Below are positions 1-64,000 of a DNA stretch of 64,000 nt, in pieces. Location: positions 2,807,501 to 2,871,500 of the forward strand of contig NZ_AP018795.1 of the NCBI RefSeq assembly GCF_003966655.1. The letters run 5' to 3'. The notes under the pieces were generated by a model. It saw nothing but the letters and a program-made list of their open reading frames with translations, was not told the DNA's origin and did not search any database. This DNA comes from Acidithiobacillus ferridurans. Lineage in GTDB: Bacteria > Pseudomonadota > Gammaproteobacteria > Acidithiobacillales > Acidithiobacillaceae. Both the position numbers and the translations under genes were made by a program. Every line of letters starts with the position of its first letter. The first letter of the stretch is position 1.

Positions 1-522
1 GGACTGGACGATGATGCTGTCGTGTTCAAGGAGCATGTCCGCAAGTGGACCTTTTATCTCTCCGCCACCCAATATCGGACCGAGGATATTGTTCTCCAGA
101 TGGACGTGGCGGCGGAGACCGATCCAGTAATCGCTGAAGAGGGTTTCTGCATCGGTGATCCGATTTTGGTTGGCGGCAGCCAGAATGTCAGCAAACTGGC
201 AGTCCAGGCGGTAGTGATCCCAGGTCAGTAGGTCTACCACATCCTTGGCTTCCGCTTCGGCGCGAGGTCGTATGTCTATCTGCCAGAGTTTGCCATCCGT
301 TTCAAAACGCCAAGAGATGGCATCGCGCAACTGAAAAGCCACTGCCCGCATCATGGCGCTAGGATCCGTGTCCGCCAATACCCGTACCTGCTGCCCTATT
401 GCCAGGCGGATCGTAGCGGCGTAAATCAGGGGTTGCGCCACCGCGTAAGGCATGCCACACACGTCGATCACGTTCTGGGCCGAGACTCTGGGTGCGGGCG
501 ATATTGCTGATTGAATTGACAT
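1..522 (-). CDS. DUF2249-hemerythrin (HHE) domain protein, truncated by window edge
   Basis: The frame is open from ATG at 522 to base 1, giving the first 174 residues; the stop lies outside the window. Residues about 15-85 resemble DUF2249 (IDVCGMP near residue 20, W80 before QIDI), a TusA-like small fold often found with hemerythrins. From residue 101 the sequence is HHE-like: WDH at 101-103, H139-x3-E143 and EHD at 166-168, which are probable di-iron ligands. The family binds O2 or NO, or takes part in iron-sulfur repair; the role here is inferred only from family. AAGGAC lies about 9 bases before the start. The gene runs away from the rest of the window, so its operon partners are not visible. 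Confidence 0.8.
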   Translation of the reverse strand, partial: MSIQSAISPAPRVSAQNVIDVCGMPYAVAQPLIYAATIRLAIGQQVRVLADTDPSAMMRAVAFQLRDAISWRFETDGKLWQIDIRPRAEAEAKDVVDLLTWDHYRLDCQFADILAAANQNRITDAETLFSDYWIGLRRHVHLENNILGPILGGGEIKGPLADMLLEHDSIIVQS

Positions 523-840
523 GGTGTGAAGTCCTTGATAGCAAGTTCGGCGGTGCCTGGGACGGCAACAGACCCTAACTTATGGTGCGTCTGCAGAGAA
601 AAGCACGCCGGTCCATCATGATGAAGTCTGGAGACCGGGATTGCAATACGGGTAAGCCCGTCCGTCACCGGACCGCTTTCCCTGGGCGTCAGGAGTGCGG
701 TATCTCGCCTCATATGATAGATTACAGCTTAGCAGTTGGCGCATGCCGAGATCCGTAGAAGAGCTCCGCAAAGGCGAGTGCCAGAAAGGCGCTAGCTCAA
801 ATTTATTTCGCTTATCTTACCTGAAATTAGGCAGAAACTA
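523..840. other. Divergent intergenic region
   Basis: This 318-bp gap separates the divergent hemerythrin-like and DsbG-like genes and should hold both promoters. A minus-strand frame (468-713) could encode 81 residues but matches no family I recognise and overlaps the hemerythrin start, so it is not called. No convincing riboswitch or terminator was seen. Confidence 0.4.
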
Positions 841-1518
841 ATGTTTAAAAAGTCACTGGTGATCATGGCTCGTACATTATTGGCAGCGTGGTTGGTATCG
901 TCTATTTCGGCTTGTGCAAAAAAAACACCTCCTTCGTCAACCTCCACAGGAAGCGCGGCGACCGCTACTGCAACGTCCAGCATGACTGCCACACCCTCTA
1001 AAATGACTCCGAGCGATTTCTGGCAACTGATGGGGAAAAAACTTACCTATATCCAAGAGGGCCACCAGGGGCCTGTCGTTTACGATTTTACGGATACAAA
1101 TTGCCCATTCTGTCATCTTTTATATGTGACCGAAGCCCGTCTCATTCGAGAAGGAAAATTGACCGTCCGCTATGTCCCTGTCGCTATAATAAAGCCCAGC
1201 AGCATGCCGGAGGCTGCCGCCATATTACAGGCTGATAACCCTGTAGCGGCCTTACAAAAGGCCGAAGATGCCATTGCTAAGGGCATGAAGACAGGCAAGC
1301 CAGCCAACCTCGCACGAGCTACGGACGCAATCGGCAAGGCGTCACCAAAAACCATCGCAGCGATCAAAAAGATAGAGGCAAACAATGTATTCTTGCAGGA
1401 AATAGGCGTCGACGATCTCCCGGATATTATTTATCTGCCCAAAAAAGGCAAGCTTGGTCTGATAACGGGATTGATAAGCGAGAAGAAGCTCACGGAACTG
1501 CTACCGCAAATTCAATGA
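841..1518 (+). CDS. DsbG/DsbC-like thioredoxin-fold lipoprotein
   Basis: This 225-residue protein begins with a lipoprotein signal (SSISAC, lipid cysteine C25), followed by a Ser/Thr/Ala-rich linker (about residues 29-58). The C-terminal thioredoxin-like domain has a CPFC active site at C88-C91 in the context DFTDTNCPFC, typical of DsbC/DsbG disulfide isomerases. DDLPD near residue 187 could supply the cis-proline loop, although DsbC/G usually have TP there. The N-terminal dimerisation domain of true DsbC appears to be missing or short. It probably acts in the periplasm, tethered to a membrane. It stands alone, with a weak AGGCAGAA ribosome site. Confidence 0.75.
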   Translation: MFKKSLVIMARTLLAAWLVSSISACAKKTPPSSTSTGSAATATATSSMTATPSKMTPSDFWQLMGKKLTYIQEGHQGPVVYDFTDTNCPFCHLLYVTEARLIREGKLTVRYVPVAIIKPSSMPEAAAILQADNPVAALQKAEDAIAKGMKTGKPANLARATDAIGKASPKTIAAIKKIEANNVFLQEIGVDDLPDIIYLPKKGKLGLITGLISEKKLTELLPQIQ

Positions 1519-1658
1519 TCTGAATAAAAATGCTGCCATCAGGCTGCCGTCTCCAGATCAAACGCAGTGAGCCGGTGCGTATCGACGTCCGTATAGTGGA
1601 CTTTGGAATTTGGCGGAATTTCTTACGCCATTTTAACCAGAGTTGATATAACCTCACG

Positions 1659-2417
1659 ATGCAATCACTCAGCACAGTATGGTGGGTCCTTCCTGGTTTG
1701 TTCCTTGCCGGTATAGGTGCCGGGTTCGTCAATGTTCTGGCGGGTGCGGGGTCCATGCTGACCCTGCCTGCGCTCATTTTCGTGGGCCTTGATCCAATCG
1801 CCGCAAACGGCACCAACCGCATCGGCATCCTTTTGGAAAATCTCACCGCAGCGCGCACCTTTTACCACCATAACCTGGTGGATCTGAAAATGGGAATAAA
1901 GCTGGCGCTGTGGACGCTGCCGGGCGCCATGCTGGGCGCCATTGCAGGTATCCATATCGGCAATCTCTGGTTTCAGCGTATATTGGTGATTGTACTGGCA
2001 GTTAGCACTGCCACAATGTTTCTTCCAAAATTTGCTACCGGAGAATCCACACGTCCAGATGGCGATGCGTCGCCCTGGCTCTACCCAACGCTGCTCGCTC
2101 TAGGGTTTTACGGTGGCTTTATGCAGCTCGGTATCGGTTTTCTCTTTATCTTCGCACTGCGCCATTTCCTCACCAGAGATCTCGCCCAGGTAGCCGCTTA
2201 TAAAACCCTAATTATCGCATTGTACACCTTACCGACTCTCGTTATCTTTGCCTGGATGGGGCAGGTTCACTGGGGTGCGGGCATCGTCATCGGTATGGGT
2301 GGTATGATTGGTGCGAGACTGGCCACGAGGCTTACCATGAGTCGCCGCGGAAAACTGTGGGTCAAGGTAATAATGGCGATAGTCATACTTGCGATGGCTG
2401 TCAGGCTTTGGGTTTGA
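1659..2417 (+). CDS. TSUP family permease (TauE/SafE sulfite exporter-like)
   Basis: This is a 252-residue polytopic inner-membrane protein. The first helix, containing GIGAGFVNVLAGAGS, and the following ANGTNRIGILLENL segment are hallmarks of the TauE/SafE (PF01925) family, and the length is normal. Family members move sulfite, sulfoacetate or other sulfur anions; in a sulfur-oxidising host a sulfite or sulfur-anion role is plausible but not shown by the sequence. The start fits the usual position just before the first membrane helix, though no clear Shine-Dalgarno site is present. The stop lies 47 bp from the left attachment repeat of the integrative element. Confidence 0.8.
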   Translation: MQSLSTVWWVLPGLFLAGIGAGFVNVLAGAGSMLTLPALIFVGLDPIAANGTNRIGILLENLTAARTFYHHNLVDLKMGIKLALWTLPGAMLGAIAGIHIGNLWFQRILVIVLAVSTATMFLPKFATGESTRPDGDASPWLYPTLLALGFYGGFMQLGIGFLFIFALRHFLTRDLAQVAAYKTLIIALYTLPTLVIFAWMGQVHWGAGIVIGMGGMIGARLATRLTMSRRGKLWVKVIMAIVILAMAVRLWV

Positions 2418-2464
2418 CAGCGAAAGCGCAGTTCGCATCGCATAAATCGCATCGCGTATTCGTG

Positions 2465-2538
2465 TAACCAATTGGTTTATAAGATGGTGCCCAGGGCCGG
2501 ACTCGAACCGGCACGGCATAAGCCGAGGGATTTTAAGT
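2465..2538. repeat. attL: attachment site repeat of tRNA-Leu element (integrase-proximal copy)
   Basis: This 74-bp stretch is identical to 10615-10688. It contains the 3' 55 bases of tRNA-Leu (T-arm, variable arm, acceptor end and CCA, minus-strand sense) plus 19 bases of downstream DNA with the palindrome ACCAATTGGT. Here it is only a tRNA fragment, since the anticodon-stem 5' half is absent. Identity stops abruptly on both sides, as expected for site-specific integration. It marks one end of an 8.15 kb element. Confidence 0.93.
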
Positions 2539-2639
2539 GATTATTGTAGGCGTCCCACCTAATCCCATGCGGTTTGTTGATAAGAACGGCATCGATAAAA
2601 AACAGTAGCTTAGTTGTTGTTCTTTTCCTGATTTATCCC

Positions 2640-2667
2640 TTGCAATCCCGCCCAAGCCCGCTATAAT
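2640..2667 (+). promoter_or_regulatory. integrase promoter
   Basis: TTGCAA at 2640-2645 and a consensus TATAAT at 2662-2667 are separated by 16 bp, 33 bp before the integrase ATG. The two TATCAAA repeats lie directly downstream, so the promoter may be autorepressed by integrase or an excisionase. Confidence 0.6.
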
Positions 2668-2668
2668 T

Positions 2669-2688
2669 CCTATCAAAGACTTATCAAA
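2669..2688 (+). repeat. TATCAAA direct repeats, left end (putative arm sites)
   Basis: CCTATCAAA (2669-2677) and CTTATCAAA (2680-2688) are spaced 11 bp apart, one helical turn. The same unit recurs three times inside the right attachment site (10555-10588). Matching repeats inside both ends of an integrated element are typical of arm-type sites for a tyrosine integrase or its directionality factor. Confidence 0.5.
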
Positions 2689-2699
2689 GGATTCAGGCT

Positions 2700-4037
2700 A
2701 TGGCGACCAAGACAGCACTCACCGACCGCGAAGTCAAAGCGGCTATCGCATCCGGGAAATCCGGCTGGTTGAATCAGAACATGGGCGCAGGCGAAGGCAG
2801 TCTATCGCTTCGATACTGGCCGACAGGGGCGACGTGGTATTACAGCTATAACGTGCGTGGCAAAACCCGCCGTATCGTCATCAAGCCCGATTCAGGAACC
2901 GCACAGTTGCTGACCTTGGCGCAGGCCAGAGCAAAGGCTCTTGAGCTCATCAAAGAGCGCCGCGATGCCCCAGGCGGCGACTTACTCTTGCACCAGAAAA
3001 TGCAGACCGAGGCCGCGCTACGTTCCAAGGCCGCTCACGAAGCAGAAGAACGTGCCCGCAGTCTCAGGACCGTTGAAAAGCTCCTGAACAATTACCTGGA
3101 TAACATGCGGGCGCGAGGAAAAATCAGCACAGGTTCCGTAGCCAATGAGTTCAATAACCTTCTGCGGGACTACCCGGCGCTTGCCGACCGCGATGCAGCC
3201 AGTGTAACGCCGCTTGAGTGGGTGGGCATCCTGCGGCGATATGGAAAAACGGACGGACACACCGATAAAATGCGGAAGCTACGTTCCTACCTTAGAAGTG
3301 CATACAGCACCGCGCTCCGTGCCGACCTGGACCCGCTACAGGACGCCAGTGCAGGCATGATGCTTACCACAAACCCGATTGACGGCATCCCGGCAGGCAC
3401 GTCCAGGGCGAGGGATCGCAACCTGAGCGAGCAGGAATTCAGGGCGCTGTGGGCACGGTTGAGGGCAGACAGCCACCCGTTATCTCTGGCCTTGCAAGCT
3501 CTGATTTTACTTGGCGGCCAGCGGTACACGCAGCTTATTCGGGCCACCGTGCGAGATTATCAAGATGGCGAGCTCACCTTGTACGATCCCAAAGGGAGAC
3601 GCGCCACGCCAAGGAAGCATGTATTACCCGTTCAGGGTATGGCTAAGGGGCTGCTGGATGAATTCGCCAACCGCTCTGCGCTTCTCGGTACGGACCTGCT
3701 GTTCACCATCACTGGTGCCGGCCCGGCGCTTCTCGATAGTGCCAGTCGCTACATCACGGATCTGAGCAAGGCAATGGTTGAGCGTGGCGAAGCGACCGAT
3801 ACGTTCCGTCTGAGCGATATACGCCGGAGCCTTGAAACCATCATGAGCGGCAAGCTCCGTATCAGCAAGGACGACCGGGCGCAGTTGATGAGTCATGGCG
3901 TATCTGGGGTGCAAGACAAGCATTATGACAAAAGTGCCCACATGGACGCCAAGGCGGAAGCTCTTGCCAAGCTGGAAAGGTGGCTGGTGCAAGATACTGC
4001 AATAGTCGTACCGCTCCGGGCTGGGGGTGCGGGATGA
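2700..4037 (+). CDS. int: tyrosine recombinase (P4-type integrase)
   Basis: This 445-residue integrase of the tRNA-Leu element would catalyse recombination between the 74-bp attachment repeats. The N-terminal part (about 15-95) looks like the arm-binding DUF4102-type domain, and the middle (about 115-215) is the SAM-like core-binding domain. The C-terminal catalytic domain shows R275 (GGQRYTQL), DIRR with R375, H399 (MSHG) and nucleophile Y409 (KHYDK). The usual first histidine of HxxR is replaced by S372. AAAGGA precedes the ATG by 8 bases. The gene sits beside the partial tRNA copy, not the intact tRNA, which is the less common arrangement for P4-type integrases. Confidence 0.92.
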   Translation: MATKTALTDREVKAAIASGKSGWLNQNMGAGEGSLSLRYWPTGATWYYSYNVRGKTRRIVIKPDSGTAQLLTLAQARAKALELIKERRDAPGGDLLLHQKMQTEAALRSKAAHEAEERARSLRTVEKLLNNYLDNMRARGKISTGSVANEFNNLLRDYPALADRDAASVTPLEWVGILRRYGKTDGHTDKMRKLRSYLRSAYSTALRADLDPLQDASAGMMLTTNPIDGIPAGTSRARDRNLSEQEFRALWARLRADSHPLSLALQALILLGGQRYTQLIRATVRDYQDGELTLYDPKGRRATPRKHVLPVQGMAKGLLDEFANRSALLGTDLLFTITGAGPALLDSASRYITDLSKAMVERGEATDTFRLSDIRRSLETIMSGKLRISKDDRAQLMSHGVSGVQDKHYDKSAHMDAKAEALAKLERWLVQDTAIVVPLRAGGAG

Positions 4038-4720
4038 CCGTCCAGGCGATGAATACCCGGCAATTCATTGATGTGGCCACAGATACCTACGTCAGAGGGC
4101 CAGAGCACCGGGCCTACGTGAACCGACGCGCAGACGTGTCAGCGCCCTTGGATGATTATCTGGACCAGCTCTGGGGACCGAGCTTTACGCCGCAAGAGGC
4201 CGATCTTTACAAGGCCGTACAGCAACAGCTTATTGACAACATCCTGTCAGGGGCCATCAAAACGTATGCGTGGCCTATGCTGGTGCCGGATATGCGCCCG
4301 ACCATCGAAACCATTGAAACGGATTCCAGCGTTATCCTTTTGGCGGACTTTCAGAAGTGGGTAAAGAAGAATAACCCCGCAGCGCGTGCGGATTGGCTAG
4401 ACCTGATTATGGACGCCACGCAACCTACCGGAGATCCGGTTCAGCCGGACAGCCCCGGCATGCCGGTGGTGCAGGTTCGCACGAAGAAGCCGCGCGGACC
4501 CGTTCCAAACGCAACAAAGAGCGCGGCTTATTTGGAAGGCGGCGAGAGGCTGGTGGCCGTGGCGCAGGAACTGGTGGACAGCGGCCAGAAGTTGACAGCC
4601 GAAACGCTAGGCAAAGCTCTTGAAAAAAAATACAGAGGCACAAAAGCGTCAATATGGAAGAGAGACTACGTAGCAGAAGCTACGATGGCATCAATAAAAA
4701 GCCAGACCACCCATGACTAA
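4034..4720 (+). CDS. hypothetical protein of the integrative element
   Basis: The 228-residue product is of unrecognised family. The chosen ATG overlaps the integrase stop as ATGA, implying translational coupling to int; an in-frame ATG further upstream lies inside int and is unlikely. The protein is soluble, with an acidic N-terminal half, a proline-rich hinge around residues 133-150 and a basic C-terminal region (RTKKPRGPVPN; about 155-228). The end of the protein looks helical and could bind DNA. An excisionase or replication accessory role would fit the position after int, but that is speculation. A hairpin terminator follows 64 bases downstream. Confidence 0.65.
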   Translation: MTVQAMNTRQFIDVATDTYVRGPEHRAYVNRRADVSAPLDDYLDQLWGPSFTPQEADLYKAVQQQLIDNILSGAIKTYAWPMLVPDMRPTIETIETDSSVILLADFQKWVKKNNPAARADWLDLIMDATQPTGDPVQPDSPGMPVVQVRTKKPRGPVPNATKSAAYLEGGERLVAVAQELVDSGQKLTAETLGKALEKKYRGTKASIWKRDYVAEATMASIKSQTTHD

Positions 4721-4783
4721 TTGTTACTGGTAATAGCTCAGCAACAATAGGTAACAGCTTTTCCATTCGCAGTGAAAACACGA

Positions 4784-4809
4784 AACCGGCCTAACCGCCG
4801 GATTTTTAT
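4784..4809 (+). terminator. rho-independent terminator after int operon
   Basis: CCGGC (4786-4790) pairs with GCCGG (4797-4801) across a 6-base loop and is followed by ATTTTTATT. It separates the int transcript from the alpA operon. Confidence 0.6.
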
Positions 4810-4860
4810 TGTCTTTAGTCCGGCATCAATAGAGCACGGAAGGGACATAACCGGACATTG

Positions 4861-4919
4861 TTGCACGACACAAAATAGGGGATAGATTGGGTATCGGTAT
4901 TCATTTAGAGGACCGATAC
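4861..4919 (+). promoter_or_regulatory. alpA-operon promoter and 8-bp inverted repeat over the ribosome site
   Basis: A plausible promoter is TTGCAC (4861-4866), 16 bp, TAGATT (4883-4888). Directly downstream, GTATCGGT (4891-4898) and ACCGATAC (4912-4919) form a perfect inverted repeat with a 13-base loop that contains the AGAGG ribosome site. ATG follows at 4922. It could be a repressor operator or an RNA hairpin presenting or hiding the ribosome site. Confidence 0.5.
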
Positions 4920-4921
4920 AC

Positions 4922-5107
4922 ATGAAAACAATTACCGAACAACGCGGGTTACGCGCCCAGGCAGCGGCGAAGTATTGCGGGCTGGGAAGATCAACTTTCT
5001 TGCGGTATGTCAGCGAGGGCAAAGCCCCGCAGCCCCGGAAGTTATCACCCGGCGCAGTTGTGTGGTTAAGGGATGAGCTTGATAAATGGCTGGAGGCGGC
5101 GGCATGA
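4922..5107 (+). CDS. alpA: AlpA-family helix-turn-helix regulator
   Basis: The product is 61 residues, the usual size for AlpA-type (PF05930) or MerR-like HTH regulators of prophages and satellites. The core AAAKYCGLGRSTFLRYV forms the helix-turn-helix, followed by KLSPGAVVWLRDELDKWL, the typical ending of the family. AlpA proteins activate integrase or excision genes in P4-like elements and PICIs. It is the first gene of an apparent operon that runs to about 10.28 kb; its stop overlaps the next start. A perfect 8-bp inverted repeat sits directly upstream, so autoregulation is likely but unproven. Confidence 0.85.
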   Translation: MKTITEQRGLRAQAAAKYCGLGRSTFLRYVSEGKAPQPRKLSPGAVVWLRDELDKWLEAAA

Positions 5108-5310
5108 GCGCCGCCCAAAAGAAAACCGGGGCGGGCACCCCGGCGGCACACAGCAACACACTCGCACAGAAGCATACCAGCCCACGCGGTCGCCGTGCAA
5201 TTTTCCATCTCTGGACAGCGAGCAGGGCAGTCCAACACGCTGCACTCACCGCCGACGACCTGGCGCTGATCCGGGAAGCCCTGGCCGAAATTGCGGGGGT
5301 GCTGGGATGA
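5104..5310 (+). CDS. small hypothetical protein of the element
   Basis: This 68-residue protein starts at an ATG overlapping the alpA stop (ATGA) and its own stop overlaps the primase start in the same way. It has a basic, Ala/Gly-rich first half and a helical end (ALTADDLALIREALAEIAG). No family is recognised. The perfect 4-bp overlaps on both sides are the main evidence that it is translated. Confidence 0.6.
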   Translation: MSAAQKKTGAGTPAAHSNTLAQKHTSPRGRRAIFHLWTASRAVQHAALTADDLALIREALAEIAGVLG

Positions 5311-6188
5311 CCCCTACCAACGAAGTGTTAAGCGATATGGCCGCATGTGGCCTGACGCCAAGCAAGCCGGACACAATCGAGTTCGATACTCCCGGCATCG
5401 TTCGCTACCACGTCCAGGGCGATAAACCCGGAACCCGCAACGGTTATTGGCGTGGGTTCAGCGATGGCCGACCTGCTGGCATTTTCGGAAGCTGGAAAAC
5501 CGGCCAGACGCATCACTGGGTACATGGCGCGTCCACTGCCACCGATGCCGACCGCGAGCGCATACGGGCCATTCAGCGCGAACGTGAACAGGAACAGGAA
5601 GCCCGCCATGCGGCAGCCTCAGCCAAGGCTATCAGTATATGGGCCGATGCAGCGCCAGCGGACCCAGCGCATCCGTATTTGCAGCGCAAGGGCGTTGCGC
5701 CCGGTATTGCCCGCCAGCGTGGAGACATGCTGATTCTGCCTATCGTGGATTTTCCGGGGCCCTTACGCGGGATCCAGACCATAAGTCCTACAGGTGAAAA
5801 ACGCTTTACCAAAGGGATGCACAAGCAAGGCGGTTTTATTCCAGTAAATGGGAAGAAGCCGGAGCCGGGAAAGCGGCTGCTGATATGTGAAGGCTGGGCC
5901 ACTGGTCAGAGCTTGGCAGCACTCTCGCCGGAGGCCGTGGTCCTCGCTGCGCTGGACTGCGGAAACCTTCAGGCCGTGGCAGTCGAAGCCCGCCGCCGAT
6001 TCCCCCAGATTGATTTGGTTGTCGCTGCGGACGCTGACGAAATCGGGATGGCGAAGGCAAAAGCCGCCGCCGTTGCCAGCCATGCGAAATGGATCTGGCC
6101 GAGGTTCCCGAAGGATGCACCAGAAGGACTCAGCGACTTCAACGACTGGTCGGTATGGCGGAAATCTCAGGGGGTGGCGCATGTTTGA
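5307..6188 (+). CDS. Toprim-domain primase-like protein
   Basis: This 293-residue protein would synthesise primers for replication of the element. The N-terminal 75 residues contain GYWRGFSDGRPAG and FGSWKTG, seen in phage and plasmid primases. A charged helical linker (about 80-115) follows. The Toprim_3 domain runs from about 150 to 275, with LLICEGWATGQSLAAL (catalytic Glu), ALDCGNLQAVA and VVAADADEIG (acidic DxD metal site). No CHC2 zinc ribbon is visible. It overlaps the following ATPase gene by 8 bp. Together the pair would equal the primase-helicase split over two genes, as in many PICI-like elements, where P4 has one fused alpha protein. Confidence 0.82.
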   Translation: MTPTNEVLSDMAACGLTPSKPDTIEFDTPGIVRYHVQGDKPGTRNGYWRGFSDGRPAGIFGSWKTGQTHHWVHGASTATDADRERIRAIQREREQEQEARHAAASAKAISIWADAAPADPAHPYLQRKGVAPGIARQRGDMLILPIVDFPGPLRGIQTISPTGEKRFTKGMHKQGGFIPVNGKKPEPGKRLLICEGWATGQSLAALSPEAVVLAALDCGNLQAVAVEARRRFPQIDLVVAADADEIGMAKAKAAAVASHAKWIWPRFPKDAPEGLSDFNDWSVWRKSQGVAHV

Positions 6189-8145
6189 CGATTCCGAAGA
6201 TTGGACGCAAAACATACCGCCCTATGGCGATGACTTCGAGCCGCCGGCGCCGCACCGGTCAGTTGTCCCTGATCCTGTCGCTGGTGCTGAAGACCTGCCG
6301 GAGCCGGAGGCGCCAGTGGATTCAACGACGGTTGCAATGGCCGAGCTTCTAGCCATCGCCCAAGCGGGAGACGCGCCAGCATTCTGGAGATCGCTCAAGC
6401 CCCATGCCGCGACGTTGAAATCGCTCATGGATAACGATCCCGGCGAATACCAGGCTTGGCGCGCAGAGATTAAATCAGCGTGCAGCAAGATCAATGTGGG
6501 GACACTGGACAAATTTATTAGCCCCTCCGGTGGCGACGGCGACGGCAGCCAAGCCACTGAGCTGGCGGATTTGGCCGCATCCCGTTGTGAACTCTGGCAT
6601 GATGGAGATGGTAACGGTTTTGCCAGTTTGGAACGCGACGGGCACCGCGAACATTGGCGCGTTGACTCCACCGGCTTCCGGGATTGGTTGTCCTGGCTGG
6701 CTCATTCTGAGATGGGCACGGCACCATCAGCGGAGACCGTAAAAAGCGCCTGCAATGCTCTCGCCGGTCAAGCCAAGTTTGACGGTGACGAGCACGAACC
6801 TCGGCGGCGGGTCGGCAAAGACTCCTCCGGGTACTGGCTGGATGTTGGAGATGACCAATGGCGGGCGATTCTGATAACCGCGACCGGCTGGCGCATCATG
6901 AACGATCCGCCCGTACGATTCATCCGAACCAAGGCCACCAGGGCGCTTCCCGAGCCGGTATCTGGTGGCAGCGTTGACGTGCTCTGGAATCTGGTGAACG
7001 TGCCGAAGCAGGAAAGACTGCTGGTGCTGACGTGGATCCTCGAGTGCTTCCGGCCAGATACCCCCTACGCCCTGCTGGAACTCACCGGGGAACAAGGCGC
7101 GGCGAAGTCCACAGCACAGCGCACATTCCGGCGCTTCGTTGACCCTAACCAAGTGGAGCTACGCGGGAAACCAAAAACAGTTGAGGATATCTACGTCAGC
7201 GCCAGCAACTCCCACTTGCTCAGTTACGAAAATCTCAGCGGATTGTCGAACGACCAGTCCGACGCGCTTTGCACCTGCTGCACGGGTGGAGGTTACGCGG
7301 CGAGACAGCTTTATACGAATGGGGAAGAATCTACGCTCACGGCGCATTGCCCTGTGGCGCTGAACGGCATTTCCCCGGTCGTGCTCCGCCCCGATCTGCT
7401 GGATCGCGCAGTCTCTATAACCCTGCCCGAGATCATGGTACGAAGAACTGACGACGAGATCAGTACGGCCACCGAAGCGGCGGCACCTGGAATCATGGGT
7501 GCTCTGTTGACGCTGTTCAGCGAAGCCTTAGCCATCCTGCCTTCGGTAAACATCCCCCCTGAACAGCGGCCACGCATGGCGGATTTTGCAACGTTGGGTG
7601 AAGCCATCGCCCGAGTGCAGGGATACACGGAAGGCCACTTCCTCGCTCTCTACACCGATCACCGACGCACCGCGATAGGCCGGACGATTGATGCAAGCCC
7701 CGTAGCGGCGGCGATGGTGGCCTATGTGGATCGCGGCAATCGGTACGTGGGCACCGTCAAGGGATTGCTGGAAATACTCACCGAGCACAAGCCGGATCAC
7801 GAACGAGACGAATACTGGCCGCGCAGCCCAAAAGGGCTTGCGGATGCCATGCGGCGATATGCCCCGGCGCTTCGTCAAATGGGGATCATCGCCCGCGTGG
7901 ACAACACCCGGCGGAAGGATGGGGTTCATTGTGTACTTCACGTACAGGCACCGGACTATTCTCCCCAGCCCCAAGTACCGGGAAATGAAGTTCACCAAGT
8001 TCACCAAGTTCACCCATCCCAGAAACCGGAACCCCAAACAGTGGAAACCTGCCCCCAATGCGGCGGCTCAGGTTGCCCGTTGTGCTGGGATACAGATGAT
8101 GATCCCGCTGCCGGCGCTGATGATTTAGTGGACGGTGAAATATGA
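6181..8145 (+). CDS. P-loop replication ATPase/helicase-like protein with C-terminal zinc ribbon
   Basis: This 654-residue protein starts at the ATG overlapping the primase end. A Walker A motif, GEQGAAKST, lies near residue 303, with LLSYENLSG some 45 residues later as a probable Walker B. The following segment with VALNGISPVVLRPDLLDRA resembles sensor and arginine-finger regions of SF3/D5-like or related AAA+ replication helicases. The last 40 residues carry CPQCGGSGCPLC, a likely zinc ribbon. It is probably the replicative helicase or initiator of the element. The 3' part of the gene contains three 9-bp GTTCACC repeats, which force the peptide repeat VHQVHQVH and look like origin iterons. 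Confidence 0.78.
   Translation: MFDDSEDWTQNIPPYGDDFEPPAPHRSVVPDPVAGAEDLPEPEAPVDSTTVAMAELLAIAQAGDAPAFWRSLKPHAATLKSLMDNDPGEYQAWRAEIKSACSKINVGTLDKFISPSGGDGDGSQATELADLAASRCELWHDGDGNGFASLERDGHREHWRVDSTGFRDWLSWLAHSEMGTAPSAETVKSACNALAGQAKFDGDEHEPRRRVGKDSSGYWLDVGDDQWRAILITATGWRIMNDPPVRFIRTKATRALPEPVSGGSVDVLWNLVNVPKQERLLVLTWILECFRPDTPYALLELTGEQGAAKSTAQRTFRRFVDPNQVELRGKPKTVEDIYVSASNSHLLSYENLSGLSNDQSDALCTCCTGGGYAARQLYTNGEESTLTAHCPVALNGISPVVLRPDLLDRAVSITLPEIMVRRTDDEISTATEAAAPGIMGALLTLFSEALAILPSVNIPPEQRPRMADFATLGEAIARVQGYTEGHFLALYTDHRRTAIGRTIDASPVAAAMVAYVDRGNRYVGTVKGLLEILTEHKPDHERDEYWPRSPKGLADAMRRYAPALRQMGIIARVDNTRRKDGVHCVLHVQAPDYSPQPQVPGNEVHQVHQVHPSQKPEPQTVETCPQCGGSGCPLCWDTDDDPAAGADDLVDGEI
7990..8016 (+). 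repeat. iteron cluster A (3 x GTTCACC, 9-bp period)
   Basis: GTTCACCAA, GTTCACCAA and GTTCACCCA lie end to end inside the ATPase gene. The 9-bp period keeps the reading frame and yields a VHQ repeat. The core matches the type I iteron of phage P4 as I remember it (TGTTCACC), the binding site of the P4 alpha initiator. Confidence 0.6.
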
Positions 8146-8789
8146 GCGCGAAAAAGCTGCTGATCGAGATCACGAAGGCGGGCGGCACCATCGCCGCCGA
8201 GGGGGACAAGCTCAAGTTTCAGGGCATCCCCGCCCGGCTGGTCCACATTATCAAGCAAAACAAGGCTGAATTACTGGCTGAACTGCAAAAGGTGAACGTG
8301 GTGAACATGGTGAACATTGATTCCGGCTACTTGCCCCCGGCAAGAATAGTCTGTGACGCGGAACCGATGTTCACCCCGCTTCCGTCTGATCAATGCGTGG
8401 ACGATTACGCAATGGCCGAACGCCTGGCGATTCAGGCCGAGTCATCCCTTGGCGAAGATCCCGGCGATGTTCCCGGCTTCGCTGACATGACTGAACTCAC
8501 CCCGGAACAACATGGCGCCATCCTCCACCGTCTCATGAATGCGGCACCGGCCATGAGCACCACTGATACCACCCCAGCCGATACGATGCAGCCAACGCCA
8601 GCTATGGCCCCTCAGCGGGTATCCTGTGGGCAATGCTGCCGCTTCCAACCTGGACCGCAACCGCTATCCATTGGCCGATGTTTGGCGACCGTGGACGGGC
8701 AACCGCCAGCCGGGAATCGTGGAGACTACCGAGCGGCTTTTCCAACGGCACCGCGTCAGTGCCCTGAGTTTTCGGGGGTGCAATCATGA
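8142..8789 (+). CDS. hypothetical protein with TubC-N-like domain and Cys-rich C-terminus
   Basis: The 215-residue protein overlaps the ATPase stop by ATGA. Residues about 4-48 (LLIEITKAGGTIAAEGDKLKF, cut short here) have the layout of a TubC N-terminal docking-like domain: a helix, a GxxL/I beta hairpin, then the helix HIIKQNKAELLAEL. Such domains are common at the start of phage and plasmid genes of unknown role. The C-terminal 60 residues have CGQCCRFQPG with further cysteines (RCLAT, QCPEF), perhaps a zinc site. The 5' part of the gene carries the second iteron cluster, encoding VNVVNMVN. Function unknown. Confidence 0.65.
   Translation: MSAKKLLIEITKAGGTIAAEGDKLKFQGIPARLVHIIKQNKAELLAELQKVNVVNMVNIDSGYLPPARIVCDAEPMFTPLPSDQCVDDYAMAERLAIQAESSLGEDPGDVPGFADMTELTPEQHGAILHRLMNAAPAMSTTDTTPADTMQPTPAMAPQRVSCGQCCRFQPGPQPLSIGRCLATVDGQPPAGNRGDYRAAFPTAPRQCPEFSGVQS
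8291..8375 (-). repeat. iteron cluster B (inverted GTTCACC repeats) plus one outlier
   Basis: GGTGAACGT, GGTGAACAT and GGTGAACAT (8291-8317) are three end-to-end 9-bp units, the reverse complement of the cluster at 7990-8016, so the two clusters face each other 275 bp apart. A further exact TGTTCACC lies at 8368-8375 on the plus strand. Facing iteron clusters are expected of an iteron-controlled origin. Confidence 0.6.
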
Positions 8790-9235
8790 TTTGTGAGGCC
8801 AGCCACCTTTTCAGGAGAACGAATGCCGTTGTCCACTCGCTGAGGCGCGCGCTGGACGTACTGGGCTGCCGCCTGCCCAGAGAGGCCGTTATCCATCTGC
8901 CGTACTGCTGGCATAACGTCCCAAACACCACCGACATGGTACTGCTGAATCGGGAATACCGGCCCATTGGCGTTGCTGGCGATTGGGTGAATTATGCCGA
9001 TCATCCCGAACTCATGGCCCCGCGCCACATGGTTCATTCCGACTACCTGACCGCCGCAGTGCCCAGCCACACATTAAAGGATGTGGCCTTGCGTACCATG
9101 TTCTGCAACCCCGGCCCCGATCCGCGCCGCTGGTTTTTCAACGATGCCACCGACCCACGACGCGGCAAGAAATATCGGCAACGGCTGGCGGATTTGATAG
9201 AGAACAATCTCAACGCTCTGGAGGAGCTGCAATGA
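8786..9235 (+). CDS. hypothetical protein of the element
   Basis: The 149-residue soluble protein is coupled to both neighbours by 4-bp ATGA overlaps. It begins MICEASHLFRRTNAVVH and ends with a helical LADLIENNLNALEELQ. It is rich in His, Trp, Tyr and Arg in the middle (YCWHNVPNTTDMVLLNREYRPIG, cut here to the motif YCWHN and LNREYRP). No catalytic signature or family is recognised. Its conserved place between replication genes and the packaging-like genes suggests an element function. Confidence 0.62.
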   Translation: MICEASHLFRRTNAVVHSLRRALDVLGCRLPREAVIHLPYCWHNVPNTTDMVLLNREYRPIGVAGDWVNYADHPELMAPRHMVHSDYLTAAVPSHTLKDVALRTMFCNPGPDPRRWFFNDATDPRRGKKYRQRLADLIENNLNALEELQ

Positions 9236-9666
9236 ACGCCCAGCAAGCCCCCATACAGCCCCTACAGCGCACGCAATCAGCCGAGGTGCTACCCAAATGC
9301 AACGCAAAGGAGAAAACAGCCATGAATGACGACGACGAGCACAGCAAAATAGTGCCGATTGCTGGAAATCGGAAGCCACCAAACGCCGGCATGGGTAGGC
9401 GCAAGGGTGTCCCGAACCGAACTACGGCCAGTCTGAAGAATATGATTACGGGTGCGCTTGATGAGCTTGGCGGGCAAGCGTGGCTTGTCGAGCAGGCGCG
9501 TCAAGATCCGCGTGCATTTATGGCGTTACTGTCACGCCTTATCCCTTCCGAAATTAAAGCAGAGGTAAGTGTAAATGAACTCAGTGAATCCGAACGACTA
9601 CAGCGCTTTAATGCCTTACTTGAGCGAGCCAGAACGCGCAGAGATGGAGGCTCTACTGGCGGCTGA
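9232..9666 (+). CDS. DUF5681-like / small-terminase-like DNA-binding protein
   Basis: Two starts are possible. ATG 9232 overlaps the upstream stop (144 residues); ATG 9322 has a strong AAAGGAG site and gives 114 residues. The conserved part is GMGRRKGVPNRTTASLKN followed by a helical region ending in ALLSRLIPSEIKAEV. This is the pattern of phage proteins usually found just before the large terminase (GRxKGxxNKxT, then a GG...A...P.AF..LL..LiP motif). Satellites commonly encode a small terminase to redirect packaging, so this is a candidate for that role. Assignment is from pattern recognition only. The 3' end overlaps the next gene by 92 bp. Confidence 0.6.
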   Translation: MNAQQAPIQPLQRTQSAEVLPKCNAKEKTAMNDDDEHSKIVPIAGNRKPPNAGMGRRKGVPNRTTASLKNMITGALDELGGQAWLVEQARQDPRAFMALLSRLIPSEIKAEVSVNELSESERLQRFNALLERARTRRDGGSTGG

Positions 9667-9859
9667 GCCTGAACCGGTAGAGATTGTCTTTAGCGTTATT
9701 CGCCCCGACCTGAGCGTCCAGGCGCACCTGCTGAGAGAGCCGGGCGGGGGGCTACGGGAACTCAGCACCGACGAGATCGCTACTCGTGGCCTGCCCGCGC
9801 CGACGCCGGAAGTGAACGGCGGTTTTCGACGTGGTGACTTTTGCGAAACAATCCCATGA
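9575..9859 (+). CDS. small protein with terminase-large-like N-terminus
   Basis: The 94-residue frame starts inside the preceding gene. Its first 30 residues (NDYSALMPYLSEPERAEMEA) look like the extreme N-terminus of a class of phage large terminases that begin with a LLPYLTPEERAELxALL-type helix. The ATPase and nuclease domains are absent, so it is either a relic or an independent small protein. The rest (VFSVIRPDLSVQAHLLREPG and onward) is unrecognised. Its stop overlaps the next ATG by 4 bp, which favours real translation. Confidence 0.5.
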   Translation: MNSVNPNDYSALMPYLSEPERAEMEALLAAEPEPVEIVFSVIRPDLSVQAHLLREPGGGLRELSTDEIATRGLPAPTPEVNGGFRRGDFCETIP

Positions 9860-10278
9860 AGCCGACATATTGCGGCGCTAAAACTCGCGCAGGCACCCCA
9901 TGCCGCCGTTACCCGATAACAGGCCGGAAACGCTGCAAGTTGCATGGCGGTACTAATCCCGGCCCCGGTTACGGCAATCAAAACGCCAAGACCCACGGTA
10001 TTTACGCATCACGCTGGACGCCAGAGGATCATGAGCGTGCCGGTGAATCCCAGAAGCTGATCGGCACCCTGGATACTGAAATAGAACTGGTACGGGTGCG
10101 GATTGCCCGCATCCTGGATACCGAGGCGTCTGGCGGATACCCAGATGCTGCTTTTCATACGCTGCTGGATCGTTACGTGGGACGGCTCTGCACACTGGAA
10201 ACGCAACGCAACGCCTTGAATGACGGCGGCCCAACTGAACAAATCATCACCATTCGCGGCGGCTTTCCCGGAACCTGA
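9856..10278 (+). CDS. HGG-motif phage-associated protein
   Basis: This 140-residue protein starts at the ATG overlapping the preceding stop. Its N-terminus has CGAKTRAGTPCRRYPITGRK, then CKLHGGTNPGP and NAKTHGIYA. This is the HGGxxxG Cys/His pattern of small proteins frequently encoded beside phage terminase genes, where three cysteines and a histidine probably bind zinc. The C-terminal half is helical. Together with the two preceding genes it gives the element a packaging-region flavour. No structural gene of a virion is present. Confidence 0.65.
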   Translation: MKPTYCGAKTRAGTPCRRYPITGRKRCKLHGGTNPGPGYGNQNAKTHGIYASRWTPEDHERAGESQKLIGTLDTEIELVRVRIARILDTEASGGYPDAAFHTLLDRYVGRLCTLETQRNALNDGGPTEQIITIRGGFPGT

Positions 10279-10319
10279 CACCATATTACCGCACTGAACT
10301 AGGGCTTGAATTACGTGAA

Positions 10320-10541
10320 ATGCTCGCAGCCCAGGCGAAGGCGCGACAGGCAACCAGCACAGGAGGAGCCGCACCCCAGCATAAGGCAAATTTGCCGGAA
10401 GCTGCTAAGGGAGAAACCCGCGATGCCATTGCCGAACCACCGGAACGCCTGGACCCGCACACCGCCGACCCTATCGCCCCCGGCCGCACCATGCCGGATC
10501 TTCAGATGCAGGGGTTATTCTTTGGGTGGGGCTGTCTATAA
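10320..10541 (+). CDS. possible small protein at the right end of the element
   Basis: The frame encodes 73 residues from ATG 10320 (MLAAQAKARQATS) and has no good ribosome site. The same frame is open upstream to 10239 and would read RNLTPYYRTELGLELREM before the ATG, which looks protein-like. The gene may therefore have lost its start or be a decayed tail of something longer. No family is recognised. Confidence 0.3.
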   Translation: MLAAQAKARQATSTGGAAPQHKANLPEAAKGETRDAIAEPPERLDPHTADPIAPGRTMPDLQMQGLFFGWGCL

Positions 10542-10554
10542 GCGCACCCTAATA

Positions 10555-10588
10555 CCTATCAAAATCCTATCAAAACCGACTTATCAAG
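10555..10588 (+). repeat. TATCAAA direct repeats, right end
   Basis: CCTATCAAAA (10555-10564), CCTATCAAAA (10566-10575) and CTTATCAAG (10580-10588) repeat the motif found between the left attachment site and int. They lie 27 bp inside the right repeat. They are probable integrase arm or excisionase sites. Confidence 0.5.
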
Positions 10589-10614
10589 GATTTCGTCATG
10601 ATGGGGAAAATGCC

Positions 10615-10688
10615 TAACCAATTGGTTTATAAGATGGTGCCCAGGGCCGGACTCGAACCGGCACGGCATAAGCCGAGGGATTTTAAGT
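10615..10688. repeat. attR: attachment site repeat within intact tRNA-Leu
   Basis: Identical over 74 bp to 2465-2538. The copy covers the tRNA-Leu from the anticodon loop to the CCA end and 20 bases beyond. Identity ends in the anticodon arm, where strand exchange by tRNA-targeting integrases commonly occurs. Confidence 0.93.
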
Positions 10689-10719
10689 CCCTTGCGTCTA
10701 CCGATTTCGCCACCTGGGC
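10635..10719 (-). tRNA. tRNA-Leu(UAA)
   Basis: The 85-base cloverleaf reads GCCCAGG at the 5' end and CCTGGGC-A-CCA at the 3' end, which pair perfectly. The anticodon arm is AGGGA-CTTAAAA-TCCCT, giving anticodon TAA. A class II variable arm and the GGTTCGAGTCC T-arm are present, and CCA is encoded. The 3' 54 bases are duplicated at the far end of the integrative element, so this gene is the integration target and stays intact. Confidence 0.95.
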
Positions 10720-10892
10720 ATGACTGCGGCAACAGAAAGCAGAATTTGCCTGCTCCCCGTCCCCCTCCGTCCGGGAACCGGAAGGATAGCACAGCCCCAG
10801 CGGCTTGGGCAGAGTTTAGTGCTGACATTTGGCGCGTAACCGATTGGCAGTTTAACGGGTTCTGCATTCTGGGCGGATGAGTTACCTCATCC

Positions 10893-11032
10893 TCACCGCA
10901 GGCCCAATCGCCGTTTCTGCCACAGGGTGTAGAGGGTCGGGATCACCAGCAGTGCCTGCAACGCGGCGCTGAACGTGCCACCCACCATGGGGGCGGCGAC
11001 GCGCTTCATCACATCGGCACCGGCACCATTGC
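10893..11032 (-). pseudogene. C-terminal remnant of a cusA-like RND gene
   Basis: The minus strand encodes GAGADVMKRVAAPMVGGTF and LYTLWQKRRLGLR, nearly identical to the last 44 residues of the intact CusA at 14560-17670. The nucleotide match runs from the stop (10893) to about 11032 and then ends abruptly. The rest of the gene is missing. It is either a leftover of a second copper-efflux operon or of a recombination between two copies. Confidence 0.85.
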
Positions 11033-11220
11033 TTACGTTACGGGAGCAGGTAATGGTGTCGTAAACATTGTCTACCCCTGTCCACAAGACGTTGCGGCCT
11101 TTGGTCTGACGCTTTGTTTGGCGTAATGGCTACGCCTGGGGGTGGTGGAGACCGTGAACCAGTCTCTCTCTTGCTCAGATGGCGAAAGACGTAACAACCA
11201 GACACCTTACGAGAGGTCTT
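11033..11220. other. unassigned region between cusA remnant and EexN-like gene
   Basis: No gene, RNA or clear transposon end was recognised in these 188 bases. The abrupt loss of cusA homology at about 11032 suggests a recombination junction. Confidence 0.3.
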
Positions 11221-11424
11221 TTACGCTTCAGGTTTCCTGGGCGCAGAGGGAGGGTGGTTGTTATTTGAATTCGCCGGCCCAAAAAACCCCACAAGAAAAG
11301 AGGGGTAGGCGGCGGCATCGTGCGCCATGTACCATTTCACGGTATGGCTATCATCCAGGCCATCGGAACGCGAGCACCCTGCAACGGCGGTTATTACGAA
11401 CAGCATGACGAGGAGCTTATTCAT
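11221..11424 (-). CDS. EexN/TrbK-like small lipoprotein
   Basis: This 67-residue lipoprotein starts at ATG 11424 (AAAAGGA 9 bases upstream); a longer frame starts further up but lacks a site. Signal MNKLLVMLFVITAVAGC ends in a lipobox with lipidated C17. The mature part begins SRSDGLDDSHTVKWYMAHD, and HTVxWYMAH is the pattern of EexN-family entry-exclusion lipoproteins from conjugative elements. The C-terminal half does not continue like the family, so it may be truncated or recombined. No other conjugation gene is visible nearby, which suggests a leftover from a lost mobile element. Confidence 0.6.
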   Translation of the reverse strand: MNKLLVMLFVITAVAGCSRSDGLDDSHTVKWYMAHDAAAYPSFLVGFFGPANSNNNHPPSAPRKPEA

Positions 11425-11864
11425 GATGGCGTCCTTTTCAATGAGCATGCGATCAGTCGCTCTCACCCTTGGCCCAAGCACTATCATGTGCAGTGATGGA
11501 TAGTTTAACTACCTCGATGGAGCTAACTATCGAGGTGGACTGCGATGACGCAAGCTGGCGTATGAAGGAGTTCGGCATATTTGGTCACAGTGGCAAGACC
11601 GTTCACCTCCCCGATTGGACCTGGAATTTAACCTTCACCCCGGCACGACACCAAAGGCACCGTTAAAGCGAGGTCGCACTGATTATCGCTGACAGACACC
11701 AGATTCCTCGTCCCAGGGTAAGTTATCTTACAGATGATACGGATACGGTTACATGCGGCAAATTGTCGCACCCCCATCGCTTTGCAATGCCTGGTTACGA
11801 CGAGGGAGGGGCGGTTGCATTATCAGGACATCTGAATACTCTTTTGTTTGAGGACCCTAACGGA
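11425..11864. other. intergenic region with an inverted repeat
   Basis: No convincing gene lies in these 440 bases. ACCTCGAT (11511-11518) and ATCGAGGT (11529-11536) form a perfect 8-bp inverted repeat with a 10-base loop, without a T tract; it might be an operator. A plus-strand frame at 11469-11666 has no homology I recognise. Confidence 0.35.
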
Positions 11865-12692
11865 TCAGAACAGGAAACCCATCCCTGCCCCGAAGTAATG
11901 GGTAAATCCACCCAGGTTTCCGCTCAAGCGCACACCTTCTTCGAGGTCCACCTCACAGTAGGGAGTAAGCAGATACTGCACACCGCCATCCGCATCAAAA
12001 CCGGACCCCAGGCCCGGCCCAGTGCGGCTTTGTCCGTAGACCTCGCCGTAGAACTGTAGATTCCACAAAGGCAACCAGGTAAAGGTGATATCCGGATTAA
12101 CGCTCGTGAAGCGACCACCTCCTGCGAGTGCGGGATTGGTCTGAGATGTGACGCCCAATTGCAAGGATATCCCAGTGTCGTTACTGGGGGCATAGTCAAC
12201 GATACCGTTAAAAGCTACCCCTGTCCCCCGGCTGCCAAACGCCGGGCTTCCGGAGGGCAGGGTAAACAAGCTTTCCACGGCGCCCAGCCAGTGCTTGGTA
12301 TAGCCCAGTTCGTGCTTGATACCGACCGTAGTGGACGAGAATCCCTGGAGATGTGGGCTACCTGGGACCTGCTGCAGATTGTCGTTGGGCGGCAGCAGGA
12401 CGAATTCGTTGTGGCCCGGTAGGCCAAAGCGCAATTCCGCCTCGGGAAAATTATCGGCAGTGCCGCCTCCGGTTCCTGTAAGGTTGGCATGTTGGTAACC
12501 CGCTTCCAGTACGGCTTGGCCATATTGCACCACGCAGGCACTGTCAGACACCGTGGGCCGATCTAGCAGGGCGAACAATGCGGACGGCCCGGTACAGGGA
12601 TTTTGGATGGCATCATCTGCACATACGGCTTGGATGCTCATGATAAGCGTTGCCAGCAAGGCGGTAACAGAAAAAATTTTTAGTTCGTTCAT
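11865..12692 (-). CDS. outer-membrane beta-barrel protein, phenol MetA-pathway type transporter
   Basis: The 275-residue protein has a cleavable signal peptide (LLATLIMSIQAVCA, cleavage near residue 25), then CTGPSALFALLDRPTVSDSACVVQYGQAVLEAGYQ, here summarised as a start motif ending in VLEAGYQ. It continues with alternating aromatic strands (FPEAELRFGLPG, VGIKHELGY, GVTSQTNPAL) and a terminal phenylalanine (GAGMGFLF). That is the layout of the Phenol_MetA_deg / transporter family (PF13557), small outer-membrane barrels of unclear substrate. It stands alone between gene remnants. The family assignment is fairly secure; the substrate is unknown. Confidence 0.72.
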   Translation of the reverse strand: MNELKIFSVTALLATLIMSIQAVCADDAIQNPCTGPSALFALLDRPTVSDSACVVQYGQAVLEAGYQHANLTGTGGGTADNFPEAELRFGLPGHNEFVLLPPNDNLQQVPGSPHLQGFSSTTVGIKHELGYTKHWLGAVESLFTLPSGSPAFGSRGTGVAFNGIVDYAPSNDTGISLQLGVTSQTNPALAGGGRFTSVNPDITFTWLPLWNLQFYGEVYGQSRTGPGLGSGFDADGGVQYLLTPYCEVDLEEGVRLSGNLGGFTHYFGAGMGFLF

Positions 12693-12903
12693 GTTGCTGG
12701 CATATTCCTTAAGAAGCGCTTTTCAACATATTGATTATATTGTCATTACCACCTGTCACTGATGGGCGGAATGGCGCCATTTCAAAGTGCCTGAAATGAT
12801 GGCCTCGAACGGTGTTAAGGATGGGTGTTTTTGGCTCCTTTCGCAACAGTGATTTTCGGAGATTCCGGGAGCAGTTGGGGCGTGCGGTAACATCTCACCC
12901 TTT

Positions 12904-13235
12904 GAGATATTTACAATTTACCAAATTCTGGTGCGGATGCGCCAAGGAGATGTGGTGATTACCCGTTCTTGACTCATGGGGCGCAGGAGCTTAGGCGCCT
13001 TATAACAACACGCGGCAACACACGGCTGACTGGATCCTCAGCAGCCTTTGCCGGATGACAGCGAACTTGCGGTTCTGTAGTAGTGCGCAGGCAGTCCGTG
13101 CCCATCCAGTATGTTTCCGCCCACCGTCCCTTCCCCGCAAAAGTGGGGTCCGTTACTCCAAGCCATCCAGCCGGCAGATGCAGCGTTCTTGCCCGTCATA
13201 AAGGTCTGCTGGCGCCAGCAGTCACATCAATAAGC
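12904..13235 (+). pseudogene. decayed IS21-family istA transposase remnant
   Basis: Translation from 12904 gives IYQILVRMRQGD, then LMGRRSLGAL, QHAATHG and LDPQQPLPDDSELAVL. These are the successive N-terminal motifs of IS21-type IstA (YxxILxRMRQGDSDRDIAR, LMGRRKL, HGWLDP, LPDD). They are interrupted by stop codons at three places (after TRS, after GAL, after HG) and two more after AVL. Homology fades after about 13100. No istB and no terminal repeats were found. It is an old insertion remnant within a 534-bp gap between genes. Confidence 0.75.
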
Positions 13236-13535
13236 GTTTATTGCCTGTATTCGTTTACCGATCTCGGCAACCTCACGGGCATCCTTAATGACTTCCTCCC
13301 AGTGACCATCCTTGATCTGTACAATCATGGTGTACGTTAAATATTCTGCTTTATCTTTCAGTATTTTTGTCTCATACCTTGGATTAGTTGGCGCATGATC
13401 TTCGCGTGCATAGGCAGATAATGGCGCGGTCAAAAGGATCATCATCATAAACCCCCGTAGGGCAGCATGACGAAATCTGACAGTCGTGATCTGACTTTCT
13501 TTACCTATCTCCTGGTGGAATGTTCTCGGTGTCAT
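13227..13535 (-). CDS. small exported hypothetical protein
   Basis: The 102-residue product starts at ATG 13535, seven bases after AGGAGAG. A long n-region is followed by a hydrophobic stretch, FMMMILLTAPLSAYA, with a probable cleavage near residue 43. The mature protein is about 60 residues, charged, with TNPRYETKILKDKAEYLTY and a helical C-terminus (WEEVIKDAREVAEIGKR). No family is recognised. It lies just before the broken cytochrome b gene on the same strand and may have been co-transcribed with it. It is probably periplasmic. Confidence 0.6.
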   Translation of the reverse strand: MTPRTFHQEIGKESQITTVRFRHAALRGFMMMILLTAPLSAYAREDHAPTNPRYETKILKDKAEYLTYTMIVQIKDGHWEEVIKDAREVAEIGKRIQAINAY

Positions 13536-13615
13536 GGCGAACTCTCCTGTATTGATTCAGATAAATTTAGTAGAAATCCAGTGGATGATATAATTCGATT
13601 CTGCTCGTCTATCCA

Positions 13616-14534
13616 TCACTCATTCCTGGGTTTCGTGTCATCTCCGTTATTTGAAGTAATGTCGTCCAGCCCTTCCGTCCCGCTGCTCAGGTCCGCCTGG
13701 ACACTGAACGCAACGTCCCAATCGGCATGAAGGGCTTGGTGTTCCGACTCGGTGAATCCCTTGTGGCCGTGGATCATGGCCGATACCAAGCCGTGGCGGC
13801 CCGCGATCTCGTGCGCGATCACCAGCGCCACATGGACCATGACGAAGGCAAGCAGCAGAAAGAAACCCCATTCATGTACCGTCATGAGGGGGGAGGTCAT
13901 TGCCTCACTATCGCTCATGAGCGAGAGGGTGATCCCCAAGATCACCTGCGCCGCGGCAATGACAAAAAAGGCGAGATAGGCGGGGCCGGCGAAAGCGTTA
14001 TGCCCCCGATAGGGGGAAATCGGGCGGCGGAAGCCGCTCAGATAGCAGGCGAGGGTTTCCCGCCAGATGCGGCGCTGGGCTATCGCTCATGAGCGAGAGG
14101 GTGATCCCCAAGATCACCTGCGCCGCGGCAATGACAAAAAAGGCGAGATAGGCGGGGCCGGCGAAAGCGTTATGCCCCCGATAGGGGGAAATCGGGCGGC
14201 GGAAGCCGCTCAGATAGCAGGCGAGGGTTTCCCGCCAGATGCGGCGCTGGGCTGACGTCAGGGGCAGGAGGTCGCGCCAACGCGCCGTCGGCGGGCCGAC
14301 AAAGAGCCAGATGATGCGCAGCGCTAGCCCAGCGGCAAAAGCATAGCCGCCGTAATCGTGGACGATGTCGATCTTTTCCATCAGAGCGGCGGACATGTCA
14401 TCACCCAGGGTCAGGAGAGTCGCCCCGGAGGTGAATTGCGCCATGATGGTAAGCGCCAGCCACCAATGCAGGGTCCGCAGCAGCGGGTCCCAGACGGGGT
14501 GCAGGATATAACGTGTGTCCGTTGTTGATGCCAT
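13616..14534 (-). pseudogene. cytochrome b561-type membrane protein, frameshifted by 172-bp duplication
   Basis: The N-terminal frame (13998-14534) begins MASTTDTRYILHPVWD and carries HWWLALTIMAQF, HDYGGYAFAAGLALRIIW and further helices of a cytochrome b/b6 (PF01292) heme-binding integral protein. The C-terminal frame (13616-13945) continues with MTVHEWGFFLLLAFVMVHV and VIAHEIAGRHG. The two are separated only because 13909-14080 is repeated exactly at 14081-14252. Removing one copy leaves 747 bases, a single frame of 248 residues with histidines on four helices. The protein would pass electrons within the membrane. AGGAGAAG lies before the start. It follows cusA by 25 bp. Confidence 0.85.
13909..14252. 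repeat. exact 172-bp tandem duplication
   Basis: 13909-14080 and 14081-14252 are identical, with one or two extra ambiguous bases at the edges. Since 172 is not a multiple of three, the copy shifts the cytochrome b frame. Perfect identity implies a recent event, a reversible switch or an assembly error. Confidence 0.95.
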
Positions 14535-14559
14535 TGCCTTCTCCTGGTCTGTACCGTCT

Positions 14560-17500
14560 TCACCGCAGGCCCAATCGCCGTTTCTGCCACAGGGCGTAGA
14601 GGGCGGGGATCACCAGCAGTGCAAGCAACGCGGCGCTGAACATGCCGCCCACCATGGGGGCGGCGATGCGCTTCATCACATCAGCACCGGCACCATGGCT
14701 GAACATAATGGGCAAGAGTCCGCCTACCACCAGGGTAAAGGTCATGGCCAACGGCCGCAGGCGCAGCATGGTCCCCTCGATGACGGCAAGCTGAAGGTCA
14801 TGCCAACTCTGCAAGGTGTCGCGGGCCTGCCGCCGGAGAAGGGCCTGATCCAGGTAGAGGAGCATCACCACCCCGAATTCCACCGCCACCCCCGCGAGGG
14901 CGATGAAGCCCACGGCCACGGCCACCGAGAGCTTGTAGCCGAGCCAGTAGATGAGCCAGAAGCCGCCCACCAGGGACAAGGGCAAGGTAAGCAGGATGAT
15001 GGCCACCTCCACCCAGTTCTTGAAGTTGAAGTAGAGGAGCAGGGCGATCAGCAGAATGACGGCGGGGATCACCAACTCCAGGCGTTTGGCGGCCTGCTCC
15101 ATGACCTGATACTGGCCTACCCAGGAGAGGGTATAACCTCCTGGAAGGTCGACGGCCTTCGCAATCGCAGCTTTGGCGCGGGGCACATAAGCACCGATGT
15201 TGGTGCCGGGCTGTAGGTCAATGTAGATCCAACTGTTCAGCCGACTGTTGTCGCTAGTGAGCATGGCTGGCCCTCCCTCGATGCGGAGGTCGGCCACCTG
15301 GGCCAAAGGGATCTGGGCGCCGTCGGGAGCGGCGATGCGGCTTTCCATCAGGGTGGCCAGGGACTGGCGCAGTTCCCGGGGGTAACGGAGATCCACCGGG
15401 AAGCGCTCCAGCCCTTGCACCGCAGTGGTCAGGATCTCGCCACCGATCGCCGTCTCCACCAGACGGTTCACATCCGCCACCGAAAGACCGTAGCGGGCGG
15501 CCTTGGCGCGGTCGGTGTGAATGACGATGTAGCGGCCGCCGGTGACCCGGGCCGCATAGGCGCTTTGGGTGCCGGGGACCTTCCGCAAAACCGTTTGGAG
15601 CTCCTGCCCCAGGCGGTTCAGGGTGTCGAGATCCGTTCCGGCCACCTTGATGCCTAACGGCGTCTGGAGACCGGTGGTCAGCATATCCACCCGCCCCTTG
15701 AGCGGCTGTGTCCAGATATTCGACAGGCCGGGGATATTCAGGGCTTCAGTCATCTTGCTTTGCAGCCTGTGCAAGGTCATCCCGGCTGGCCACTGGTCGG
15801 GATTCTTCAAATTCACCACCGTATCGAACATGGACAGGGGCGATTGATCCGTCGCTGTCTGGGCCCTTCCCGCCTCACCGAAGACCGTTTCCACCTCGGG
15901 GAAGGTCTTGAGGATGCGGTCCGTCTGCTGCAGGAGCATGGCCGCCTGGCCGATGGAGACCGCCGGGTCCTGGGTGACGGGCATGTAAAGCAGCGTCCCC
16001 TCGTCCAGGGGCGGCATGAACTCCGAGCCCAGGCGATTCCAGGGATAATAAAGGGTGGCCGTGAGCAGCAGAGCGATGATCAGCATGAACCAGGGAGCGC
16101 GCAAAACACCGCGGATCACGGGTCGGTAAAGGAAAGCCAAGGCCCGGTTCAGGGGATTTTTGTTTTCGGGGAGGATGCGTCCGCGGATGAACCAGGCCAT
16201 GAGGATGGGCACCAGGGTTACCGAGAGTATGGCGGCGGCGGCCACGGAAAATGTCTTGGTGAAGGCGAGTGGTGCGAAGAGCTTGCCTTCCTCGCCGCCC
16301 AGGGCGAAGACCGGCAGGAAGGAAACGGCGATAATGATCAGCGAGAAGAACAGGGCCGGACCGACCTCCTCCGCCGCCGCCATGGCCACCGCCCAGGGGT
16401 CGGCGCCGGACTCCCTTTCGAGATGCTTGTGCATATTCTCGATCATGACCACGGGGGCATCCATCATCACGCCGATGGCGATGGCGATACCACCCAGGGA
16501 CATGATGTTGGCGGGGATCCCCAGAGACCACATGATGAAAAAGGCGGCCAGTATCCCCAGCGGCAGGGCGATGAGCGCCACCAGCGCCGAACGTGCACGC
16601 AGCAGAAAGAGCAGGGAGATGAGCGCCACCGCCAGGGATTCTTCCAGCAACTTGCCGGTCAGGGTATGGATACTGCGCTGGATGAGCGGAGCCTGGCTAT
16701 AGGTCGTGACGACCTGCACCCCCTTGGGTAGGGAAGGCTGGATTTCCTTCAGCTTGCGCTCGATCTGGTGGATGAGGGCGTAGGCGTTGCCGCCCTGGTT
16801 CATCATGACGATCCCGCCCACCACCTGTCCGTGGCCGTTGAGCTCGGCGATCCCGTTGGGCAACTGCGGCCCCAACTGCACACGGGCTACCTCCCGCAGT
16901 GTAATGGGCACGCCGTTGCGCACCCCCAGCGAAGCATCCTCCAGGTCTTTCAGGGAATGGATGTAACCCGAGGTACGGACGATATAACTCGCTTCCCCCA
17001 TATCCACCACCGAGCCGCTGGTCTCCCCGTTCGCGGCGCGGATGGCGGCCTCCACCTCCGGCAGGGTCAGGTTGTAGGCGAGGAGTTTCTGGGGGTTCAC
17101 CACCACTTGGTATTCCTGCACCATCCCCCCCACCGTAGCTACCTCCGCGACGCCGGAGATGCCTTGCAGTTCGTACTTGAGGAACCAGTTCTGCAAGGTG
17201 GTGAGTTGGGCTAGATTCAAAGTTCCGCTGGGATCGGTGAGGGCATACTCGAAGATCCAGTCCACCCCTGAACTGTTGGGGCCAAGGGCCGGCGTGATCC
17301 CCGGCGGCAGCTTGGACTGCACCTGGCTCAGGTATTGGAGTACCAGATTACGGGCCTGATAGATGCTGGTGCCACCCTTGAAGAGGACGTAGACATAGGA
17401 GTCCCCGAACATCGAGTAGCCGCGCACGGCCTGGGCACCGGGCACCTCCTGCAGGGTGGTCTCCAGGGGATAGGTCACCTGATCCTGAACGATCTGCGGA

Positions 17501-17670
17501 GCCTGGCCCGGATAGGAGGTCTTGATGATGACCTGGGTGGGCGAGATGTCGGGGATGGCCTCCAGGGGAATATTGATCACCGCCAGCGTACCGGCGACGC
17601 TCAACACCAAGACAGCGATCATGACCAGCAAGCGGTTTTCCATACACCAACGCATGATCGCCCTAATCAT
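14560..17670 (-). CDS. cusA: CusA-type Cu(I)/Ag(I) RND efflux pump
   Basis: This is a full-length (1036 residues) heavy-metal RND transporter that exports Cu(I) or Ag(I) across the envelope, driven by protons. The three methionines that bind metal in E. coli CusA are conserved as M563 (LLYMPVT), M614 (PLSMFDT) and M663 (RVDMLTT). The proton-relay acid D404 lies in VMMDAPVVMIEN, where the family signature is found. Twelve membrane helices and two large periplasmic loops are in the expected places. Its start overlaps the cusB stop by 4 bp. A near-identical 3' fragment lies at 10893-11032. Confidence 0.95.
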   Translation of the reverse strand: MIRAIMRWCMENRLLVMIAVLVLSVAGTLAVINIPLEAIPDISPTQVIIKTSYPGQAPQIVQDQVTYPLETTLQEVPGAQAVRGYSMFGDSYVYVLFKGGTSIYQARNLVLQYLSQVQSKLPPGITPALGPNSSGVDWIFEYALTDPSGTLNLAQLTTLQNWFLKYELQGISGVAEVATVGGMVQEYQVVVNPQKLLAYNLTLPEVEAAIRAANGETSGSVVDMGEASYIVRTSGYIHSLKDLEDASLGVRNGVPITLREVARVQLGPQLPNGIAELNGHGQVVGGIVMMNQGGNAYALIHQIERKLKEIQPSLPKGVQVVTTYSQAPLIQRSIHTLTGKLLEESLAVALISLLFLLRARSALVALIALPLGILAAFFIMWSLGIPANIMSLGGIAIAIGVMMDAPVVMIENMHKHLERESGADPWAVAMAAAEEVGPALFFSLIIIAVSFLPVFALGGEEGKLFAPLAFTKTFSVAAAAILSVTLVPILMAWFIRGRILPENKNPLNRALAFLYRPVIRGVLRAPWFMLIIALLLTATLYYPWNRLGSEFMPPLDEGTLLYMPVTQDPAVSIGQAAMLLQQTDRILKTFPEVETVFGEAGRAQTATDQSPLSMFDTVVNLKNPDQWPAGMTLHRLQSKMTEALNIPGLSNIWTQPLKGRVDMLTTGLQTPLGIKVAGTDLDTLNRLGQELQTVLRKVPGTQSAYAARVTGGRYIVIHTDRAKAARYGLSVADVNRLVETAIGGEILTTAVQGLERFPVDLRYPRELRQSLATLMESRIAAPDGAQIPLAQVADLRIEGGPAMLTSDNSRLNSWIYIDLQPGTNIGAYVPRAKAAIAKAVDLPGGYTLSWVGQYQVMEQAAKRLELVIPAVILLIALLLYFNFKNWVEVAIILLTLPLSLVGGFWLIYWLGYKLSVAVAVGFIALAGVAVEFGVVMLLYLDQALLRRQARDTLQSWHDLQLAVIEGTMLRLRPLAMTFTLVVGGLLPIMFSHGAGADVMKRIAAPMVGGMFSAALLALLVIPALYALWQKRRLGLR

Positions 17671-19112
17671 GGGATTGACCTCCCTGGCCCCTTGTTCATT
17701 CCGGGCGTGGTACCCGGGCCGGACGAGGTCGGGGGCGTCGGTGGGGCGCCTGCATCCCCGTCGGGAGCGGCCGGCGCCGGGGATTCCCGGCCCTGAGTCA
17801 GACCACTGTTCTGCGACCGGGAACGTCCACTGCCCGGCATGGCACTCGTGGTGGGCGCCGTGTTGCCACCCAGCATGCGGGCCTTGACCGACTGGAACTG
17901 GGATTCGGAATAGAGCAGGAACTGGGCGCTCTCCACCACCCGGTCGCCCACCTTGAGTCCCTTGTCGATGGCTACCCAGCCGTCGGTTTCCGGCCCTAGG
18001 GCGACCTGTACCGGCAGGAAGTGCCCTTGGCCCTCACCCATCATCACGTAATCTCCCTGAGCAGTACGCAGTACGGCGCTGCTGGGCACCGCCAGGGTCT
18101 CCTTGGGGCTGGCTAAAATAGTGGCGGTGGCGTAGGTGCCGGGGCGCAACTCTCCGCCAGGATTGGGAAAGCTCAGCCGTGCCGTCACCGTCCGGTTTTT
18201 GGCGTCGAGGGTCGGATAGAGAAAGTTCAGACGTCCTTCCCAGGCCTTGCCGGGATAAGCCGGTAGATGCAGGCGCACGGGGTTGCCGATCCGTATCCAG
18301 GGCAATTGGTAGGAGTAGAGCGCTACATTGACCCATACCCGGTCGAGATTGGCGATTGCATAGATATTCGTCTGGGGCGAGACGTAACCACCTTGGCGCA
18401 CGTCGAGGCTCTCGACCACCCCGGAAGCAGGCGCCAGGAGTGGCACGTCCCGTTGCGCCGTCCCGCGCTGGGCCAGGGCCGCGATCTCGCCTTCCGGCAT
18501 GCCCAGCAGTCGCAATTTCGCCTTGGCTGCCGCCAGCAGAGCCGAGTCTTCCGTCGTTCCGCCCTGGCGGCGGGCAATGAGATATTCCTGTTGGGCGCTA
18601 TACAGCTCGGGAGAATAAATCTCGGCGAGTACCTGTCCGCGCCGCACGGGGTCACCGACGGCGCGGACATTCAAGCGTGTCACCCAGCCGGAGAAGCGCG
18701 GATTGACGGAATAGACGCGGTTCTCGTCCACTGCCACGGTGCCCACGGTGTGGATGGCCTGACCCATCGGACGGCGCTGGACATCCACGAGACGCACTCC
18801 CAGGTTTTGGGCTAGGCGCGGATCGATGCTGAGGCCGGACGCCTTGGGCGCGTTCGGACTGGAGGCATAGACCGGGAGATACGCCATCCCCATGCTGTCC
18901 TTCATTGGGTGATCCGAATGAATCTTGGGGTTCATGGGGGCGGCCCAGTAGAGGATATGCCGTCCCTTTGGCGTGCCTTCCTGAGAATGGGTTGCGGTGG
19001 AGTTGGCACTCGGTGCCGCGGCAGGGACTCGCAGCCACCACACCGCGCCAGCCCCCAGACCTACACCAATGCCCAGCAGGCCCATGCCGATGATCCAGTT
19101 GCGTGCCTTCAT
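17667..19112 (-). CDS. cusB: CusB-type periplasmic adaptor (membrane fusion protein)
   Basis: The 481-residue adaptor links CusA to the outer-membrane channel. The N-terminus has one membrane anchor or signal (GVGLGAGAVWWL). Next comes a Met/His-rich stretch, YWAAPMNPKIHSDHP then MKDSMGMAYLPVY, a degenerate heavy-metal-binding domain that could hold Cu(I). The barrel-sandwich and beta-barrel parts follow (GWVTRLNVRAVGD, LLAPASGVVESLDVRQGG). The last 70 residues form an unusual Pro/Gly/Ser-rich tail without homology in typical CusB. It overlaps both neighbours by 4 bp. Confidence 0.92.
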   Translation of the reverse strand: MKARNWIIGMGLLGIGVGLGAGAVWWLRVPAAAPSANSTATHSQEGTPKGRHILYWAAPMNPKIHSDHPMKDSMGMAYLPVYASSPNAPKASGLSIDPRLAQNLGVRLVDVQRRPMGQAIHTVGTVAVDENRVYSVNPRFSGWVTRLNVRAVGDPVRRGQVLAEIYSPELYSAQQEYLIARRQGGTTEDSALLAAAKAKLRLLGMPEGEIAALAQRGTAQRDVPLLAPASGVVESLDVRQGGYVSPQTNIYAIANLDRVWVNVALYSYQLPWIRIGNPVRLHLPAYPGKAWEGRLNFLYPTLDAKNRTVTARLSFPNPGGELRPGTYATATILASPKETLAVPSSAVLRTAQGDYVMMGEGQGHFLPVQVALGPETDGWVAIDKGLKVGDRVVESAQFLLYSESQFQSVKARMLGGNTAPTTSAMPGSGRSRSQNSGLTQGRESPAPAAPDGDAGAPPTPPTSSGPGTTPGMNKGPGRSIP

Positions 19113-20392
19113 GGTTGCGTTGCTCCTTGGGTGGTGAGGAAATCCAGCTCTGCGGCGCTGAGGTCCAGGTCGCGGCGGTATTGCAGGCGGGTCAGAGCAT
19201 AGTCCAGCACTTCTTTCTGGGTGCGCAGCACCGCGCTCAGTTCGGCACGTCCCGCCGCGTAGGCGGCGAGCGTCGCGGAAAAGGCATTCCGGGCGGTGGG
19301 AAGCAGTTGCCGCTCGGTGCGCTCCAACTGGGCCTTGAGGGCTTCATAACGGGCAAAGGTGGCGCGCGCCTGCTGGGTCAAGGCAAGGTGCTGATCGTCA
19401 TAGCGATATTGCGCCTGCAAGGCCTTGGCCCGGGCGGCGGCGACGTCCTGGTCCTGGCGATCGCCCGGGAATATGGGCAGGCTCAGGTTGACCCCCGCTG
19501 ACAGCCAGTTGGGGCTGCCGGGGTAGAAATCCTGGCCATAATCGACGCTGACCGTGACTTCCGGCCAATAGCCACGCTTGGCCACCTGCACGCCAATTTG
19601 CGCGGCTCGCGTTTGCGCCTGGGCGGAACGCAGGAGGGGTTGGCCGGAAAGCCGGGCTTCCGCTTGGGCAAGAGTGGGCGGGGGTGGCAGGTTCGGCCAT
19701 TGCTTTTCTATGGACGGCGGTTCCGGCAGATCCAGGATCTGCGCGATTTGTGCCAGATCGCTTGCCCGCTCTGCCTGCAATTTGCTGATATCATTGGCCA
19801 AGCTGTCACGCGCCAGTTGGGCGCGGAGTACATCGGCCTGAGATCCCTGCGCGGAGCGATAGAGTGCCAGCGCCGCTTGCACGCTTTCTGCCTGCAACTG
19901 CTCCTGATGCCGGACCGTTGCTACCGCATCTTCGGCATAGAGGGCTTGCAGCCAGGCGCGGCGCAGCAATAACACCAACTCGGCAGACTGGCCGCGCAGG
20001 GTGTCGGCGGCCGCCTGCGCCTCCACCCCCGCCTGCTGCCCTTCCAGCCCCAGTTTGCCAAAGGAGGGAAAAGTCTGGCTCAGGCCCACGCTCAACATGC
20101 TCATCTGCTGTTGGTTCATGGAGAAGTTGTTGAGGGGTGCGTTGACCACACCGAGGGCGAGGTGCGGATCGGGGAGTTGGGCTACCGCCACCGCTTGGTG
20201 CTGCAATTCCGCGATCTTTTGGGTCAGGGCGCCGAGACCGGGATTTTGCCGCAGGGCGATCGCCTCTGCGCTCTGCAGGCTCAATGGGGCGGCCCCGGCA
20301 GTCGTTGCCGACAGGAGCAACAGCACCCCAGCCAAGAGGCGGCTACTGCCCGGTGCCGGTGGGGTAAAACGACCAAGAATATTGGTATCCAT
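19109..20392 (-). CDS. cusC: CusC/TolC-type outer-membrane efflux protein
   Basis: The 427-residue protein starts at ATG 20392, six T residues after GGAGA; a TTG 18 bases earlier is less likely. A signal peptide (LLAGVLLLLSATTAGAAP) precedes two repeats of the outer-membrane efflux protein family, rich in Ala/Gln/Leu coiled-coil helices (ALRQNPGLGALTQKIAELQ, then RRDLDLSAAELDFL at the end). It forms the exit duct of the CusCBA complex. It is the first of three coupled genes, and a 72-bp gap separates it from the small Cys/His-rich gene upstream. Confidence 0.9.
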   Translation of the reverse strand: MDTNILGRFTPPAPGSSRLLAGVLLLLSATTAGAAPLSLQSAEAIALRQNPGLGALTQKIAELQHQAVAVAQLPDPHLALGVVNAPLNNFSMNQQQMSMLSVGLSQTFPSFGKLGLEGQQAGVEAQAAADTLRGQSAELVLLLRRAWLQALYAEDAVATVRHQEQLQAESVQAALALYRSAQGSQADVLRAQLARDSLANDISKLQAERASDLAQIAQILDLPEPPSIEKQWPNLPPPPTLAQAEARLSGQPLLRSAQAQTRAAQIGVQVAKRGYWPEVTVSVDYGQDFYPGSPNWLSAGVNLSLPIFPGDRQDQDVAAARAKALQAQYRYDDQHLALTQQARATFARYEALKAQLERTERQLLPTARNAFSATLAAYAAGRAELSAVLRTQKEVLDYALTRLQYRRDLDLSAAELDFLTTQGATQP

Positions 20393-20464
20393 AAAAAATC
20401 TCCATGGCAAAACAGTGACATATCTCCCCAGTTGAGAGGGAAGTGCCAGCTTGCTCAGGAGAAA

Positions 20465-20863
20465 TTAAATGACCAACCGCACGTGCTGGAGGGGGGGAGG
20501 GTGATGGGGCGGGTGGGGGAAAAAAACCTGCACTGGTGCCGGGCGGAACATTGCCAAGCGGGAAAATGTCACGGAGCCCGTCATTACCTGGGCTGGGAAA
20601 GCCATTTCAGAAAGCTTTAGTCCGCCTGATGTATGAGCCCTGGCGCAGATCAACATGCACTGACCATGGGTCGCCCTAGAATGCGTGTTTATATCGGCGG
20701 CGCGATCGTCCCGGCAACAAGCCGGGCCTGTTGCCGGCATGCCTGTCACAGCAGCACATGAAAGGCAAGACGACATGCCCGCTGCAGCATTGCTCATCCA
20801 TGCTCCCAGCAGGAACAAAGCCAGCAACGCAACCAGGGGGAAAGATCGGCTGATTCTCGGCAT
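20465..20863 (-). CDS. small exported Cys/His-rich protein at head of the copper operon
   Basis: This 132-residue protein has a signal peptide (VALLALFLLGAWMSNAAAG). It is followed by cysteine-rich CLSCAAVTG, ACCRDD and HGQCMLICAR, and ends with PHPPHHPPPLQHVRL, a His/Pro tail. Cys, Met and His clusters suit metal binding in the periplasm, but no characterised family is recognised; it is not a normal CusF. It is the first gene behind a MerR-type promoter and precedes cusCBA, which supports a role in copper, silver or another metal response. Confidence 0.65.
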   Translation of the reverse strand: MPRISRSFPLVALLALFLLGAWMSNAAAGMSSCLSCAAVTGMPATGPACCRDDRAADINTHSRATHGQCMLICARAHTSGGLKLSEMAFPAQVMTGSVTFSRLAMFRPAPVQVFFPHPPHHPPPLQHVRLVI

Positions 20864-20900
20864 TTCGGTGTTCGACGCTTCCTTCCAGAATCCTTTAAAG

Positions 20901-20932
20901 ATGGTAAACCCTGAAGTACGCTACAGAGTCAA
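20901..20932 (-). promoter_or_regulatory. MerR-family metal-responsive promoter/operator
   Basis: On the minus strand TTGACT (20927-20932) is followed by exactly 19 bp and then TTACCA (20902-20907). The long spacer contains the dyad ACTCTGTAG/CTTCAGGGT. An over-long 19-bp spacer with an internal dyad is the hallmark of CueR, ZntR, CadR and PbrR targets; the arms look closer to the ZntR/PbrR half-site CTCT than to CueR. The regulator gene is not in the window. ATG follows 38 bases after the -10. Confidence 0.72.
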
Positions 20933-21123
20933 GGAGCAAAATTGGCCTGTCTGGCATACCATCGGAACCATGACGCGGACAAACAACCGCCCCTGAAAAA
21001 TATCCAAGAAGCTAGTTCATTGGCTTTTCTAAATGTCGATATGGCGGCGCGGCCGCTCCCCCACCACGTGAAGAGGATTACCGCTTTCGATCGCCCGATC
21101 GGAACATCTCTCCGTACTGCGAC

Positions 21124-21744
21124 TTAACGATCGCCCTTGGCATAACGTCCCATGAGCGTGGCTTCGGCCAGCACATGTCCGTGCATGGCCGCCTGGAGGT
21201 TATCCTTGTCGGGACTTGGCAACACAGGCAGGGTCGTATCCAGGGCATAGAGCCGGAAAAAGTACCGGTGTCTACCGATGGGCGGGCAAGGGCCGCCGTA
21301 TCCTCTGCGTAACCAGTCGTTGATGCCTTCCCGAACGCCGGGAGGGAACCTTTGTACCCCTGCAGAGAGTTCCTGAACACGGGGCGGAATGTCATACAGT
21401 ACCCAATGTACCCAGATGCGCTGGGGAGCTGCGGGGTCTGGAGCGTCTGGGTCTTCCACAATAAGGGCCAGACTTTGAGTCCCGGCGGGAATATCCTCCC
21501 AGCGCAGGGGAGGCGAAAGGTCTTCCCCCTCGCAGGTATACTGGCGCGGAATAATGCCACCGCTGGCAAAGGCACTGGAATAGATTTGCATGGCTGCCTC
21601 CGGGGCGGAAGGTGCATGGGACGGCTCCGCCAATGCCGGACCCGCAGGAAGGCTGCCAATAACGATCAGCAGTACAGCCCACCACCCCATTCGGCACATG
21701 TCGGGTTTGGTCCCATCCCTGAAATTCGTGATCAGCAGGATCAT
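21124..21744 (-). CDS. YbhB/YbcL-family (PEBP, Raf-kinase-inhibitor-like) exported protein
   Basis: The 206-residue protein has an N-terminal signal (MGWWAVLLIVIGSLPAGPALA); the real start may be one of the internal Met codons at residues 16 or 19. The PEBP fold motifs are complete: CEGEDLSPPLRWEDIP, LALIVEDPDAPDP, WVHWVLYDIP and YGGPCPPIGRHRYFFRLYAL. Bacterial PEBP proteins bind small ligands of unknown nature, and many are periplasmic. It stands alone; the region on the 5' side has no obvious ribosome site. Confidence 0.88.
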   Translation of the reverse strand: MILLITNFRDGTKPDMCRMGWWAVLLIVIGSLPAGPALAEPSHAPSAPEAAMQIYSSAFASGGIIPRQYTCEGEDLSPPLRWEDIPAGTQSLALIVEDPDAPDPAAPQRIWVHWVLYDIPPRVQELSAGVQRFPPGVREGINDWLRRGYGGPCPPIGRHRYFFRLYALDTTLPVLPSPDKDNLQAAMHGHVLAEATLMGRYAKGDR

Positions 21745-21766
21745 CCGAATGATAGCTCATAAGTGA

Positions 21767-21934
21767 CGACCAGAGCACATTTGGGAGAATGTCCCCATCC
21801 ACCTCATCCAGGAAATTTCCGCCATCTGGGATTCACCGTGGAAAATGTGGTACAGGAAGCCCAACGGCTACTATAACGCGGGCGAGTCGCGGGATAGGTA
21901 TAAAATCTATCCGTTTATCGACATGAAGCTCTGA
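21767..21934 (+). pseudogene. remnant of an unidentified coding sequence
   Basis: In the 312-bp gap before the ferredoxin gene, one frame lacks a start codon but reads a protein-like tail: IQEISAIWDSPWKMWYRK, then GYYNAGESRDRYKIYPFID and MKL before a TGA at 21932. Aromatic and charged residues are patterned as in a real C-terminus. I do not recognise the family. It may be the 3' end of a gene lost by deletion. The remainder of the gap shows no clear feature. Confidence 0.35.
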
Positions 21935-22056
21935 TTGAGGCATCTTTTATACGCCGTGATGATCAGTTTTGACGGATTTTCGGAAATGGGGCGAGCGCAA
22001 TCCCGCCGATCTGGCGTAGAAGGCATTTCCGGGGCATACGTTAAGGGGGATATCCA

Positions 22057-22677
22057 ATGACCCATGTGGTTACAGAAGCCTGTATTCGCTGTAAGTATAC
22101 CGATTGCGTCACAGTATGCCCGGTGGATTGCTTCCACGAGGGCCCCAACTTTTTGGCCATCGATCCGGACGAATGCATCGATTGCACCCTCTGTGTGTCC
22201 GAGTGTCCGGTAGACGCCATCTTCCGCGACGTGGATTTGCCGGACGGCATGGAAAAATATCCGGAACTCAACGCGCGCCTGGCACGCCGCTGGCCCGTCA
22301 TCATTCAAAAAAAGCCTGCCCTGCCCGATGCCGAGCAGTGGCGGCATGTGCGGGATAAACGCCAATATCTGGACACCGGGGAAGATGGGGCGGAATTGCC
22401 CCTGCCCGAGCCGCCCGTGCCCTTGAAGGAATACCAACGCACACCGGAGTTCACCGACGACGACGCCCCCGCCGGCCTGCTCCATGATCATCGCACCAAA
22501 GCCGGGGTCTGGGGGCGCATCGTGCTCCTGGAAGGGAACTTGCGATATTGCCTGGAAGACGGCAGCGCCCGCGCGTGGATCCTGAGTCCGGCACGGCCTG
22601 CATGGATACCGCCCGATCTGCCGCACCGGGTGGAGTTCCTGGGCCCAGCACGTTTCTACGTAAGCTTTTGGCGCTGA
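22057..22677 (+). CDS. 7Fe-8S ferredoxin fused to a DUF1971 (TehB-N-like) domain
   Basis: The first 107 residues are a typical FdxA ferredoxin: [17 protein letters not shown] for the 3Fe-4S site, then [17 protein letters not shown] for the 4Fe-4S site, and the long C-terminal extension. From about residue 118 a second domain follows: [37 protein letters not shown] and [18 protein letters not shown]. That is the DUF1971 cupin-like domain found alone or at the N-terminus of TehB. FdxA usually ends near 110 residues, so this is a fusion. It heads an operon with DUF2945 and a TDT (TehA-like) transporter. GGGGGA lies just before the start. Confidence 0.88.
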
Positions 22678-22686
22678 GGACACCTC

Positions 22687-22926
22687 ATGAAAAAGCCGCC
22701 GGCACCGCGCTTTGCCGTGGGCGATCACGTTACCTGGAATTCGGAGGCAGGCAGGGTAACGGGGCGGATCGTGGCCATCCACGAGCAGGATTTTCCGGTC
22801 CACGGCTATACCCACCATGCGAGCCCGGAAGACCCGCAATACGCCATCCAAAGCGACAAAAGCCGCCATGTGGCCTACCATAAGGGTGGCATCCTGTGTC
22901 TCGCTGAGGAAGGATCGCAGGACTGA
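22687..22926 (+). CDS. DUF2945 family (hypervirulence-associated TUDOR-like) protein
   Basis: The 79-residue protein shows the complete family pattern: FAVGDHVTWNSEAGRVTGRI, then HHASPEDPQYAIQSDKSRHV and AYHKGGILCL. DUF2945 proteins are small SH3-like/TUDOR-like folds of unknown function, widespread in bacteria and fungi. It lies 9 bp after the ferredoxin fusion and 30 bp before the transporter, so all three are probably co-transcribed. Confidence 0.85.
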   Translation: MKKPPAPRFAVGDHVTWNSEAGRVTGRIVAIHEQDFPVHGYTHHASPEDPQYAIQSDKSRHVAYHKGGILCLAEEGSQD

Positions 22927-22956
22927 TCATCCAGGCCTTACGGAGGGGGCAGCGAT

Positions 22957-24045
22957 ATGGAAAGGAATCGGACGGGTCTGCCCCGTCTGGTAGACTCCGC
23001 CGCCGAGAACTTGGCTCCTGCCTATTTCGCTTTGGTGATGGCCACAGGTGCTGTCTCCTTGGCGGCTCAGGCGGTGGGCGATTCTTTCCTCGCCCGGTTA
23101 CTCTTCTGGCTCAACGGAATATTCTACGTAGTGTTATGGTTCCTGACTATTTGGCGCATGCTGCGCTTCGGTCGGCGGATGGGCGTGGATTTCAAGGATT
23201 ACCAGAGCGGCCCAGGTTTTTTTTCCGTGGTAGCCGGATCCGCCATTCTCGGCAGCCAGTTCGTCCTTTTGGCGAACGAGGAAAAAAAGGGGATGCTGCT
23301 CTGGGGGCTTGCCATGGCCCTTTGGCTGATACTGAACTATGGCATCTTTACGGCCTTCACCATCCAGAAACATAAGCCTTCTCTGGAGGAGGGCATCACC
23401 GGCATCTGGCTGCTGGCAGTGGTCGCCGCCCAGTCCCTCGCCGTGCTCGCTGCCGTTCTGGATGCGCACTGGGACCCTGTGCATCGGCTGGAATTCAACT
23501 TCATTGCCCTCTCCCTGTGGCTTTGGGGCGGCATGCTCTACATCTGGATCGTGGTGCTTATCTTTTATCGTTACACTTTCTTCCGTTTTTCGGCGGAGGA
23601 TCTGGTGCCGCCGTACTGGATCAACATGGGAGCCATGGCCATCTCCACTCTGGCGGGTTCCCTGCTCATCGCCAACGGCGGCAAGGCACCATATCTGCAC
23701 TCCCTTCTACCATTCCTTAAGGGTTTCACCGTGTTTTACTGGGCCACCGGAAGCTGGTGGATTCCGCTGTTGATCGCCTTGGAGTTCTGGCGCCACGGAG
23801 TCAAGAGGCTTCCGATGCGTTACGATCCTCTCTACTGGGGCGTCGTCTTCCCCCTCGGCATGTACAGCCTCTGCACGCTCCATATGGCGCAAAGCATGGA
23901 TCTGCCCTTTTTACTCCCTCTCGGGCATGTCTTCCTCTATCTGGCTCTGCTCGCTTGGGTGATCACCCTGGCCGGAATGATCCATCATTTGGGGCTGGGT
24001 CTACGCGCCGGGACGAAGACCAGGATCCCCCGCCCTTTGCCATGA
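22957..24045 (+). CDS. TDT-family (TehA/SLAC1-like) transporter
   Basis: The 362-residue protein is polytopic with about ten helices. The opening LAPAYFALVMATGAVSLAA is the signature first helix of the tellurite-resistance/dicarboxylate transporter family (PF03595), which includes TehA, malate permease Mae1 and the SLAC1 anion channels. Some members export sulfite. Substrate cannot be told from sequence. Its neighbour carries a TehB-like N-terminal domain, so the operon loosely recreates a TehA/TehB pairing. GGAGGGGG precedes the start. Confidence 0.82.
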   Translation: MERNRTGLPRLVDSAAENLAPAYFALVMATGAVSLAAQAVGDSFLARLLFWLNGIFYVVLWFLTIWRMLRFGRRMGVDFKDYQSGPGFFSVVAGSAILGSQFVLLANEEKKGMLLWGLAMALWLILNYGIFTAFTIQKHKPSLEEGITGIWLLAVVAAQSLAVLAAVLDAHWDPVHRLEFNFIALSLWLWGGMLYIWIVVLIFYRYTFFRFSAEDLVPPYWINMGAMAISTLAGSLLIANGGKAPYLHSLLPFLKGFTVFYWATGSWWIPLLIALEFWRHGVKRLPMRYDPLYWGVVFPLGMYSLCTLHMAQSMDLPFLLPLGHVFLYLALLAWVITLAGMIHHLGLGLRAGTKTRIPRPLP

Positions 24046-24209
24046 GGCCAAAAGCGGACAATCCTTGCATCTCAGGGCATCCATATTAATATGACGGGGT
24101 TGGCGATGTACCCGCTCCCAGAGCATTGGCCTCGGGACGGAAACCAGTGGGATCCAACCGGAAAGTTTCCGTCGCCTGTAAACCTGGAAAACGTCATCAT
24201 GGAGGGGTA

Positions 24210-24938
24210 ATGGTGCACACGAAACGCCTGCTCAATTTGGAATGGGATGCCATCGCAGGCGTTATCGCGGCGGTCACGGCCATCGTCATGGAACTCCTGC
24301 ACCTGATTCAGGGTGAGGTATTGCTTACCCTGACTGTTGCGCTCATCGCTCTGCTCTTTCTACGCGACATGCGCCGGGAAAGGGCCATGGAGCGTTTGGA
24401 GGGCCGACTTGCGGCCGTCCAGGTAAGCCTGCGTGAAATCGAAGTGGGCCTCCTGCCTCCCGATGCCGTACTCATCGGGCCGAACCGGATCCGCAAGGTC
24501 AGCACGGAGTTCTTGACCCACGCCAGCGGCGAAATGATCTGGTTCAATGTCTGCCTTTCCATGTACAAGCCCCCGGCCTTGTTTGACGCCTTGCTCCGGC
24601 CGGCCCTGGAGAATCCACGCATCACGACCATGCGCTTCATTCTGGACAAAGATCAGCGCCGTCCCTGGGAAGAAATCCTGCCCACCATCCGCGCCTGCCC
24701 GGGCGCCCATAAAGTTCAGGAACCCACCTGGATCGATAATCAAGAAAGCATCTCCCTGATTGTGGCGGATTCGGCGGCGACGGGGCGGACGGAGGCCCTC
24801 CTGAGCTTTTGGGGAGAGCCCTTCATGGCTCGCAGCACCGAACGGAGCGTGCCGCGTTATATCTTCCACATTCAGGGGCATTCGGAGCTGATCAGCCGCT
24901 TTCTGGAAATCCTACGCAATTACCGCCTGTCCGCCTGA
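24210..24938 (+). CDS. membrane-anchored hypothetical protein
   Basis: The 242-residue protein starts at ATG 24210 after GGAGGGG; a longer frame from 24126 is not supported. Two hydrophobic segments (AIAGVIAAVTAIVMELLHLI and VLLTLTVALIALLFL) are followed by a basic, coiled stretch (MRRERAMERLEGRLAA). A soluble cytoplasmic domain of about 170 residues follows, with ALENPRITTMRFILDKDQR and RYIFHIQGHSELISRFLE. The domain looks like an uncharacterised alpha/beta unit that could act on nucleotides or lipids; I do not recognise the family. Its 3' end overlaps the converging alkA by 19 bp. Confidence 0.7.
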   Translation: MVHTKRLLNLEWDAIAGVIAAVTAIVMELLHLIQGEVLLTLTVALIALLFLRDMRRERAMERLEGRLAAVQVSLREIEVGLLPPDAVLIGPNRIRKVSTEFLTHASGEMIWFNVCLSMYKPPALFDALLRPALENPRITTMRFILDKDQRRPWEEILPTIRACPGAHKVQEPTWIDNQESISLIVADSAATGRTEALLSFWGEPFMARSTERSVPRYIFHIQGHSELISRFLEILRNYRLSA

Positions 24939-25887
24939 TCCGAATGGGACAGCGGCAGTTCATCGCTGGGGCTCAACATATGTCCCTCTCCTTCCAGTCG
25001 CCGCATCAACAACAGAAAATATACCATGCCGGCGTAGGGCTGCCATGACCGGAGCCGATGGGCGACCTGGGCATAATCCAAGCTGCCGTTTTCCTCCAGC
25101 CAGCGGGCCAGGGCCTTGCGCGCCCCCACGTCGTCACCGGGGAAAATGTCCAGACGCCCCAAGGCGCGCAGCAGGACGTACTCTGCCGACCAGCGGCCGA
25201 TGCCGCGCAAACGCAGCAGACGCTGTACGGCTGCGGCGTTGGGCAGGTCCTGCCAGTCTTCACGCTCTAGTCTGCCGGCCGCCGCTTCTTCCGCCAGAGC
25301 GCGCAAGGCGGTCACCTTCTGGCGGCTGAAGCCTAGACCACGCAGGGCCGTCACCTCCTGCCGCAGCAGAGAGCGGGGATCCGGGAAAGGATACACCCGG
25401 TCCATTTCTTCCACCCCCTCCCTGCAGAGCTCCGAGAGGCGATTGAGGAGGGTGATACCCAGATGCAGACTCAGTTGCTGGCAGGCGACGGCATTGACCA
25501 GTCCTTCGAAGAGGGAGGGGAAACGGGGTGGCCGGAGACCCCGGTAGCGCGCCGCCAGGGACGCAAGACGAGGATCGGCAGCGGCCACCGCGTAAAAGGG
25601 GCCGAGATCCCGATCCAGGCTCAGCATCCAGGTGAGTTGCGCACGGACCCAAGAGACAGTCCGCTCGTCCTGGGGCCTTCGTAGATTTCTCCTTCCAGAA
25701 ACGGATCGGGATCACCCTTCGTCTGCCAGAGCCGGACTTTCAGCCATCCGTCCCCATAGCGCCAGACCCGCCGATAGGTTTCGCTCTCCCAGCCATCCAT
25801 CCTGTTATGGGCTTGACGGCGCAGCGCCCAGACCGTGAGATCCAGGCGAAAGGGCGGTCTCGGGCTGAGGCGGAAGTAGTATCCCAT
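24920..25887 (-). pseudogene. AlkA-type DNA-3-methyladenine glycosylase, single-base frameshift
   Basis: The C-terminal frame (24920-25627, 235 residues from ATG 25627) is an HhH-GPD glycosylase: LVNAVACQQLSL, LLRLRGIGRWSAEYVLLRAL and GDDVGARKAL with catalytic Asp. The N-terminal AlkA domain is in another frame (25621-25887): FRLSPRPPFRLDLTVWALRR and YRRVWRYGDGW. Reading past the frame end in the other phase gives DERTVSWVRAQLTWMLSLDRD, which joins the two. One base is lost within about 25663-25680 (GGCCCCAGGACG context); adding one makes 969 bases, 322 residues. It may be a true mutation or a sequencing error. It repairs alkylated bases. Confidence 0.82.
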
Positions 25888-26049
25888 CTATCGGTCCAGA
25901 TCCGGCCGATAGCTGCCGGCGGGGGTACGGAAGGCAATGGCTAGGCGGTTCCAGGCGTTGAATTCCTCCAGGGAACGCGCGCCGTGGCCGATGGTCAAGA
26001 TTCGCGGCGCCGGCCCTTCAGCCGGAACAGCGCATGCCCTACACTTCAT
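25888..26049 (-). pseudogene. DUF488-like remnant upstream of alkA
   Basis: The 53-residue frame contains ILTIGHGARSLEEF, the N-terminal signature of DUF488 proteins, then diverges at once (NAWNRLAIAFRTPAGSYRP) and stops directly before the alkA ATG. Normal DUF488 proteins are over 100 residues. An internal deletion of a gene once preceding alkA is the likely explanation. Confidence 0.5.
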
Positions 26050-26240
26050 AGCGCTTGATTCATGGGCACAATGTCTCCCGGGCCTGGGCTCCGGTGTGAA
26101 GGCGACACGGCAGGGTCGTCGGGACGGATGCGGGTGATCGACCGTATCGAAAACACGAAGAGGGCACAAACGGCTTTCTGCCATATTATCGTCCAAAAAA
26201 TCCTCATGCTCGGTTGCAGCGCACGTTGGCGGGATGGATG

Positions 26241-26885
26241 CTAACCGGTTAGCGCATTCAGCGTATCTCGGTAATAGTAATAGTCTCCGAAGTCCAGCTT
26301 ACGGATTGAGCGTCCTGCCATACGGGCTTTCTCCAGAAAGGCATGATCTTCTCCGTAGCGCAGGTCGTCAAAGCACCCCAATCGCTCAAAAACTTCAGCC
26401 TTAACCACTATGGTCGCCCCTTGGGAGGTTTCTGATATGGCAATGCGCCGTTTCCTATTTCTTGCGTCAGGAACCGTCTCAGGGCCATTGATGACCCGGA
26501 TTCCACCATGAAACAAATCCACCTCTGGATACGTACGGATGACCCGTAGTCGGTTTTCCAGATAATCCGATGCATACACGTCATCGGAGTCCAGCCGCGT
26601 TATCCAAGGTACGCTTTTGCTGCGGCTCACCTCCGCCCCGATATTCAGCGCGGTTCCAACACCGATATTTTCAGGCAGCCGGATCAAAACCGATGGATGT
26701 GCCAACTTTTTGGTGAGATCCATCGCGCGTTGCAGACTGTTATCGTTGCTGCCATCATCGATCACCACCAAACAGAAATCCTGAAAGGTCTGCCGATAGA
26801 GAGAACCAATAGCCCTTTCCAATAGGTTCATACGGTTAAATACAGGCATTAACACCATGAAAACTGGTGACTTACTGTCCAACAT
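26241..26885 (-). CDS. family 2 glycosyltransferase
   Basis: The 214-residue protein shows the GT-A fold: MVLMPVFNRMNLLERAIGSL, then VIDDGSNDNS and WITRLDSDDVYASDYL (DxD-like metal site), and CFDDLRYGEDHAFLEKA with a catalytic-type ED. It lacks C-terminal membrane helices. It would transfer a sugar to a surface polysaccharide or protein; donor and acceptor are unknown. The start is supported by GAGGAA 9 bases upstream. No other polysaccharide gene is adjacent; the nearest are hldD and the epimerase at 49 kb. Confidence 0.88.
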   Translation of the reverse strand: MLDSKSPVFMVLMPVFNRMNLLERAIGSLYRQTFQDFCLVVIDDGSNDNSLQRAMDLTKKLAHPSVLIRLPENIGVGTALNIGAEVSRSKSVPWITRLDSDDVYASDYLENRLRVIRTYPEVDLFHGGIRVINGPETVPDARNRKRRIAISETSQGATIVVKAEVFERLGCFDDLRYGEDHAFLEKARMAGRSIRKLDFGDYYYYRDTLNALTG

Positions 26886-27061
26886 GAAATTAGTTCCTCA
26901 CCTGTGTTGGTAATGATACACCATGCATCTGACCATATCTCAAAAGCGGCCACGATCCATCGTGCAAAACAACACCGCCCGTCATCAATGTAAGCGGTTT
27001 GCGTTTTCTCAAATTCCCCAGCTAATGCATGGCATGCGTCGGCTAGATCGGCTGTATTCAT
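26849..27061 (-). CDS. possible small protein upstream of the glycosyltransferase
   Basis: The 70-residue frame begins MNTADLADACHALAGEFEK after GGAGATGGGAGAAG and overlaps the glycosyltransferase by 37 bp in another frame. The first 45 residues look protein-like (cysteine and aromatic rich), but no family is recognised. The overlap makes it doubtful as a functional gene. Confidence 0.3.
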   Translation of the reverse strand: MNTADLADACHALAGEFEKTQTAYIDDGRCCFARWIVAAFEIWSDAWCIITNTGEELISCWTVSHQFSWC

Positions 27062-27223
27062 ATGCCTTCTCCCATCTCCTTGTACGCTGATTCGGAGGGA
27101 GCCCGTGTCACATCAAATTTTACGGATGCGGTAGAAAATTCAGCTCCGTGAGAAACGAATGGCAAATAAGGCAGTGGCAGTCATGTGCCAAGCATTTTCA
27201 ACGACAATGCCGGGTGATGGCTG

Positions 27224-27442
27224 CTAGCCGGGGGTGGGCAAATCGTCAGGGCCTGCCCATTCGTAACGTGGTTCACCCTCTGTATCTGGGATATACCCCT
27301 GCTCCCGGAGCAAGTTGGCGAGGGCCAAGGCAGCATTCCCCGCCTTGGCACCATTCTCGATAATATCGGCAGAAATAGCTCCGGCCTCGCGGGCGCTCAG
27401 ATGGATGGTTACCGTTTTTTCCTGTTCGTCCTTGATGAGCAT
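27224..27442 (-). CDS. small hypothetical protein, paralog of 27452-27649
   Basis: The 72-residue protein contains KTVTIHLSAREAGAISADI, IENGAKAGNAALALANLL and REQGYIPDTEG. The same layout occurs in the neighbouring gene: a short beta strand, an acidic amphipathic helix beginning with an acid-rich turn, and a conserved I-E/Q-N-A...LLxEQxY core. The two genes are 9 bp apart and probably arose by tandem duplication. No known family is recognised. The small acidic fold suggests a protein-protein role such as an antitoxin-like or regulatory partner, which is speculation. Confidence 0.65.
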   Translation of the reverse strand: MLIKDEQEKTVTIHLSAREAGAISADIIENGAKAGNAALALANLLREQGYIPDTEGEPRYEWAGPDDLPTPG

Positions 27443-27451
27443 GGTAGCTCC

Positions 27452-27649
27452 TTATTGTCCGAAGGGATGGGGCGGTTGACGGAAATGATCGTCTATCCGG
27501 TAATCCTGCTCGGCCAGCAGATAAACCAGATCCAGGGTTTCCTTGCCGAATTGCTCGGCATTCTGGATGATCGGCTCAACCAAGCTGCCGAGATCTTTCT
27601 TCTCGAAACGCAGAGTGATGCCCGATGAATCTTTCGCTAAAACTTCCAT
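27452..27649 (-). CDS. small hypothetical protein, paralog of 27224-27442
   Basis: The 65-residue protein contains SSGITLRFEKKDLGSLVEP, IIQNAEQFGKETLDLVYLL and AEQDYRIDDHFRQ. Identity with the next gene is modest but the pattern of hydrophobic and acidic residues is the same. Ribosome site AGGAGAC precedes the ATG. It is upstream in the pair, which is 45 bp after the end of the NDH-2 gene on the same strand. Confidence 0.65.
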   Translation of the reverse strand: MEVLAKDSSGITLRFEKKDLGSLVEPIIQNAEQFGKETLDLVYLLAEQDYRIDDHFRQPPHPFGQ

Positions 27650-27694
27650 GGCGTCTCCTCATGCTAGGAAAATAAATAATACATACCGAGTAGT

Positions 27695-29014
27695 TCAAGA
27701 AGCAGAACTTGTCAAATTGCCGGCCTGCATTTTATGCCGGGATGGCTGGGTATGGACGCACGGATCCGAAGGATCGGTAGGAGAGCGAATGATTTCCACG
27801 GCGGCGCCGTGGCGCAGGTAATCCGTTCCCCAGTCGAGCAGGGTGAGCAGGCGGTTGCGGGTGCCGATGATGCGGTAGAGGTGCAGGCCTAGCCAGAGCA
27901 GCCAGGCGCTCCAGCCATGCCAGCGCAGATGCCAGCGTTCGATCTGGCAGACGGCATCGAAACGGCCGAGGACGGCCATGCTGCCAGGGTCCCGGTAGGC
28001 GAAAGGGGGAGGGAGGGGACGCCCGTGCCGTTGGGATTGCAGCACCAGGGCGGCGTGGCGGGCACTCTGCAGGGCGAAGGGCGCAACCTGGGGCCAAAAC
28101 GCACCATCGCTGCCATAGGCCAGGTCGCCGAGGATGAAGACCTCGGGGTGTCCCGGCAGGCGCAGGTGGGGATCGACGATGATTCGCCCGCCGGGCCCCT
28201 TGGCGCCGGGCATGGTGGCCGCCAGTGGATGGGCCGTTACGCCGGCGGTCCAGACGACGGTATGGGCAGGAATGTCCGGGTCCGGCTGGCATTGCACCGT
28301 TTGCCCGTCAAATCCCAGGACATGGGTGTGAAAGCGCAGTTGGGCACCGAGTTTTTGCAGCTTGCCTGCAGCTTGGGCCTGGAGGGGGGCGGCAAAGCCG
28401 GGAAGTAGGGCTGCGCCGCCCTCCACCAAGGTGAGTTGCAACTCTTCCAGGCGCAATTCCGGGTAGTCGCGGGGGAGCACGACGCGCAGGAGCTCCAGCA
28501 GGGCGCCGCAAAACTCCACCCCAGTGGGACCGCCTCCGGCAATGACGAAGCTGAGCCAGCTCCGCCGTTCGGCGGAGTCGGTGCAATGGCTGGCCGCTTC
28601 CAGGGCGCTGAAGATGCGCGAACGGACTGCTTCCGCCGCTTCCATGCCTTTGAGCTGCAGGGCATGGCTGGCGATGGCGGCATTGCCGAAAAAATTGGTG
28701 ACGGTGCCGAGAGCGATGAAGAGGTAGTCATAGGGAAGGACGTCGCCGTCATCAAGAAAGATCGAACGCTGGGAAAGGTCCAATCGGGCGACCCGTCCCA
28801 GGCGAAAATGCAGGTCGCCGCGCAGGAGGCGCCGTTGCGGCGTGGCGATGGCCTCCGCCTGGAGATCGCCGGCAGCCACCTGGTAGAGGAGGGGTTGGAA
28901 GAGGTGGTAATTGCGCTGGTCGATGAGGGTCACCTCCAGCCCTTGACCCCGGAGCGCACGGGCGGCGGCGTTGCCGGCGAAGCCGCCGCCGAGGATGAGG
29001 ACGCGTTCAGCCAT
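27695..29014 (-). CDS. type II NADH:quinone oxidoreductase-like flavoprotein (NDH-2)
   Basis: The 439-residue protein begins MAERVLILGGGFAGNAAARA, the FAD Rossmann motif, and has the NAD(P)H motif VIAGGGPTGVEFCGALLE and the FAD-binding FILGDLAYG. RNYHLFQPLLYQVAAG is characteristic of NDH-2. The C-terminus has an amphipathic and hydrophobic segment (WSAWLLWLGLHLYRIIG) for membrane attachment. It passes electrons from NADH to quinone without pumping protons. It is the last gene of a five-gene operon, four bases after the MFS stop. The alternative, a sulfide:quinone oxidoreductase, is unlikely because the conserved cysteines are absent. Confidence 0.88.
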   Translation of the reverse strand: MAERVLILGGGFAGNAAARALRGQGLEVTLIDQRNYHLFQPLLYQVAAGDLQAEAIATPQRRLLRGDLHFRLGRVARLDLSQRSIFLDDGDVLPYDYLFIALGTVTNFFGNAAIASHALQLKGMEAAEAVRSRIFSALEAASHCTDSAERRSWLSFVIAGGGPTGVEFCGALLELLRVVLPRDYPELRLEELQLTLVEGGAALLPGFAAPLQAQAAGKLQKLGAQLRFHTHVLGFDGQTVQCQPDPDIPAHTVVWTAGVTAHPLAATMPGAKGPGGRIIVDPHLRLPGHPEVFILGDLAYGSDGAFWPQVAPFALQSARHAALVLQSQRHGRPLPPPFAYRDPGSMAVLGRFDAVCQIERWHLRWHGWSAWLLWLGLHLYRIIGTRNRLLTLLDWGTDYLRHGAAVEIIRSPTDPSDPCVHTQPSRHKMQAGNLTSSAS

Positions 29015-29018
29015 GGGC

Positions 29019-30164
29019 TCAGGTCCTCGGCGTACGGGCAGGCCGGCTGTTGCGCCAAGCCAGCCAGAAGAGGGGGATGGCCCAGAGGGCCGATAGGGTA
29101 TAGATGTGGCCGAGGCGGAGCAGATCCTGCAGGGGACCAAGCCCGAAGGAGCCGATGCCTTCGCCCACCATGAGGGCCCCGACCAGGAGTCCGGCCATCT
29201 GGGTGCCTTCCTGGGGGTGGGCAGCAATGCCGTAGGCCATACTGTAGGGATAGTAGATGCCGCAGGCGACCCCGGCGGCGGTGAAGGCCATGAGCAGGGC
29301 GCCGGCGGTGATGAGTTGGGGGATGAGGAGGAAGCACGCGGCCATGCCCAGGGGGGCGAGCAGATAGACGATCCGGCGGTGCAGCAAGCGGTTGGGGATG
29401 AAGCCCAGGGCAAAACGCGCGGCGGTCATGCCGCCCCAGAAAAGGGCCAGGGCGAGGGCGCCGCTGGCGGCGGGCAGGCTGCGATTGACGCTGACCAAGA
29501 CATTGGCCCAACTGCCGAAGCTGCCTTCGCAGATGGCGTAGATCAGCACGGCGCCGGCAAAGGGGAGCATGGAACGGCGCCAGGCGCGCAGGCCACCCAG
29601 CTCCGCCGGACCATCGGCGGCAATGGGCAGCAGGAGCAGAGCCAGCCAAGCAATGGCGAGGAGGGCCGGCCAGCCCGCCCAGCCGATGCCGCTGCGAAAG
29701 CCTTCGAGGATCAGGGGCGAGATGGCGGTGGCGCCGCCGATGACGGCGTTGAGAATGGTCACCGCCGCTGCTGCGGCTCCGGCAAAGAGGAGGGAGGCCG
29801 AGCGGTTGATGGCGGCGTTGGTGAGGCCGAAGCCGATACCGAGGAGGAAGGTTTCGGCGAGGATCAGCCCATAGGCTGGATTACCACCCGTAAAGGCGGC
29901 GGCTACCAGCAGGAACATGGCGGCGGCGTTACTCAGCGCCCCCAGGCGAAAGACGCCGGAGCCGCCGAGGCGGCTGTGGATGCTGCCGGCGGCCAGGGCG
30001 CTAAGGATGGCGCCGATGATCTCGGGGAAATACAGGAATCCATAGGCGCTGCTGCCGAAAGCGTAGGGGGCTTGGTGCAGGATGTGGCCCAGGGCGGGGA
30101 CCAGGACGAAGGCCGCCCCCTGCAAAAAGCCCGCAGTGTAGACGGCGGTGACGCCGCGTTTCAC
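29019..30164 (-). CDS. MFS transporter
   Basis: The 381-residue protein has about twelve hydrophobic segments with the MFS layout (AGFLQGAAFVLVPALGHIL first; YGFLYFPEIIGAILSALAAG second, with the cytosolic GSIHSRLGGSG loop). It starts with GTG overlapping the GMC gene stop as GTGA. Substrate is not evident. In this operon it could carry a sugar or sugar acid made by the oxidoreductases. Confidence 0.85.
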   Translation of the reverse strand: MKRGVTAVYTAGFLQGAAFVLVPALGHILHQAPYAFGSSAYGFLYFPEIIGAILSALAAGSIHSRLGGSGVFRLGALSNAAAMFLLVAAAFTGGNPAYGLILAETFLLGIGFGLTNAAINRSASLLFAGAAAAAVTILNAVIGGATAISPLILEGFRSGIGWAGWPALLAIAWLALLLLPIAADGPAELGGLRAWRRSMLPFAGAVLIYAICEGSFGSWANVLVSVNRSLPAASGALALALFWGGMTAARFALGFIPNRLLHRRIVYLLAPLGMAACFLLIPQLITAGALLMAFTAAGVACGIYYPYSMAYGIAAHPQEGTQMAGLLVGALMVGEGIGSFGLGPLQDLLRLGHIYTLSALWAIPLFWLAWRNSRPARTPRT

Positions 30165-31693
30165 GCCCAGACCCCTGTTTTGAAGCGCTCGGCCAGATGC
30201 GCGGCGACGCGGATGGCGTTGGCCATGATGGTGAGGGAGGGGTTGACCGCGCTGATGGAGGGCATGAAGGAGGCGTCCACGACGTAGAGGTTGTCGATGT
30301 CATGGGTCTTGCACCAGGGATTCAGGACGCTGTCTTTGGGGTCTTCGCCAAAACGGCAGGTGCCCACCTGATGCGCAGTGGCGGAGATGTCCATGGCCTG
30401 AAAGAAGACCAGGGGAAAGCCCGCCTGGTGGAGGATCCTGCGCCATTGAGCACAGAGGCGCTGGTGGCTTTCGCGGTTTTTGGGCTGCCAGGCGAGGCGA
30501 ATCTGGCCGTCGCTGTCGAGGGTGACCCGGTTGTCGGCGTCGGGCAGGTCTTCGGTGGTGAGCCACCAGTCCACGGAGTGGCTGGCGGTCCAGGCGCTGA
30601 CGGGGATGGGGAGCAGGGGCTGTTGGGCATGGAGCAGCGCCGGCGTGACCTTGCCGAGATTCTGGATGTGGCCGAGGGGATAGGGATAATCGGGGTCGCC
30701 CGAGTCGTCGTAAAAATCGTTGATGGCCAAGGTCTTCTGGAAGACGGTGGTGTTTTCCTGGGCGGCTTTGAGGGCCATGCAGGCACTGTTGAGATGACAC
30801 ATGTAGTTGCGCCCGACCTGATCGCTGCTGTTGGCGAGGCCTCGGGGCGCGGTGGCATCGGCGGAGGCGAGGAGGAGGGCGGCGGAGTGTACGGCGCCGG
30901 CGGCGAGGACGACGACGCGGGCGCGCAGGGCGCCCTGATCGGTTTCCACACCTTCCACTCCCTTGCCGTCGGCGCCGCGCAGCAGGCGCAGGACGCGATG
31001 CCGGGTGAGCAGGCGGACGTTGGCGTGGGCCAGGGCGGGAGTGACGCCGCAGACTTCGGCATCGCCCTTGGCGCGCAGCAGGCAGGGGAAGCCGTCACAG
31101 GTGGGGCAACGCACGCAGGGGCTATGGGCGGGGTCTTCATCCTGGCGCTGGAGGGCGAGGGGGAGGGGAAAGGGGTGCAACCCCATATTCCGCAATTTTT
31201 GCTCCAGGGCCGCGAGGATGGGCTCATGGGGGAATGGGGGAAAGGCGAAGGGGCCGCGGGGCGGTTCCAGGGGATCGGCACCGGCCTTGCCATGGGCAAA
31301 GTACCAGGCCTCGGCCTGCTCATAGTGGGGCGCGAGATCGGCGTAGCTGATGGGCCAGGCGGGGGTGAGGCCGTCGCGATGGCGGCGGGGGAGGAAGTCT
31401 TTTTCGCGCCGGCGCAAAACGGCCGCCCCGTAGAACTTGGTGTTGCCCCCCACATGATAGCCGGTAACAGGGGTGAAGGGCTGGCCGCCGCCATCGTGCC
31501 ATTGTTCGTGGGTGTGGTAGCGGTGTTCGGCAAAGACGGTGTGTGGGTCCCAGTTGCCCCATTCGCGGGGGAGGTAATCGCCGCGTTCCAGGATGAGGAT
31601 GGATAGTCCCGAGGGGGCGAGGGCTCGGGCCAGGGTGCCGCCACCGGCGCCGCTGCCGATGATGATCACGTCAGCGTCGAGGCTAGCCGCCAT
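30161..31693 (-). CDS. GMC-family FAD oxidoreductase
   Basis: The 510-residue protein begins ADVIIIGSGAGGGTLARALA (FAD binding) and ends with HQVGTCRFGEDPKDSVLNP, VVDASFMPSISAVNP and LTIMANAIRVA, the GMC C-terminal catalytic signature with His and Asn. The cysteine-rich CVRCPTCDGFPC (about residue 221) is an extra present in a subgroup of bacterial GMC proteins. It oxidises an alcohol or sugar, passing electrons to an unknown acceptor. Start ATG 31693 overlaps the SDR end by 11 bp. A sugar or polyol substrate is favoured by the operon. Confidence 0.88.
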   Translation of the reverse strand: MAASLDADVIIIGSGAGGGTLARALAPSGLSILILERGDYLPREWGNWDPHTVFAEHRYHTHEQWHDGGGQPFTPVTGYHVGGNTKFYGAAVLRRREKDFLPRRHRDGLTPAWPISYADLAPHYEQAEAWYFAHGKAGADPLEPPRGPFAFPPFPHEPILAALEQKLRNMGLHPFPLPLALQRQDEDPAHSPCVRCPTCDGFPCLLRAKGDAEVCGVTPALAHANVRLLTRHRVLRLLRGADGKGVEGVETDQGALRARVVVLAAGAVHSAALLLASADATAPRGLANSSDQVGRNYMCHLNSACMALKAAQENTTVFQKTLAINDFYDDSGDPDYPYPLGHIQNLGKVTPALLHAQQPLLPIPVSAWTASHSVDWWLTTEDLPDADNRVTLDSDGQIRLAWQPKNRESHQRLCAQWRRILHQAGFPLVFFQAMDISATAHQVGTCRFGEDPKDSVLNPWCKTHDIDNLYVVDASFMPSISAVNPSLTIMANAIRVAAHLAERFKTGVWA

Positions 31694-32468
31694 GGCGGAA
31701 ATCCGGATAGATGAGCATGCCGCCGTCGACGGCGATGGTGGTGCCGGTGATGTAGCTGGCGAGGTCGCTGGCGAGGAAGGCCACGACATGGCCGATCTCC
31801 TCCGGCGCGCCAAGGCGTTCCATGGCGATTTTGTCGTCGAGGTCCTTGAGGGTATCCGGGTTGCCCCAGACGGCTTCGTTGATGGGGGTCTTGATGGCGC
31901 CGGGGGCGATGGCGACCACGCGGATGCCCTTGTCGGCCGTTTCCTGGGCGAGGGTCTTGGTGAACATGGAGAGTCCCGCCTTGGCGCTGGTATAGGCGCT
32001 GTAGCCTTCCCAGGGGATGAACTCGTGTACCGAGGTGATGTTGATGATGACGCCGCAAGCGCATTTTTCCATGCGCGGGATGGCGGCGCGGGCGCAGTAG
32101 TAGGGGCCCATGAGATCGACGGCGAGGATTTTTTCCCAGACCTGGGGATCGTCATCGCCGACGACGGCGCGGGGACCATCCATGCCAGCATTGTTGACGA
32201 GGAGATCGAGGCCGCCAAAGGCGCCATCGATCTCCTGCAGCAGCTTTTCGACGGCGGCCGGATCGGAGATGTCGGCCTGGAAGGCCTGCGCCTTGCCGCC
32301 TTTGCCCTGGATGGCAGCGACGACCTGTTCGGCCTCGGCCTGCCCCTTGCGGTAATGAACGGCGACCTGGGCGCCGGCGGTCGCCAGAATTTCGGCGATG
32401 GCCTGGCCCAAACCACCGCTCGCGCCGGTGACCAGGGCACGGCGTCCGGTGAGATCGATGGCAATCAT
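31683..32468 (-). CDS. short-chain dehydrogenase/reductase, glucose 1-dehydrogenase-like
   Basis: The 261-residue protein has TGASGGLGQAIAEILA for NAD(P) binding, NNAGMDGP, INITSVHEF with catalytic Ser and YSAYTSAKAG with Tyr-x3-Lys. The ending TGTTIAVDGGMLIYPDF is typical of classical SDRs of the glucose 1-dehydrogenase (YxnA/GDH) type. It would oxidise a sugar to a lactone with NAD(P)+. Start ATG 32468 overlaps the GH15 stop by 4 bp. The specific substrate is inferred from the operon. Confidence 0.85.
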   Translation of the reverse strand: MIAIDLTGRRALVTGASGGLGQAIAEILATAGAQVAVHYRKGQAEAEQVVAAIQGKGGKAQAFQADISDPAAVEKLLQEIDGAFGGLDLLVNNAGMDGPRAVVGDDDPQVWEKILAVDLMGPYYCARAAIPRMEKCACGVIINITSVHEFIPWEGYSAYTSAKAGLSMFTKTLAQETADKGIRVVAIAPGAIKTPINEAVWGNPDTLKDLDDKIAMERLGAPEEIGHVVAFLASDLASYITGTTIAVDGGMLIYPDFRHGG

Positions 32469-34828
32469 GAGTTTTCTCCTTGCAGGGTGATGCTGAAGTC
32501 CTCGCCCTGCCACTGGCCGGTATCCCGCCAGTAGAAGGTGAATTGGAGCGTGGTTCCGGGCGCCATTTTCTGCGTGGGCAAAATGGCGACATGGCCGAGA
32601 TCCCAATCCTCCGACGGGGTGTCCATGGGGTCTTGCCAGCCATCGACTCCCCAATGCACCGTAAAGGGCGCCGGGAGCAGGAAGCGCAACTCATTGCCGG
32701 CCGGCATTTGCCGGGAGCGCTGGCGAAAACGCCAGAGCGTATACGCAATCTGCGGCGCCTTGCCCTGATAGCGTTTCCAGGTGGCCTGGGGGCGATCGAC
32801 GGGGTAGCCGCGTTGCCAACTGTGGCAGAGCTTGACGAACTCACCATGGGTCCAGACCAGGGGCATGGCGGAACCGCTGGGCCGTCCGGGGAAGAGGTCA
32901 CGATTGGGAATGGCGGCGCTGTCCCAGACCTGTTCGGGCAAGAGCCCTCCGTGGCCGGTCATCTTGGTCATGGCTTCCATGTAGGGCAGGGCGTCGTCGC
33001 CCCCCAGGAGGGCGAAATGGCCGCGCTCTCCCACCAAGAGTGGCCAAGCACGGCCGCGGCCGCTGCCATCGAAGGGGCTACCATCGGGGTGCTCGCCATA
33101 ACCATCGCCGTTGTAGCGGTGCCAGACGGGGCCGCTGGGGGTGTCGGTTTTGAGCAAGGCATCCATCACCTTGACGGAGTCCTGCATGTGCGGATCGTCG
33201 GCGCGGCGCAGACCATAACGGCAGAGTTGCAGGAAGTCGGTGGCGACCTGCTCCGCGGCGGGCAGATGCGGGTCGTTGGCGCGATTCTTGATCATCATCC
33301 ATTCCTCCTTGGCGCCCGCATGGATGAGCACGTCCTGGGGGGCAATGCGCAGATAATAGCCGGCGACGCCGTATTTCCGGGCGAGATCCGTGCCGGATAC
33401 GAAGGTCCAGTCCTCCAGGCGCGCATTCCAGTAATCGGCCAGCAGCAGCGCGCAATCCCGTGCCTTGCCGCCGAGCAGTTCGCCGCCTTCCACCAGCGCG
33501 GCAATGGCCACCGCCAAGGTGAAGGGATTGACGCCGCCGTCCTCTTCCCAGCGATCCTGGCCGGTGACCGGCCCTTCGCGGAGGATGAAGCCCAGAGCGC
33601 GGCGCAGCATGTCGCCAACGGCGATCCCTTCCAGTGCCTGCTCCGCCTGGAGGGCAGCGGCAAGGAGGATCGGAAAGCCGGTTTCATCCAGTTGCACTCC
33701 CTGCCAGAATGGCTTGCCGCCCAGCCATTGATTTTGCAGCCAGTGGCCGTCGGTCTGCTGGGTGCTGATGAGATAGGTCAGCACCTGGCGCGCTTCGGCA
33801 GCGGCGCCCATGGCGAGGAGGGCGCCGGCGCTTTCCACCAGATCCCGGGACCAGACCAGATGGTATCCGCCCCGGCTGTCGCTGGCCTCGCCCCAGGGTA
33901 CGGAGAGGCTGGCCACCAGGGCGCCGGGAAAGGTACGGTCTTCGTGGACCTTGAGGACGGTGGCTGAACGGGTATAGAGGGCTTGGACGGCGGCGGGGAG
34001 CTTGCGTTTCCACTCGGGAGGCATGGGGTATCGGCTATGCCAGGCATCCCAGGCAGATTGATAACCCGCTTCGGCGGCGGCGAAGCCCTCGGCCAGGGAA
34101 GACCAGGCCAGAGTGGCGGCCGCCTCCTTGCTGGTGCCCAGACCCAGGGCCAACGTGCCTTGACGGGGCAGGCGGGCGGACAGGGAAACCTCGCCGGGGC
34201 CGGCTTCTTGATACTGCCACAGCATCCGTCCGTTGGCGTGGAAATCCTGCCAGAGGTCGCTGGCGCCTACTTCGCCCACGGAGGGGGCCTCCAATCCGGG
34301 CAAGCCCTCTGGACTCCGGCAGGATATGGCCAGGCCGAAGGGTCCCTGCTGGGCCCAGAGCACGGGTCGGCCCTCCCATTGGCCAACCCAGGCCTGATTG
34401 TTCTCGGCGTCTTCGCCCAATCGCGCCGCACAGAGCAGATAAGGGCGCAGATCGGCGTCCCCCTCCAGTTGGAAGTCCATCAGCAGGACGTCCCGTAGCG
34501 GATCGGCGCAGATCCGGAGGGTACAGGTAAAGCGCTCATGACGATGGATAATGATGGGCAGGGGGATGGCCGGATCGTCGATCTGCAATTGCGGTTCGGG
34601 CAAGGCCTTGAGTTCCTGCCAGAAACCCTTGCCATCGGCAATGATCAAACCCATGTCCCGGACCTGGGGAATGTCGATGCGCGGATAAAAGACCTCCGTG
34701 ATGATGCCCTTGCCGACGGTGAACCAGAGTCTAGCCGGTCCGGGGGCCGTGCCGACGAAGTCTTTTTTGGCGGTGGACCAGACCGCATGCCGGCAGGCGG
34801 GGCCGGGGGCTTTGCTCGTTGCTGCCAT
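32465..34828 (-). CDS. GH15 glucoamylase/glucodextranase-like protein
   Basis: The 787-residue protein starts at ATG 34828, with AAGGAAAG nine bases upstream; a TTG a little before it is less likely. The N-terminal third (VGTAPGPARLWFTVGKG, EVFYPRIDIPQVRDMGLI) is a glucodextranase N-domain. The GH15 (alpha/alpha)6 barrel includes YHLVWSRDLVESAGALLAMG, QLDETGFPILL and NPFTLAVAIAALVEGG. It cleaves alpha-1,4 or alpha-1,6 glucans or trehalose to glucose. No signal peptide is seen, so it should act in the cytoplasm on glycogen or a related glucan. It heads the operon. Confidence 0.9.
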   Translation of the reverse strand: MAATSKAPGPACRHAVWSTAKKDFVGTAPGPARLWFTVGKGIITEVFYPRIDIPQVRDMGLIIADGKGFWQELKALPEPQLQIDDPAIPLPIIIHRHERFTCTLRICADPLRDVLLMDFQLEGDADLRPYLLCAARLGEDAENNQAWVGQWEGRPVLWAQQGPFGLAISCRSPEGLPGLEAPSVGEVGASDLWQDFHANGRMLWQYQEAGPGEVSLSARLPRQGTLALGLGTSKEAAATLAWSSLAEGFAAAEAGYQSAWDAWHSRYPMPPEWKRKLPAAVQALYTRSATVLKVHEDRTFPGALVASLSVPWGEASDSRGGYHLVWSRDLVESAGALLAMGAAAEARQVLTYLISTQQTDGHWLQNQWLGGKPFWQGVQLDETGFPILLAAALQAEQALEGIAVGDMLRRALGFILREGPVTGQDRWEEDGGVNPFTLAVAIAALVEGGELLGGKARDCALLLADYWNARLEDWTFVSGTDLARKYGVAGYYLRIAPQDVLIHAGAKEEWMMIKNRANDPHLPAAEQVATDFLQLCRYGLRRADDPHMQDSVKVMDALLKTDTPSGPVWHRYNGDGYGEHPDGSPFDGSGRGRAWPLLVGERGHFALLGGDDALPYMEAMTKMTGHGGLLPEQVWDSAAIPNRDLFPGRPSGSAMPLVWTHGEFVKLCHSWQRGYPVDRPQATWKRYQGKAPQIAYTLWRFRQRSRQMPAGNELRFLLPAPFTVHWGVDGWQDPMDTPSEDWDLGHVAILPTQKMAPGTTLQFTFYWRDTGQWQGEDFSITLQGENS

Positions 34829-35454
34829 GGCGTGCTTTCCTTCCAATACGCGCGGGGAGGGGGACTCCGTAACCTATAGCAGAGTATAGGAGATGTTGAT
34901 CAGGCAGAACGGCGGCGGTGCGGGAATCCATCGCTGCTGCCATGGGCGAGAAAGGGAGCGTTGCCGTACCAACCAGCGGACTTCCCTTTCATGCCGGCGC
35001 AATATCCGACCGCTTTTTGCGCTGGAAAGTTCCATCTGATCCGGGAAACGATTTTTCAACAAATAACGCCGATGCGGGCCCAATGTTTGCTTTTAGCGGA
35101 ATGCAAGGGACCGGTTGTTCATGCGCCGGATCCGCCGCTGGCAATTGCCTGGCGATGCGGGGAAAGCAGCCTGATGTCTTGCAAAGCAGCGCATCGGCCA
35201 AGGCTCGCATCAAGGATCGAGAGAAAGAAAAACAGCCATCACCGTTTGAGGAAACGCAGCCTTCTGACGATCAGCATTCGCTGAAAAAAAAGGTTAACAC
35301 CGTCTCAGTCTGGTCGAGTGATCCACAGCCGTGTTGGTACGCTGCTCCGCTATAACACCTGTTCGAAATTCAACGCGCACAGGTGGCCAGTTTTACATGC
35401 ACGCCAACAGATAACAAAAAAGGCCTAGGAAGAATCCTAAACCCTTGTGTTATT
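34829..35454. other. 626-bp region without a confirmed gene
   Basis: This region lies between the GH15 operon and the tRNA-Lys. A plus-strand frame (34918-35355) of 145 residues has no family match and a composition unlike neighbours, so it is not called. The GH15 promoter should lie here, probably around 34880-34910. The tRNA-Lys terminator is at its right end. Confidence 0.4.
35415..35440 (-). terminator. rho-independent terminator after tRNA-Lys
   Basis: On the minus strand TAGGA (35435-35439 region) pairs with TCCTA (35426-35430 region) across a 4-base loop and is followed by GGCC and TTTTTT. Confidence 0.6.
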
Positions 35455-35530
<76 letters not shown>

Positions 35531-35587
35531 GAAGCGCCACATTATAGGAATTTCCGCCAAGAAGGCAAGGGCGGGCGACACAGTGAT

Positions 35588-36013
35588 TTAGTGCGTCGCG
35601 CGCTGCCGAAGCCGTATCACCACCTCGACTTTCTCCACTTCTGTCTCCGGCGGCAGGTCAGGGAGCGTGCCGATTTGCAGGGAGGATGCCGGAATATCCA
35701 CCAGATCTCCCGAATCTACGTAGTAGAAATGATGGTGAGGAGACACGTTGGGGTCATAGAATACCTTACCCGGCTCCACAATCACTTCCCGCACCAGCGC
35801 ATGTCCGGCGAAGAGGCCCAAGGTGTTGTAAACCGTCGCCTTGGATACTACGGGATAATCTGCATTGACGCGTTGCATGATCTCTTCGGCGGACAAGTGC
35901 GCGCAAGAGGAGAACAACGCGTAACCAATCTCCACACGCTGGCTTGTCGGATTGACTCCGGCGTCACGGAGCACTTCCAGCACACGTTGTTTGTTCCAGT
36001 CATTGTTATTCAT
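35588..36013 (-). CDS. Fur-family regulator, Irr/PerR-like
   Basis: The 141-residue protein starts at ATG 36013; a TTG 57 bases earlier is less likely. The winged helix includes GVNPTSQRVEIGYALF, HLSAEEIMQRVN and VSKATVYNTLGLFAGHALV. The second domain has VFYDPNVSPHHHFYYVDSGD, a triple-His motif like the HHHF of Irr, and no CxxC zinc site. The best match is an Irr-like iron or heme-responsive repressor, though PerR is possible. A perfect palindrome GTTATAGTTATAAC lies 28 bases before the start, suggesting autoregulation. It follows thiO. Confidence 0.85.
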   Translation of the reverse strand: MNNNDWNKQRVLEVLRDAGVNPTSQRVEIGYALFSSCAHLSAEEIMQRVNADYPVVSKATVYNTLGLFAGHALVREVIVEPGKVFYDPNVSPHHHFYYVDSGDLVDIPASSLQIGTLPDLPPETEVEKVEVVIRLRQRATH

Positions 36014-36040
36014 GGATAGTCTCACTTTACTTCTAAACTG

Positions 36041-36054
36041 GTTATAGTTATAAC
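36041..36054. promoter_or_regulatory. palindromic putative Fur-family operator
   Basis: GTTATA-GT-TATAAC is a perfect inverted repeat of 6-bp arms between thiO and the Fur-like gene, similar in style to PerR/Irr-type AT-rich boxes. It is a candidate autoregulatory site. Confidence 0.45.
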
Positions 36055-36079
36055 GCTTCTCTAGCGACAAGAAAAGGCC

Positions 36080-37171
36080 TTAATGTGCTGACCTCGGTGT
36101 CAGGGCTGCATAGGGGGCAATATCCAACGGCAGCGGTGTCCCCGTCAACAGGGAGACCAGGATATCGGCTGTCGCGGGCGCGTTGGTGAGTCCATAGCGA
36201 AAATGGCCGGCAGCGACAAAGAGCCCCTCCCATTCGGGAATGGGGCCGATATACGGGACGCAATCCTGACTTCCCGGCCGCAATCCGGACCACTGCCTGA
36301 GGACCTGGGCCTGCTCCAAATCGGGAAGTGTCTTGATAGTAAAGTCCAATAGTTCTTCTCGTGCCTTGTTTGTAGTCGACTTATCAAAACCGACAAATTC
36401 GCTCGTGCTGCCAGCCAGAATCAGTCCATCCCGCCGCGGCACCAAGTAATGATTATCGCGCATCAATATCGTATCGAGGACTCCGGGTTTGCCCTGAAAC
36501 AGGAGGATTTGCCCGCGCACGGGAATGATATCCAGATGACTACCCGTTTCCGCAAGGATTTTTTCGCTCCAGGCACCGGCCGTCACGATGACCCGCTCTA
36601 CCGGCATAAATCCGGCGGTGGTTTCTACGCCCTCCAGTCGTTCACCCCGTCTACGGAAATGGGTGACCGCAGTATTTTCATGGAATACGACGCCCAGCTG
36701 GCGGCAACGTACGGACATTGCCGCCAGCAGGCGAGGATTCCGTACCTGGGCGACCTCCGGACACCAGAGTGTTCGCGTTTTTTCTACAGGCCCCAGGTGC
36801 CAATCCAGCCCCAACGACGCCCCCCAAGCCAACACATCATTGGGGATTTTCTCGTGTTCGCCCTCCAGAATAAGCAAACCGGAGGGTGTCCATTCAGGAT
36901 CAATGCCAGTTTGCTGTACCAACCTGGAAGTCAGGGAGAAATAGCGCTGCATACTATACAGCGCGAGACTCAATAGGGCAGGTGGGTAATGCCACGGATA
37001 CAACGGGCTCAGGATGCCCCCGCCAGCCCATGATGCCTCCTGACCGATATGACCTTGATCAAGCACCGTAACCCGCAGACCGGACTCCGCAAGCCTGATC
37101 GCACTGAGTAAGCCAATCGCGCCGCCGCCAATCAGCAGAACATCCGTATGTGCAGAGATTTCAGTCGGCAT
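36080..37171 (-). CDS. thiO: glycine oxidase ThiO-like FAD protein
   Basis: The 363-residue protein of the D-amino-acid oxidase/DAO family begins DVLLIGGGAIGLLSAIRLA, and has GQEASWAGGGILSPLYPW, characteristic of ThiO. It ends with LFVAAGHFRYGLTNAPATA, also family-typical. ThiO oxidises glycine to imine for thiazole synthesis in thiamine production in bacteria using the aerobic pathway. The other thiamine genes are not next to it; it follows tamB by 17 bp. The start MPTEIS fits the family; no other candidate is near. Confidence 0.88.
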   Translation of the reverse strand: MPTEISAHTDVLLIGGGAIGLLSAIRLAESGLRVTVLDQGHIGQEASWAGGGILSPLYPWHYPPALLSLALYSMQRYFSLTSRLVQQTGIDPEWTPSGLLILEGEHEKIPNDVLAWGASLGLDWHLGPVEKTRTLWCPEVAQVRNPRLLAAMSVRCRQLGVVFHENTAVTHFRRRGERLEGVETTAGFMPVERVIVTAGAWSEKILAETGSHLDIIPVRGQILLFQGKPGVLDTILMRDNHYLVPRRDGLILAGSTSEFVGFDKSTTNKAREELLDFTIKTLPDLEQAQVLRQWSGLRPGSQDCVPYIGPIPEWEGLFVAAGHFRYGLTNAPATADILVSLLTGTPLPLDIAPYAALTPRSAH

Positions 37172-37188
37172 GTGAGCTTACCACCATC

Positions 37189-40100
37189 TTAAAAGTCGAT
37201 ACGGTAAAATATGTTGGCGCCGTTCTGGGTCCCGCTCTCCGTCTGAATTTCAATATGGCGGGAAATCCGGTAACGCAGTCGTGCTACAGTCCCGCTACTC
37301 AGTACGGATTGTCCGACACTGAGATAAAGATCGGGAGTAAGATAATGACCCATGGTAACCATGGCGCCTGCCAGACCCGAATTACCTTCGGAGCTTACAC
37401 CTACATCAATGCCACTGCTATCCAGGCTGTTGCCGAACAATGCGGCGCGGCTTGCAGAAAAAAGTGTTCCCGCAGCGGCGGAAAGCAGCGCGTTCTGACT
37501 GGTGAGACCACTGCTCGGCGTACCCAGCACGAGATAGGAGAGGATATCCGTCTGCGACATGGAAGGTTTGGAGTAGAGCGCTACCTGGGGCACTTGCAGT
37601 GTACCGGTGACTTGTACACCAGCCTCTACGGGGGTGTTGTCCACGGCGAAGCTAGAGGAGCCTTTGATAGTGCGTACCGCCAGCACGTCCAGGTTGGCTT
37701 GGTTCGCCGCACCGTGGAAAAGGATGGAACCACGCTGGAAGGTGAGGGTGTGCCCATAAATCGCATAACGGCCATCCACCATGCGCAGAGTGCCATTAAC
37801 CTGCGGACTTTGGCCGTCATGCATGTCTACTGCAAGGTCACCGACCAACCGGGCACGCAGCCCGCTGATGATGACTCTCGCATCGTCCCCAAGGGTTACA
37901 TGCAGATTGACATCCAAGGCAGGGCCGCTGCTTTTGTGTACATTTTTCACAAAAACGACGTCGCCTGAGGGCTTGGGTCCGCTGAAATCCGTACCCAATA
38001 TACGCAGACGATCGGTGTGTATATTTCCCTGCACGTCGATTTTCTTTAGGTTTCCGGAAATGCTCAGGTCGGGGCTGACCGCAGCTTGTACCTGCGGCAG
38101 ATTGAGCGCGGTGAAGTTCTTCCCAGTGACGTGGAGCGTAAAGTCATTCGCCTGCTGAAATTGGACGATGCCTGTCCCGGATATTTGGCCAGCGCCGGAG
38201 CTGGCTTGTAATTGATTGATTCGCACTTCTTTTCCATCTCCCACGAGTTTGGCGCCCACGTCACGAACATCCAAACCCGCCTGCGGGACGAAAAAGCCCA
38301 GACCCTGGAGTTGTGCTGTACCAGTCCACTGCGGATGCGCCCAGGTACCCAGAACCTGTGCATCTATACTCCCTTGACCTTGCGGGCGAATCCGCAAATT
38401 CCCGACGGGGATGGCAGCAAAAAGTGGTGCACCTACATGCGCCTTAATAGCCCCTTGTATTGGGGCATTGGCGTCCCAGTGCCAGGGCAGAACGAGTGTC
38501 GCGGGGCTGTGCATGGTCAGCTGGGCATTACCCCAGTCATTGGCAAGACCAAGGTCAGCAGCAAGCGAGAGGTCTTTGGGCAACCATCGGAGTTGACCGG
38601 TAAACCGCTGCAGAGAGAGCGTATGCGGCGTGCCTGCCTGCCGCCATTGCAATTGGGTTTTCTGAAAATTCCAATGTCCTTCCGCTTGGCAAACTCCGTG
38701 ACACTGCGCTTGCAGATGCGCATTTAAAAAACCATGGAGCGATGCATCCTCCGCCTGCGCAAAAAAATCCAGAGGTAGAGATTGCAAATCGAGTCCCAAA
38801 TCGGCCTGGTTGGTGGCGGGATTGTAGTGACCTTGCGCGGTAATCCGGGCAGCATGCGCATCGGCGAAAGCCATTTTGCTGAGCGATGCAGCACCATTGA
38901 CCCATTGCAGAGTGGCTGGGTGGAGTAACCGCCAGTTTCCCAGAGGGATGCTGGTCAGTGTGGTCTTCTCCAATCGCAGTCCCCACGCATTGGCCTGATG
39001 AGACACCAACCCCATGACAGAGAGGCGGCTTTGCGGCCACTGTGCGTCCAGTCCCAGCGTAAAACGTGTTAATGGTCCTTGCGCATGGGCCTGCAAATCA
39101 ATGCGGTGGCCAGCGTATGCCAGTCCCTTTACATTGATCATCGCCTGCAAGGCGTTCGTGGCGCGGAATTCGGCCCGTGTTTTCAGTGTATTGATCTTTA
39201 CTTCATGATAGGCAAGCCCTTGGCCGGTGCCTTGGATTTCTCCAGTCCACCGCGCCTGAGGCCGCGCCACCCAACCCTGAAGCAAACTTTTCCCTTGGGC
39301 ACCGGGAAGCAAGCCCTGCCACTGCGCCACGTTGAGGATGAAATGCAGACGTTGTTGTAAATTACCTTGCGCGCTCAGGCTTACACCCGGACCAAAAAAC
39401 TGTGCCTTTTGCAGATCCCACGCACTCCCTGCGAAGTGCACCAACGCCTCGCCCTGCAAGGTTTGGCGGTAAAGCTCGCTAGGCAGCAATTGCAGCCGCA
39501 CATCACCCGTGATTACCTTGGAAATTTGGGTGGCGTTGACGCTGAGTTCTCCGGAAAAATTGCCTGGTACCTGAGCCATAATGTGCTGTGTTTGCAGGCC
39601 CCTGACCCGAACCTGCCCGGTGACGGTGAGTTGTGGCCGCCACCGGACGGCCAGCACCGAAGGCAGCAGATCTGCGCCCAACAGCTTGCCGGCATAATGG
39701 TATTGCAGGTTTTGGCGATTGCCGTTCACATGGCCCTGAATACCGCCGAATTTGGGATCACCGTGCAGCGCCAGTTGTCCTTGATAACGCTCAGTGTTCC
39801 CCCGCAAAGTCAAACTGACGGCCAATGCGCCCACCGGTAACGTGCTGGGCAGCGCTTTTGCCAGGATCTGCTCGAAGCCGCCACTGATCTGGTAATTCCC
39901 TGCGGTATTGTTGGGCAAATCAAGGCGCCAATGCCCCTGTGCGGGTTTCTGGAGCGCAGGATTACTAAGCTGTAGTGACTGAAGCAAAATCTGCTGTGGG
40001 GAGATCTGCGTCATACCGCTCAAAGTCGTCAGTCGCTTGTTTTCTTGTATCTGAATCTTCAGGGGGCCGCCAAATGTCTGGGCCGAAATGCCATGCCAGT

Positions 40101-40743
40101 GTGTTTCCCAACTTACGGTCAACGCGTTGATGGCACTACCTTGTCTCCATACACCCAGGCTTCGCAGTCCGCGCTCTCCCATTTGCAGGTCTGCCGTAAG
40201 CTGGAGTCTGCCCTGGGGTATTTGCGCCGACAGGTTTTGGATGTGCAGATTGCCACGCTGCCAGGCCAGATCGGAAAATGTCGCCAGGGAGAGGACGAAG
40301 GGCTTCTGCGTTCCTTGCCATATGCGCAGGTTCGTACAAGTAACCGGGCTCAGTTTCAGGTCGATGAGACGGGTCCACAGAGGCAATGCGGGCCAGCGCA
40401 AATGAATAGGGCTGGGTTTGTCAGAGGGCACCGGCAGGTGCAAATCGGCCTGGTGAAGCTGGAGGTCGGCAAAGTCGATTTCTCCCCAGAGCAAATGGGC
40501 AGGATGCAAGTGCCACTGCAAAGATTGCGCACGAAAGCGCATGTCCGCATTATGCCAGGAAATACCGGAAAGCCGCATCTTGCCGGTAAGCGAGCCTTTT
40601 ACCTGTTTGACCTGTAAGTTTGGGACCTGCGCTAACGCCCACTGTGCACCGTAACTGGTAGTGAGCAGCCAGATCAGGACGGTGGCCAGCGTAATCAGGA
40701 CCAGCAGCACACCGGCAATAATGCCGTGGCGGACGCGAATCAT
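37189..40743 (-). CDS. tamB: TamB, inner-membrane translocation and assembly subunit
   Basis: The 1184-residue protein has an N-terminal membrane anchor (GIIAGVLLVLITLATVLIWLL, here in short: ATVLIWLL) followed by about 1000 residues of repeated beta-strand motifs that form a periplasm-spanning groove. The C-terminal DUF490 domain is clear (QVTGTLQVPQVALYSKP, TDILSYLVLGTP, LYLSVGQSVLSSGTVARLRY). TamB works with TamA to move phospholipid or assemble outer-membrane proteins. Its start overlaps the tamA stop by 4 bp. Confidence 0.9.
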   Translation of the reverse strand: MIRVRHGIIAGVLLVLITLATVLIWLLTTSYGAQWALAQVPNLQVKQVKGSLTGKMRLSGISWHNADMRFRAQSLQWHLHPAHLLWGEIDFADLQLHQADLHLPVPSDKPSPIHLRWPALPLWTRLIDLKLSPVTCTNLRIWQGTQKPFVLSLATFSDLAWQRGNLHIQNLSAQIPQGRLQLTADLQMGERGLRSLGVWRQGSAINALTVSWETHWHGISAQTFGGPLKIQIQENKRLTTLSGMTQISPQQILLQSLQLSNPALQKPAQGHWRLDLPNNTAGNYQISGGFEQILAKALPSTLPVGALAVSLTLRGNTERYQGQLALHGDPKFGGIQGHVNGNRQNLQYHYAGKLLGADLLPSVLAVRWRPQLTVTGQVRVRGLQTQHIMAQVPGNFSGELSVNATQISKVITGDVRLQLLPSELYRQTLQGEALVHFAGSAWDLQKAQFFGPGVSLSAQGNLQQRLHFILNVAQWQGLLPGAQGKSLLQGWVARPQARWTGEIQGTGQGLAYHEVKINTLKTRAEFRATNALQAMINVKGLAYAGHRIDLQAHAQGPLTRFTLGLDAQWPQSRLSVMGLVSHQANAWGLRLEKTTLTSIPLGNWRLLHPATLQWVNGAASLSKMAFADAHAARITAQGHYNPATNQADLGLDLQSLPLDFFAQAEDASLHGFLNAHLQAQCHGVCQAEGHWNFQKTQLQWRQAGTPHTLSLQRFTGQLRWLPKDLSLAADLGLANDWGNAQLTMHSPATLVLPWHWDANAPIQGAIKAHVGAPLFAAIPVGNLRIRPQGQGSIDAQVLGTWAHPQWTGTAQLQGLGFFVPQAGLDVRDVGAKLVGDGKEVRINQLQASSGAGQISGTGIVQFQQANDFTLHVTGKNFTALNLPQVQAAVSPDLSISGNLKKIDVQGNIHTDRLRILGTDFSGPKPSGDVVFVKNVHKSSGPALDVNLHVTLGDDARVIISGLRARLVGDLAVDMHDGQSPQVNGTLRMVDGRYAIYGHTLTFQRGSILFHGAANQANLDVLAVRTIKGSSSFAVDNTPVEAGVQVTGTLQVPQVALYSKPSMSQTDILSYLVLGTPSSGLTSQNALLSAAAGTLFSASRAALFGNSLDSSGIDVGVSSEGNSGLAGAMVTMGHYLTPDLYLSVGQSVLSSGTVARLRYRISRHIEIQTESGTQNGANIFYRIDF

Positions 40744-42596
40744 AGGCTGAAACCTACCGAGAAGGCGACACGGACAGCCGGTGTTTGCGGAGCAACCAGT
40801 GGGTGTGCCAAGTCAAAGCGTATGGGTCCAACGGGGGAATACCAGCGCACGCCTAGCCCAACATCTTGAAGCGCATGGAAACTGGACCAACTGTTGAATG
40901 CATTACCCACATCATAAAATGCGACGACAGCCCAGTTTTTAGCGACAAAGCGCTGAATATCGAAGCCACCAACGGCAAGAAGACGCCCACCTTCCACTGC
41001 ACCGTTCGCAGCCAATGGACCCTGCGATTGATAGGCATAACCGGGCAGGCTATTTTGCCCACCTGCGAAAAATCGTAGATTAGGTGGCAATTCGCCAATG
41101 GACCCGTTTAACCACATTGCCCCCAGCTTGGCACGGGTACCGAGGACCCAGTTCTGACCCAAGCGCTTGCGCCATTCTCCCTGGGTGCTAAAGCGGATAA
41201 AATTTGCATCACTACCCCATACCTTGCTGGCACCCTCAATCCTCGCCGTCAGTGTATAGCCGGCTATGGGGCGCAAAATATTGCGGAAGTTTTGTATGCT
41301 ATACTGTACCGACGGATAGATATACAAGCTCGTGTTAAACTGCCCAGCCACATTGTAGTTGGCGTCCTCAAAATTAACCAAGGCCTCTATGGTTTCACCT
41401 TTACCCAGACTGTTATCGCTGCGCAATGACCACTGCCGACCAGCGCTGGCAAGGATCTCGTTAGCGTTATAGGCGGTCAGATTTTGATTCTGATAGCTGC
41501 CTTGCGCAATATATTCAGACCCCAGGCGCGCACCGACCGGCCAGCTATAGGTAATACTGGCATTGCGATTCAGTTGCGCCGCCAAAATGGAAACGCGAAC
41601 ATGCTGAGCCTGTTCAAAAGCATTATAATTATCGTATATAATTGCTGCATTAGGGCCGATATCAGTACTGTAACCGGCGCCTATTTTCAGGTGTTGCCCC
41701 GGCATACTTTTCAAGTTGACTGAAACAGGTATGGCATTATTTTTCGATTTCCCCAAATCGCCATGCACGGAAATATCAGAGAACCGGTCGGCATTGCGCA
41801 AATTGCTTTGAGTAACTGCCAGCGCTTTTGGTGAATACCAGTCTCCTGTCTTGAAAGAAATATAGCGCTGAATGAACCATCGCGGATAGTGCCTCGCACC
41901 GGTGATATTAATATCTCCAACTCGGAAGCGTGGCCCGGTATTGAGCCACAAATAAATATCTGCCCAGAACTGGTCACGATCTATAAGAATCTCATGGCGC
42001 GAATAACTGGCCTGCGCATAACCGCGCGCAGTGAGGAGTGAGAGGAGATTACCCTTCCAGTCCTCGTAAATGACCTGATTGAGAACCTCTTTTTTATGAA
42101 GTGGAAACCGAGCGAACAGCTTTTGTAAAGCCGGTAGTTTGGATCCATCGCCGGTGGATTTTAGGTCGATTTTGCGGACCAGAATAGGCCGCCCGGGGGT
42201 GACGGAGAAGGTTACGAGGACTTTCCCCGCTGCGATGTGTTTACTGCTCTTCGTCCAGGTAGCGCCGTAGTAACCATAGGCTTCGAGCGCATCCTTAAGG
42301 CGCAAACCGGCCGCCATCTCTGCTTCTTCCAAACGGTCCGCCTGGGATCCGATCACTGCAGGGGGGAGGGCACGTACGAGATTTACTTCCAGGGGCTTGG
42401 AGACCCCTTTCACGATGAAAGTTACATCATCAGCGTTAGCCATTCCGCCATACAGCAACGAAACCGCCAAGCCCGCCAGCCATAGGCCACGGAGCAGGTC
42501 ACGCGGACGACCTTGTTTCGCGCTTCTATCCCCCCTGACCGAACCCAGAAAACCTCCTGCCGTTTCACTTGTGGTCCAGAATAACAATAACGCCAC
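40740..42596 (-). CDS. tamA: TamA, Omp85-family outer-membrane protein
   Basis: The 618-residue protein starts with GTG 42596; the signal is probably WLAGLAVSLLYGGMANA. POTRA domains (about 50-270) contain VTFIVKGVSKPLEVNL, RPILVRKIDLKS and GPRFRVGDINITGARHYP. The 16-strand barrel ends in RFDLAHPLVAPQTPAVRVA and FSVGFSL. NLRFFAGGQNSLPGYAYQSQ has the family RF-type loop motif (G-R-G-Y in BamA replaced here by G-Y). It is coupled to tamB. Start choice is not certain. Confidence 0.88.
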   Translation of the reverse strand: MALLLFWTTSETAGGFLGSVRGDRSAKQGRPRDLLRGLWLAGLAVSLLYGGMANADDVTFIVKGVSKPLEVNLVRALPPAVIGSQADRLEEAEMAAGLRLKDALEAYGYYGATWTKSSKHIAAGKVLVTFSVTPGRPILVRKIDLKSTGDGSKLPALQKLFARFPLHKKEVLNQVIYEDWKGNLLSLLTARGYAQASYSRHEILIDRDQFWADIYLWLNTGPRFRVGDINITGARHYPRWFIQRYISFKTGDWYSPKALAVTQSNLRNADRFSDISVHGDLGKSKNNAIPVSVNLKSMPGQHLKIGAGYSTDIGPNAAIIYDNYNAFEQAQHVRVSILAAQLNRNASITYSWPVGARLGSEYIAQGSYQNQNLTAYNANEILASAGRQWSLRSDNSLGKGETIEALVNFEDANYNVAGQFNTSLYIYPSVQYSIQNFRNILRPIAGYTLTARIEGASKVWGSDANFIRFSTQGEWRKRLGQNWVLGTRAKLGAMWLNGSIGELPPNLRFFAGGQNSLPGYAYQSQGPLAANGAVEGGRLLAVGGFDIQRFVAKNWAVVAFYDVGNAFNSWSSFHALQDVGLGVRWYSPVGPIRFDLAHPLVAPQTPAVRVAFSVGFSL

Positions 42597-42779
42597 AGGG
42601 AATGCCTTGGGTCAACGCACCCAAGATTGTGCTCATCGCGTGACGATTTGCCGAGTTTAGCACGATTTATGGGGCTAGGATGCGGCGCGCGGAAGGGGAG
42701 AAGCGTACACACAAATTGCAGTGCATGCCTTACTAATCTTCGACTTGGCCAGACTGTCTCAGGATGCCTGAAAAGATAA

Positions 42780-43043
42780 TCAACGATGGAGATTATCGAA
42801 AGGCGGACGTGGGCGGTGAATCTCCCGATAGTCCGTAACCACGATATCCGTATGCATTCCCTTGCGCATTTTTCGTCGCTGCCACCAGAGGAAAAGCATC
42901 CCACTGCCCGCGAGCATCGCCACCGCAATGACAGCGAAGATGGCAAAAAAGAATAGACCGACCAGCAGGACCATGCCCACCATCACCGCGAGCAGACGCA
43001 CCCACCAAGGCCCCCGACTGCTGAATGATTGATAATAAGCCAT
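42780..43043 (-). CDS. small inner-membrane protein
   Basis: The 87-residue protein starts at ATG 43043 after AAGGGAG; a second ATG 18 bases upstream is weaker. It has two adjacent hydrophobic segments (RLLAVMVGMVLLVGLFFFAI and AVIAVAMLAGSGMLFLWW) then a basic cytosolic tail RRKMRKGMHTDIV. No family is recognised. It is flanked by tamA and dacB in the same direction. An AT-rich perfect inverted repeat lies 73 bases upstream. Confidence 0.7.
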   Translation of the reverse strand: MAYYQSFSSRGPWWVRLLAVMVGMVLLVGLFFFAIFAVIAVAMLAGSGMLFLWWQRRKMRKGMHTDIVVTDYREIHRPRPPFDNLHR

Positions 43044-43115
43044 TACGCTCCCTTTAAGCATTTCGGAATAACACCGTATCTTCAGACTTCAAAACGGCCC
43101 AAGAAGTTCACTTTA

Positions 43116-43131
43116 CATAATAAGTATTATG
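43116..43131. promoter_or_regulatory. AT-rich perfect inverted repeat
   Basis: CATAATA-AG-TATTATG is a perfect palindrome of 7-bp arms located between the dacB stop and the small membrane protein gene. It resembles a PerR/Fur-like operator in style and could be bound by the Irr-like regulator at 35588-36013. No T tract follows. Confidence 0.4.
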
Positions 43132-43155
43132 CGAATTTGAACATGTGGAAACTTT

Positions 43156-44661
43156 CTACATAGTGTGGCCGCCCAGAGCAACACGCTGCACCAGGGCGTC
43201 CATTCGTCTGCGGATACGCTCTTCGGGCCCTCTGAAATGTTCCACCAAAATGGCAAACGCATATTGCCGGTGGCCGAGGTTATTCCGAATAAAACCAGCG
43301 AGGGACAACGCATCGCGCAGAGTACCCGTTTTGGCTTGCACCGTACCCGCAGGCAAAGCGCCCAGACGATGCCGGAGCGTTCCATCCTCGGCGCTGACCG
43401 GCAGCGAATCGCGCCAGGATTCCCCCCAGGGTTCCCGATAAGAGTGCATCAACATACGCACCAGATCTGCGGCGCTGAGGCGATTCTCACGAGATAATCC
43501 GCAGCCATCTATCAGTCGAGATTGGGTGTCCAGTATACCGTTCACAGAAAGCCAACGGTGCAAGCCCTGCATTGTCGATGCACGGCTTCCATCACCGCCG
43601 CGAGCCAGATCCGCATCCCGGAGCAGTACTTCTACATGGGTGTTTTCACTCACCTTGTTGGCCACCGCGATCTCCTCCACCAATGGCGGTGACTCGTGTT
43701 TAGCCAATAAGACATAGTGCGCATATTCCCCGGACTGCTTTGCACCGCGTTTGTTGTTCAATACTTGGATAGCATTACCTACAAGAATGCCCTTTTCCTC
43801 CAAAGCCTGTCGCAATGCTGCGGCGGCAAAATAGGCTGGATCTGGCTGCGCCAGCATGGCGGCGAAAATACCGCCATTGGCGGAAATCGCGCCAGTCAAT
43901 AGATATCCGCTTCCAGATTTTTCCAAACGTACCAGACGAATGGGATCCTTCGCCGAAACTGTGATCACCGTGTTCCGAATGAGTCCTCCTGGGTTGGGGA
44001 TAATCTCGGCGTTGGTGCGTACCCCCGCGGCCCGCCCCGGTTTGATTTGTACCGCGATCATGGCGTCGTTGAACATGAGTGCATGGATCGGTGCGCCATA
44101 CCAATAGCGCTGATCCTGTTCCATCCAACCCGGCAGCGTGCCATCTGCGGGAAAGTACGTGGCATCCGCCAGAATACCCTCCGGAATTTGGCGAACACCC
44201 GCCGCCCATACTTGAGCGGCAAGCATGCGCATAGGGTACATGGGGTCATCTCGTACTGTTCTTCTGACAAACGGGAAGCGACGACTGGAAAGATCGGGGT
44301 CGCCACCACCCAGAAAAATCAAGGGCCCCTGCACTACGCCATCATCGATAGTCTGGGCTAGTATCCGAGTTTTCTGGCGAGATTCAGGCCCCAGTTCGTG
44401 CAGAATATACGCTGTGGTCAGCAGCTTTGCTGCGGACGCAGGCAGTTGTCCATGATCTGCCTGCACGCTCAGAGTGGGCCTGCCCTTTTGCATATCCTGA
44501 ATCAGGATACTCCATTGGCCGTCGCCAAACTGGGGGTTTGCGTCCTTGTGGCCGGTAGCGGCGACAGCGGGTATAAGCCAGAAAAACGGCAACATCCCGA
44601 CAAAAAAACGCCGCCATAGCCGACCTCCATCCCCTTTCCACTGCCGCCCATCCGAACGCAT
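43156..44661 (-). CDS. dacB: D-alanyl-D-alanine carboxypeptidase/endopeptidase (PBP4)
   Basis: The 501-residue protein of peptidase family S13 starts at ATG 44661 (GGAGCG before it) and has a signal (FVGMLPFFWLIPAVAA). Catalytic motifs are S76-A-A-K79 (ASAAKLL), SEN (KVSENTHVE) and KTG (AKTGTL). It cleaves D-Ala-D-Ala and crosslinks in the periplasm, trimming murein. It follows an AmpG-like permease by 44 bp, which joins peptidoglycan cleavage with recycling. Confidence 0.92.
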   Translation of the reverse strand: MRSDGRQWKGDGGRLWRRFFVGMLPFFWLIPAVAATGHKDANPQFGDGQWSILIQDMQKGRPTLSVQADHGQLPASAAKLLTTAYILHELGPESRQKTRILAQTIDDGVVQGPLIFLGGGDPDLSSRRFPFVRRTVRDDPMYPMRMLAAQVWAAGVRQIPEGILADATYFPADGTLPGWMEQDQRYWYGAPIHALMFNDAMIAVQIKPGRAAGVRTNAEIIPNPGGLIRNTVITVSAKDPIRLVRLEKSGSGYLLTGAISANGGIFAAMLAQPDPAYFAAAALRQALEEKGILVGNAIQVLNNKRGAKQSGEYAHYVLLAKHESPPLVEEIAVANKVSENTHVEVLLRDADLARGGDGSRASTMQGLHRWLSVNGILDTQSRLIDGCGLSRENRLSAADLVRMLMHSYREPWGESWRDSLPVSAEDGTLRHRLGALPAGTVQAKTGTLRDALSLAGFIRNNLGHRQYAFAILVEHFRGPEERIRRRMDALVQRVALGGHTM

Positions 44662-44705
44662 CGTACGCTCCAATTTCTACTTATATGAAACTATTAGACT
44701 TGTCC

Positions 44706-45932
44706 CTACATAGGGTCCGATCCCGACATGGACTCCTGACGATCTGTAAACAGGACCGCTGGCATGCGCAGCGCCAGCCACAAACTAGGTAGTGCCGCAG
44801 CAAACGCCAGTAGAAAGAATTCCACAAATCCCACTTGTGCTGCAAGAAAACCGCTGAATCCGCCGACAACCGTGGCTGCCACGGACATCAGGGCGGAGCC
44901 AATAGCAAAATGCGTTGCCTGGTAATCCCCCTGACAACGCTGCATAAGGAAGACCATCAAAACGGCAGTGCCGAGACCCGCCGCAGCCTGCTCAAAGGCC
45001 ACTGTGACACCTACCCACCACACAGAGGGTGTCACCCAGGCCAGCCACGCATAGGCCGGAATCGCCAGGGATTGGATCAAAGTCAACGGCAGCAATGCAT
45101 GGCGCAACCCCCAGCGGGATATGATGATACCGCCCAGCAAAGCGCCTCCGATAGTCGTCACCGTCCCTACTGTTCCGGTGAGAATGCCGCGCGCCACGAG
45201 GCCGTAGCCCAAATGACTGAGAAACGGAGTCACCATCGCCGCCATCATGGCGTCGCCCGCGCGAAAAAGCAGGATAAAGGCCAGTGCCCAAAGAATCCCT
45301 GGTTGCTGCATGTAGGTGGTGAAAGCTTCGCGCGCGGCGTGCCAATGGCGTCCTTTGTGGCTTGTGGACGGGGGCGATGGCGGCAGTGCGCGCTGATGAA
45401 AAGCCGCCAATCCCCATATCATCGCCGCCGCAGTTAAAAAACAGGCGATCCAGGATATCCACCCGGCGATAATAACCAGCACGCCGTTTCCAACCAGCAT
45501 GGCAACCCGATAGGCTGCAACCCGCAATCCGGAAAAAGCCGCCTGATCGGATGGGCTAAGTGTCTGGATATAATACCCGTCTACGGACATATCATGGGTG
45601 GCCGACAGGAAGGCCATTAACATAAAAATTTTGGCGGCGAGGTCCAGATTCAGGTGCTGTGCCGGCCAGATCAGCAAAGCGGCCACGCCACCCAAGACGA
45701 TTTCCATCACCACAAGCCAACGCTTTTTGTCCGCGAAAAGATCGATCAAGGGGCTCCAGAACAGTTTTAAATTCCAGGGAAGCCCGAAAAACGAGAGCAA
45801 TCCGATAACCTGCAAGCTGGCGCCTGCATAGGTAAAAAACTGTACGGACACCTGTTGCACCAGCGAATAGGGCAACCCTTCCGCGTAATAGGTGCTGGAA
45901 ATCCATCTGAATGTCTTAAATTTTTTCCGCAA
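44706..45932 (-). CDS. AmpG-like MFS permease
   Basis: The 408-residue protein has twelve hydrophobic segments. The N-terminus ISSTYYAEGLPYSLVQQVSV and ATHDMSVDGYYIQTL are typical of AmpG, which imports anhydromuropeptides for cell-wall recycling. GLPWNLKLFWSPLIDLF is another AmpG-like loop motif. It precedes dacB on the same strand. A terminator lies upstream, so it probably begins the transcript. Confidence 0.8.
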   Translation of the reverse strand: MRKKFKTFRWISSTYYAEGLPYSLVQQVSVQFFTYAGASLQVIGLLSFFGLPWNLKLFWSPLIDLFADKKRWLVVMEIVLGGVAALLIWPAQHLNLDLAAKIFMLMAFLSATHDMSVDGYYIQTLSPSDQAAFSGLRVAAYRVAMLVGNGVLVIIAGWISWIACFLTAAAMIWGLAAFHQRALPPSPPSTSHKGRHWHAAREAFTTYMQQPGILWALAFILLFRAGDAMMAAMVTPFLSHLGYGLVARGILTGTVGTVTTIGGALLGGIIISRWGLRHALLPLTLIQSLAIPAYAWLAWVTPSVWWVGVTVAFEQAAAGLGTAVLMVFLMQRCQGDYQATHFAIGSALMSVAATVVGGFSGFLAAQVGFVEFFLLAFAAALPSLWLALRMPAVLFTDRQESMSGSDPM

Positions 45933-45945
45933 TGTTCATCCAGAT

Positions 45946-45972
45946 ATAAAAAACCCCCGCAAAGCGGGGGGT
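45946..45972 (-). terminator. rho-independent terminator after the cytochrome c gene
   Basis: On the minus strand CCCCCGC-TTT-GCGGGGG is followed by TTTTTT. It lies between the cytochrome c stop and the AmpG-like start, so it ends the cytochrome transcript. Confidence 0.85.
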
Positions 45973-45993
45973 TAGACGACCAAAAGAAGTCCA

Positions 45994-46494
45994 CTAATTA
46001 GATTTTGGGGGAGCGACAGGCCTTTGCGCTAACACCCATGAAACCAATTCCTCGGCTTCCACGGGAGTCACGCTCTGCGCCGGCATAGGCATGGAACCCC
46101 ATACTCCGGACACGCCGTGCTCAATAGCGTACTTTAACGTTGCTACCGCCTTGGGATCGCGCTGATAGCGGTAGGCGACCCAAGCAAAAGCGGGCCCGAG
46201 GACTTTGGTATCTACCTGATGACAGGAGAAACAGCCCTTGGCTTCCGCCAGCGACCGCGCCGTGGTCAACACCTCAACAAGGTGCTTATCTCCTTTTCGC
46301 TCGTCAAGCCCAGGCGGCGCCACACTTCCACCATGCCCATCAGTCCGGGCAGTTCCAGAACTCTGCCTGCTGTCCGCCACCGGACTGCCCGTAGAACTAC
46401 CAACCTGCGCAGTAGCAGATCCGTCCTTCCTGGCACAAGCGGTGGCGAGACTGATGACGCCGACTAGCATCAGAAAACGCACAACTGGCTTCAT
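45994..46494 (-). CDS. lipoprotein c-type cytochrome (class I)
   Basis: The 166-residue protein has a lipoprotein signal (FLMLVGVISLATAC, lipid C20) and a Ser/Gly/Ala-rich spacer (21-60). A single heme site is CFSCH (C88-C91-H92). GSMPMPAQ offers the methionine ligand, and the closing VEAEELVSWVLAQ is the usual last helix. It resembles cytochrome c-552/c5-type soluble electron carriers. Membrane-tethered in the periplasm, it could carry electrons from iron or sulfur oxidation to an oxidase. Confidence 0.88.
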   Translation of the reverse strand: MKPVVRFLMLVGVISLATACARKDGSATAQVGSSTGSPVADSRQSSGTARTDGHGGSVAPPGLDERKGDKHLVEVLTTARSLAEAKGCFSCHQVDTKVLGPAFAWVAYRYQRDPKAVATLKYAIEHGVSGVWGSMPMPAQSVTPVEAEELVSWVLAQRPVAPPKSN

Positions 46495-46568
46495 ACCAAA
46501 CTCACCAATGTAGCGCGCTCCCGATGTCCAGCTTTGAACGAGCCCGTATAGACCTGTGGAGTGCCGAA

Positions 46569-46835
46569 TCAGCTCGCGGAAGAAGTGTCGCTGCTGGTAG
46601 CGCTGGCACTAGGTGCTGCGGATTCCATTGGTGCCATGGCGCTGCTGCCGGTATTGTCGGTGGCCGCAGGAGCGGCAGACTCGGTGGTGGTGGTCGCCGG
46701 GGCAGCAGACTCAGTGGCGCTGCTGCTAGATGCAGTAGTGGACTCTTCCTTCTTGGCGCAAGCTGAGGCAAGCGCGATGGCGCCTGCAACAAGAATGATC
46801 CGGGCAACAGGCTTGATCTTGGCAATATCCAACAT
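46569..46835 (-). CDS. small low-complexity lipoprotein
   Basis: The 88-residue protein has a lipoprotein signal (RIILVAGAIALASAC, C26) followed by a tail of Ser, Ala, Thr and Glu with an SAAP/TESAAP periodicity (TESAAPATTT, ESAAPAATDN, ESAAPSASAT). There is no folded domain. The signal and AKKE start resemble those of the neighbouring cytochrome lipoprotein and the DsbG-like protein at 841. It is probably periplasmic or surface-exposed; function unknown. It precedes the cytochrome gene by 74 bp on the same strand. Confidence 0.65.
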   Translation of the reverse strand: MLDIAKIKPVARIILVAGAIALASACAKKEESTTASSSSATESAAPATTTTESAAPAATDNTGSSAMAPMESAAPSASATSSDTSSAS

Positions 46836-47047
46836 GTTTTAACTCTCCTTACGTAGGTTTTACAGGATGACCGCGTCAGTAGCTAAATGGTATAGCGCAA
46901 ATGACTTCATAATGGTAGCACTAATTTCCCTTGTGCCAAACAGTTCCCAGCACCCTACCGGCAGAGGAGAAGATCAGCATCGTACACCCTCGACGGTACC
47001 CGGCAGGTACGGCATGGTTTGCTTCGCCCCCGGATTCTATAATCCGG

Positions 47048-47076
47048 TTGTATAACAGGATATGCGGGTATACTAT
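47048..47076 (+). promoter_or_regulatory. desaturase promoter
   Basis: TTGTAT (47048-47053), 17 bp and TACTAT (47071-47076), which overlaps TATAAT, lie 38 bases before the ATG. AAGGAG follows closely before the start. Confidence 0.5.
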
Positions 47077-47114
47077 AATGCGGTGAACATGGATTTGCCA
47101 AGGAGTACATTGCT

Positions 47115-48239
47115 ATGCCACTTACCTCTTCCCATGCTGACTTCGAGGCATTGCGCCCCGTCAAGCTGCAAACCATCCGGGACGTGATTCGGCCGGAACG
47201 CTACCAGCGATCAACAGGCATCGCCCTCGCGTGGTACATGTTTGACGCAATTTTCTACCTCTCCGCCATCACCGGCGCCCTTCTCGCTGGGCCTTGGTGG
47301 CTCAAGCTGTTATTTGGACTCCTTGCGGGGTCGGCGGTGGCATCCATGTTCGTCTGGGCACACGACGCAGCGCACGGCGCCCTCTTCCAGAGCAAGCGCA
47401 CTGCCGAAATCCTGGGCACCATTTTCATGCTGCCGTCGCTGAACATGTACCGCCTCTGGGCCTTTGGGCACAATCGGGTGCATCATGGCTTTACCAGCCT
47501 GAGCACCATCGACTGGGTATGGCGCCCCTGGACTCCGCAGGAGTACAGAAGCAAAACGGTCTGGCAGAAGATGATCTATCGGTTGGAACGCAGCCCTTAT
47601 ACTTGCGCGCTGCACTACTTGTTGCGGATCTGGTGGCCGGGCATGGTCCGTTTCAAAGTAGACGCCAAAAACAAAGATCGTTGGCCATTTTTCTATAGCA
47701 AGATGATAACGCTGGTGTTTTTTATAAGTTTTTCCGCGTTGGCATACTGGATATCCGGTCCAATGGGCATCATAGCCGCCGTTATACTGCCTTTCCTGGT
47801 ATTCAACTATTACATCGCGCTGTTTGTCTTTCTCCACCACACGCACCCCAACGTGCCATTTTTCTCGGAAAAAGAGGAATGGAGCCAGAGTATTGGCCAG
47901 CTTTATTGCAGCATAATCGTCCGTTGCTCCAAGGTCAGCGAGTACCTGATCCATAACATCCTGATCCACACACCGCACCACGTTGACCCACGGATACCCT
48001 TCTATCGCCTGAAGGGGGCTTACGAAGATTTACGTGCGGAGTACGGCCAGTACATTCATGAAACGCGTTTCGGCTTTTTTGAGATTCGGCGTATCTTCAA
48101 GGAATGCAAGTTATATGACTACGAGGGAAAATCCTGGTTGAGTTTCCGGTCCAGCCGTAGCTGGATCGAAGAGAAGGCCGCTGACATCGCCGCCTCCGCG
48201 ACCTCCTCCGTATATCAGCCTGGAAAAACCGCACACTGA
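47115..48239 (+). CDS. membrane fatty-acid desaturase
   Basis: The 374-residue di-iron desaturase introduces a double bond into membrane acyl chains. The eight-plus histidines are in place: HDAAHG (83-87), HNRVHH (119-124), HHTHP (241-245) and HTPHH (285-289). Membrane helices flank them. The arrangement resembles omega-6/delta-12 type (FADS) desaturases. It would adjust membrane fluidity in the cold or acid. AAGGAG precedes the ATG. It stands alone on the plus strand. Confidence 0.9.
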   Translation: MPLTSSHADFEALRPVKLQTIRDVIRPERYQRSTGIALAWYMFDAIFYLSAITGALLAGPWWLKLLFGLLAGSAVASMFVWAHDAAHGALFQSKRTAEILGTIFMLPSLNMYRLWAFGHNRVHHGFTSLSTIDWVWRPWTPQEYRSKTVWQKMIYRLERSPYTCALHYLLRIWWPGMVRFKVDAKNKDRWPFFYSKMITLVFFISFSALAYWISGPMGIIAAVILPFLVFNYYIALFVFLHHTHPNVPFFSEKEEWSQSIGQLYCSIIVRCSKVSEYLIHNILIHTPHHVDPRIPFYRLKGAYEDLRAEYGQYIHETRFGFFEIRRIFKECKLYDYEGKSWLSFRSSRSWIEEKAADIAASATSSVYQPGKTAH

Positions 48240-48294
48240 ATAGGACGCCCTTGATGGCGTGTCTTGGTTCTGTGTGCTGGTCGACACCTCCCGG

Positions 48295-48699
48295 TTATAG
48301 CTCGTCTTCCGAGCGTTCCGGGAGGTGTTTTTCCTGTACCGGAGACGGTGTATGAAGTGCCTGGAGGTGCAGGATTTTCATAAGTCGTTCCACCAATGGG
48401 TATAAAAGCACTGCAGATACCGCCAGGTAGACCACCCCTGAGTATAAGGCATAGGCGCTGGCGAAGAGTTTCGCGCCGGTACCATGCAAACTGGCAACGG
48501 GCCCCATACCGCTCAGAATCATGCTCGCATTGAGCAGGCTATTGATCCAGTCGATATGCGCCAACAGATGATAGCCCAGCATGCCCATTCCCAGTGAAAG
48601 CAGCATAAAACCCAGGGCAGCACCGGCATAGCGTAATTGTCGCCACAAAAACTCCGTCCGGCTAAGCAGGTGCAGTGGTTGATGCGCGCGTCTATTCAT
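48295..48699 (-). CDS. small membrane protein (potassium-channel-like?)
   Basis: The 134-residue protein has two clear hydrophobic helices (GAALGFMLLSLGMGMLGYHLL, in short; YSGVVYLAVSAVLLYPLVERL) with NASMILSGMGPV between them, then a charged tail. The M-P-M-like pore region between the helices is loosely like two-TM ion channels, but no TVGYG filter is present, so channel function is not supported. It is the last gene of the hldD-epimerase operon. Confidence 0.6.
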   Translation of the reverse strand: MNRRAHQPLHLLSRTEFLWRQLRYAGAALGFMLLSLGMGMLGYHLLAHIDWINSLLNASMILSGMGPVASLHGTGAKLFASAYALYSGVVYLAVSAVLLYPLVERLMKILHLQALHTPSPVQEKHLPERSEDEL

Positions 48700-48732
48700 G
48701 GAGCTACCCCGGTTTCTAAAAATGTCGGGCTG

Positions 48733-49734
48733 TCAGCCGTAGTACTGGCGATACCAGGTTACAAAGCGCTGGAGGCCTGCCCGTAAAGGGGTGTCCGGGG
48801 CAAATCCCACGCTCTCCTGTAACGCGGTAACGTCGGCATAGGTAGCCACCACGTCACCATCCTGCATGGGAAGCCATTCAATTTGCGCGGACTTACCGAG
48901 GCACTCCTCCAGAATGTGGATAAAGTCCGTGAGTGCAACGGGTGTGTGGTTGCCGATATTCTGAATGCAGAAGGGGGCGGCACTGCTTGCAGGGTCTTCC
49001 GGCCAGATATCCTGCGCTTCTGGCGCATGTGGAATGAGCCGCGCCACCCCTTCGATGACGTCATCAATATAAGTGTAATCGCGCTGCATCTGGCCGTGGT
49101 TGAATACGGGGATGGGCTGCCCGGCCAGGATTTTCTGCGTAAAACTGAAATAGGCCATATCGGGACGCCCCCAAGGGCCATAGACTGTAAAAAACCGCAA
49201 TCCAGTACTGGGAATACCATAAAGATGAGCGTAGCTGTGCGCCATGAGCTCACCCGCTCGCTTGGTGGCCGCATAAAGGCTGACCGGATGATCTACCGGG
49301 TCGTGGACACTGTAAGGCAAACGATTGTTGGCACCGTACACCGAACTGGAAGAAGCGAAAAGCAGATGACCGACACCTTGCGCCCGGCAGCCCTCCAGCA
49401 CATTCAGAAAACCAACGACATTACTGTCCACGTAACTGTGCGGTGCTTTCAGGGAGTGCCGCACCCCTGCCTGAGCCGCGAGGTTGACGACGGCATCAAA
49501 GTGGGGGCCTGCGAAAAGCGTCTGCATACCCTCGCGATCGGCCAGATCCAGAGGTTGAAACTGGAAGGCTGGGTGTCCCTCCAGTTGCGCCAGACGGCCG
49601 CGTTTCAGGCCGGGATCGTAGTAATCATTGAGGTTGTCTATCGCGCTGACAACCCATCCATCGGCCAACAGACGACGCGCCAGATGAAAACCCACAAAAC
49701 CCGCAGCGCCGGTAATTAGTATTCTGCCTTCCAT
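48733..49734 (-). CDS. NAD-dependent UDP-sugar epimerase (UDP-glucuronate 4-epimerase-like)
   Basis: The 333-residue protein starts at ATG 49734, overlapping the hldD stop by one base (TGATG); an upstream ATG in the hldD gene is unlikely. Motifs: ITGAAGFVGFHLARRLL, FASSSSVYG and YAATKRAGE (Tyr-x3-Lys), with DNLNDYYDPGLKRGRL typical of CapI/UDP-glucuronate 4-epimerases. It makes a sugar nucleotide for LPS or exopolysaccharide. It is coupled to hldD. Confidence 0.88.
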   Translation of the reverse strand: MEGRILITGAAGFVGFHLARRLLADGWVVSAIDNLNDYYDPGLKRGRLAQLEGHPAFQFQPLDLADREGMQTLFAGPHFDAVVNLAAQAGVRHSLKAPHSYVDSNVVGFLNVLEGCRAQGVGHLLFASSSSVYGANNRLPYSVHDPVDHPVSLYAATKRAGELMAHSYAHLYGIPSTGLRFFTVYGPWGRPDMAYFSFTQKILAGQPIPVFNHGQMQRDYTYIDDVIEGVARLIPHAPEAQDIWPEDPASSAAPFCIQNIGNHTPVALTDFIHILEECLGKSAQIEWLPMQDGDVVATYADVTALQESVGFAPDTPLRAGLQRFVTWYRQYYG

Positions 49735-50723
49735 CAGGTCGCCCGTTCCGTGAGCCATTGCACATAGCGATCCACCCCCTGTCCCACAGTCAGAAAGGGT
49801 TTGTCATATCCTGCATCACGCAGTTTGCTGATTTCCGCCTGGGTGAAGCTCTGGTACTTACCATTCAGGGCTTCGGGCATGTTGACATAACGAATGGTCT
49901 GCGTTTTCTGCAGTGCGGGCAAGGTTAGTGTCGCGCGGTTTGCACGGCGCTCCAGGCTATTGATGACGGCGACCGCCATCTCGTTGAAACTCTGCGCCTG
50001 TCCTGTGCCTACATTGTAAATTCCGCTGTGCGGGTGATCCAGGAAATGCATATTGACGGAAACCACATCGTCTATATATATGAAATCACGCCGTTGTTCA
50101 CCATCGGCATAGCTGCCAGACCCGGCAAACAGGCGAACATGGTTGTCCAGCCGATATTGGTTATAAAAATGCAGCGCTACTGAGGCCATGCGGTTTTTGT
50201 GAAACTCGCGTGGACCGTAGACGTTAAAGTAACGAAAGCCATGTACCGGCGCCCGCAAATCCGTCCAGATCTGCCGGAGATACTGGTCGAACTGAAATTT
50301 GCTGAATCCGTAGATGTTGAGGGGCGATTCGGCGTAGCGCTCCTCGACAAAGATACCAGTCATACCGTAGACCGAGGCACTGGAGGCGTATAGGAACGGA
50401 ACGTCATGATGTTGGCACCAATGCAGCAGTATTTTGCTGAAAGTGAAGTTGTTTTCCATAACATAACGGCCATCCGTCGCCATCGTATCGGAGCATGCGC
50501 CTTCATGGAAAACGGCGTCGACACCCTTCAGATGCTTGTTCTCTATCAGCCGAAGAAAAGCCTCTGCCTCCATGTAGTCGGCAATTTCCAGATCGGTGAG
50601 ATTGAGAAACTTGTCGGCGCGGCTCAGATGGTCGACGACGAGAATATCCGTAATGCCCCGTTGATTGAGGGCCTGCACGAGATTGGCGCCGATAAAACCG
50701 GCCCCGCCAGTGACGATATACAT
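49734..50723 (-). CDS. hldD: ADP-L-glycero-D-manno-heptose 6-epimerase
   Basis: The 329-residue short-chain epimerase starts MYIVTGGAGFIGANLVQAL. ASSASVYGM and YGFSKFQFDQYLR supply the catalytic Ser/Tyr/Lys, and QRRDFIYIDDV and FHKNRMASV are hallmarks of HldD (RfaD). It makes the heptose of the LPS inner core. It is divergent from the Kef antiporter gene and begins a three-gene operon. Confidence 0.93.
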   Translation of the reverse strand: MYIVTGGAGFIGANLVQALNQRGITDILVVDHLSRADKFLNLTDLEIADYMEAEAFLRLIENKHLKGVDAVFHEGACSDTMATDGRYVMENNFTFSKILLHWCQHHDVPFLYASSASVYGMTGIFVEERYAESPLNIYGFSKFQFDQYLRQIWTDLRAPVHGFRYFNVYGPREFHKNRMASVALHFYNQYRLDNHVRLFAGSGSYADGEQRRDFIYIDDVVSVNMHFLDHPHSGIYNVGTGQAQSFNEMAVAVINSLERRANRATLTLPALQKTQTIRYVNMPEALNGKYQSFTQAEISKLRDAGYDKPFLTVGQGVDRYVQWLTERAT

Positions 50724-50880
50724 GCGTACTCCTCCTTTTGCGGCTATGATAACAGAAAGCAGGCACCTTCCTATAAGGTGCCATCACCCTGCTCTTTCCC
50801 CAGGCTCACACCTGCCCTATTCCTGCTGCAAAAATCAGATAGTGCCCTATAGACGGGCACTGCCATGTCCGAGGAGGAAC

Positions 50881-52866
50881 ATGCAAGACCATGGCCTGTT
50901 GACGATCATCCTGCTTTTGGCTACCGGAGTGCTGCTGGTTGGCTTTCTGCGCCACCTGCGTCTGCCGGCAGTCTTTGCATATCTTTTGACAGGTGTCATT
51001 CTGGGTCCGCACGCCCTGGCCGTAGTGCCCGATCTTGCCAGCACCCGACAGCTTGCCGCCTTCGGGGTGGTTTTTCTGATGTTTACCATCGGCTTGGAAT
51101 TCAGTCTAGCGCAGTTCCTGAGTATGCGCCGTCTGGTATTTGGCATGGGACTGGCGCAGGTCGTTCTGACCAGTCTGGTCTTTGTCGGCATCGCGTTGCT
51201 CATCCCGCTTTCCTGGAAGACGGGGGTAATCCTCGGTGGAATTTTGGCCATGTCGTCCACTGCCATGGTGGTGCGGGCGCTAGCCGAAAAAATGGAAATA
51301 CAGACCCGGCATGGACGTATCGCCGTAAGTGTGCTGCTGTTCCAGGATCTCGCCGTAGTCCCGTTACTGATTCTGATCCCCGCGCTTGCCGGTTCGACCG
51401 ACGATCTGGCAGATGACCTCGCCATGGCCGGACTGAAGGCGGTGCTGGTACTGTTGGTCCTGCTGGTGGTCGGGCGGCCGGTGATGCGACCCTGGTTTCA
51501 GCTCGTGGCCAATCGAAAGTCGACAGAGCTGTTCATGCTCAACGTGTTACTGGTGACCCTCGGGCTCGCGTGGATTACCGAACAGGCGGGGCTATCGCTG
51601 GCACTGGGTGCTTTTGTAGCGGGGATGCTGATTTCCGAGACGGCTTACCGCTACCAGGTGGAAGCGGATATCGCGCCTTTTCGCGATATTTTGCTGGGTC
51701 TTTTTTTCGTTACCATTGGCATGCTCGTGGATTTGCCGGCGTGGTGGGCGAATCTGGGCTGGGTCATCGTCGTGCTGGCCATGATTCTACTGCTCAAGGG
51801 CGCGCTGGTCTGGGGGCTCGCACGTCTTTTCGGTTATGAGTCGGGCGTGGCGTTGCGCTCAGCCATTGTACTGGCTCAGGCGGGTGAGTTTGGTTTCGTG
51901 TTGCTGGCGTTAGCCAACCAGTACCAATTGTTACCTGCCCATGTGCTGCAACCGGTTCTCGGCGGCATGCTCCTGTCCATGATGCTCGCACCTGTTCTGG
52001 TGGAGCGTAATGGATGGTTGACCCGTCAAATGGTGGGCAGCTATCGCCACCATCGTGATCAGCAACTGGCGGATATCCGTTCGGCAAATTTGCAGGCTCA
52101 TGTTGTGCTCTGCGGCTATGGGCGGGTAGGACAGAGTGTGGGGCGGGTTCTGGAAGAAGAGGGTATCCCCTTTGTGGCGCTCGATCTGGACCCGGTACGG
52201 GTGCGCCAGGCGCAGTCGGCGGGCGAGTCCATTTTTTATGGCGACGCCAGTCGTCGCGATGTGTTGCAGGCGGCAGGCATTTTTTCTGCACGGGCTGTAG
52301 TCATTACGTATGCGAACGTTACCTCTAGCCAGAGGGTCCTGTCCATTATCAAGGAACTACGCCCGGACTTGCCAGTCGTCGTGCGGGCCCACGACGACAG
52401 CCAGTTGGAGAGACTGGAGGCCGCCGGCGCTGATGAGGTCGTGCCGGAAGTAACCGAAGGCGCTCTGATGCTGGCCTCACAGGCCTTGTTGCTGATCGGT
52501 TTCCCAATCAGCACGGTGCTGCGTCGAGTGCGACGTTTCCGGCAAGAGCGTTATCAGTTCTTCCGGGGAGCGTTCTGGGGGAGTTCCGAACCCGGTGAAG
52601 ACCAGGGTTCGGCGCGGCTGGCTTCCATTGCGCTAGGTGAAACCGCTTTTGCCCTCCATCTCAGCCTGCGCGAGCTGAACCTCACCAGTTTTGGAGTGGT
52701 CGTAGTGGCCGTACGACGCCACGGAATCCGCGGACGTGAACCGTCTCCCGATACGGTGCTGCAACCTGGGGACGTGCTGGTGTTATTTGGGACGCCTGCG
52801 GCACTTACCCAAGCTGAACTCTACGTGCTGGAAGGCAATATAGTACAGGAAGCAGCGGCGGTGTAA
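50881..52866 (+). CDS. Kef-type K+/H+ antiporter (CPA2), KefB/YbaL-like
   Basis: The 661-residue protein starts at ATG 50881 after GAGGAGGAAC. About twelve membrane helices form a Na/H-exchanger domain (residues 5-380). A TrkA-N nucleotide-binding domain follows ([20 protein letters not shown], about 405), then a TrkA-C domain ([16 protein letters not shown]). It couples K+ export to H+ import, regulated by bound nucleotide, and helps pH homeostasis in acid. It is followed by acs. Confidence 0.9.
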
Positions 52867-52961
52867 GGTTTTGGGCACGGTGGAGTGGCAACAATGTGTG
52901 TGCGGTGCTATGTTTGCGAACGCCTGTTCAACCGTATAAACCACTTCACCAGGTACTTTTT

Positions 52962-54929
52962 ATGCCGACATCTATAGACTCTGCCTTATCCGAAACACGA
53001 TCCTTCCCTGTTCCCGCCCATTTTGCCGATCAGGCCAATATGGATGCCGAAACCTTCGCTCGCCTAACCCGGCAAGCGACAGAAAACCCCGAGAGTTTTT
53101 GGGGGGATCTAGCGCGTCAACATCTGGACTGGGATGTCCCGTTTCAGCGTGTGCTGGAAGTGGATCAGGCACCCTTCTATCGCTGGTTCGGCGATGGTCA
53201 ACTCAATGTAGCGTACAACTGCGTGGATCGGCACTTGCAGGGTGCCACACGCCATAAAGCAGCATTGATATGGGAGGGCGAGGATGGCAGTGTGCGGACC
53301 GTGACCTACGCACAACTGCATCGGGAAATCAGCCTTTTTGCCAATGCGCTCAAACATCAGGGGGTGCAAAAGGGGGATCGGGTCGCGATCTACATGCCCA
53401 TGGTGCCGGAAGCGATCGTCGCCATGCTTGCCTGCGCGCGGATTGGGGCAATCCATACCGTGGTATTTGGCGGATTCTCGGCGGAGGCCCTCAAGGACCG
53501 TCTGGAGGACACGGATGCCAAGGTGCTGATCACCGCCGATGGAGCCTGGCGTGCAGGAAAGGTGGTGCCACTCAAACGCCATGCGGATCAGGCTCTGCTG
53601 CGCGAGCATGAACATTCCGTACGGCACGTCATTGTCCTGCGCCGTACCGGGGCGGATATCGACATGCAGGAGGGCCGCGATATCTGGTGGGAGGATGCTG
53701 TCGCCGACGTGAGTGCCGACTGCCCTGCCCTGCCCATACAGGCTGAGGATACGCTCTTCATTCTTTACACCTCGGGTAGTACTGGCAAACCCAAGGGCGT
53801 ATTCCACAGCAGTGCAGGCTATCTGCTCTGGGCTATGCTCACCACTCGCTGGGTATTCGATATCAAGCCGGAAGATGTGTATTGGTGCACCGCCGACATC
53901 GGCTGGATCACCGGCCACAGCTACGTCGTCTACGGTCCGCTGGCCAACGGTGCCACCGTCTTCCTTTACGAAGGGGCGCCCATGCATCCGCAACCGGATC
54001 GGTTCTGGAAAATGATCGCACGGCATGGCGTGAGTATTCTCTATACCGCCCCTACGGCGGTACGTGCCTTCATGAAAATGGGCGATGAATGGCCGCAGCG
54101 CCATGACCTCTCCAGTCTGCGGCTTCTGGGTTCGGTGGGTGAACCCATGAATCCGGAGGCCTGGATGTGGTATTACAAACATATTGGCGGTGAGCGCTGC
54201 CCGGTAGCCGATACTTGGTGGCAAACGGAAACCGGGGGGCACATGATCGCGCCGTTGCCTGGCGTGACAGCCAATAAACCAGGTTCTTGCGCCCTACCCC
54301 TCCCCGGCATCAGCGCGCGCATTGTGAATGACCATGGTGCTCCCATCACCGCCCCCAATGCCGGTGGCTATCTGGTCATTGATCGGCCGTGGCCAGGCAT
54401 GCTGCGCGGCGTCTGGGGTAATCCGGAGCGCTATGTGGAGAGTTACTGGGCCAGGTTTGATAATCGCTACTACATTGCCGGAGATAGTGCGCGCCGCGAC
54501 GCGGATGGTTATTTCTGGGTGATGGGGCGTATCGATGACGTGCTCAATGTTTCCGGGCACCGTCTGGGTACGGCGGAGGTGGAATCCGCATTGGTGGCGC
54601 ACCCTGCGGTCTCGGAAGCAGCGATCGTTGGAATTCCGCACGAAATCAAAGGAGAGGCTATTTGTGCTTTTGTTGTACTGAAACATCAGCATCAGGGTGA
54701 CGATCGTGATGAACTGGGTGCGGCGCTACGCGCGCAGGTGACCGAACTGATCGGTGCGATCGCCCGACCCGACGATATCCGTTTCACCGACGCTCTGCCC
54801 AAAACCCGTTCCGGCAAAATCATGCGCCGCCTGTTGCGCTCCATTGCCCGTGGTGAAGAGGTCACCCAAGACATGAGCACGCTGGAAGACGAGGACACCT
54901 TGCAGAACCTGGGTACCGTAAAGCGATAA
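52962..54929 (+). CDS. acs: acetyl-CoA synthetase
   Basis: The 655-residue enzyme begins at ATG 52962 (AGGT eight to ten bases before). Signature motifs: [13 protein letters not shown] (AMP binding), [26 protein letters not shown] and [19 protein letters not shown] (conserved C-terminal Lys). It makes acetyl-CoA from acetate and ATP. Length is normal. The regulatory acetylation Lys is in the [11 protein letters not shown] motif. It follows the Kef gene by 95 bp; a weak hairpin without a T tract follows. Confidence 0.95.
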
Positions 54930-55118
54930 TAAGCACTTCTGCGCACTGCGTGCGCTGTGTCATTAGGGTGCCATCTTGCTCCGGCAGAGCCCACCTTGCG
55001 TATCCTGGTAACCACAGGGAAGTCTGGCGCGCCGGCTGACGTATCCCTGTGGCGCAGAACCTGTCACAGTTCTACGCCGGTATCATCGGCCACACCACCA
55101 CTATTTCGCGGCACACGC

Positions 55119-57719
55119 TCAGTGTACCCGTTGCCCGACAAAGGTAAAACTCTCTCCTTCAAGAACTACTTCAATAATCTCACCGGGTCCGAAGTCACCT
55201 CGCAGGAGTTTCTGGGCAAGGGGATTTTCGATCTCCCGCTGAATCACCCTTTTCAGGGGGCGGGCGCCATAGACGGGGTCATAGCCGACCTCGGCCAGAC
55301 GATCCAGTGCGCCATCACTAAGTATCAGATCCATATCCCGCTCGCGCAGGCGTGACCGCAGGAAGCCCATCTGAATCTCGGTAATCTCACGGAGCTGCAC
55401 TGCGGTGAGAGGATGGAAGATGACCAGATCATCAATGCGGTTGAGGAACTCCGGGCGGAAGTGGTCCTGCACCACGTCCTGTACTGCCACGCGCATACCG
55501 TCATAGTCCCCTTTGCGACTGAATTCCTGAATTCGGTCGGAGCCGAGGTTGGAAGTCATGACGATGACGGTATTGCGGAAATCTACCGTGCGCCCCTGGC
55601 CATCGGTGAGCCGACCGTCATCCAGTACCTGCAGAAGGATATTGAAAACTTCCGGGTGGGCCTTCTCCACCTCGTCCAGCAATACGACCGAGTATGGTTT
55701 GCGCCGCACCGCTTCAGTGAGATAGCCGCCTTCTTCATAACCCACATATCCCGGAGGCGCGCCAATGAGCCGTGCTACCGAATGCTTCTCCATGAATTCG
55801 CTCATGTCGATGCGCACTAGATGGTCTTCACTGTCGAAGAGGAATTCGGCTAGGGCCTTGGTCAACTCTGTTTTACCGACGCCCGTGGGGCCGAGGAAGA
55901 GAAAAGAGCCGTTGGGGCGCTTGGGGTCAGACAGCCCTGCCCGGGAGCGACGAATGGCGTTGGATACCGCGGCCACCGCCTCGCTCTGGCCCACTACCCG
56001 CGCCTGCAGACGCTCCTCCATCTTGAGGAGTTTTTCTTTTTCGCCCTCCAACATTTTGGAGACAGGAATGCCGGTCCAGCGGGCCACCACTTCGGCGATT
56101 TCCTCCTCACCCACCTCGGTACGCAACAAGGTAGGTTTAGCGCCTGAACCTGCTGATTGCGCACGAGTTTCCGCAGCATGGAGCTGAGCTTCCAATGCCG
56201 GAATAGAGCTGTATTGCAGTTCCGCCATACGCTCCAAGTCGTTGGCACGACGCGCCGTATCGAGCTCGACGCGCTTTCGGTCCAGTTCTTTCTGAATCAG
56301 AGAAGTGCCTTCGATAGCCAGCTTTTCGCCTTTCCAAATTTCTTCCAGCTCCTGATATTTGCGATCTGACTCGTTGATTTGGGCCTGCAGGATATCCAGG
56401 CGCTTACGGCTGGCTTCATCCTTCTCCTTCTCCAGTGCCACGCGCTCGATGTTCAACTGAATGATGCGGCGCTCTAGTTCATCCAGTTCCTGAGGTTTGG
56501 AATCGATTTCCATCTTAATGCGGGAGGCTGCTTCGTCCATCAAATCTATGGCTTTGTCAGGCAGATTACGGTCGGTGATATAGCGGTGTGAAAGCTGTAC
56601 TGCAGCGACCAGTGCCGGATCGGTAATGCGTACCCCGTGATGAGCTTCATAGCGTTCTTTCAGGCCGCGCAAAATAGCGATGGCGTCTTCCACACTGGGT
56701 TCATCCACCAGCACCCGCTGAAAACGTCGTTCCAGCGCCGCATCTTTTTCAATATATTTACGATATTCATCCAGTGTGGTGGCACCGATGCAATGTAACT
56801 CGCCGCGCGCCAGCGCCGGCTTGAGCATATTGCCTGCGTCCATGGAGCCCTCGGCTTTGCCAGCTCCCACCAATGTATGAATTTCATCAATAAAAAGAAT
56901 GATTTTACCCTCACTCTTCTCCAGATCGTTCAATAAAGACTTCAGACGTTCCTCGAACTCACCGCGAAACTTGGCACCCGCAATCAGTGCCCCCAAGTCC
57001 AAACCCAGAAGGCGCTTATCGCGCAAAGATTCCGGCACTTCGCCATTAATCAGGCGCAGCGCCAAGCCTTCGACAATAGCGGTTTTGCCCACACCTGGTT
57101 CACCGATCAACACCGGATTATTTTTGCTGCGCCGCAGCAATACCTGAATGGTCCGACGGATTTCATCGTCACGTCCGATCACCGGGTCCAGCTTGCCTTG
57201 ACTGGCCCGCTCGGTGTAGTCGATGGTATATTTCTCCAGCGCCTGCCGTTGCTCTTCGGCATTGGCATCATTGATTTTTTCCCCGCCGTGCAGATCGTGG
57301 ACAGCCTGTTCCAGATCCTTGGTGGTGGCGCCCGCCTCTTTCAGGAGGCGCCCGGCCTCACCCTTTTCGTCCATCAAGGCCAGCAGGAAGTGTTCGGTGG
57401 AAATATACGTGTCACCGCGCTTCTGGCCTATCTTGTCGGCCAGATTGAGCATGTTGGTGAGATCGCGGCCTACCTGCACCTCGCCTGGGTTCCCTTGCAC
57501 TTTCGGCATGGACTCCAGCGCGCGATTCAACTGATTACGCAGGGCATCGACCCGCACGCCGGCTTTTGACAGGAGCGGCCGAGCGATACCTCCTTCCTGA
57601 TCAAGAAAAGCAGCAAGCAAGTGGACGGGCTCCATCTGCTGATGATCCTGCGCCAACGCAAGACTCTGGGCATCCTGAAAAGCCTGTTGGAATTTGGTAG
57701 TTAGTTTATCGGTACGCAT
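55119..57719 (-). CDS. clpB: ClpB disaggregase
   Basis: The 866-residue AAA+ chaperone threads and refolds aggregated proteins with DnaK. Two Walker A motifs are present ([28 protein letters not shown]), two Walker B ([31 protein letters not shown]) and the coiled-coil middle domain (about 410-520). N-terminal repeats [20 protein letters not shown] are standard. ATG 57719 is supported by GGGAG. It is the last gene of the isoprenoid operon. Confidence 0.95.
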
Positions 57720-57758
57720 GGAGTGGCTCCCGTGGGTTGTGTTGCTCAGGAAATGGGA

Positions 57759-58922
57759 TTAATCGGCCTCTTTTTCAAGAGTGGGTGCCGGCCGTAATGC
57801 CTGGATCAGGAATACTCCCCCAAAGAGCGCCAGCGCCGACGCTGCGGCAAAGGTATTCTGCCCGCCCCAGTGAGCCCAGGTCCAGCCCGCCCCCAGGGCT
57901 CCCAGCCCTCCGCCCAATCCGTAAACGACGCTGGCATAGAGCGCCATACCCCGGGCGCGCAAAGCGCCGGGGAAGCGCCCCGATACCCAGTGTACCGCCG
58001 CCAGATGGAAGGCTGCATAGCTGGCCGCATGGAGGCTTTGCACGAGTATGATCCACACCAACCCCGGCCACCAGGCGATCACGCCCCAGCGCAGAGCGGT
58101 CAGCACGAAGGCGCCAGTGAAAACCAGTGGTACGCCGAGGCGCCGGACAAGACGATCGCCCCACCAGAAAAAGGCCACCTCGCAGAGTACGGCAAAACCC
58201 CACAGCATCCCGATTGCGGCACTGCCCAGGCCATGCTGTTCCGCATAGATAGAATAAAAGGCGTAATAGGCCCCGTGACTGGCCTGTTCCAGTAGACCCG
58301 CCAGCAGGAAAAACCAGAGACTGATATGGCGTAGTGTGCTGCTGAGGCGGGGGCGCGGCGCATTGGCGTCTGGCAGCGTACCATAGGGCAGATAACGGCT
58401 CGCTCCCCATGCCGCCACCAGAAAAATGGCGATACCCGGCAAAAACGCGGTCATTCCCCAGTGGGCAAGCAGCCCGCCCATGCCCAGTGACAAGGCGATA
58501 AACCCAAGGGAACCCCAGAGTCGAATACGCCCATAGGCGGTACCGCAGCGTTGCGCCCAGTCCATGGTGGTAGCATCCACCAGGGGTAGCGTTGCTGCCC
58601 AGAAGAAGGAAAAAGTCAGCGTGATCAGCAGCAAGGCCGAAAAGTTACCGTGGGCCAACCCCAGGGCAAGGAAGCCCGCTGCGGTAATCAGCGCCGCGTA
58701 GGGGACGATCCGCCGGCTTCCCCAGAAATGCGCCAGCCAGCCCCAGAGGTTGGGCGCCAGCACCTTACTGAACTGCACGGCCGCGGTGAGAATTCCGATC
58801 GCCAGAGGGCCCTGGCCCTGGGCATGCAGCCATGGACCCCAGTAGGGCATAAACGCCCCCAGCGCGCAAAAATACAGGAAATAGAAGGCGGCAAGCCAGC
58901 CCCCTTCCCGGTCTGCCTGCAT
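57759..58922 (-). CDS. MFS transporter (HcaT/nucleoside-permease-like)
   Basis: The 387-residue protein has about twelve helices. The start AFYFLYFCALGAFMPYWGPW is typical of the 3-phenylpropionate/nucleoside proton symporter subfamily (MFS_1_like). Its real substrate is unknown. It sits between aroC and clpB with 3- and 39-bp gaps. Confidence 0.8.
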   Translation of the reverse strand: MQADREGGWLAAFYFLYFCALGAFMPYWGPWLHAQGQGPLAIGILTAAVQFSKVLAPNLWGWLAHFWGSRRIVPYAALITAAGFLALGLAHGNFSALLLITLTFSFFWAATLPLVDATTMDWAQRCGTAYGRIRLWGSLGFIALSLGMGGLLAHWGMTAFLPGIAIFLVAAWGASRYLPYGTLPDANAPRPRLSSTLRHISLWFFLLAGLLEQASHGAYYAFYSIYAEQHGLGSAAIGMLWGFAVLCEVAFFWWGDRLVRRLGVPLVFTGAFVLTALRWGVIAWWPGLVWIILVQSLHAASYAAFHLAAVHWVSGRFPGALRARGMALYASVVYGLGGGLGALGAGWTWAHWGGQNTFAAASALALFGGVFLIQALRPAPTLEKEAD

Positions 58923-58925
58923 ACC

Positions 58926-60017
58926 TTAGGTAGGGATGGGGGGCAGTGGCGTCTGCACGTCGGCGTTCTGGGCGCGGTGGCGCATCCAATGGTCCATAAT
59001 CACCAGCGCCAGCATGGCTTCGACGATGGGGACGGCACGAATGCCGACACAGGGATCATGGCGACCGGTGGTGATCACCTCGGCCGGGCGACCATGTACA
59101 TCAATACTTTGTCGCGGGATACGAATACTGGAGGTCGGCTTGATGGCCACGGACAGCGTAAGATCCTGCCCGGAAGAAATACCGCCGAGAACACCACCGG
59201 CATGATTGCTCTGGAACCCCGTGGCGGCCATGGCATCTCCATGATAGCTGCCCCGCTGCTCTACCACTGCGAAACCGTCACCCACGGCTATCGCCTTGAC
59301 CGCGTTGATGCTCATCATCGCCTTGGCGACATCCGCTTCCAGGCGATCAAATACCGGTTCACCGAGCCCAACCGGCATGCCGGAAACCCGCGCATCCACT
59401 CGCGCGCCAATAGAATCCCCCTCTTTACGCAGGGCATCCAGAAAGTCGGCCATCCGGATCGCAGCCCTGGCATCTGGACAAAAGAAATCATTGTGGGAGA
59501 TTTCCGCCGCATCAAAGTCCTCGGCGTGGATAGGGCCCATCTGCGCCATCCACGCCTGGATGTTCACGCCAAGACGCTCGCGCAGAAACTTGCGGGCGAT
59601 GGCCCCGGCGGCGACCCGCATCGCCGTTTCCCGCGCCGAGGAGCGCCCTCCCCCTCTATAGTCGCGCAAGCCGTATTTCTGCAAGTAGGTATAATCCGCA
59701 TGACCAGGACGAAACAGCTCCTTGATTTTGCTATAATCCTGCGAGCGTTGGTCCGTGTTGCGAATCAGCAGTCCAATGGGCGTGCCGGTGGTCAGGCCCG
59801 CAAAGACACCGGAGAGAATCTCGACCTGATCCGCTTCCTGACGCTGGGTGGTATGGCGCGACTGACCGGGACGACGGCGATCCAGTTCGGTTTGAATATC
59901 GGCTGCGCTGAGCGTCATGCCCGGTGGGCAGCCATCGACGATGCAACCGATAGCCGGGCCGTGACTCTCGCCAAAGGTGCTGACTCGGAAACACTCGCCG
60001 ATGCTGCTTCCGGCCAT
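58926..60017 (-). CDS. aroC: chorismate synthase
   Basis: The 363-residue enzyme makes chorismate, the last step of the shikimate pathway. [30 protein letters not shown] and [19 protein letters not shown] are its signatures. It is FMN-dependent. ATG 60017 lies 3 bases after the folE2 stop. Length is normal. Confidence 0.96.
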
Positions 60018-60020
60018 GAG

Positions 60021-60815
60021 CTATTTTTCCATTTCAATCATGGCATAAGCAGAATGATTGTGAATCGACTCGAAGTTTTCGGAAGAAACCGAAAACCACT
60101 GCACGCGCGAGTCTTCCTGCAGCCGCAGCGCGACATCTCGCACCATATCTTCCACAAATTTGGGGTGGTCATACGCATATTCCGTAACATATTTTTCATC
60201 GGGACGTTTCAGCAGGCCGTAAAGCTCGCAGGAGGCCTCCGCCTCGATCAGGTCAATGATATCCCTGATCCAGACGGTTTCACAGGTACGCACATGGACC
60301 CAAACATGGGCCCGCTGGTTGTGGGCGCCATATTCCGAGATACTTTTGGAGCAGGGGCAAAGACTGGTAACCGGCACCATGACTCCTATGGTCAGACGAT
60401 AACCTGCCGGAGTAATTTCTCCCGCTAGTTTCACCTCATAGTCCAGCATGCTCCTGACCCCGGAGACGGGGGCGGTCTTTTCGATAAAGAACGGAAAGTG
60501 CATCTCCAGCCGCGCCGAATCCGCCTCCAGACGTTGCCGCATCTCCTCGACCACAGCGCCGAAGCCTTCGACACTAAAGGAGCCTTCCTGGGCATTGAGG
60601 ATCTCGATGAAGCGAGACATGTGGGTACCCTTTAGATGGGCAGGCAGGCTCACATACATGTTGCATCGGGCGATCGTAGGCTGCGTGATTCCGTCACGAT
60701 CCTGGATCTGCATAGGATGGCGCACGGCGCGGATACCCACCTGCTGGATGGCGATGGCACGTGGGTCGGCACGACCCTGTACGTCTTCCAAGATTTCTAC
60801 CGCGCAATCTCTCAC
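60021..60815 (-). CDS. folE2: GTP cyclohydrolase FolE2 (MptA-type)
   Basis: The 264-residue type IB GTP cyclohydrolase makes dihydroneopterin triphosphate, the first step to folate. Motifs include [38 protein letters not shown] with the metal-binding Cys, and [13 protein letters not shown]. The start is taken as GTG 60815. Bacteria use this zinc-independent form, or as backup, when zinc is limiting. It follows dxs by 41 bp. Confidence 0.92.
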
Positions 60816-60856
60816 CGGACCCTCGCTTGGGAATAGTGGATCGAATTAGTCAAATA

Positions 60857-62731
60857 CTACGCCCGGACTGGTGACGGGGCAAGCAATGCCAGCAATTCTC
60901 TGCCGGACTTTTCGATTCCTGCGGCACCCAGGCCCAGATCTGCCAACCATTGGCTGGCGTCGCCCTGTTCGATGAAGATGTCGGGTAAACCGAGTAGACG
61001 CATAGGTATGACGACGCCCTCGTTGAGCAGGAATTCTGCCACGGCACTACCGGCACCGCCCATACGTGAGCCTTCCTCCACCGTCAAAAATGCGCGATGA
61101 CTCTGGGCCAGGCTGATCAGCAATTCCGTATCCAGCGGCTTGACGAAGCGCATGTTGACGACGGTGGCGCCGAGGGTTTCGCCCGCCGCCATGGCCGCTG
61201 CTGCCCGGGTACCGAAGGCGAGAATCGCCAGATCCTTGCCTTTCCGAAGGATCTCGGCCTTGCCGATAGGGATCTGCCGGGATAAATCTCTGTCCAGGGC
61301 TACGCCCAGTCCGTTACCGCGCGGATATCGCACCAGGGCAGGGCCCTGCCAGGCAAAGCCTGTATTGAGCATGTCGCGCATTTCCTGCTCATCTTTTGGT
61401 GCCATGATGACCAGATTCGGTATGCAACGGGCATACGCGATGTCGAAGGCGCCCTGATGGGTGGCGCCGTCGGCCCCCACCAGTCCGGCACGGTCGATGG
61501 CAAAAAGTACCGGCAGATTCTGGATGGCGACATCATGCAGGAGCTGGTCATAGGCCCGCTGCAAAAAGGTGGAGTAGATGGCGACCACCGGATGTATCCC
61601 ATCACAGGCCAGCCCTGCCGCAAAAGTCACCGCATGCTGCTCGGCGATACCCACATCAAAATAACGCTCGGGAAACAGTTGCTCAAAGCGCACCAGTCCG
61701 GAGCCCTCCCGCATGGCCGGTGTAATGGCGACCAGGTGTTTTTCCGCCGCGCCTTTTTCGCAGAGCCAGTCCCCAAACACCTGGGTGTAGCTGGGTGCAC
61801 CGGCGGATTTCTTCGCCATCCTGCCATCACTGCGGTTAAAGGGCGTTACTCCGTGATAGCCGCAGGGATCCTGCTCGGCAGGACCATAGCCCTTGCCCTT
61901 TTTAGTGATCACATGAAGCAAACGTGGTCCTCTGATTTTTTTCAGGTTCTCGAGAGTCGGGATCAACGCATCCAGATCGTGGCCATCAATGGGACCAAAA
62001 TAATGAAATCCCATTTCCTCGAACAGCACCCCCGGCGTCACCAACCCCTTCACGCCCTCTTCCGCCTTTTTGGCCAGTTCTCGCAATGGCGGTACGAAGC
62101 TCAACGCCTGTCCCGCCCCCTCGCGTACGGTGTTATAGAGGCGCCCGGAAAGAATGCCCGTCAGGTATCGGGATACCGCACCAACATTGGGTGAAATAGA
62201 CATTTCGTTGTCATTGAGAACAACCAGCAGGTCGGCATCCAAAACCCCGCCGTTATTCAGCGCTTCATAGGCGAGACCTGCCGTCATGGCACCATCACCA
62301 ATGACCGCCACCACCTGCCGTGATTTATGCTCCAGCCTGGCCGCCACCGCCATCCCCAGACCAGCGCTGATGGAGGTACTGGAGTGTCCGGCGCCGAAGC
62401 TGTCATAGGGGCTCTCATCTCGTTTGAGGAAGCCGGAAAGACCATCCCTGATGCGCAACTGCGGAAAACGTGCGCTACGCCCGGTGAGAATTTTGTGGGG
62501 GTATGCCTGGTGTCCGACGTCCCAGATCAGACGATCGTCCGGCGTATTGAATACGGCGTGCAGCGCCACGGTCAGCTCCACAGCTCCGAGACAGGAAGAG
62601 AGATGCCCACCCGTCTGGCTGACCGTTTCCAAGAGGAAGTGACGCACCGCCTTGGCCACGTTCTTCTGCTCACCGCGCGACATCTGGCGCAGTTCGGCAG
62701 GCATGGGGAAACCCTTCAACAAATCACTCAT
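60857..62731 (-). CDS. dxs: 1-deoxy-D-xylulose-5-phosphate synthase
   Basis: The 624-residue enzyme starts [20 protein letters not shown] and overlaps ispA by 4 bp. [33 protein letters not shown] with NDNEMSIS (thiamine diphosphate-Mg site) and [12 protein letters not shown] are family hallmarks. It makes DXP from pyruvate and glyceraldehyde 3-phosphate for isoprenoid, thiamine and pyridoxal synthesis. Confidence 0.96.
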
Positions 62732-63648
62732 TTGCTCCGCTCTATAATGAGGCGCGCCAGGGCGCGAAGATGATCTGCTTCTGCTTGCCAGGATTGCAAG
62801 GCATCCAAAGCCTCGTCGAGCAGGCGTTGGGCATAGCTCCGCGCCTCTGCAAGGCCAAGCAGGGTGATGAAACTGGGTTTATTGCGGCTGCGGTCCGCGC
62901 CCTGCTGCGCTTTCCCGGTCTGTTGCAGATCCCCGATTTCGTCAAGGATATCGTCCTGCACCTGAAAGGCGAGCCCGACACGATCGGCGTAACGCAGCAG
63001 CGCGGCACCCCGAGCCTCCTGCGCATCAATGCCTGCCGCACAGAGCGCCAACTGGATGGCGCAGCGCATGAGCATGCCCGTTTTGTGCAGGTGCATTTGC
63101 TCCAACGCCGGCAAGGCCAATTCACGCCCCACCGCGGCAAGATCAATGGCCTGTCCTCCCACCATACCCCGCGAACCAGCGGCCTGCGCGAGGGTTGCCA
63201 GCATCTGCACCTGCCGTTCCGCCGCCATGCCCCAACCTGGTTCCGCGAGCACCAGAAAGGCCTGCGCCTGCAAACCGTCGCCGACAAGAATGGCCGTGGC
63301 CTCGTCATAGGCGCGATGACAGGTGGGCAGGCCGCGACGCAGATCATCATTGTCCATGGCGGGGAGATCATCATGCACTAGCGAATAGGCATGGATCATT
63401 TCCAATGCCGCTGCAGGGCGGTCCAGACGCTCCAGCGGCACCCCCAAGCAGGCCCCTGCTGCGTATACCAGCAGAGGACGGACGCGCTTGCCGCCACCCA
63501 GCGTGCTGTAACGCATGGCGTCATGCAGCCGCGCCGGCAGGAGATGCGCCGGGGGCAGCAGTGTTTCCAGAACGTCCTCAATGCGTCGTACCGAGCGTGA
63601 CCGGAACTGCGCAAAAGTTTCGTTGTTCACCGCAACATCCAGGGTCAT
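62728..63648 (-). CDS. ispA: farnesyl diphosphate synthase (polyprenyl synthetase)
   Basis: The 306-residue enzyme condenses IPP with allylic diphosphates. First aspartate motif: [14 protein letters not shown]; second: [24 protein letters not shown] and [12 protein letters not shown] confirm the family. Start overlaps the xseB stop by 4 bp. The gene order xseB-ispA-dxs is widespread in proteobacteria. Confidence 0.94.
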
Positions 63649-63893
63649 CCGTCTTCTTCCTGAGTAAGCGGAGCAGGAACCGCGTCCTCTCCGAGCAATG
63701 TTTCCACGATCTGCCGCGCGTTCTGCAACTGCGCCTCGGCACGCCTGGACAATTCGATGCCGCGCTGGAAAAGGGCGACAGAGTCTTCCAGACCTAACTG
63801 CCCCCCTTCCAGGCGGCGAACGGTCTCTTCCAAGGCATCCAGGGTGCTTGCGAAGTCGGCGGGGGCTTCCACGGGGGACGATTCGTCGTTCAT
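63645..63893 (-). CDS. xseB: exodeoxyribonuclease VII small subunit
   Basis: The 82-residue protein is one of two subunits of exonuclease VII, which degrades single-stranded DNA. FASTLDALEETVRRLEGGQL, GLEDSVALFQRGIELSRRAE and QLQNARQIVETLL are the family helices. Start is ATG 63893 (GGAAAAG before it); two upstream ATG codons, at 63905 and 63914, give slightly longer forms. It begins the operon seen here. Confidence 0.92.
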   Translation of the reverse strand: MNDESSPVEAPADFASTLDALEETVRRLEGGQLGLEDSVALFQRGIELSRRAEAQLQNARQIVETLLGEDAVPAPLTQEEDG

Positions 63894-63925
63894 ATGCTTT
63901 TCCATGTTCGCCAATTAAACACTAG

Positions 63926-63941
63926 GCCCAGTCCTCTGGGC
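63926..63941. other. 6-bp hairpin upstream of xseB
   Basis: GCCCAG-TCCT-CTGGGC is a perfect hairpin in the 5' region of the isoprenoid operon. It has no T tract in either reading direction, so terminator function is not supported; it may be a regulatory structure or chance. Confidence 0.3.
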
Positions 63942-64000
63942 AAGGGAAAAAACGAAGATTCAGACTGGACGGTACGTTCGTCAACCCCTAAAATCCTGCC

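Follow-up and report, generated by a model that had tools for sequence, protein, structure and literature searches.

Clusters of the cusCBA-hyaC-cusF type are already known in Acidithiobacillus, and the published account places them for example in A. ferrivorans SS3 (Acife_0498-0502), where a figure legend on the cus cluster names cb561, cytochrome b561 (PMC7463520). One cus operon of the A. ferridurans genome studied here has the same gene order, cusC-cusB-cusA-cytochrome b561-cusF. A further cus operon of this genome lies within the window, a term used here for the whole stretch of 64,000 nucleotides that was analysed; it aligns with operons of this kind at 86–98% and carries cusC, cusB and cusA in order. 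It differs from them in having a broken cytochrome gene and in having no cusF. The original prediction, made on this locus, was that an exact 172-bp tandem duplication breaks a cytochrome b gene just downstream of cusCBA, and that the perfect identity of the two copies means that the event is very recent, that the repeat acts as a reversible switch or that the assembly is wrong.

Reversible tandem duplications have reportedly been described in pneumococcal capsule genes (cap3A) by Waite et al. in 2001 and 2003. A paper that cites Waite et al. 2001, 2003 ties the capsule-gene duplications to reversion in the passage that deals with them (PMC4022640). These duplications resemble the present one in that a perfect direct tandem repeat within one frame inactivates the gene and in that a precise reversion is conceivable. 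However, the A. ferridurans gene has an intact paralog, and for this gene reversion, a mixed population and a selected phenotype would be conjecture. A second comparison is offered by tandem repeats of 101 bp in E. coli, comparable in size to the present unit, for which frequent RecA-independent deletion involving template switching is described (PMC8378479). The replication misalignment there is of the type proposed below for the A. ferridurans duplication and would also be the expected path of reversion; the difference is that the E. coli system concerns deletion between repeats that already exist, whereas here a repeat would have been formed for the first time from 2 bp of homology.

The duplicated segment and the broken cytochrome gene

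A repeat search of the window returned an exact tandem duplication with a unit of 172 nt and 100% identity between the two copies, and TRF reported the same period over 13908-14253, with 100% matches and 0 indels. At the junction there is a 2-bp CT overlap which is assignable to either side and, given this slack, the span 13909-14252 put forward in the original prediction is an equally valid phase of the same repeat. The affected gene lies on the minus strand and starts at 14534. A unit of 172 nt is not divisible by three, so that the gene is read out of frame beyond the unit encountered first; the first frame has 178 codons in place of 248, with its stop at 13998, and the remainder of the cytochrome protein is encoded in the other frame. 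The further claim that removing one copy would give back a single frame of 248 residues also stands: the two open pieces (151 codons, 14534-14080, and 153 codons, 14077-13616) overlap exactly inside the duplicated part, and the window segments align with no gaps to the 747-nt, 248-codon gene of the paralog. The coordinates of the features are collected in the table.

Features of the cus locus, in positions of the window
Feature	Position	Strand	Remarks
Deletion scar	13599..13604		about 530 bp absent from the window; cusF there in the genome's own paralog operon
C-terminal remnant frame, 109 aa from GTG	13616..13945	-	PF01292 positions 133-179
Duplication unit 1	13908..14079	-	distal in gene direction; carries the frame continuing to the C-terminus
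Left palindrome, 14 bp, perfect	13911..13924, repeated 14083-14096		3 bases inside the left breakpoint
Truncated cytochrome b561 ORF, 178 aa	13998..14534	-	151 in-frame residues, then 27 from the junction on
Duplication unit 2	14080..14251	-	nearer to the start codon; same sequence as unit 1
Right palindrome, 10 bp, perfect	14252..14261		at the right breakpoint
cusA, 1036 aa	14560..17670	-	CusA/CzcA family; above the TIGR00914 cut-off
cusB, 481 aa	17667..19112	-	above the RND_mfp cut-off, below the CusB cut-off
cusC, 433 aa	19109..20410	-	TolC family; TolC-family match below cut-off only

An insertion element with its target-site duplication was considered as the cause and rejected, as the copies follow each other directly in the same orientation, no sequence intervening, and the repeat unit is the gene's own sequence, just as it is found in relatives.

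The intact paralog belongs to the prokaryotic cytochrome b561 family (PF01292), which it matches over positions 1-179 with 85.5 bits. For the window ORF the match is confined to positions 1-123 of 179, contributed by the in-frame residues (57.8 bits, above the cut-off of 30.1), and the C-terminal remnant reaches 26.9 bits, below the same cut-off. A full-length domain match exceeding the curated cut-off was not obtained for the window copy, and on these matches it is the broken gene of a PF01292 family member, in which the frameshift removes the last part of the membrane domain. It appears extremely improbable that a function is retained by the truncated protein of 178 residues or by its N-terminal and C-terminal fragments acting as a split pair. 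Both fragments are indeed open frames and both match PF01292, but the first one stops at position 123 of the domain, the second one scores below the family cut-off and has no ribosome-binding site before its GTG that could be seen by eye, and a single open frame is kept across the region in all ten other copies compared. Loss of the window cytochrome, with its function supplied by the paralog operon, is the most likely consequence.

The exact identity of the two copies is also the expected product of an untrimmed overlap, for instance one left at the closure of the circular contig, and an error of assembly or finishing was one of the options of the original prediction. We consider it very improbable. 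The genome of A. ferridurans JCM 18981T (AP018795), a single contig of 2,921,399 bp, was obtained from PacBio RS II data only, with a mean subread length of 9,497 bp at 283x and assembly by HGAP (PMC6256440), and, judging from these published statistics, such subreads span the 344-bp array. The two ends of the record show no leftover overlap. Moreover, coordinate 1 is not at dnaA (found at 1,430,244), which suggests that the record was not rotated to this usual place, and it is some 100 kb distant from the duplication; a closing join at the duplication is therefore unlikely. A scan for tandem repeats with periods of 12-3000 over the window and 23 stretches of 20 kb (524 kb, 18% of the chromosome) listed four further repeats, every one of period 12, and none other of period 13-3000 that is exact in these 524,000 bases, which speaks against an assembly prone to such errors. 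Being the sole exact tandem repeat of period 13-3000 in the sampled bases, the duplication is not a chance occurrence. Elsewhere in the chromosome, a near-tandem repeat of period 341 and 93.5% identity was observed (L061:9176). The finding is real and correctly described, and most likely an ordinary tandem-duplication mutation.

Operon context and comparison with relatives

The position ascribed to the gene is also confirmed, the minus-strand genes cusC, cusB and cusA directly preceding the cytochrome. Some 300 bp from the duplication, at the deletion scar, the window operon has no cusF. The sequence of about 530 bp that is absent there is present in the genome's own paralog operon, where it includes a CusF gene (PF11604), and in G003, G004 and G006, and only about 120 bp are found in G002; the comparison comprises the own paralog and these four genomes, the far flank at this site in G012 and G014 having failed to align. 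The genome has only one CusF match (C1:7363-7578), outside the window and beside the intact cytochrome paralog (C1:7841-8587, or L034:7841-8587), which is in turn the only other match to this cytochrome in the genome. On the circular chromosome, about 108 kb separate this second, complete cus operon from the window operon. As cusF is missing as well, the operon tail would appear to be decaying. However, the short segment of G002 at the same place means that the absence is not specific to the window, and the loss of cusF need not be linked to the duplication.

A number of other features of these operons were observed. Downstream of cusF in the paralog operon there is a DDE transposase ORF (L034:5781-7103), which breaks the alignment with the window at that point. 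An AIM24-family gene stands between cytochrome b561 and cusA in G006 (L073:17235-17984) and in the A. caldus SM-1 megaplasmid; in both operons of the A. ferridurans genome the two genes adjoin directly, with no AIM24-family gene. About 3.5 kb downstream of the operon cusA, what is left of the 3' end of a second cusA occupies 10890-11033 of the window; it shares 92% identity with the 3' end of the operon gene and is a trace of an older cus copy. An integrative element of about 8.2 kb (2465-10688) occupies tRNA-Leu(taa) (10635-10719, minus strand); its ends are marked by a 74-bp identical direct repeat (2465-2538 and 10615-10688), and within it lie two ORFs, one of 445 aa (2700-4037) that has an arm DNA-binding domain of the integrase type and one (5073-6188) that has a Toprim domain.

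The search of the genus covered 17 genomes, of which 9, the window genome counted, have a match to the region; G007 and G013, with short matches of no more than 123 bp, were left out, and in six other genomes the gene spans the duplicated segment, always as a single copy. A scan of GTDB contigs gave eight loci, including L037 (the same as G003), L039 (G004), L040 (G002), L042 (G014) and L043 (G012), together with two new ones, L038 from A. sulfuriphilus and L041 from Acidithiobacillus sp. YTS05; L044, which covers 78 residues and sits at the end of a contig, was excluded from the comparison. The seven GTDB loci retained, together with G006, the own paralog and the A. caldus plasmid, make up ten other copies, and each of them is single-copy and stop-free over the matched part, which in L041, L042 and L043 amounts to 240-245 of the 248 residues. 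The plasmid copy comes from the one record that matched in the plasmid search, the A. caldus SM-1 megaplasmid, which has the gene in single copy, and a search of viral contigs with the junction sequence gave 0 matches.

Against nine of these copies (all but the plasmid copy), the pieces of the window gene show 81-90% identity. When the window operon (13599-20300) is compared with the A. ferrooxidans-like G006, identity falls from 97.8% in cusB-cusC to 94.7% in cusA and 88.6% in the cytochrome, which suggests that the window operon is a recombinant mosaic. Over 744 nt, the DNA of the genome's paralog gene does not differ from that of a gene in A. ferriphilus (L037), and this identity suggests that the operon type to which it belongs moved between species recently.

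Age of the event and reversibility

The two copies differ at 0 of 172 positions, which places their divergence below 1.7% (95%), and the gene has diverged by 10-19% from its relatives. These figures support a duplication that is younger than the splits from the relatives compared, unless the copies correct each other. To this extent the very recent event of the original prediction holds, but the words very recent are only loosely bounded by a divergence of less than 1.7%. Two A. ferridurans strains have an ANIb of 98.65% (PMC7098893), and the duplication could be as old as the divergence of strains within this species; the perfect identity of the copies dates the event weakly. The duplication is possibly confined to this strain. 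As for selection, dN/dS computed pairwise between each of the two pieces and the relatives lies at 0.25-0.49, which overlaps the range of the intact relatives among themselves (up to 0.45), and, the duplication aside, the broken gene is open in either frame, with no further stop. From these two observations the cytochrome remained under constraint until late, and its loss was late as well.

A distinct scenario is that of a reversible on/off switch, in which slippage or RecA would remove one copy precisely and so restore the cytochrome at high frequency, the culture would be mixed and copper stress would select the state. The pneumococcal capsule-gene duplications provide a precedent, the frequent RecA-independent deletion described for E. 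coli repeats also favours it, and for a repeat of this kind reversion by slippage is physically likely and thus to be expected. Nothing, however, shows a regulated switch. Recurrence in relatives, by which phase variation can be recognized, was not found, the duplication occurring in 0 of the 10 other copies, none of which is from another A. ferridurans strain; nor does any of these ten contain an exact direct repeat longer than 10 bp that could predispose to duplication. In addition, an intact paralog is present, cusF is missing beside the broken cytochrome, and the published assembly holds one state only. We regard a switch as quite improbable, and this option of the original prediction was not substantiated.

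Breakpoint palindromes and the origin of the duplication

The breakpoints of the duplication are associated with two perfect palindromes (table). Among the 7 other copies in the alignment, 5 have the right one, which is one base off in G002 and G012, whereas the left one is private, being perfect in the window only among the eight sequences tested and absent from all 7 others; judging from this distribution, the right palindrome is the older of the two. Palindromes of at least 14 and at least 10 bp at both breakpoints were equalled by 17 of 200,000 random site pairs (8.5e-5, the statistic being post hoc). As single-stranded DNA, the right palindrome has no stable fold (-0.1 kcal/mol), and for the left one the gain in folding over shuffled sequences is only modest (z of -1.23 and -1.45 for the two strands). 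The link between palindromes and duplication is suggestive only.

The codon that completes the left palindrome is AGC in the window and CCG in all ten other copies, a change of three adjacent bases in one arm. Quasi-palindrome template switches leave a signature of clustered changes in one arm, which complete its complementarity with the other arm. Private, clustered changes completing one arm are what is found here, though they may be due to chance: the 6.6 kb aligned contain 26 runs of at least three adjacent substitutions. Such runs are no rarity at a locus as diverged as this one, and the private three-base change may have nothing to do with the duplication. That one complex template switch both rewrote the palindrome arm and made the duplication, the repeat now serving as a reversible switch of the cytochrome, is hardly credible.

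The microhomology at the junction was rejected as evidence of slippage, as at least 2 bp are found in a fraction of 0.16 of random 172-bp junctions, a value which includes 0.003 falling inside the duplication itself. For RecA, a homology of two bases is insufficient, and slippage or template switching is therefore left as the route. We consider it highly probable that the duplication arose by spontaneous RecA-independent slippage as a loss-of-function mutation in the tail of a redundant, decaying cus operon. In such an event the nascent strand would slip back by about 172 bases during replication, through a template switch or misalignment, and the segment would be copied twice; the polymerase or a folded strand could stall at the breakpoint palindromes, and the left palindrome may have been completed by a template switch of the quasi-palindrome type, possibly in the same event as the duplication. 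The cell would tolerate the loss through its second complete operon, and the tail, with its cytochrome broken and cusF also missing, would be in the course of decay. This account presumes that slippage was the mechanism, that the loss is tolerated because of redundancy and that the events took this order; the paralog is taken to be redundant with the window cytochrome, and at 84-85% protein identity it could act differently.

For users of this genome, the cytochrome and cusF are to be treated as lost in the window operon. The breakpoints offer a readable case of possible palindrome-linked slippage and, should the repeat turn out to be unstable in culture, tandem-repeat deletion in Acidithiobacillus could be followed with it as a convenient natural reporter. 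For the biology of the organism, the locus would provide a clean example of a redundant copper-resistance operon that is decaying in an acidophile with another such operon, whose type occurs in more than one species.
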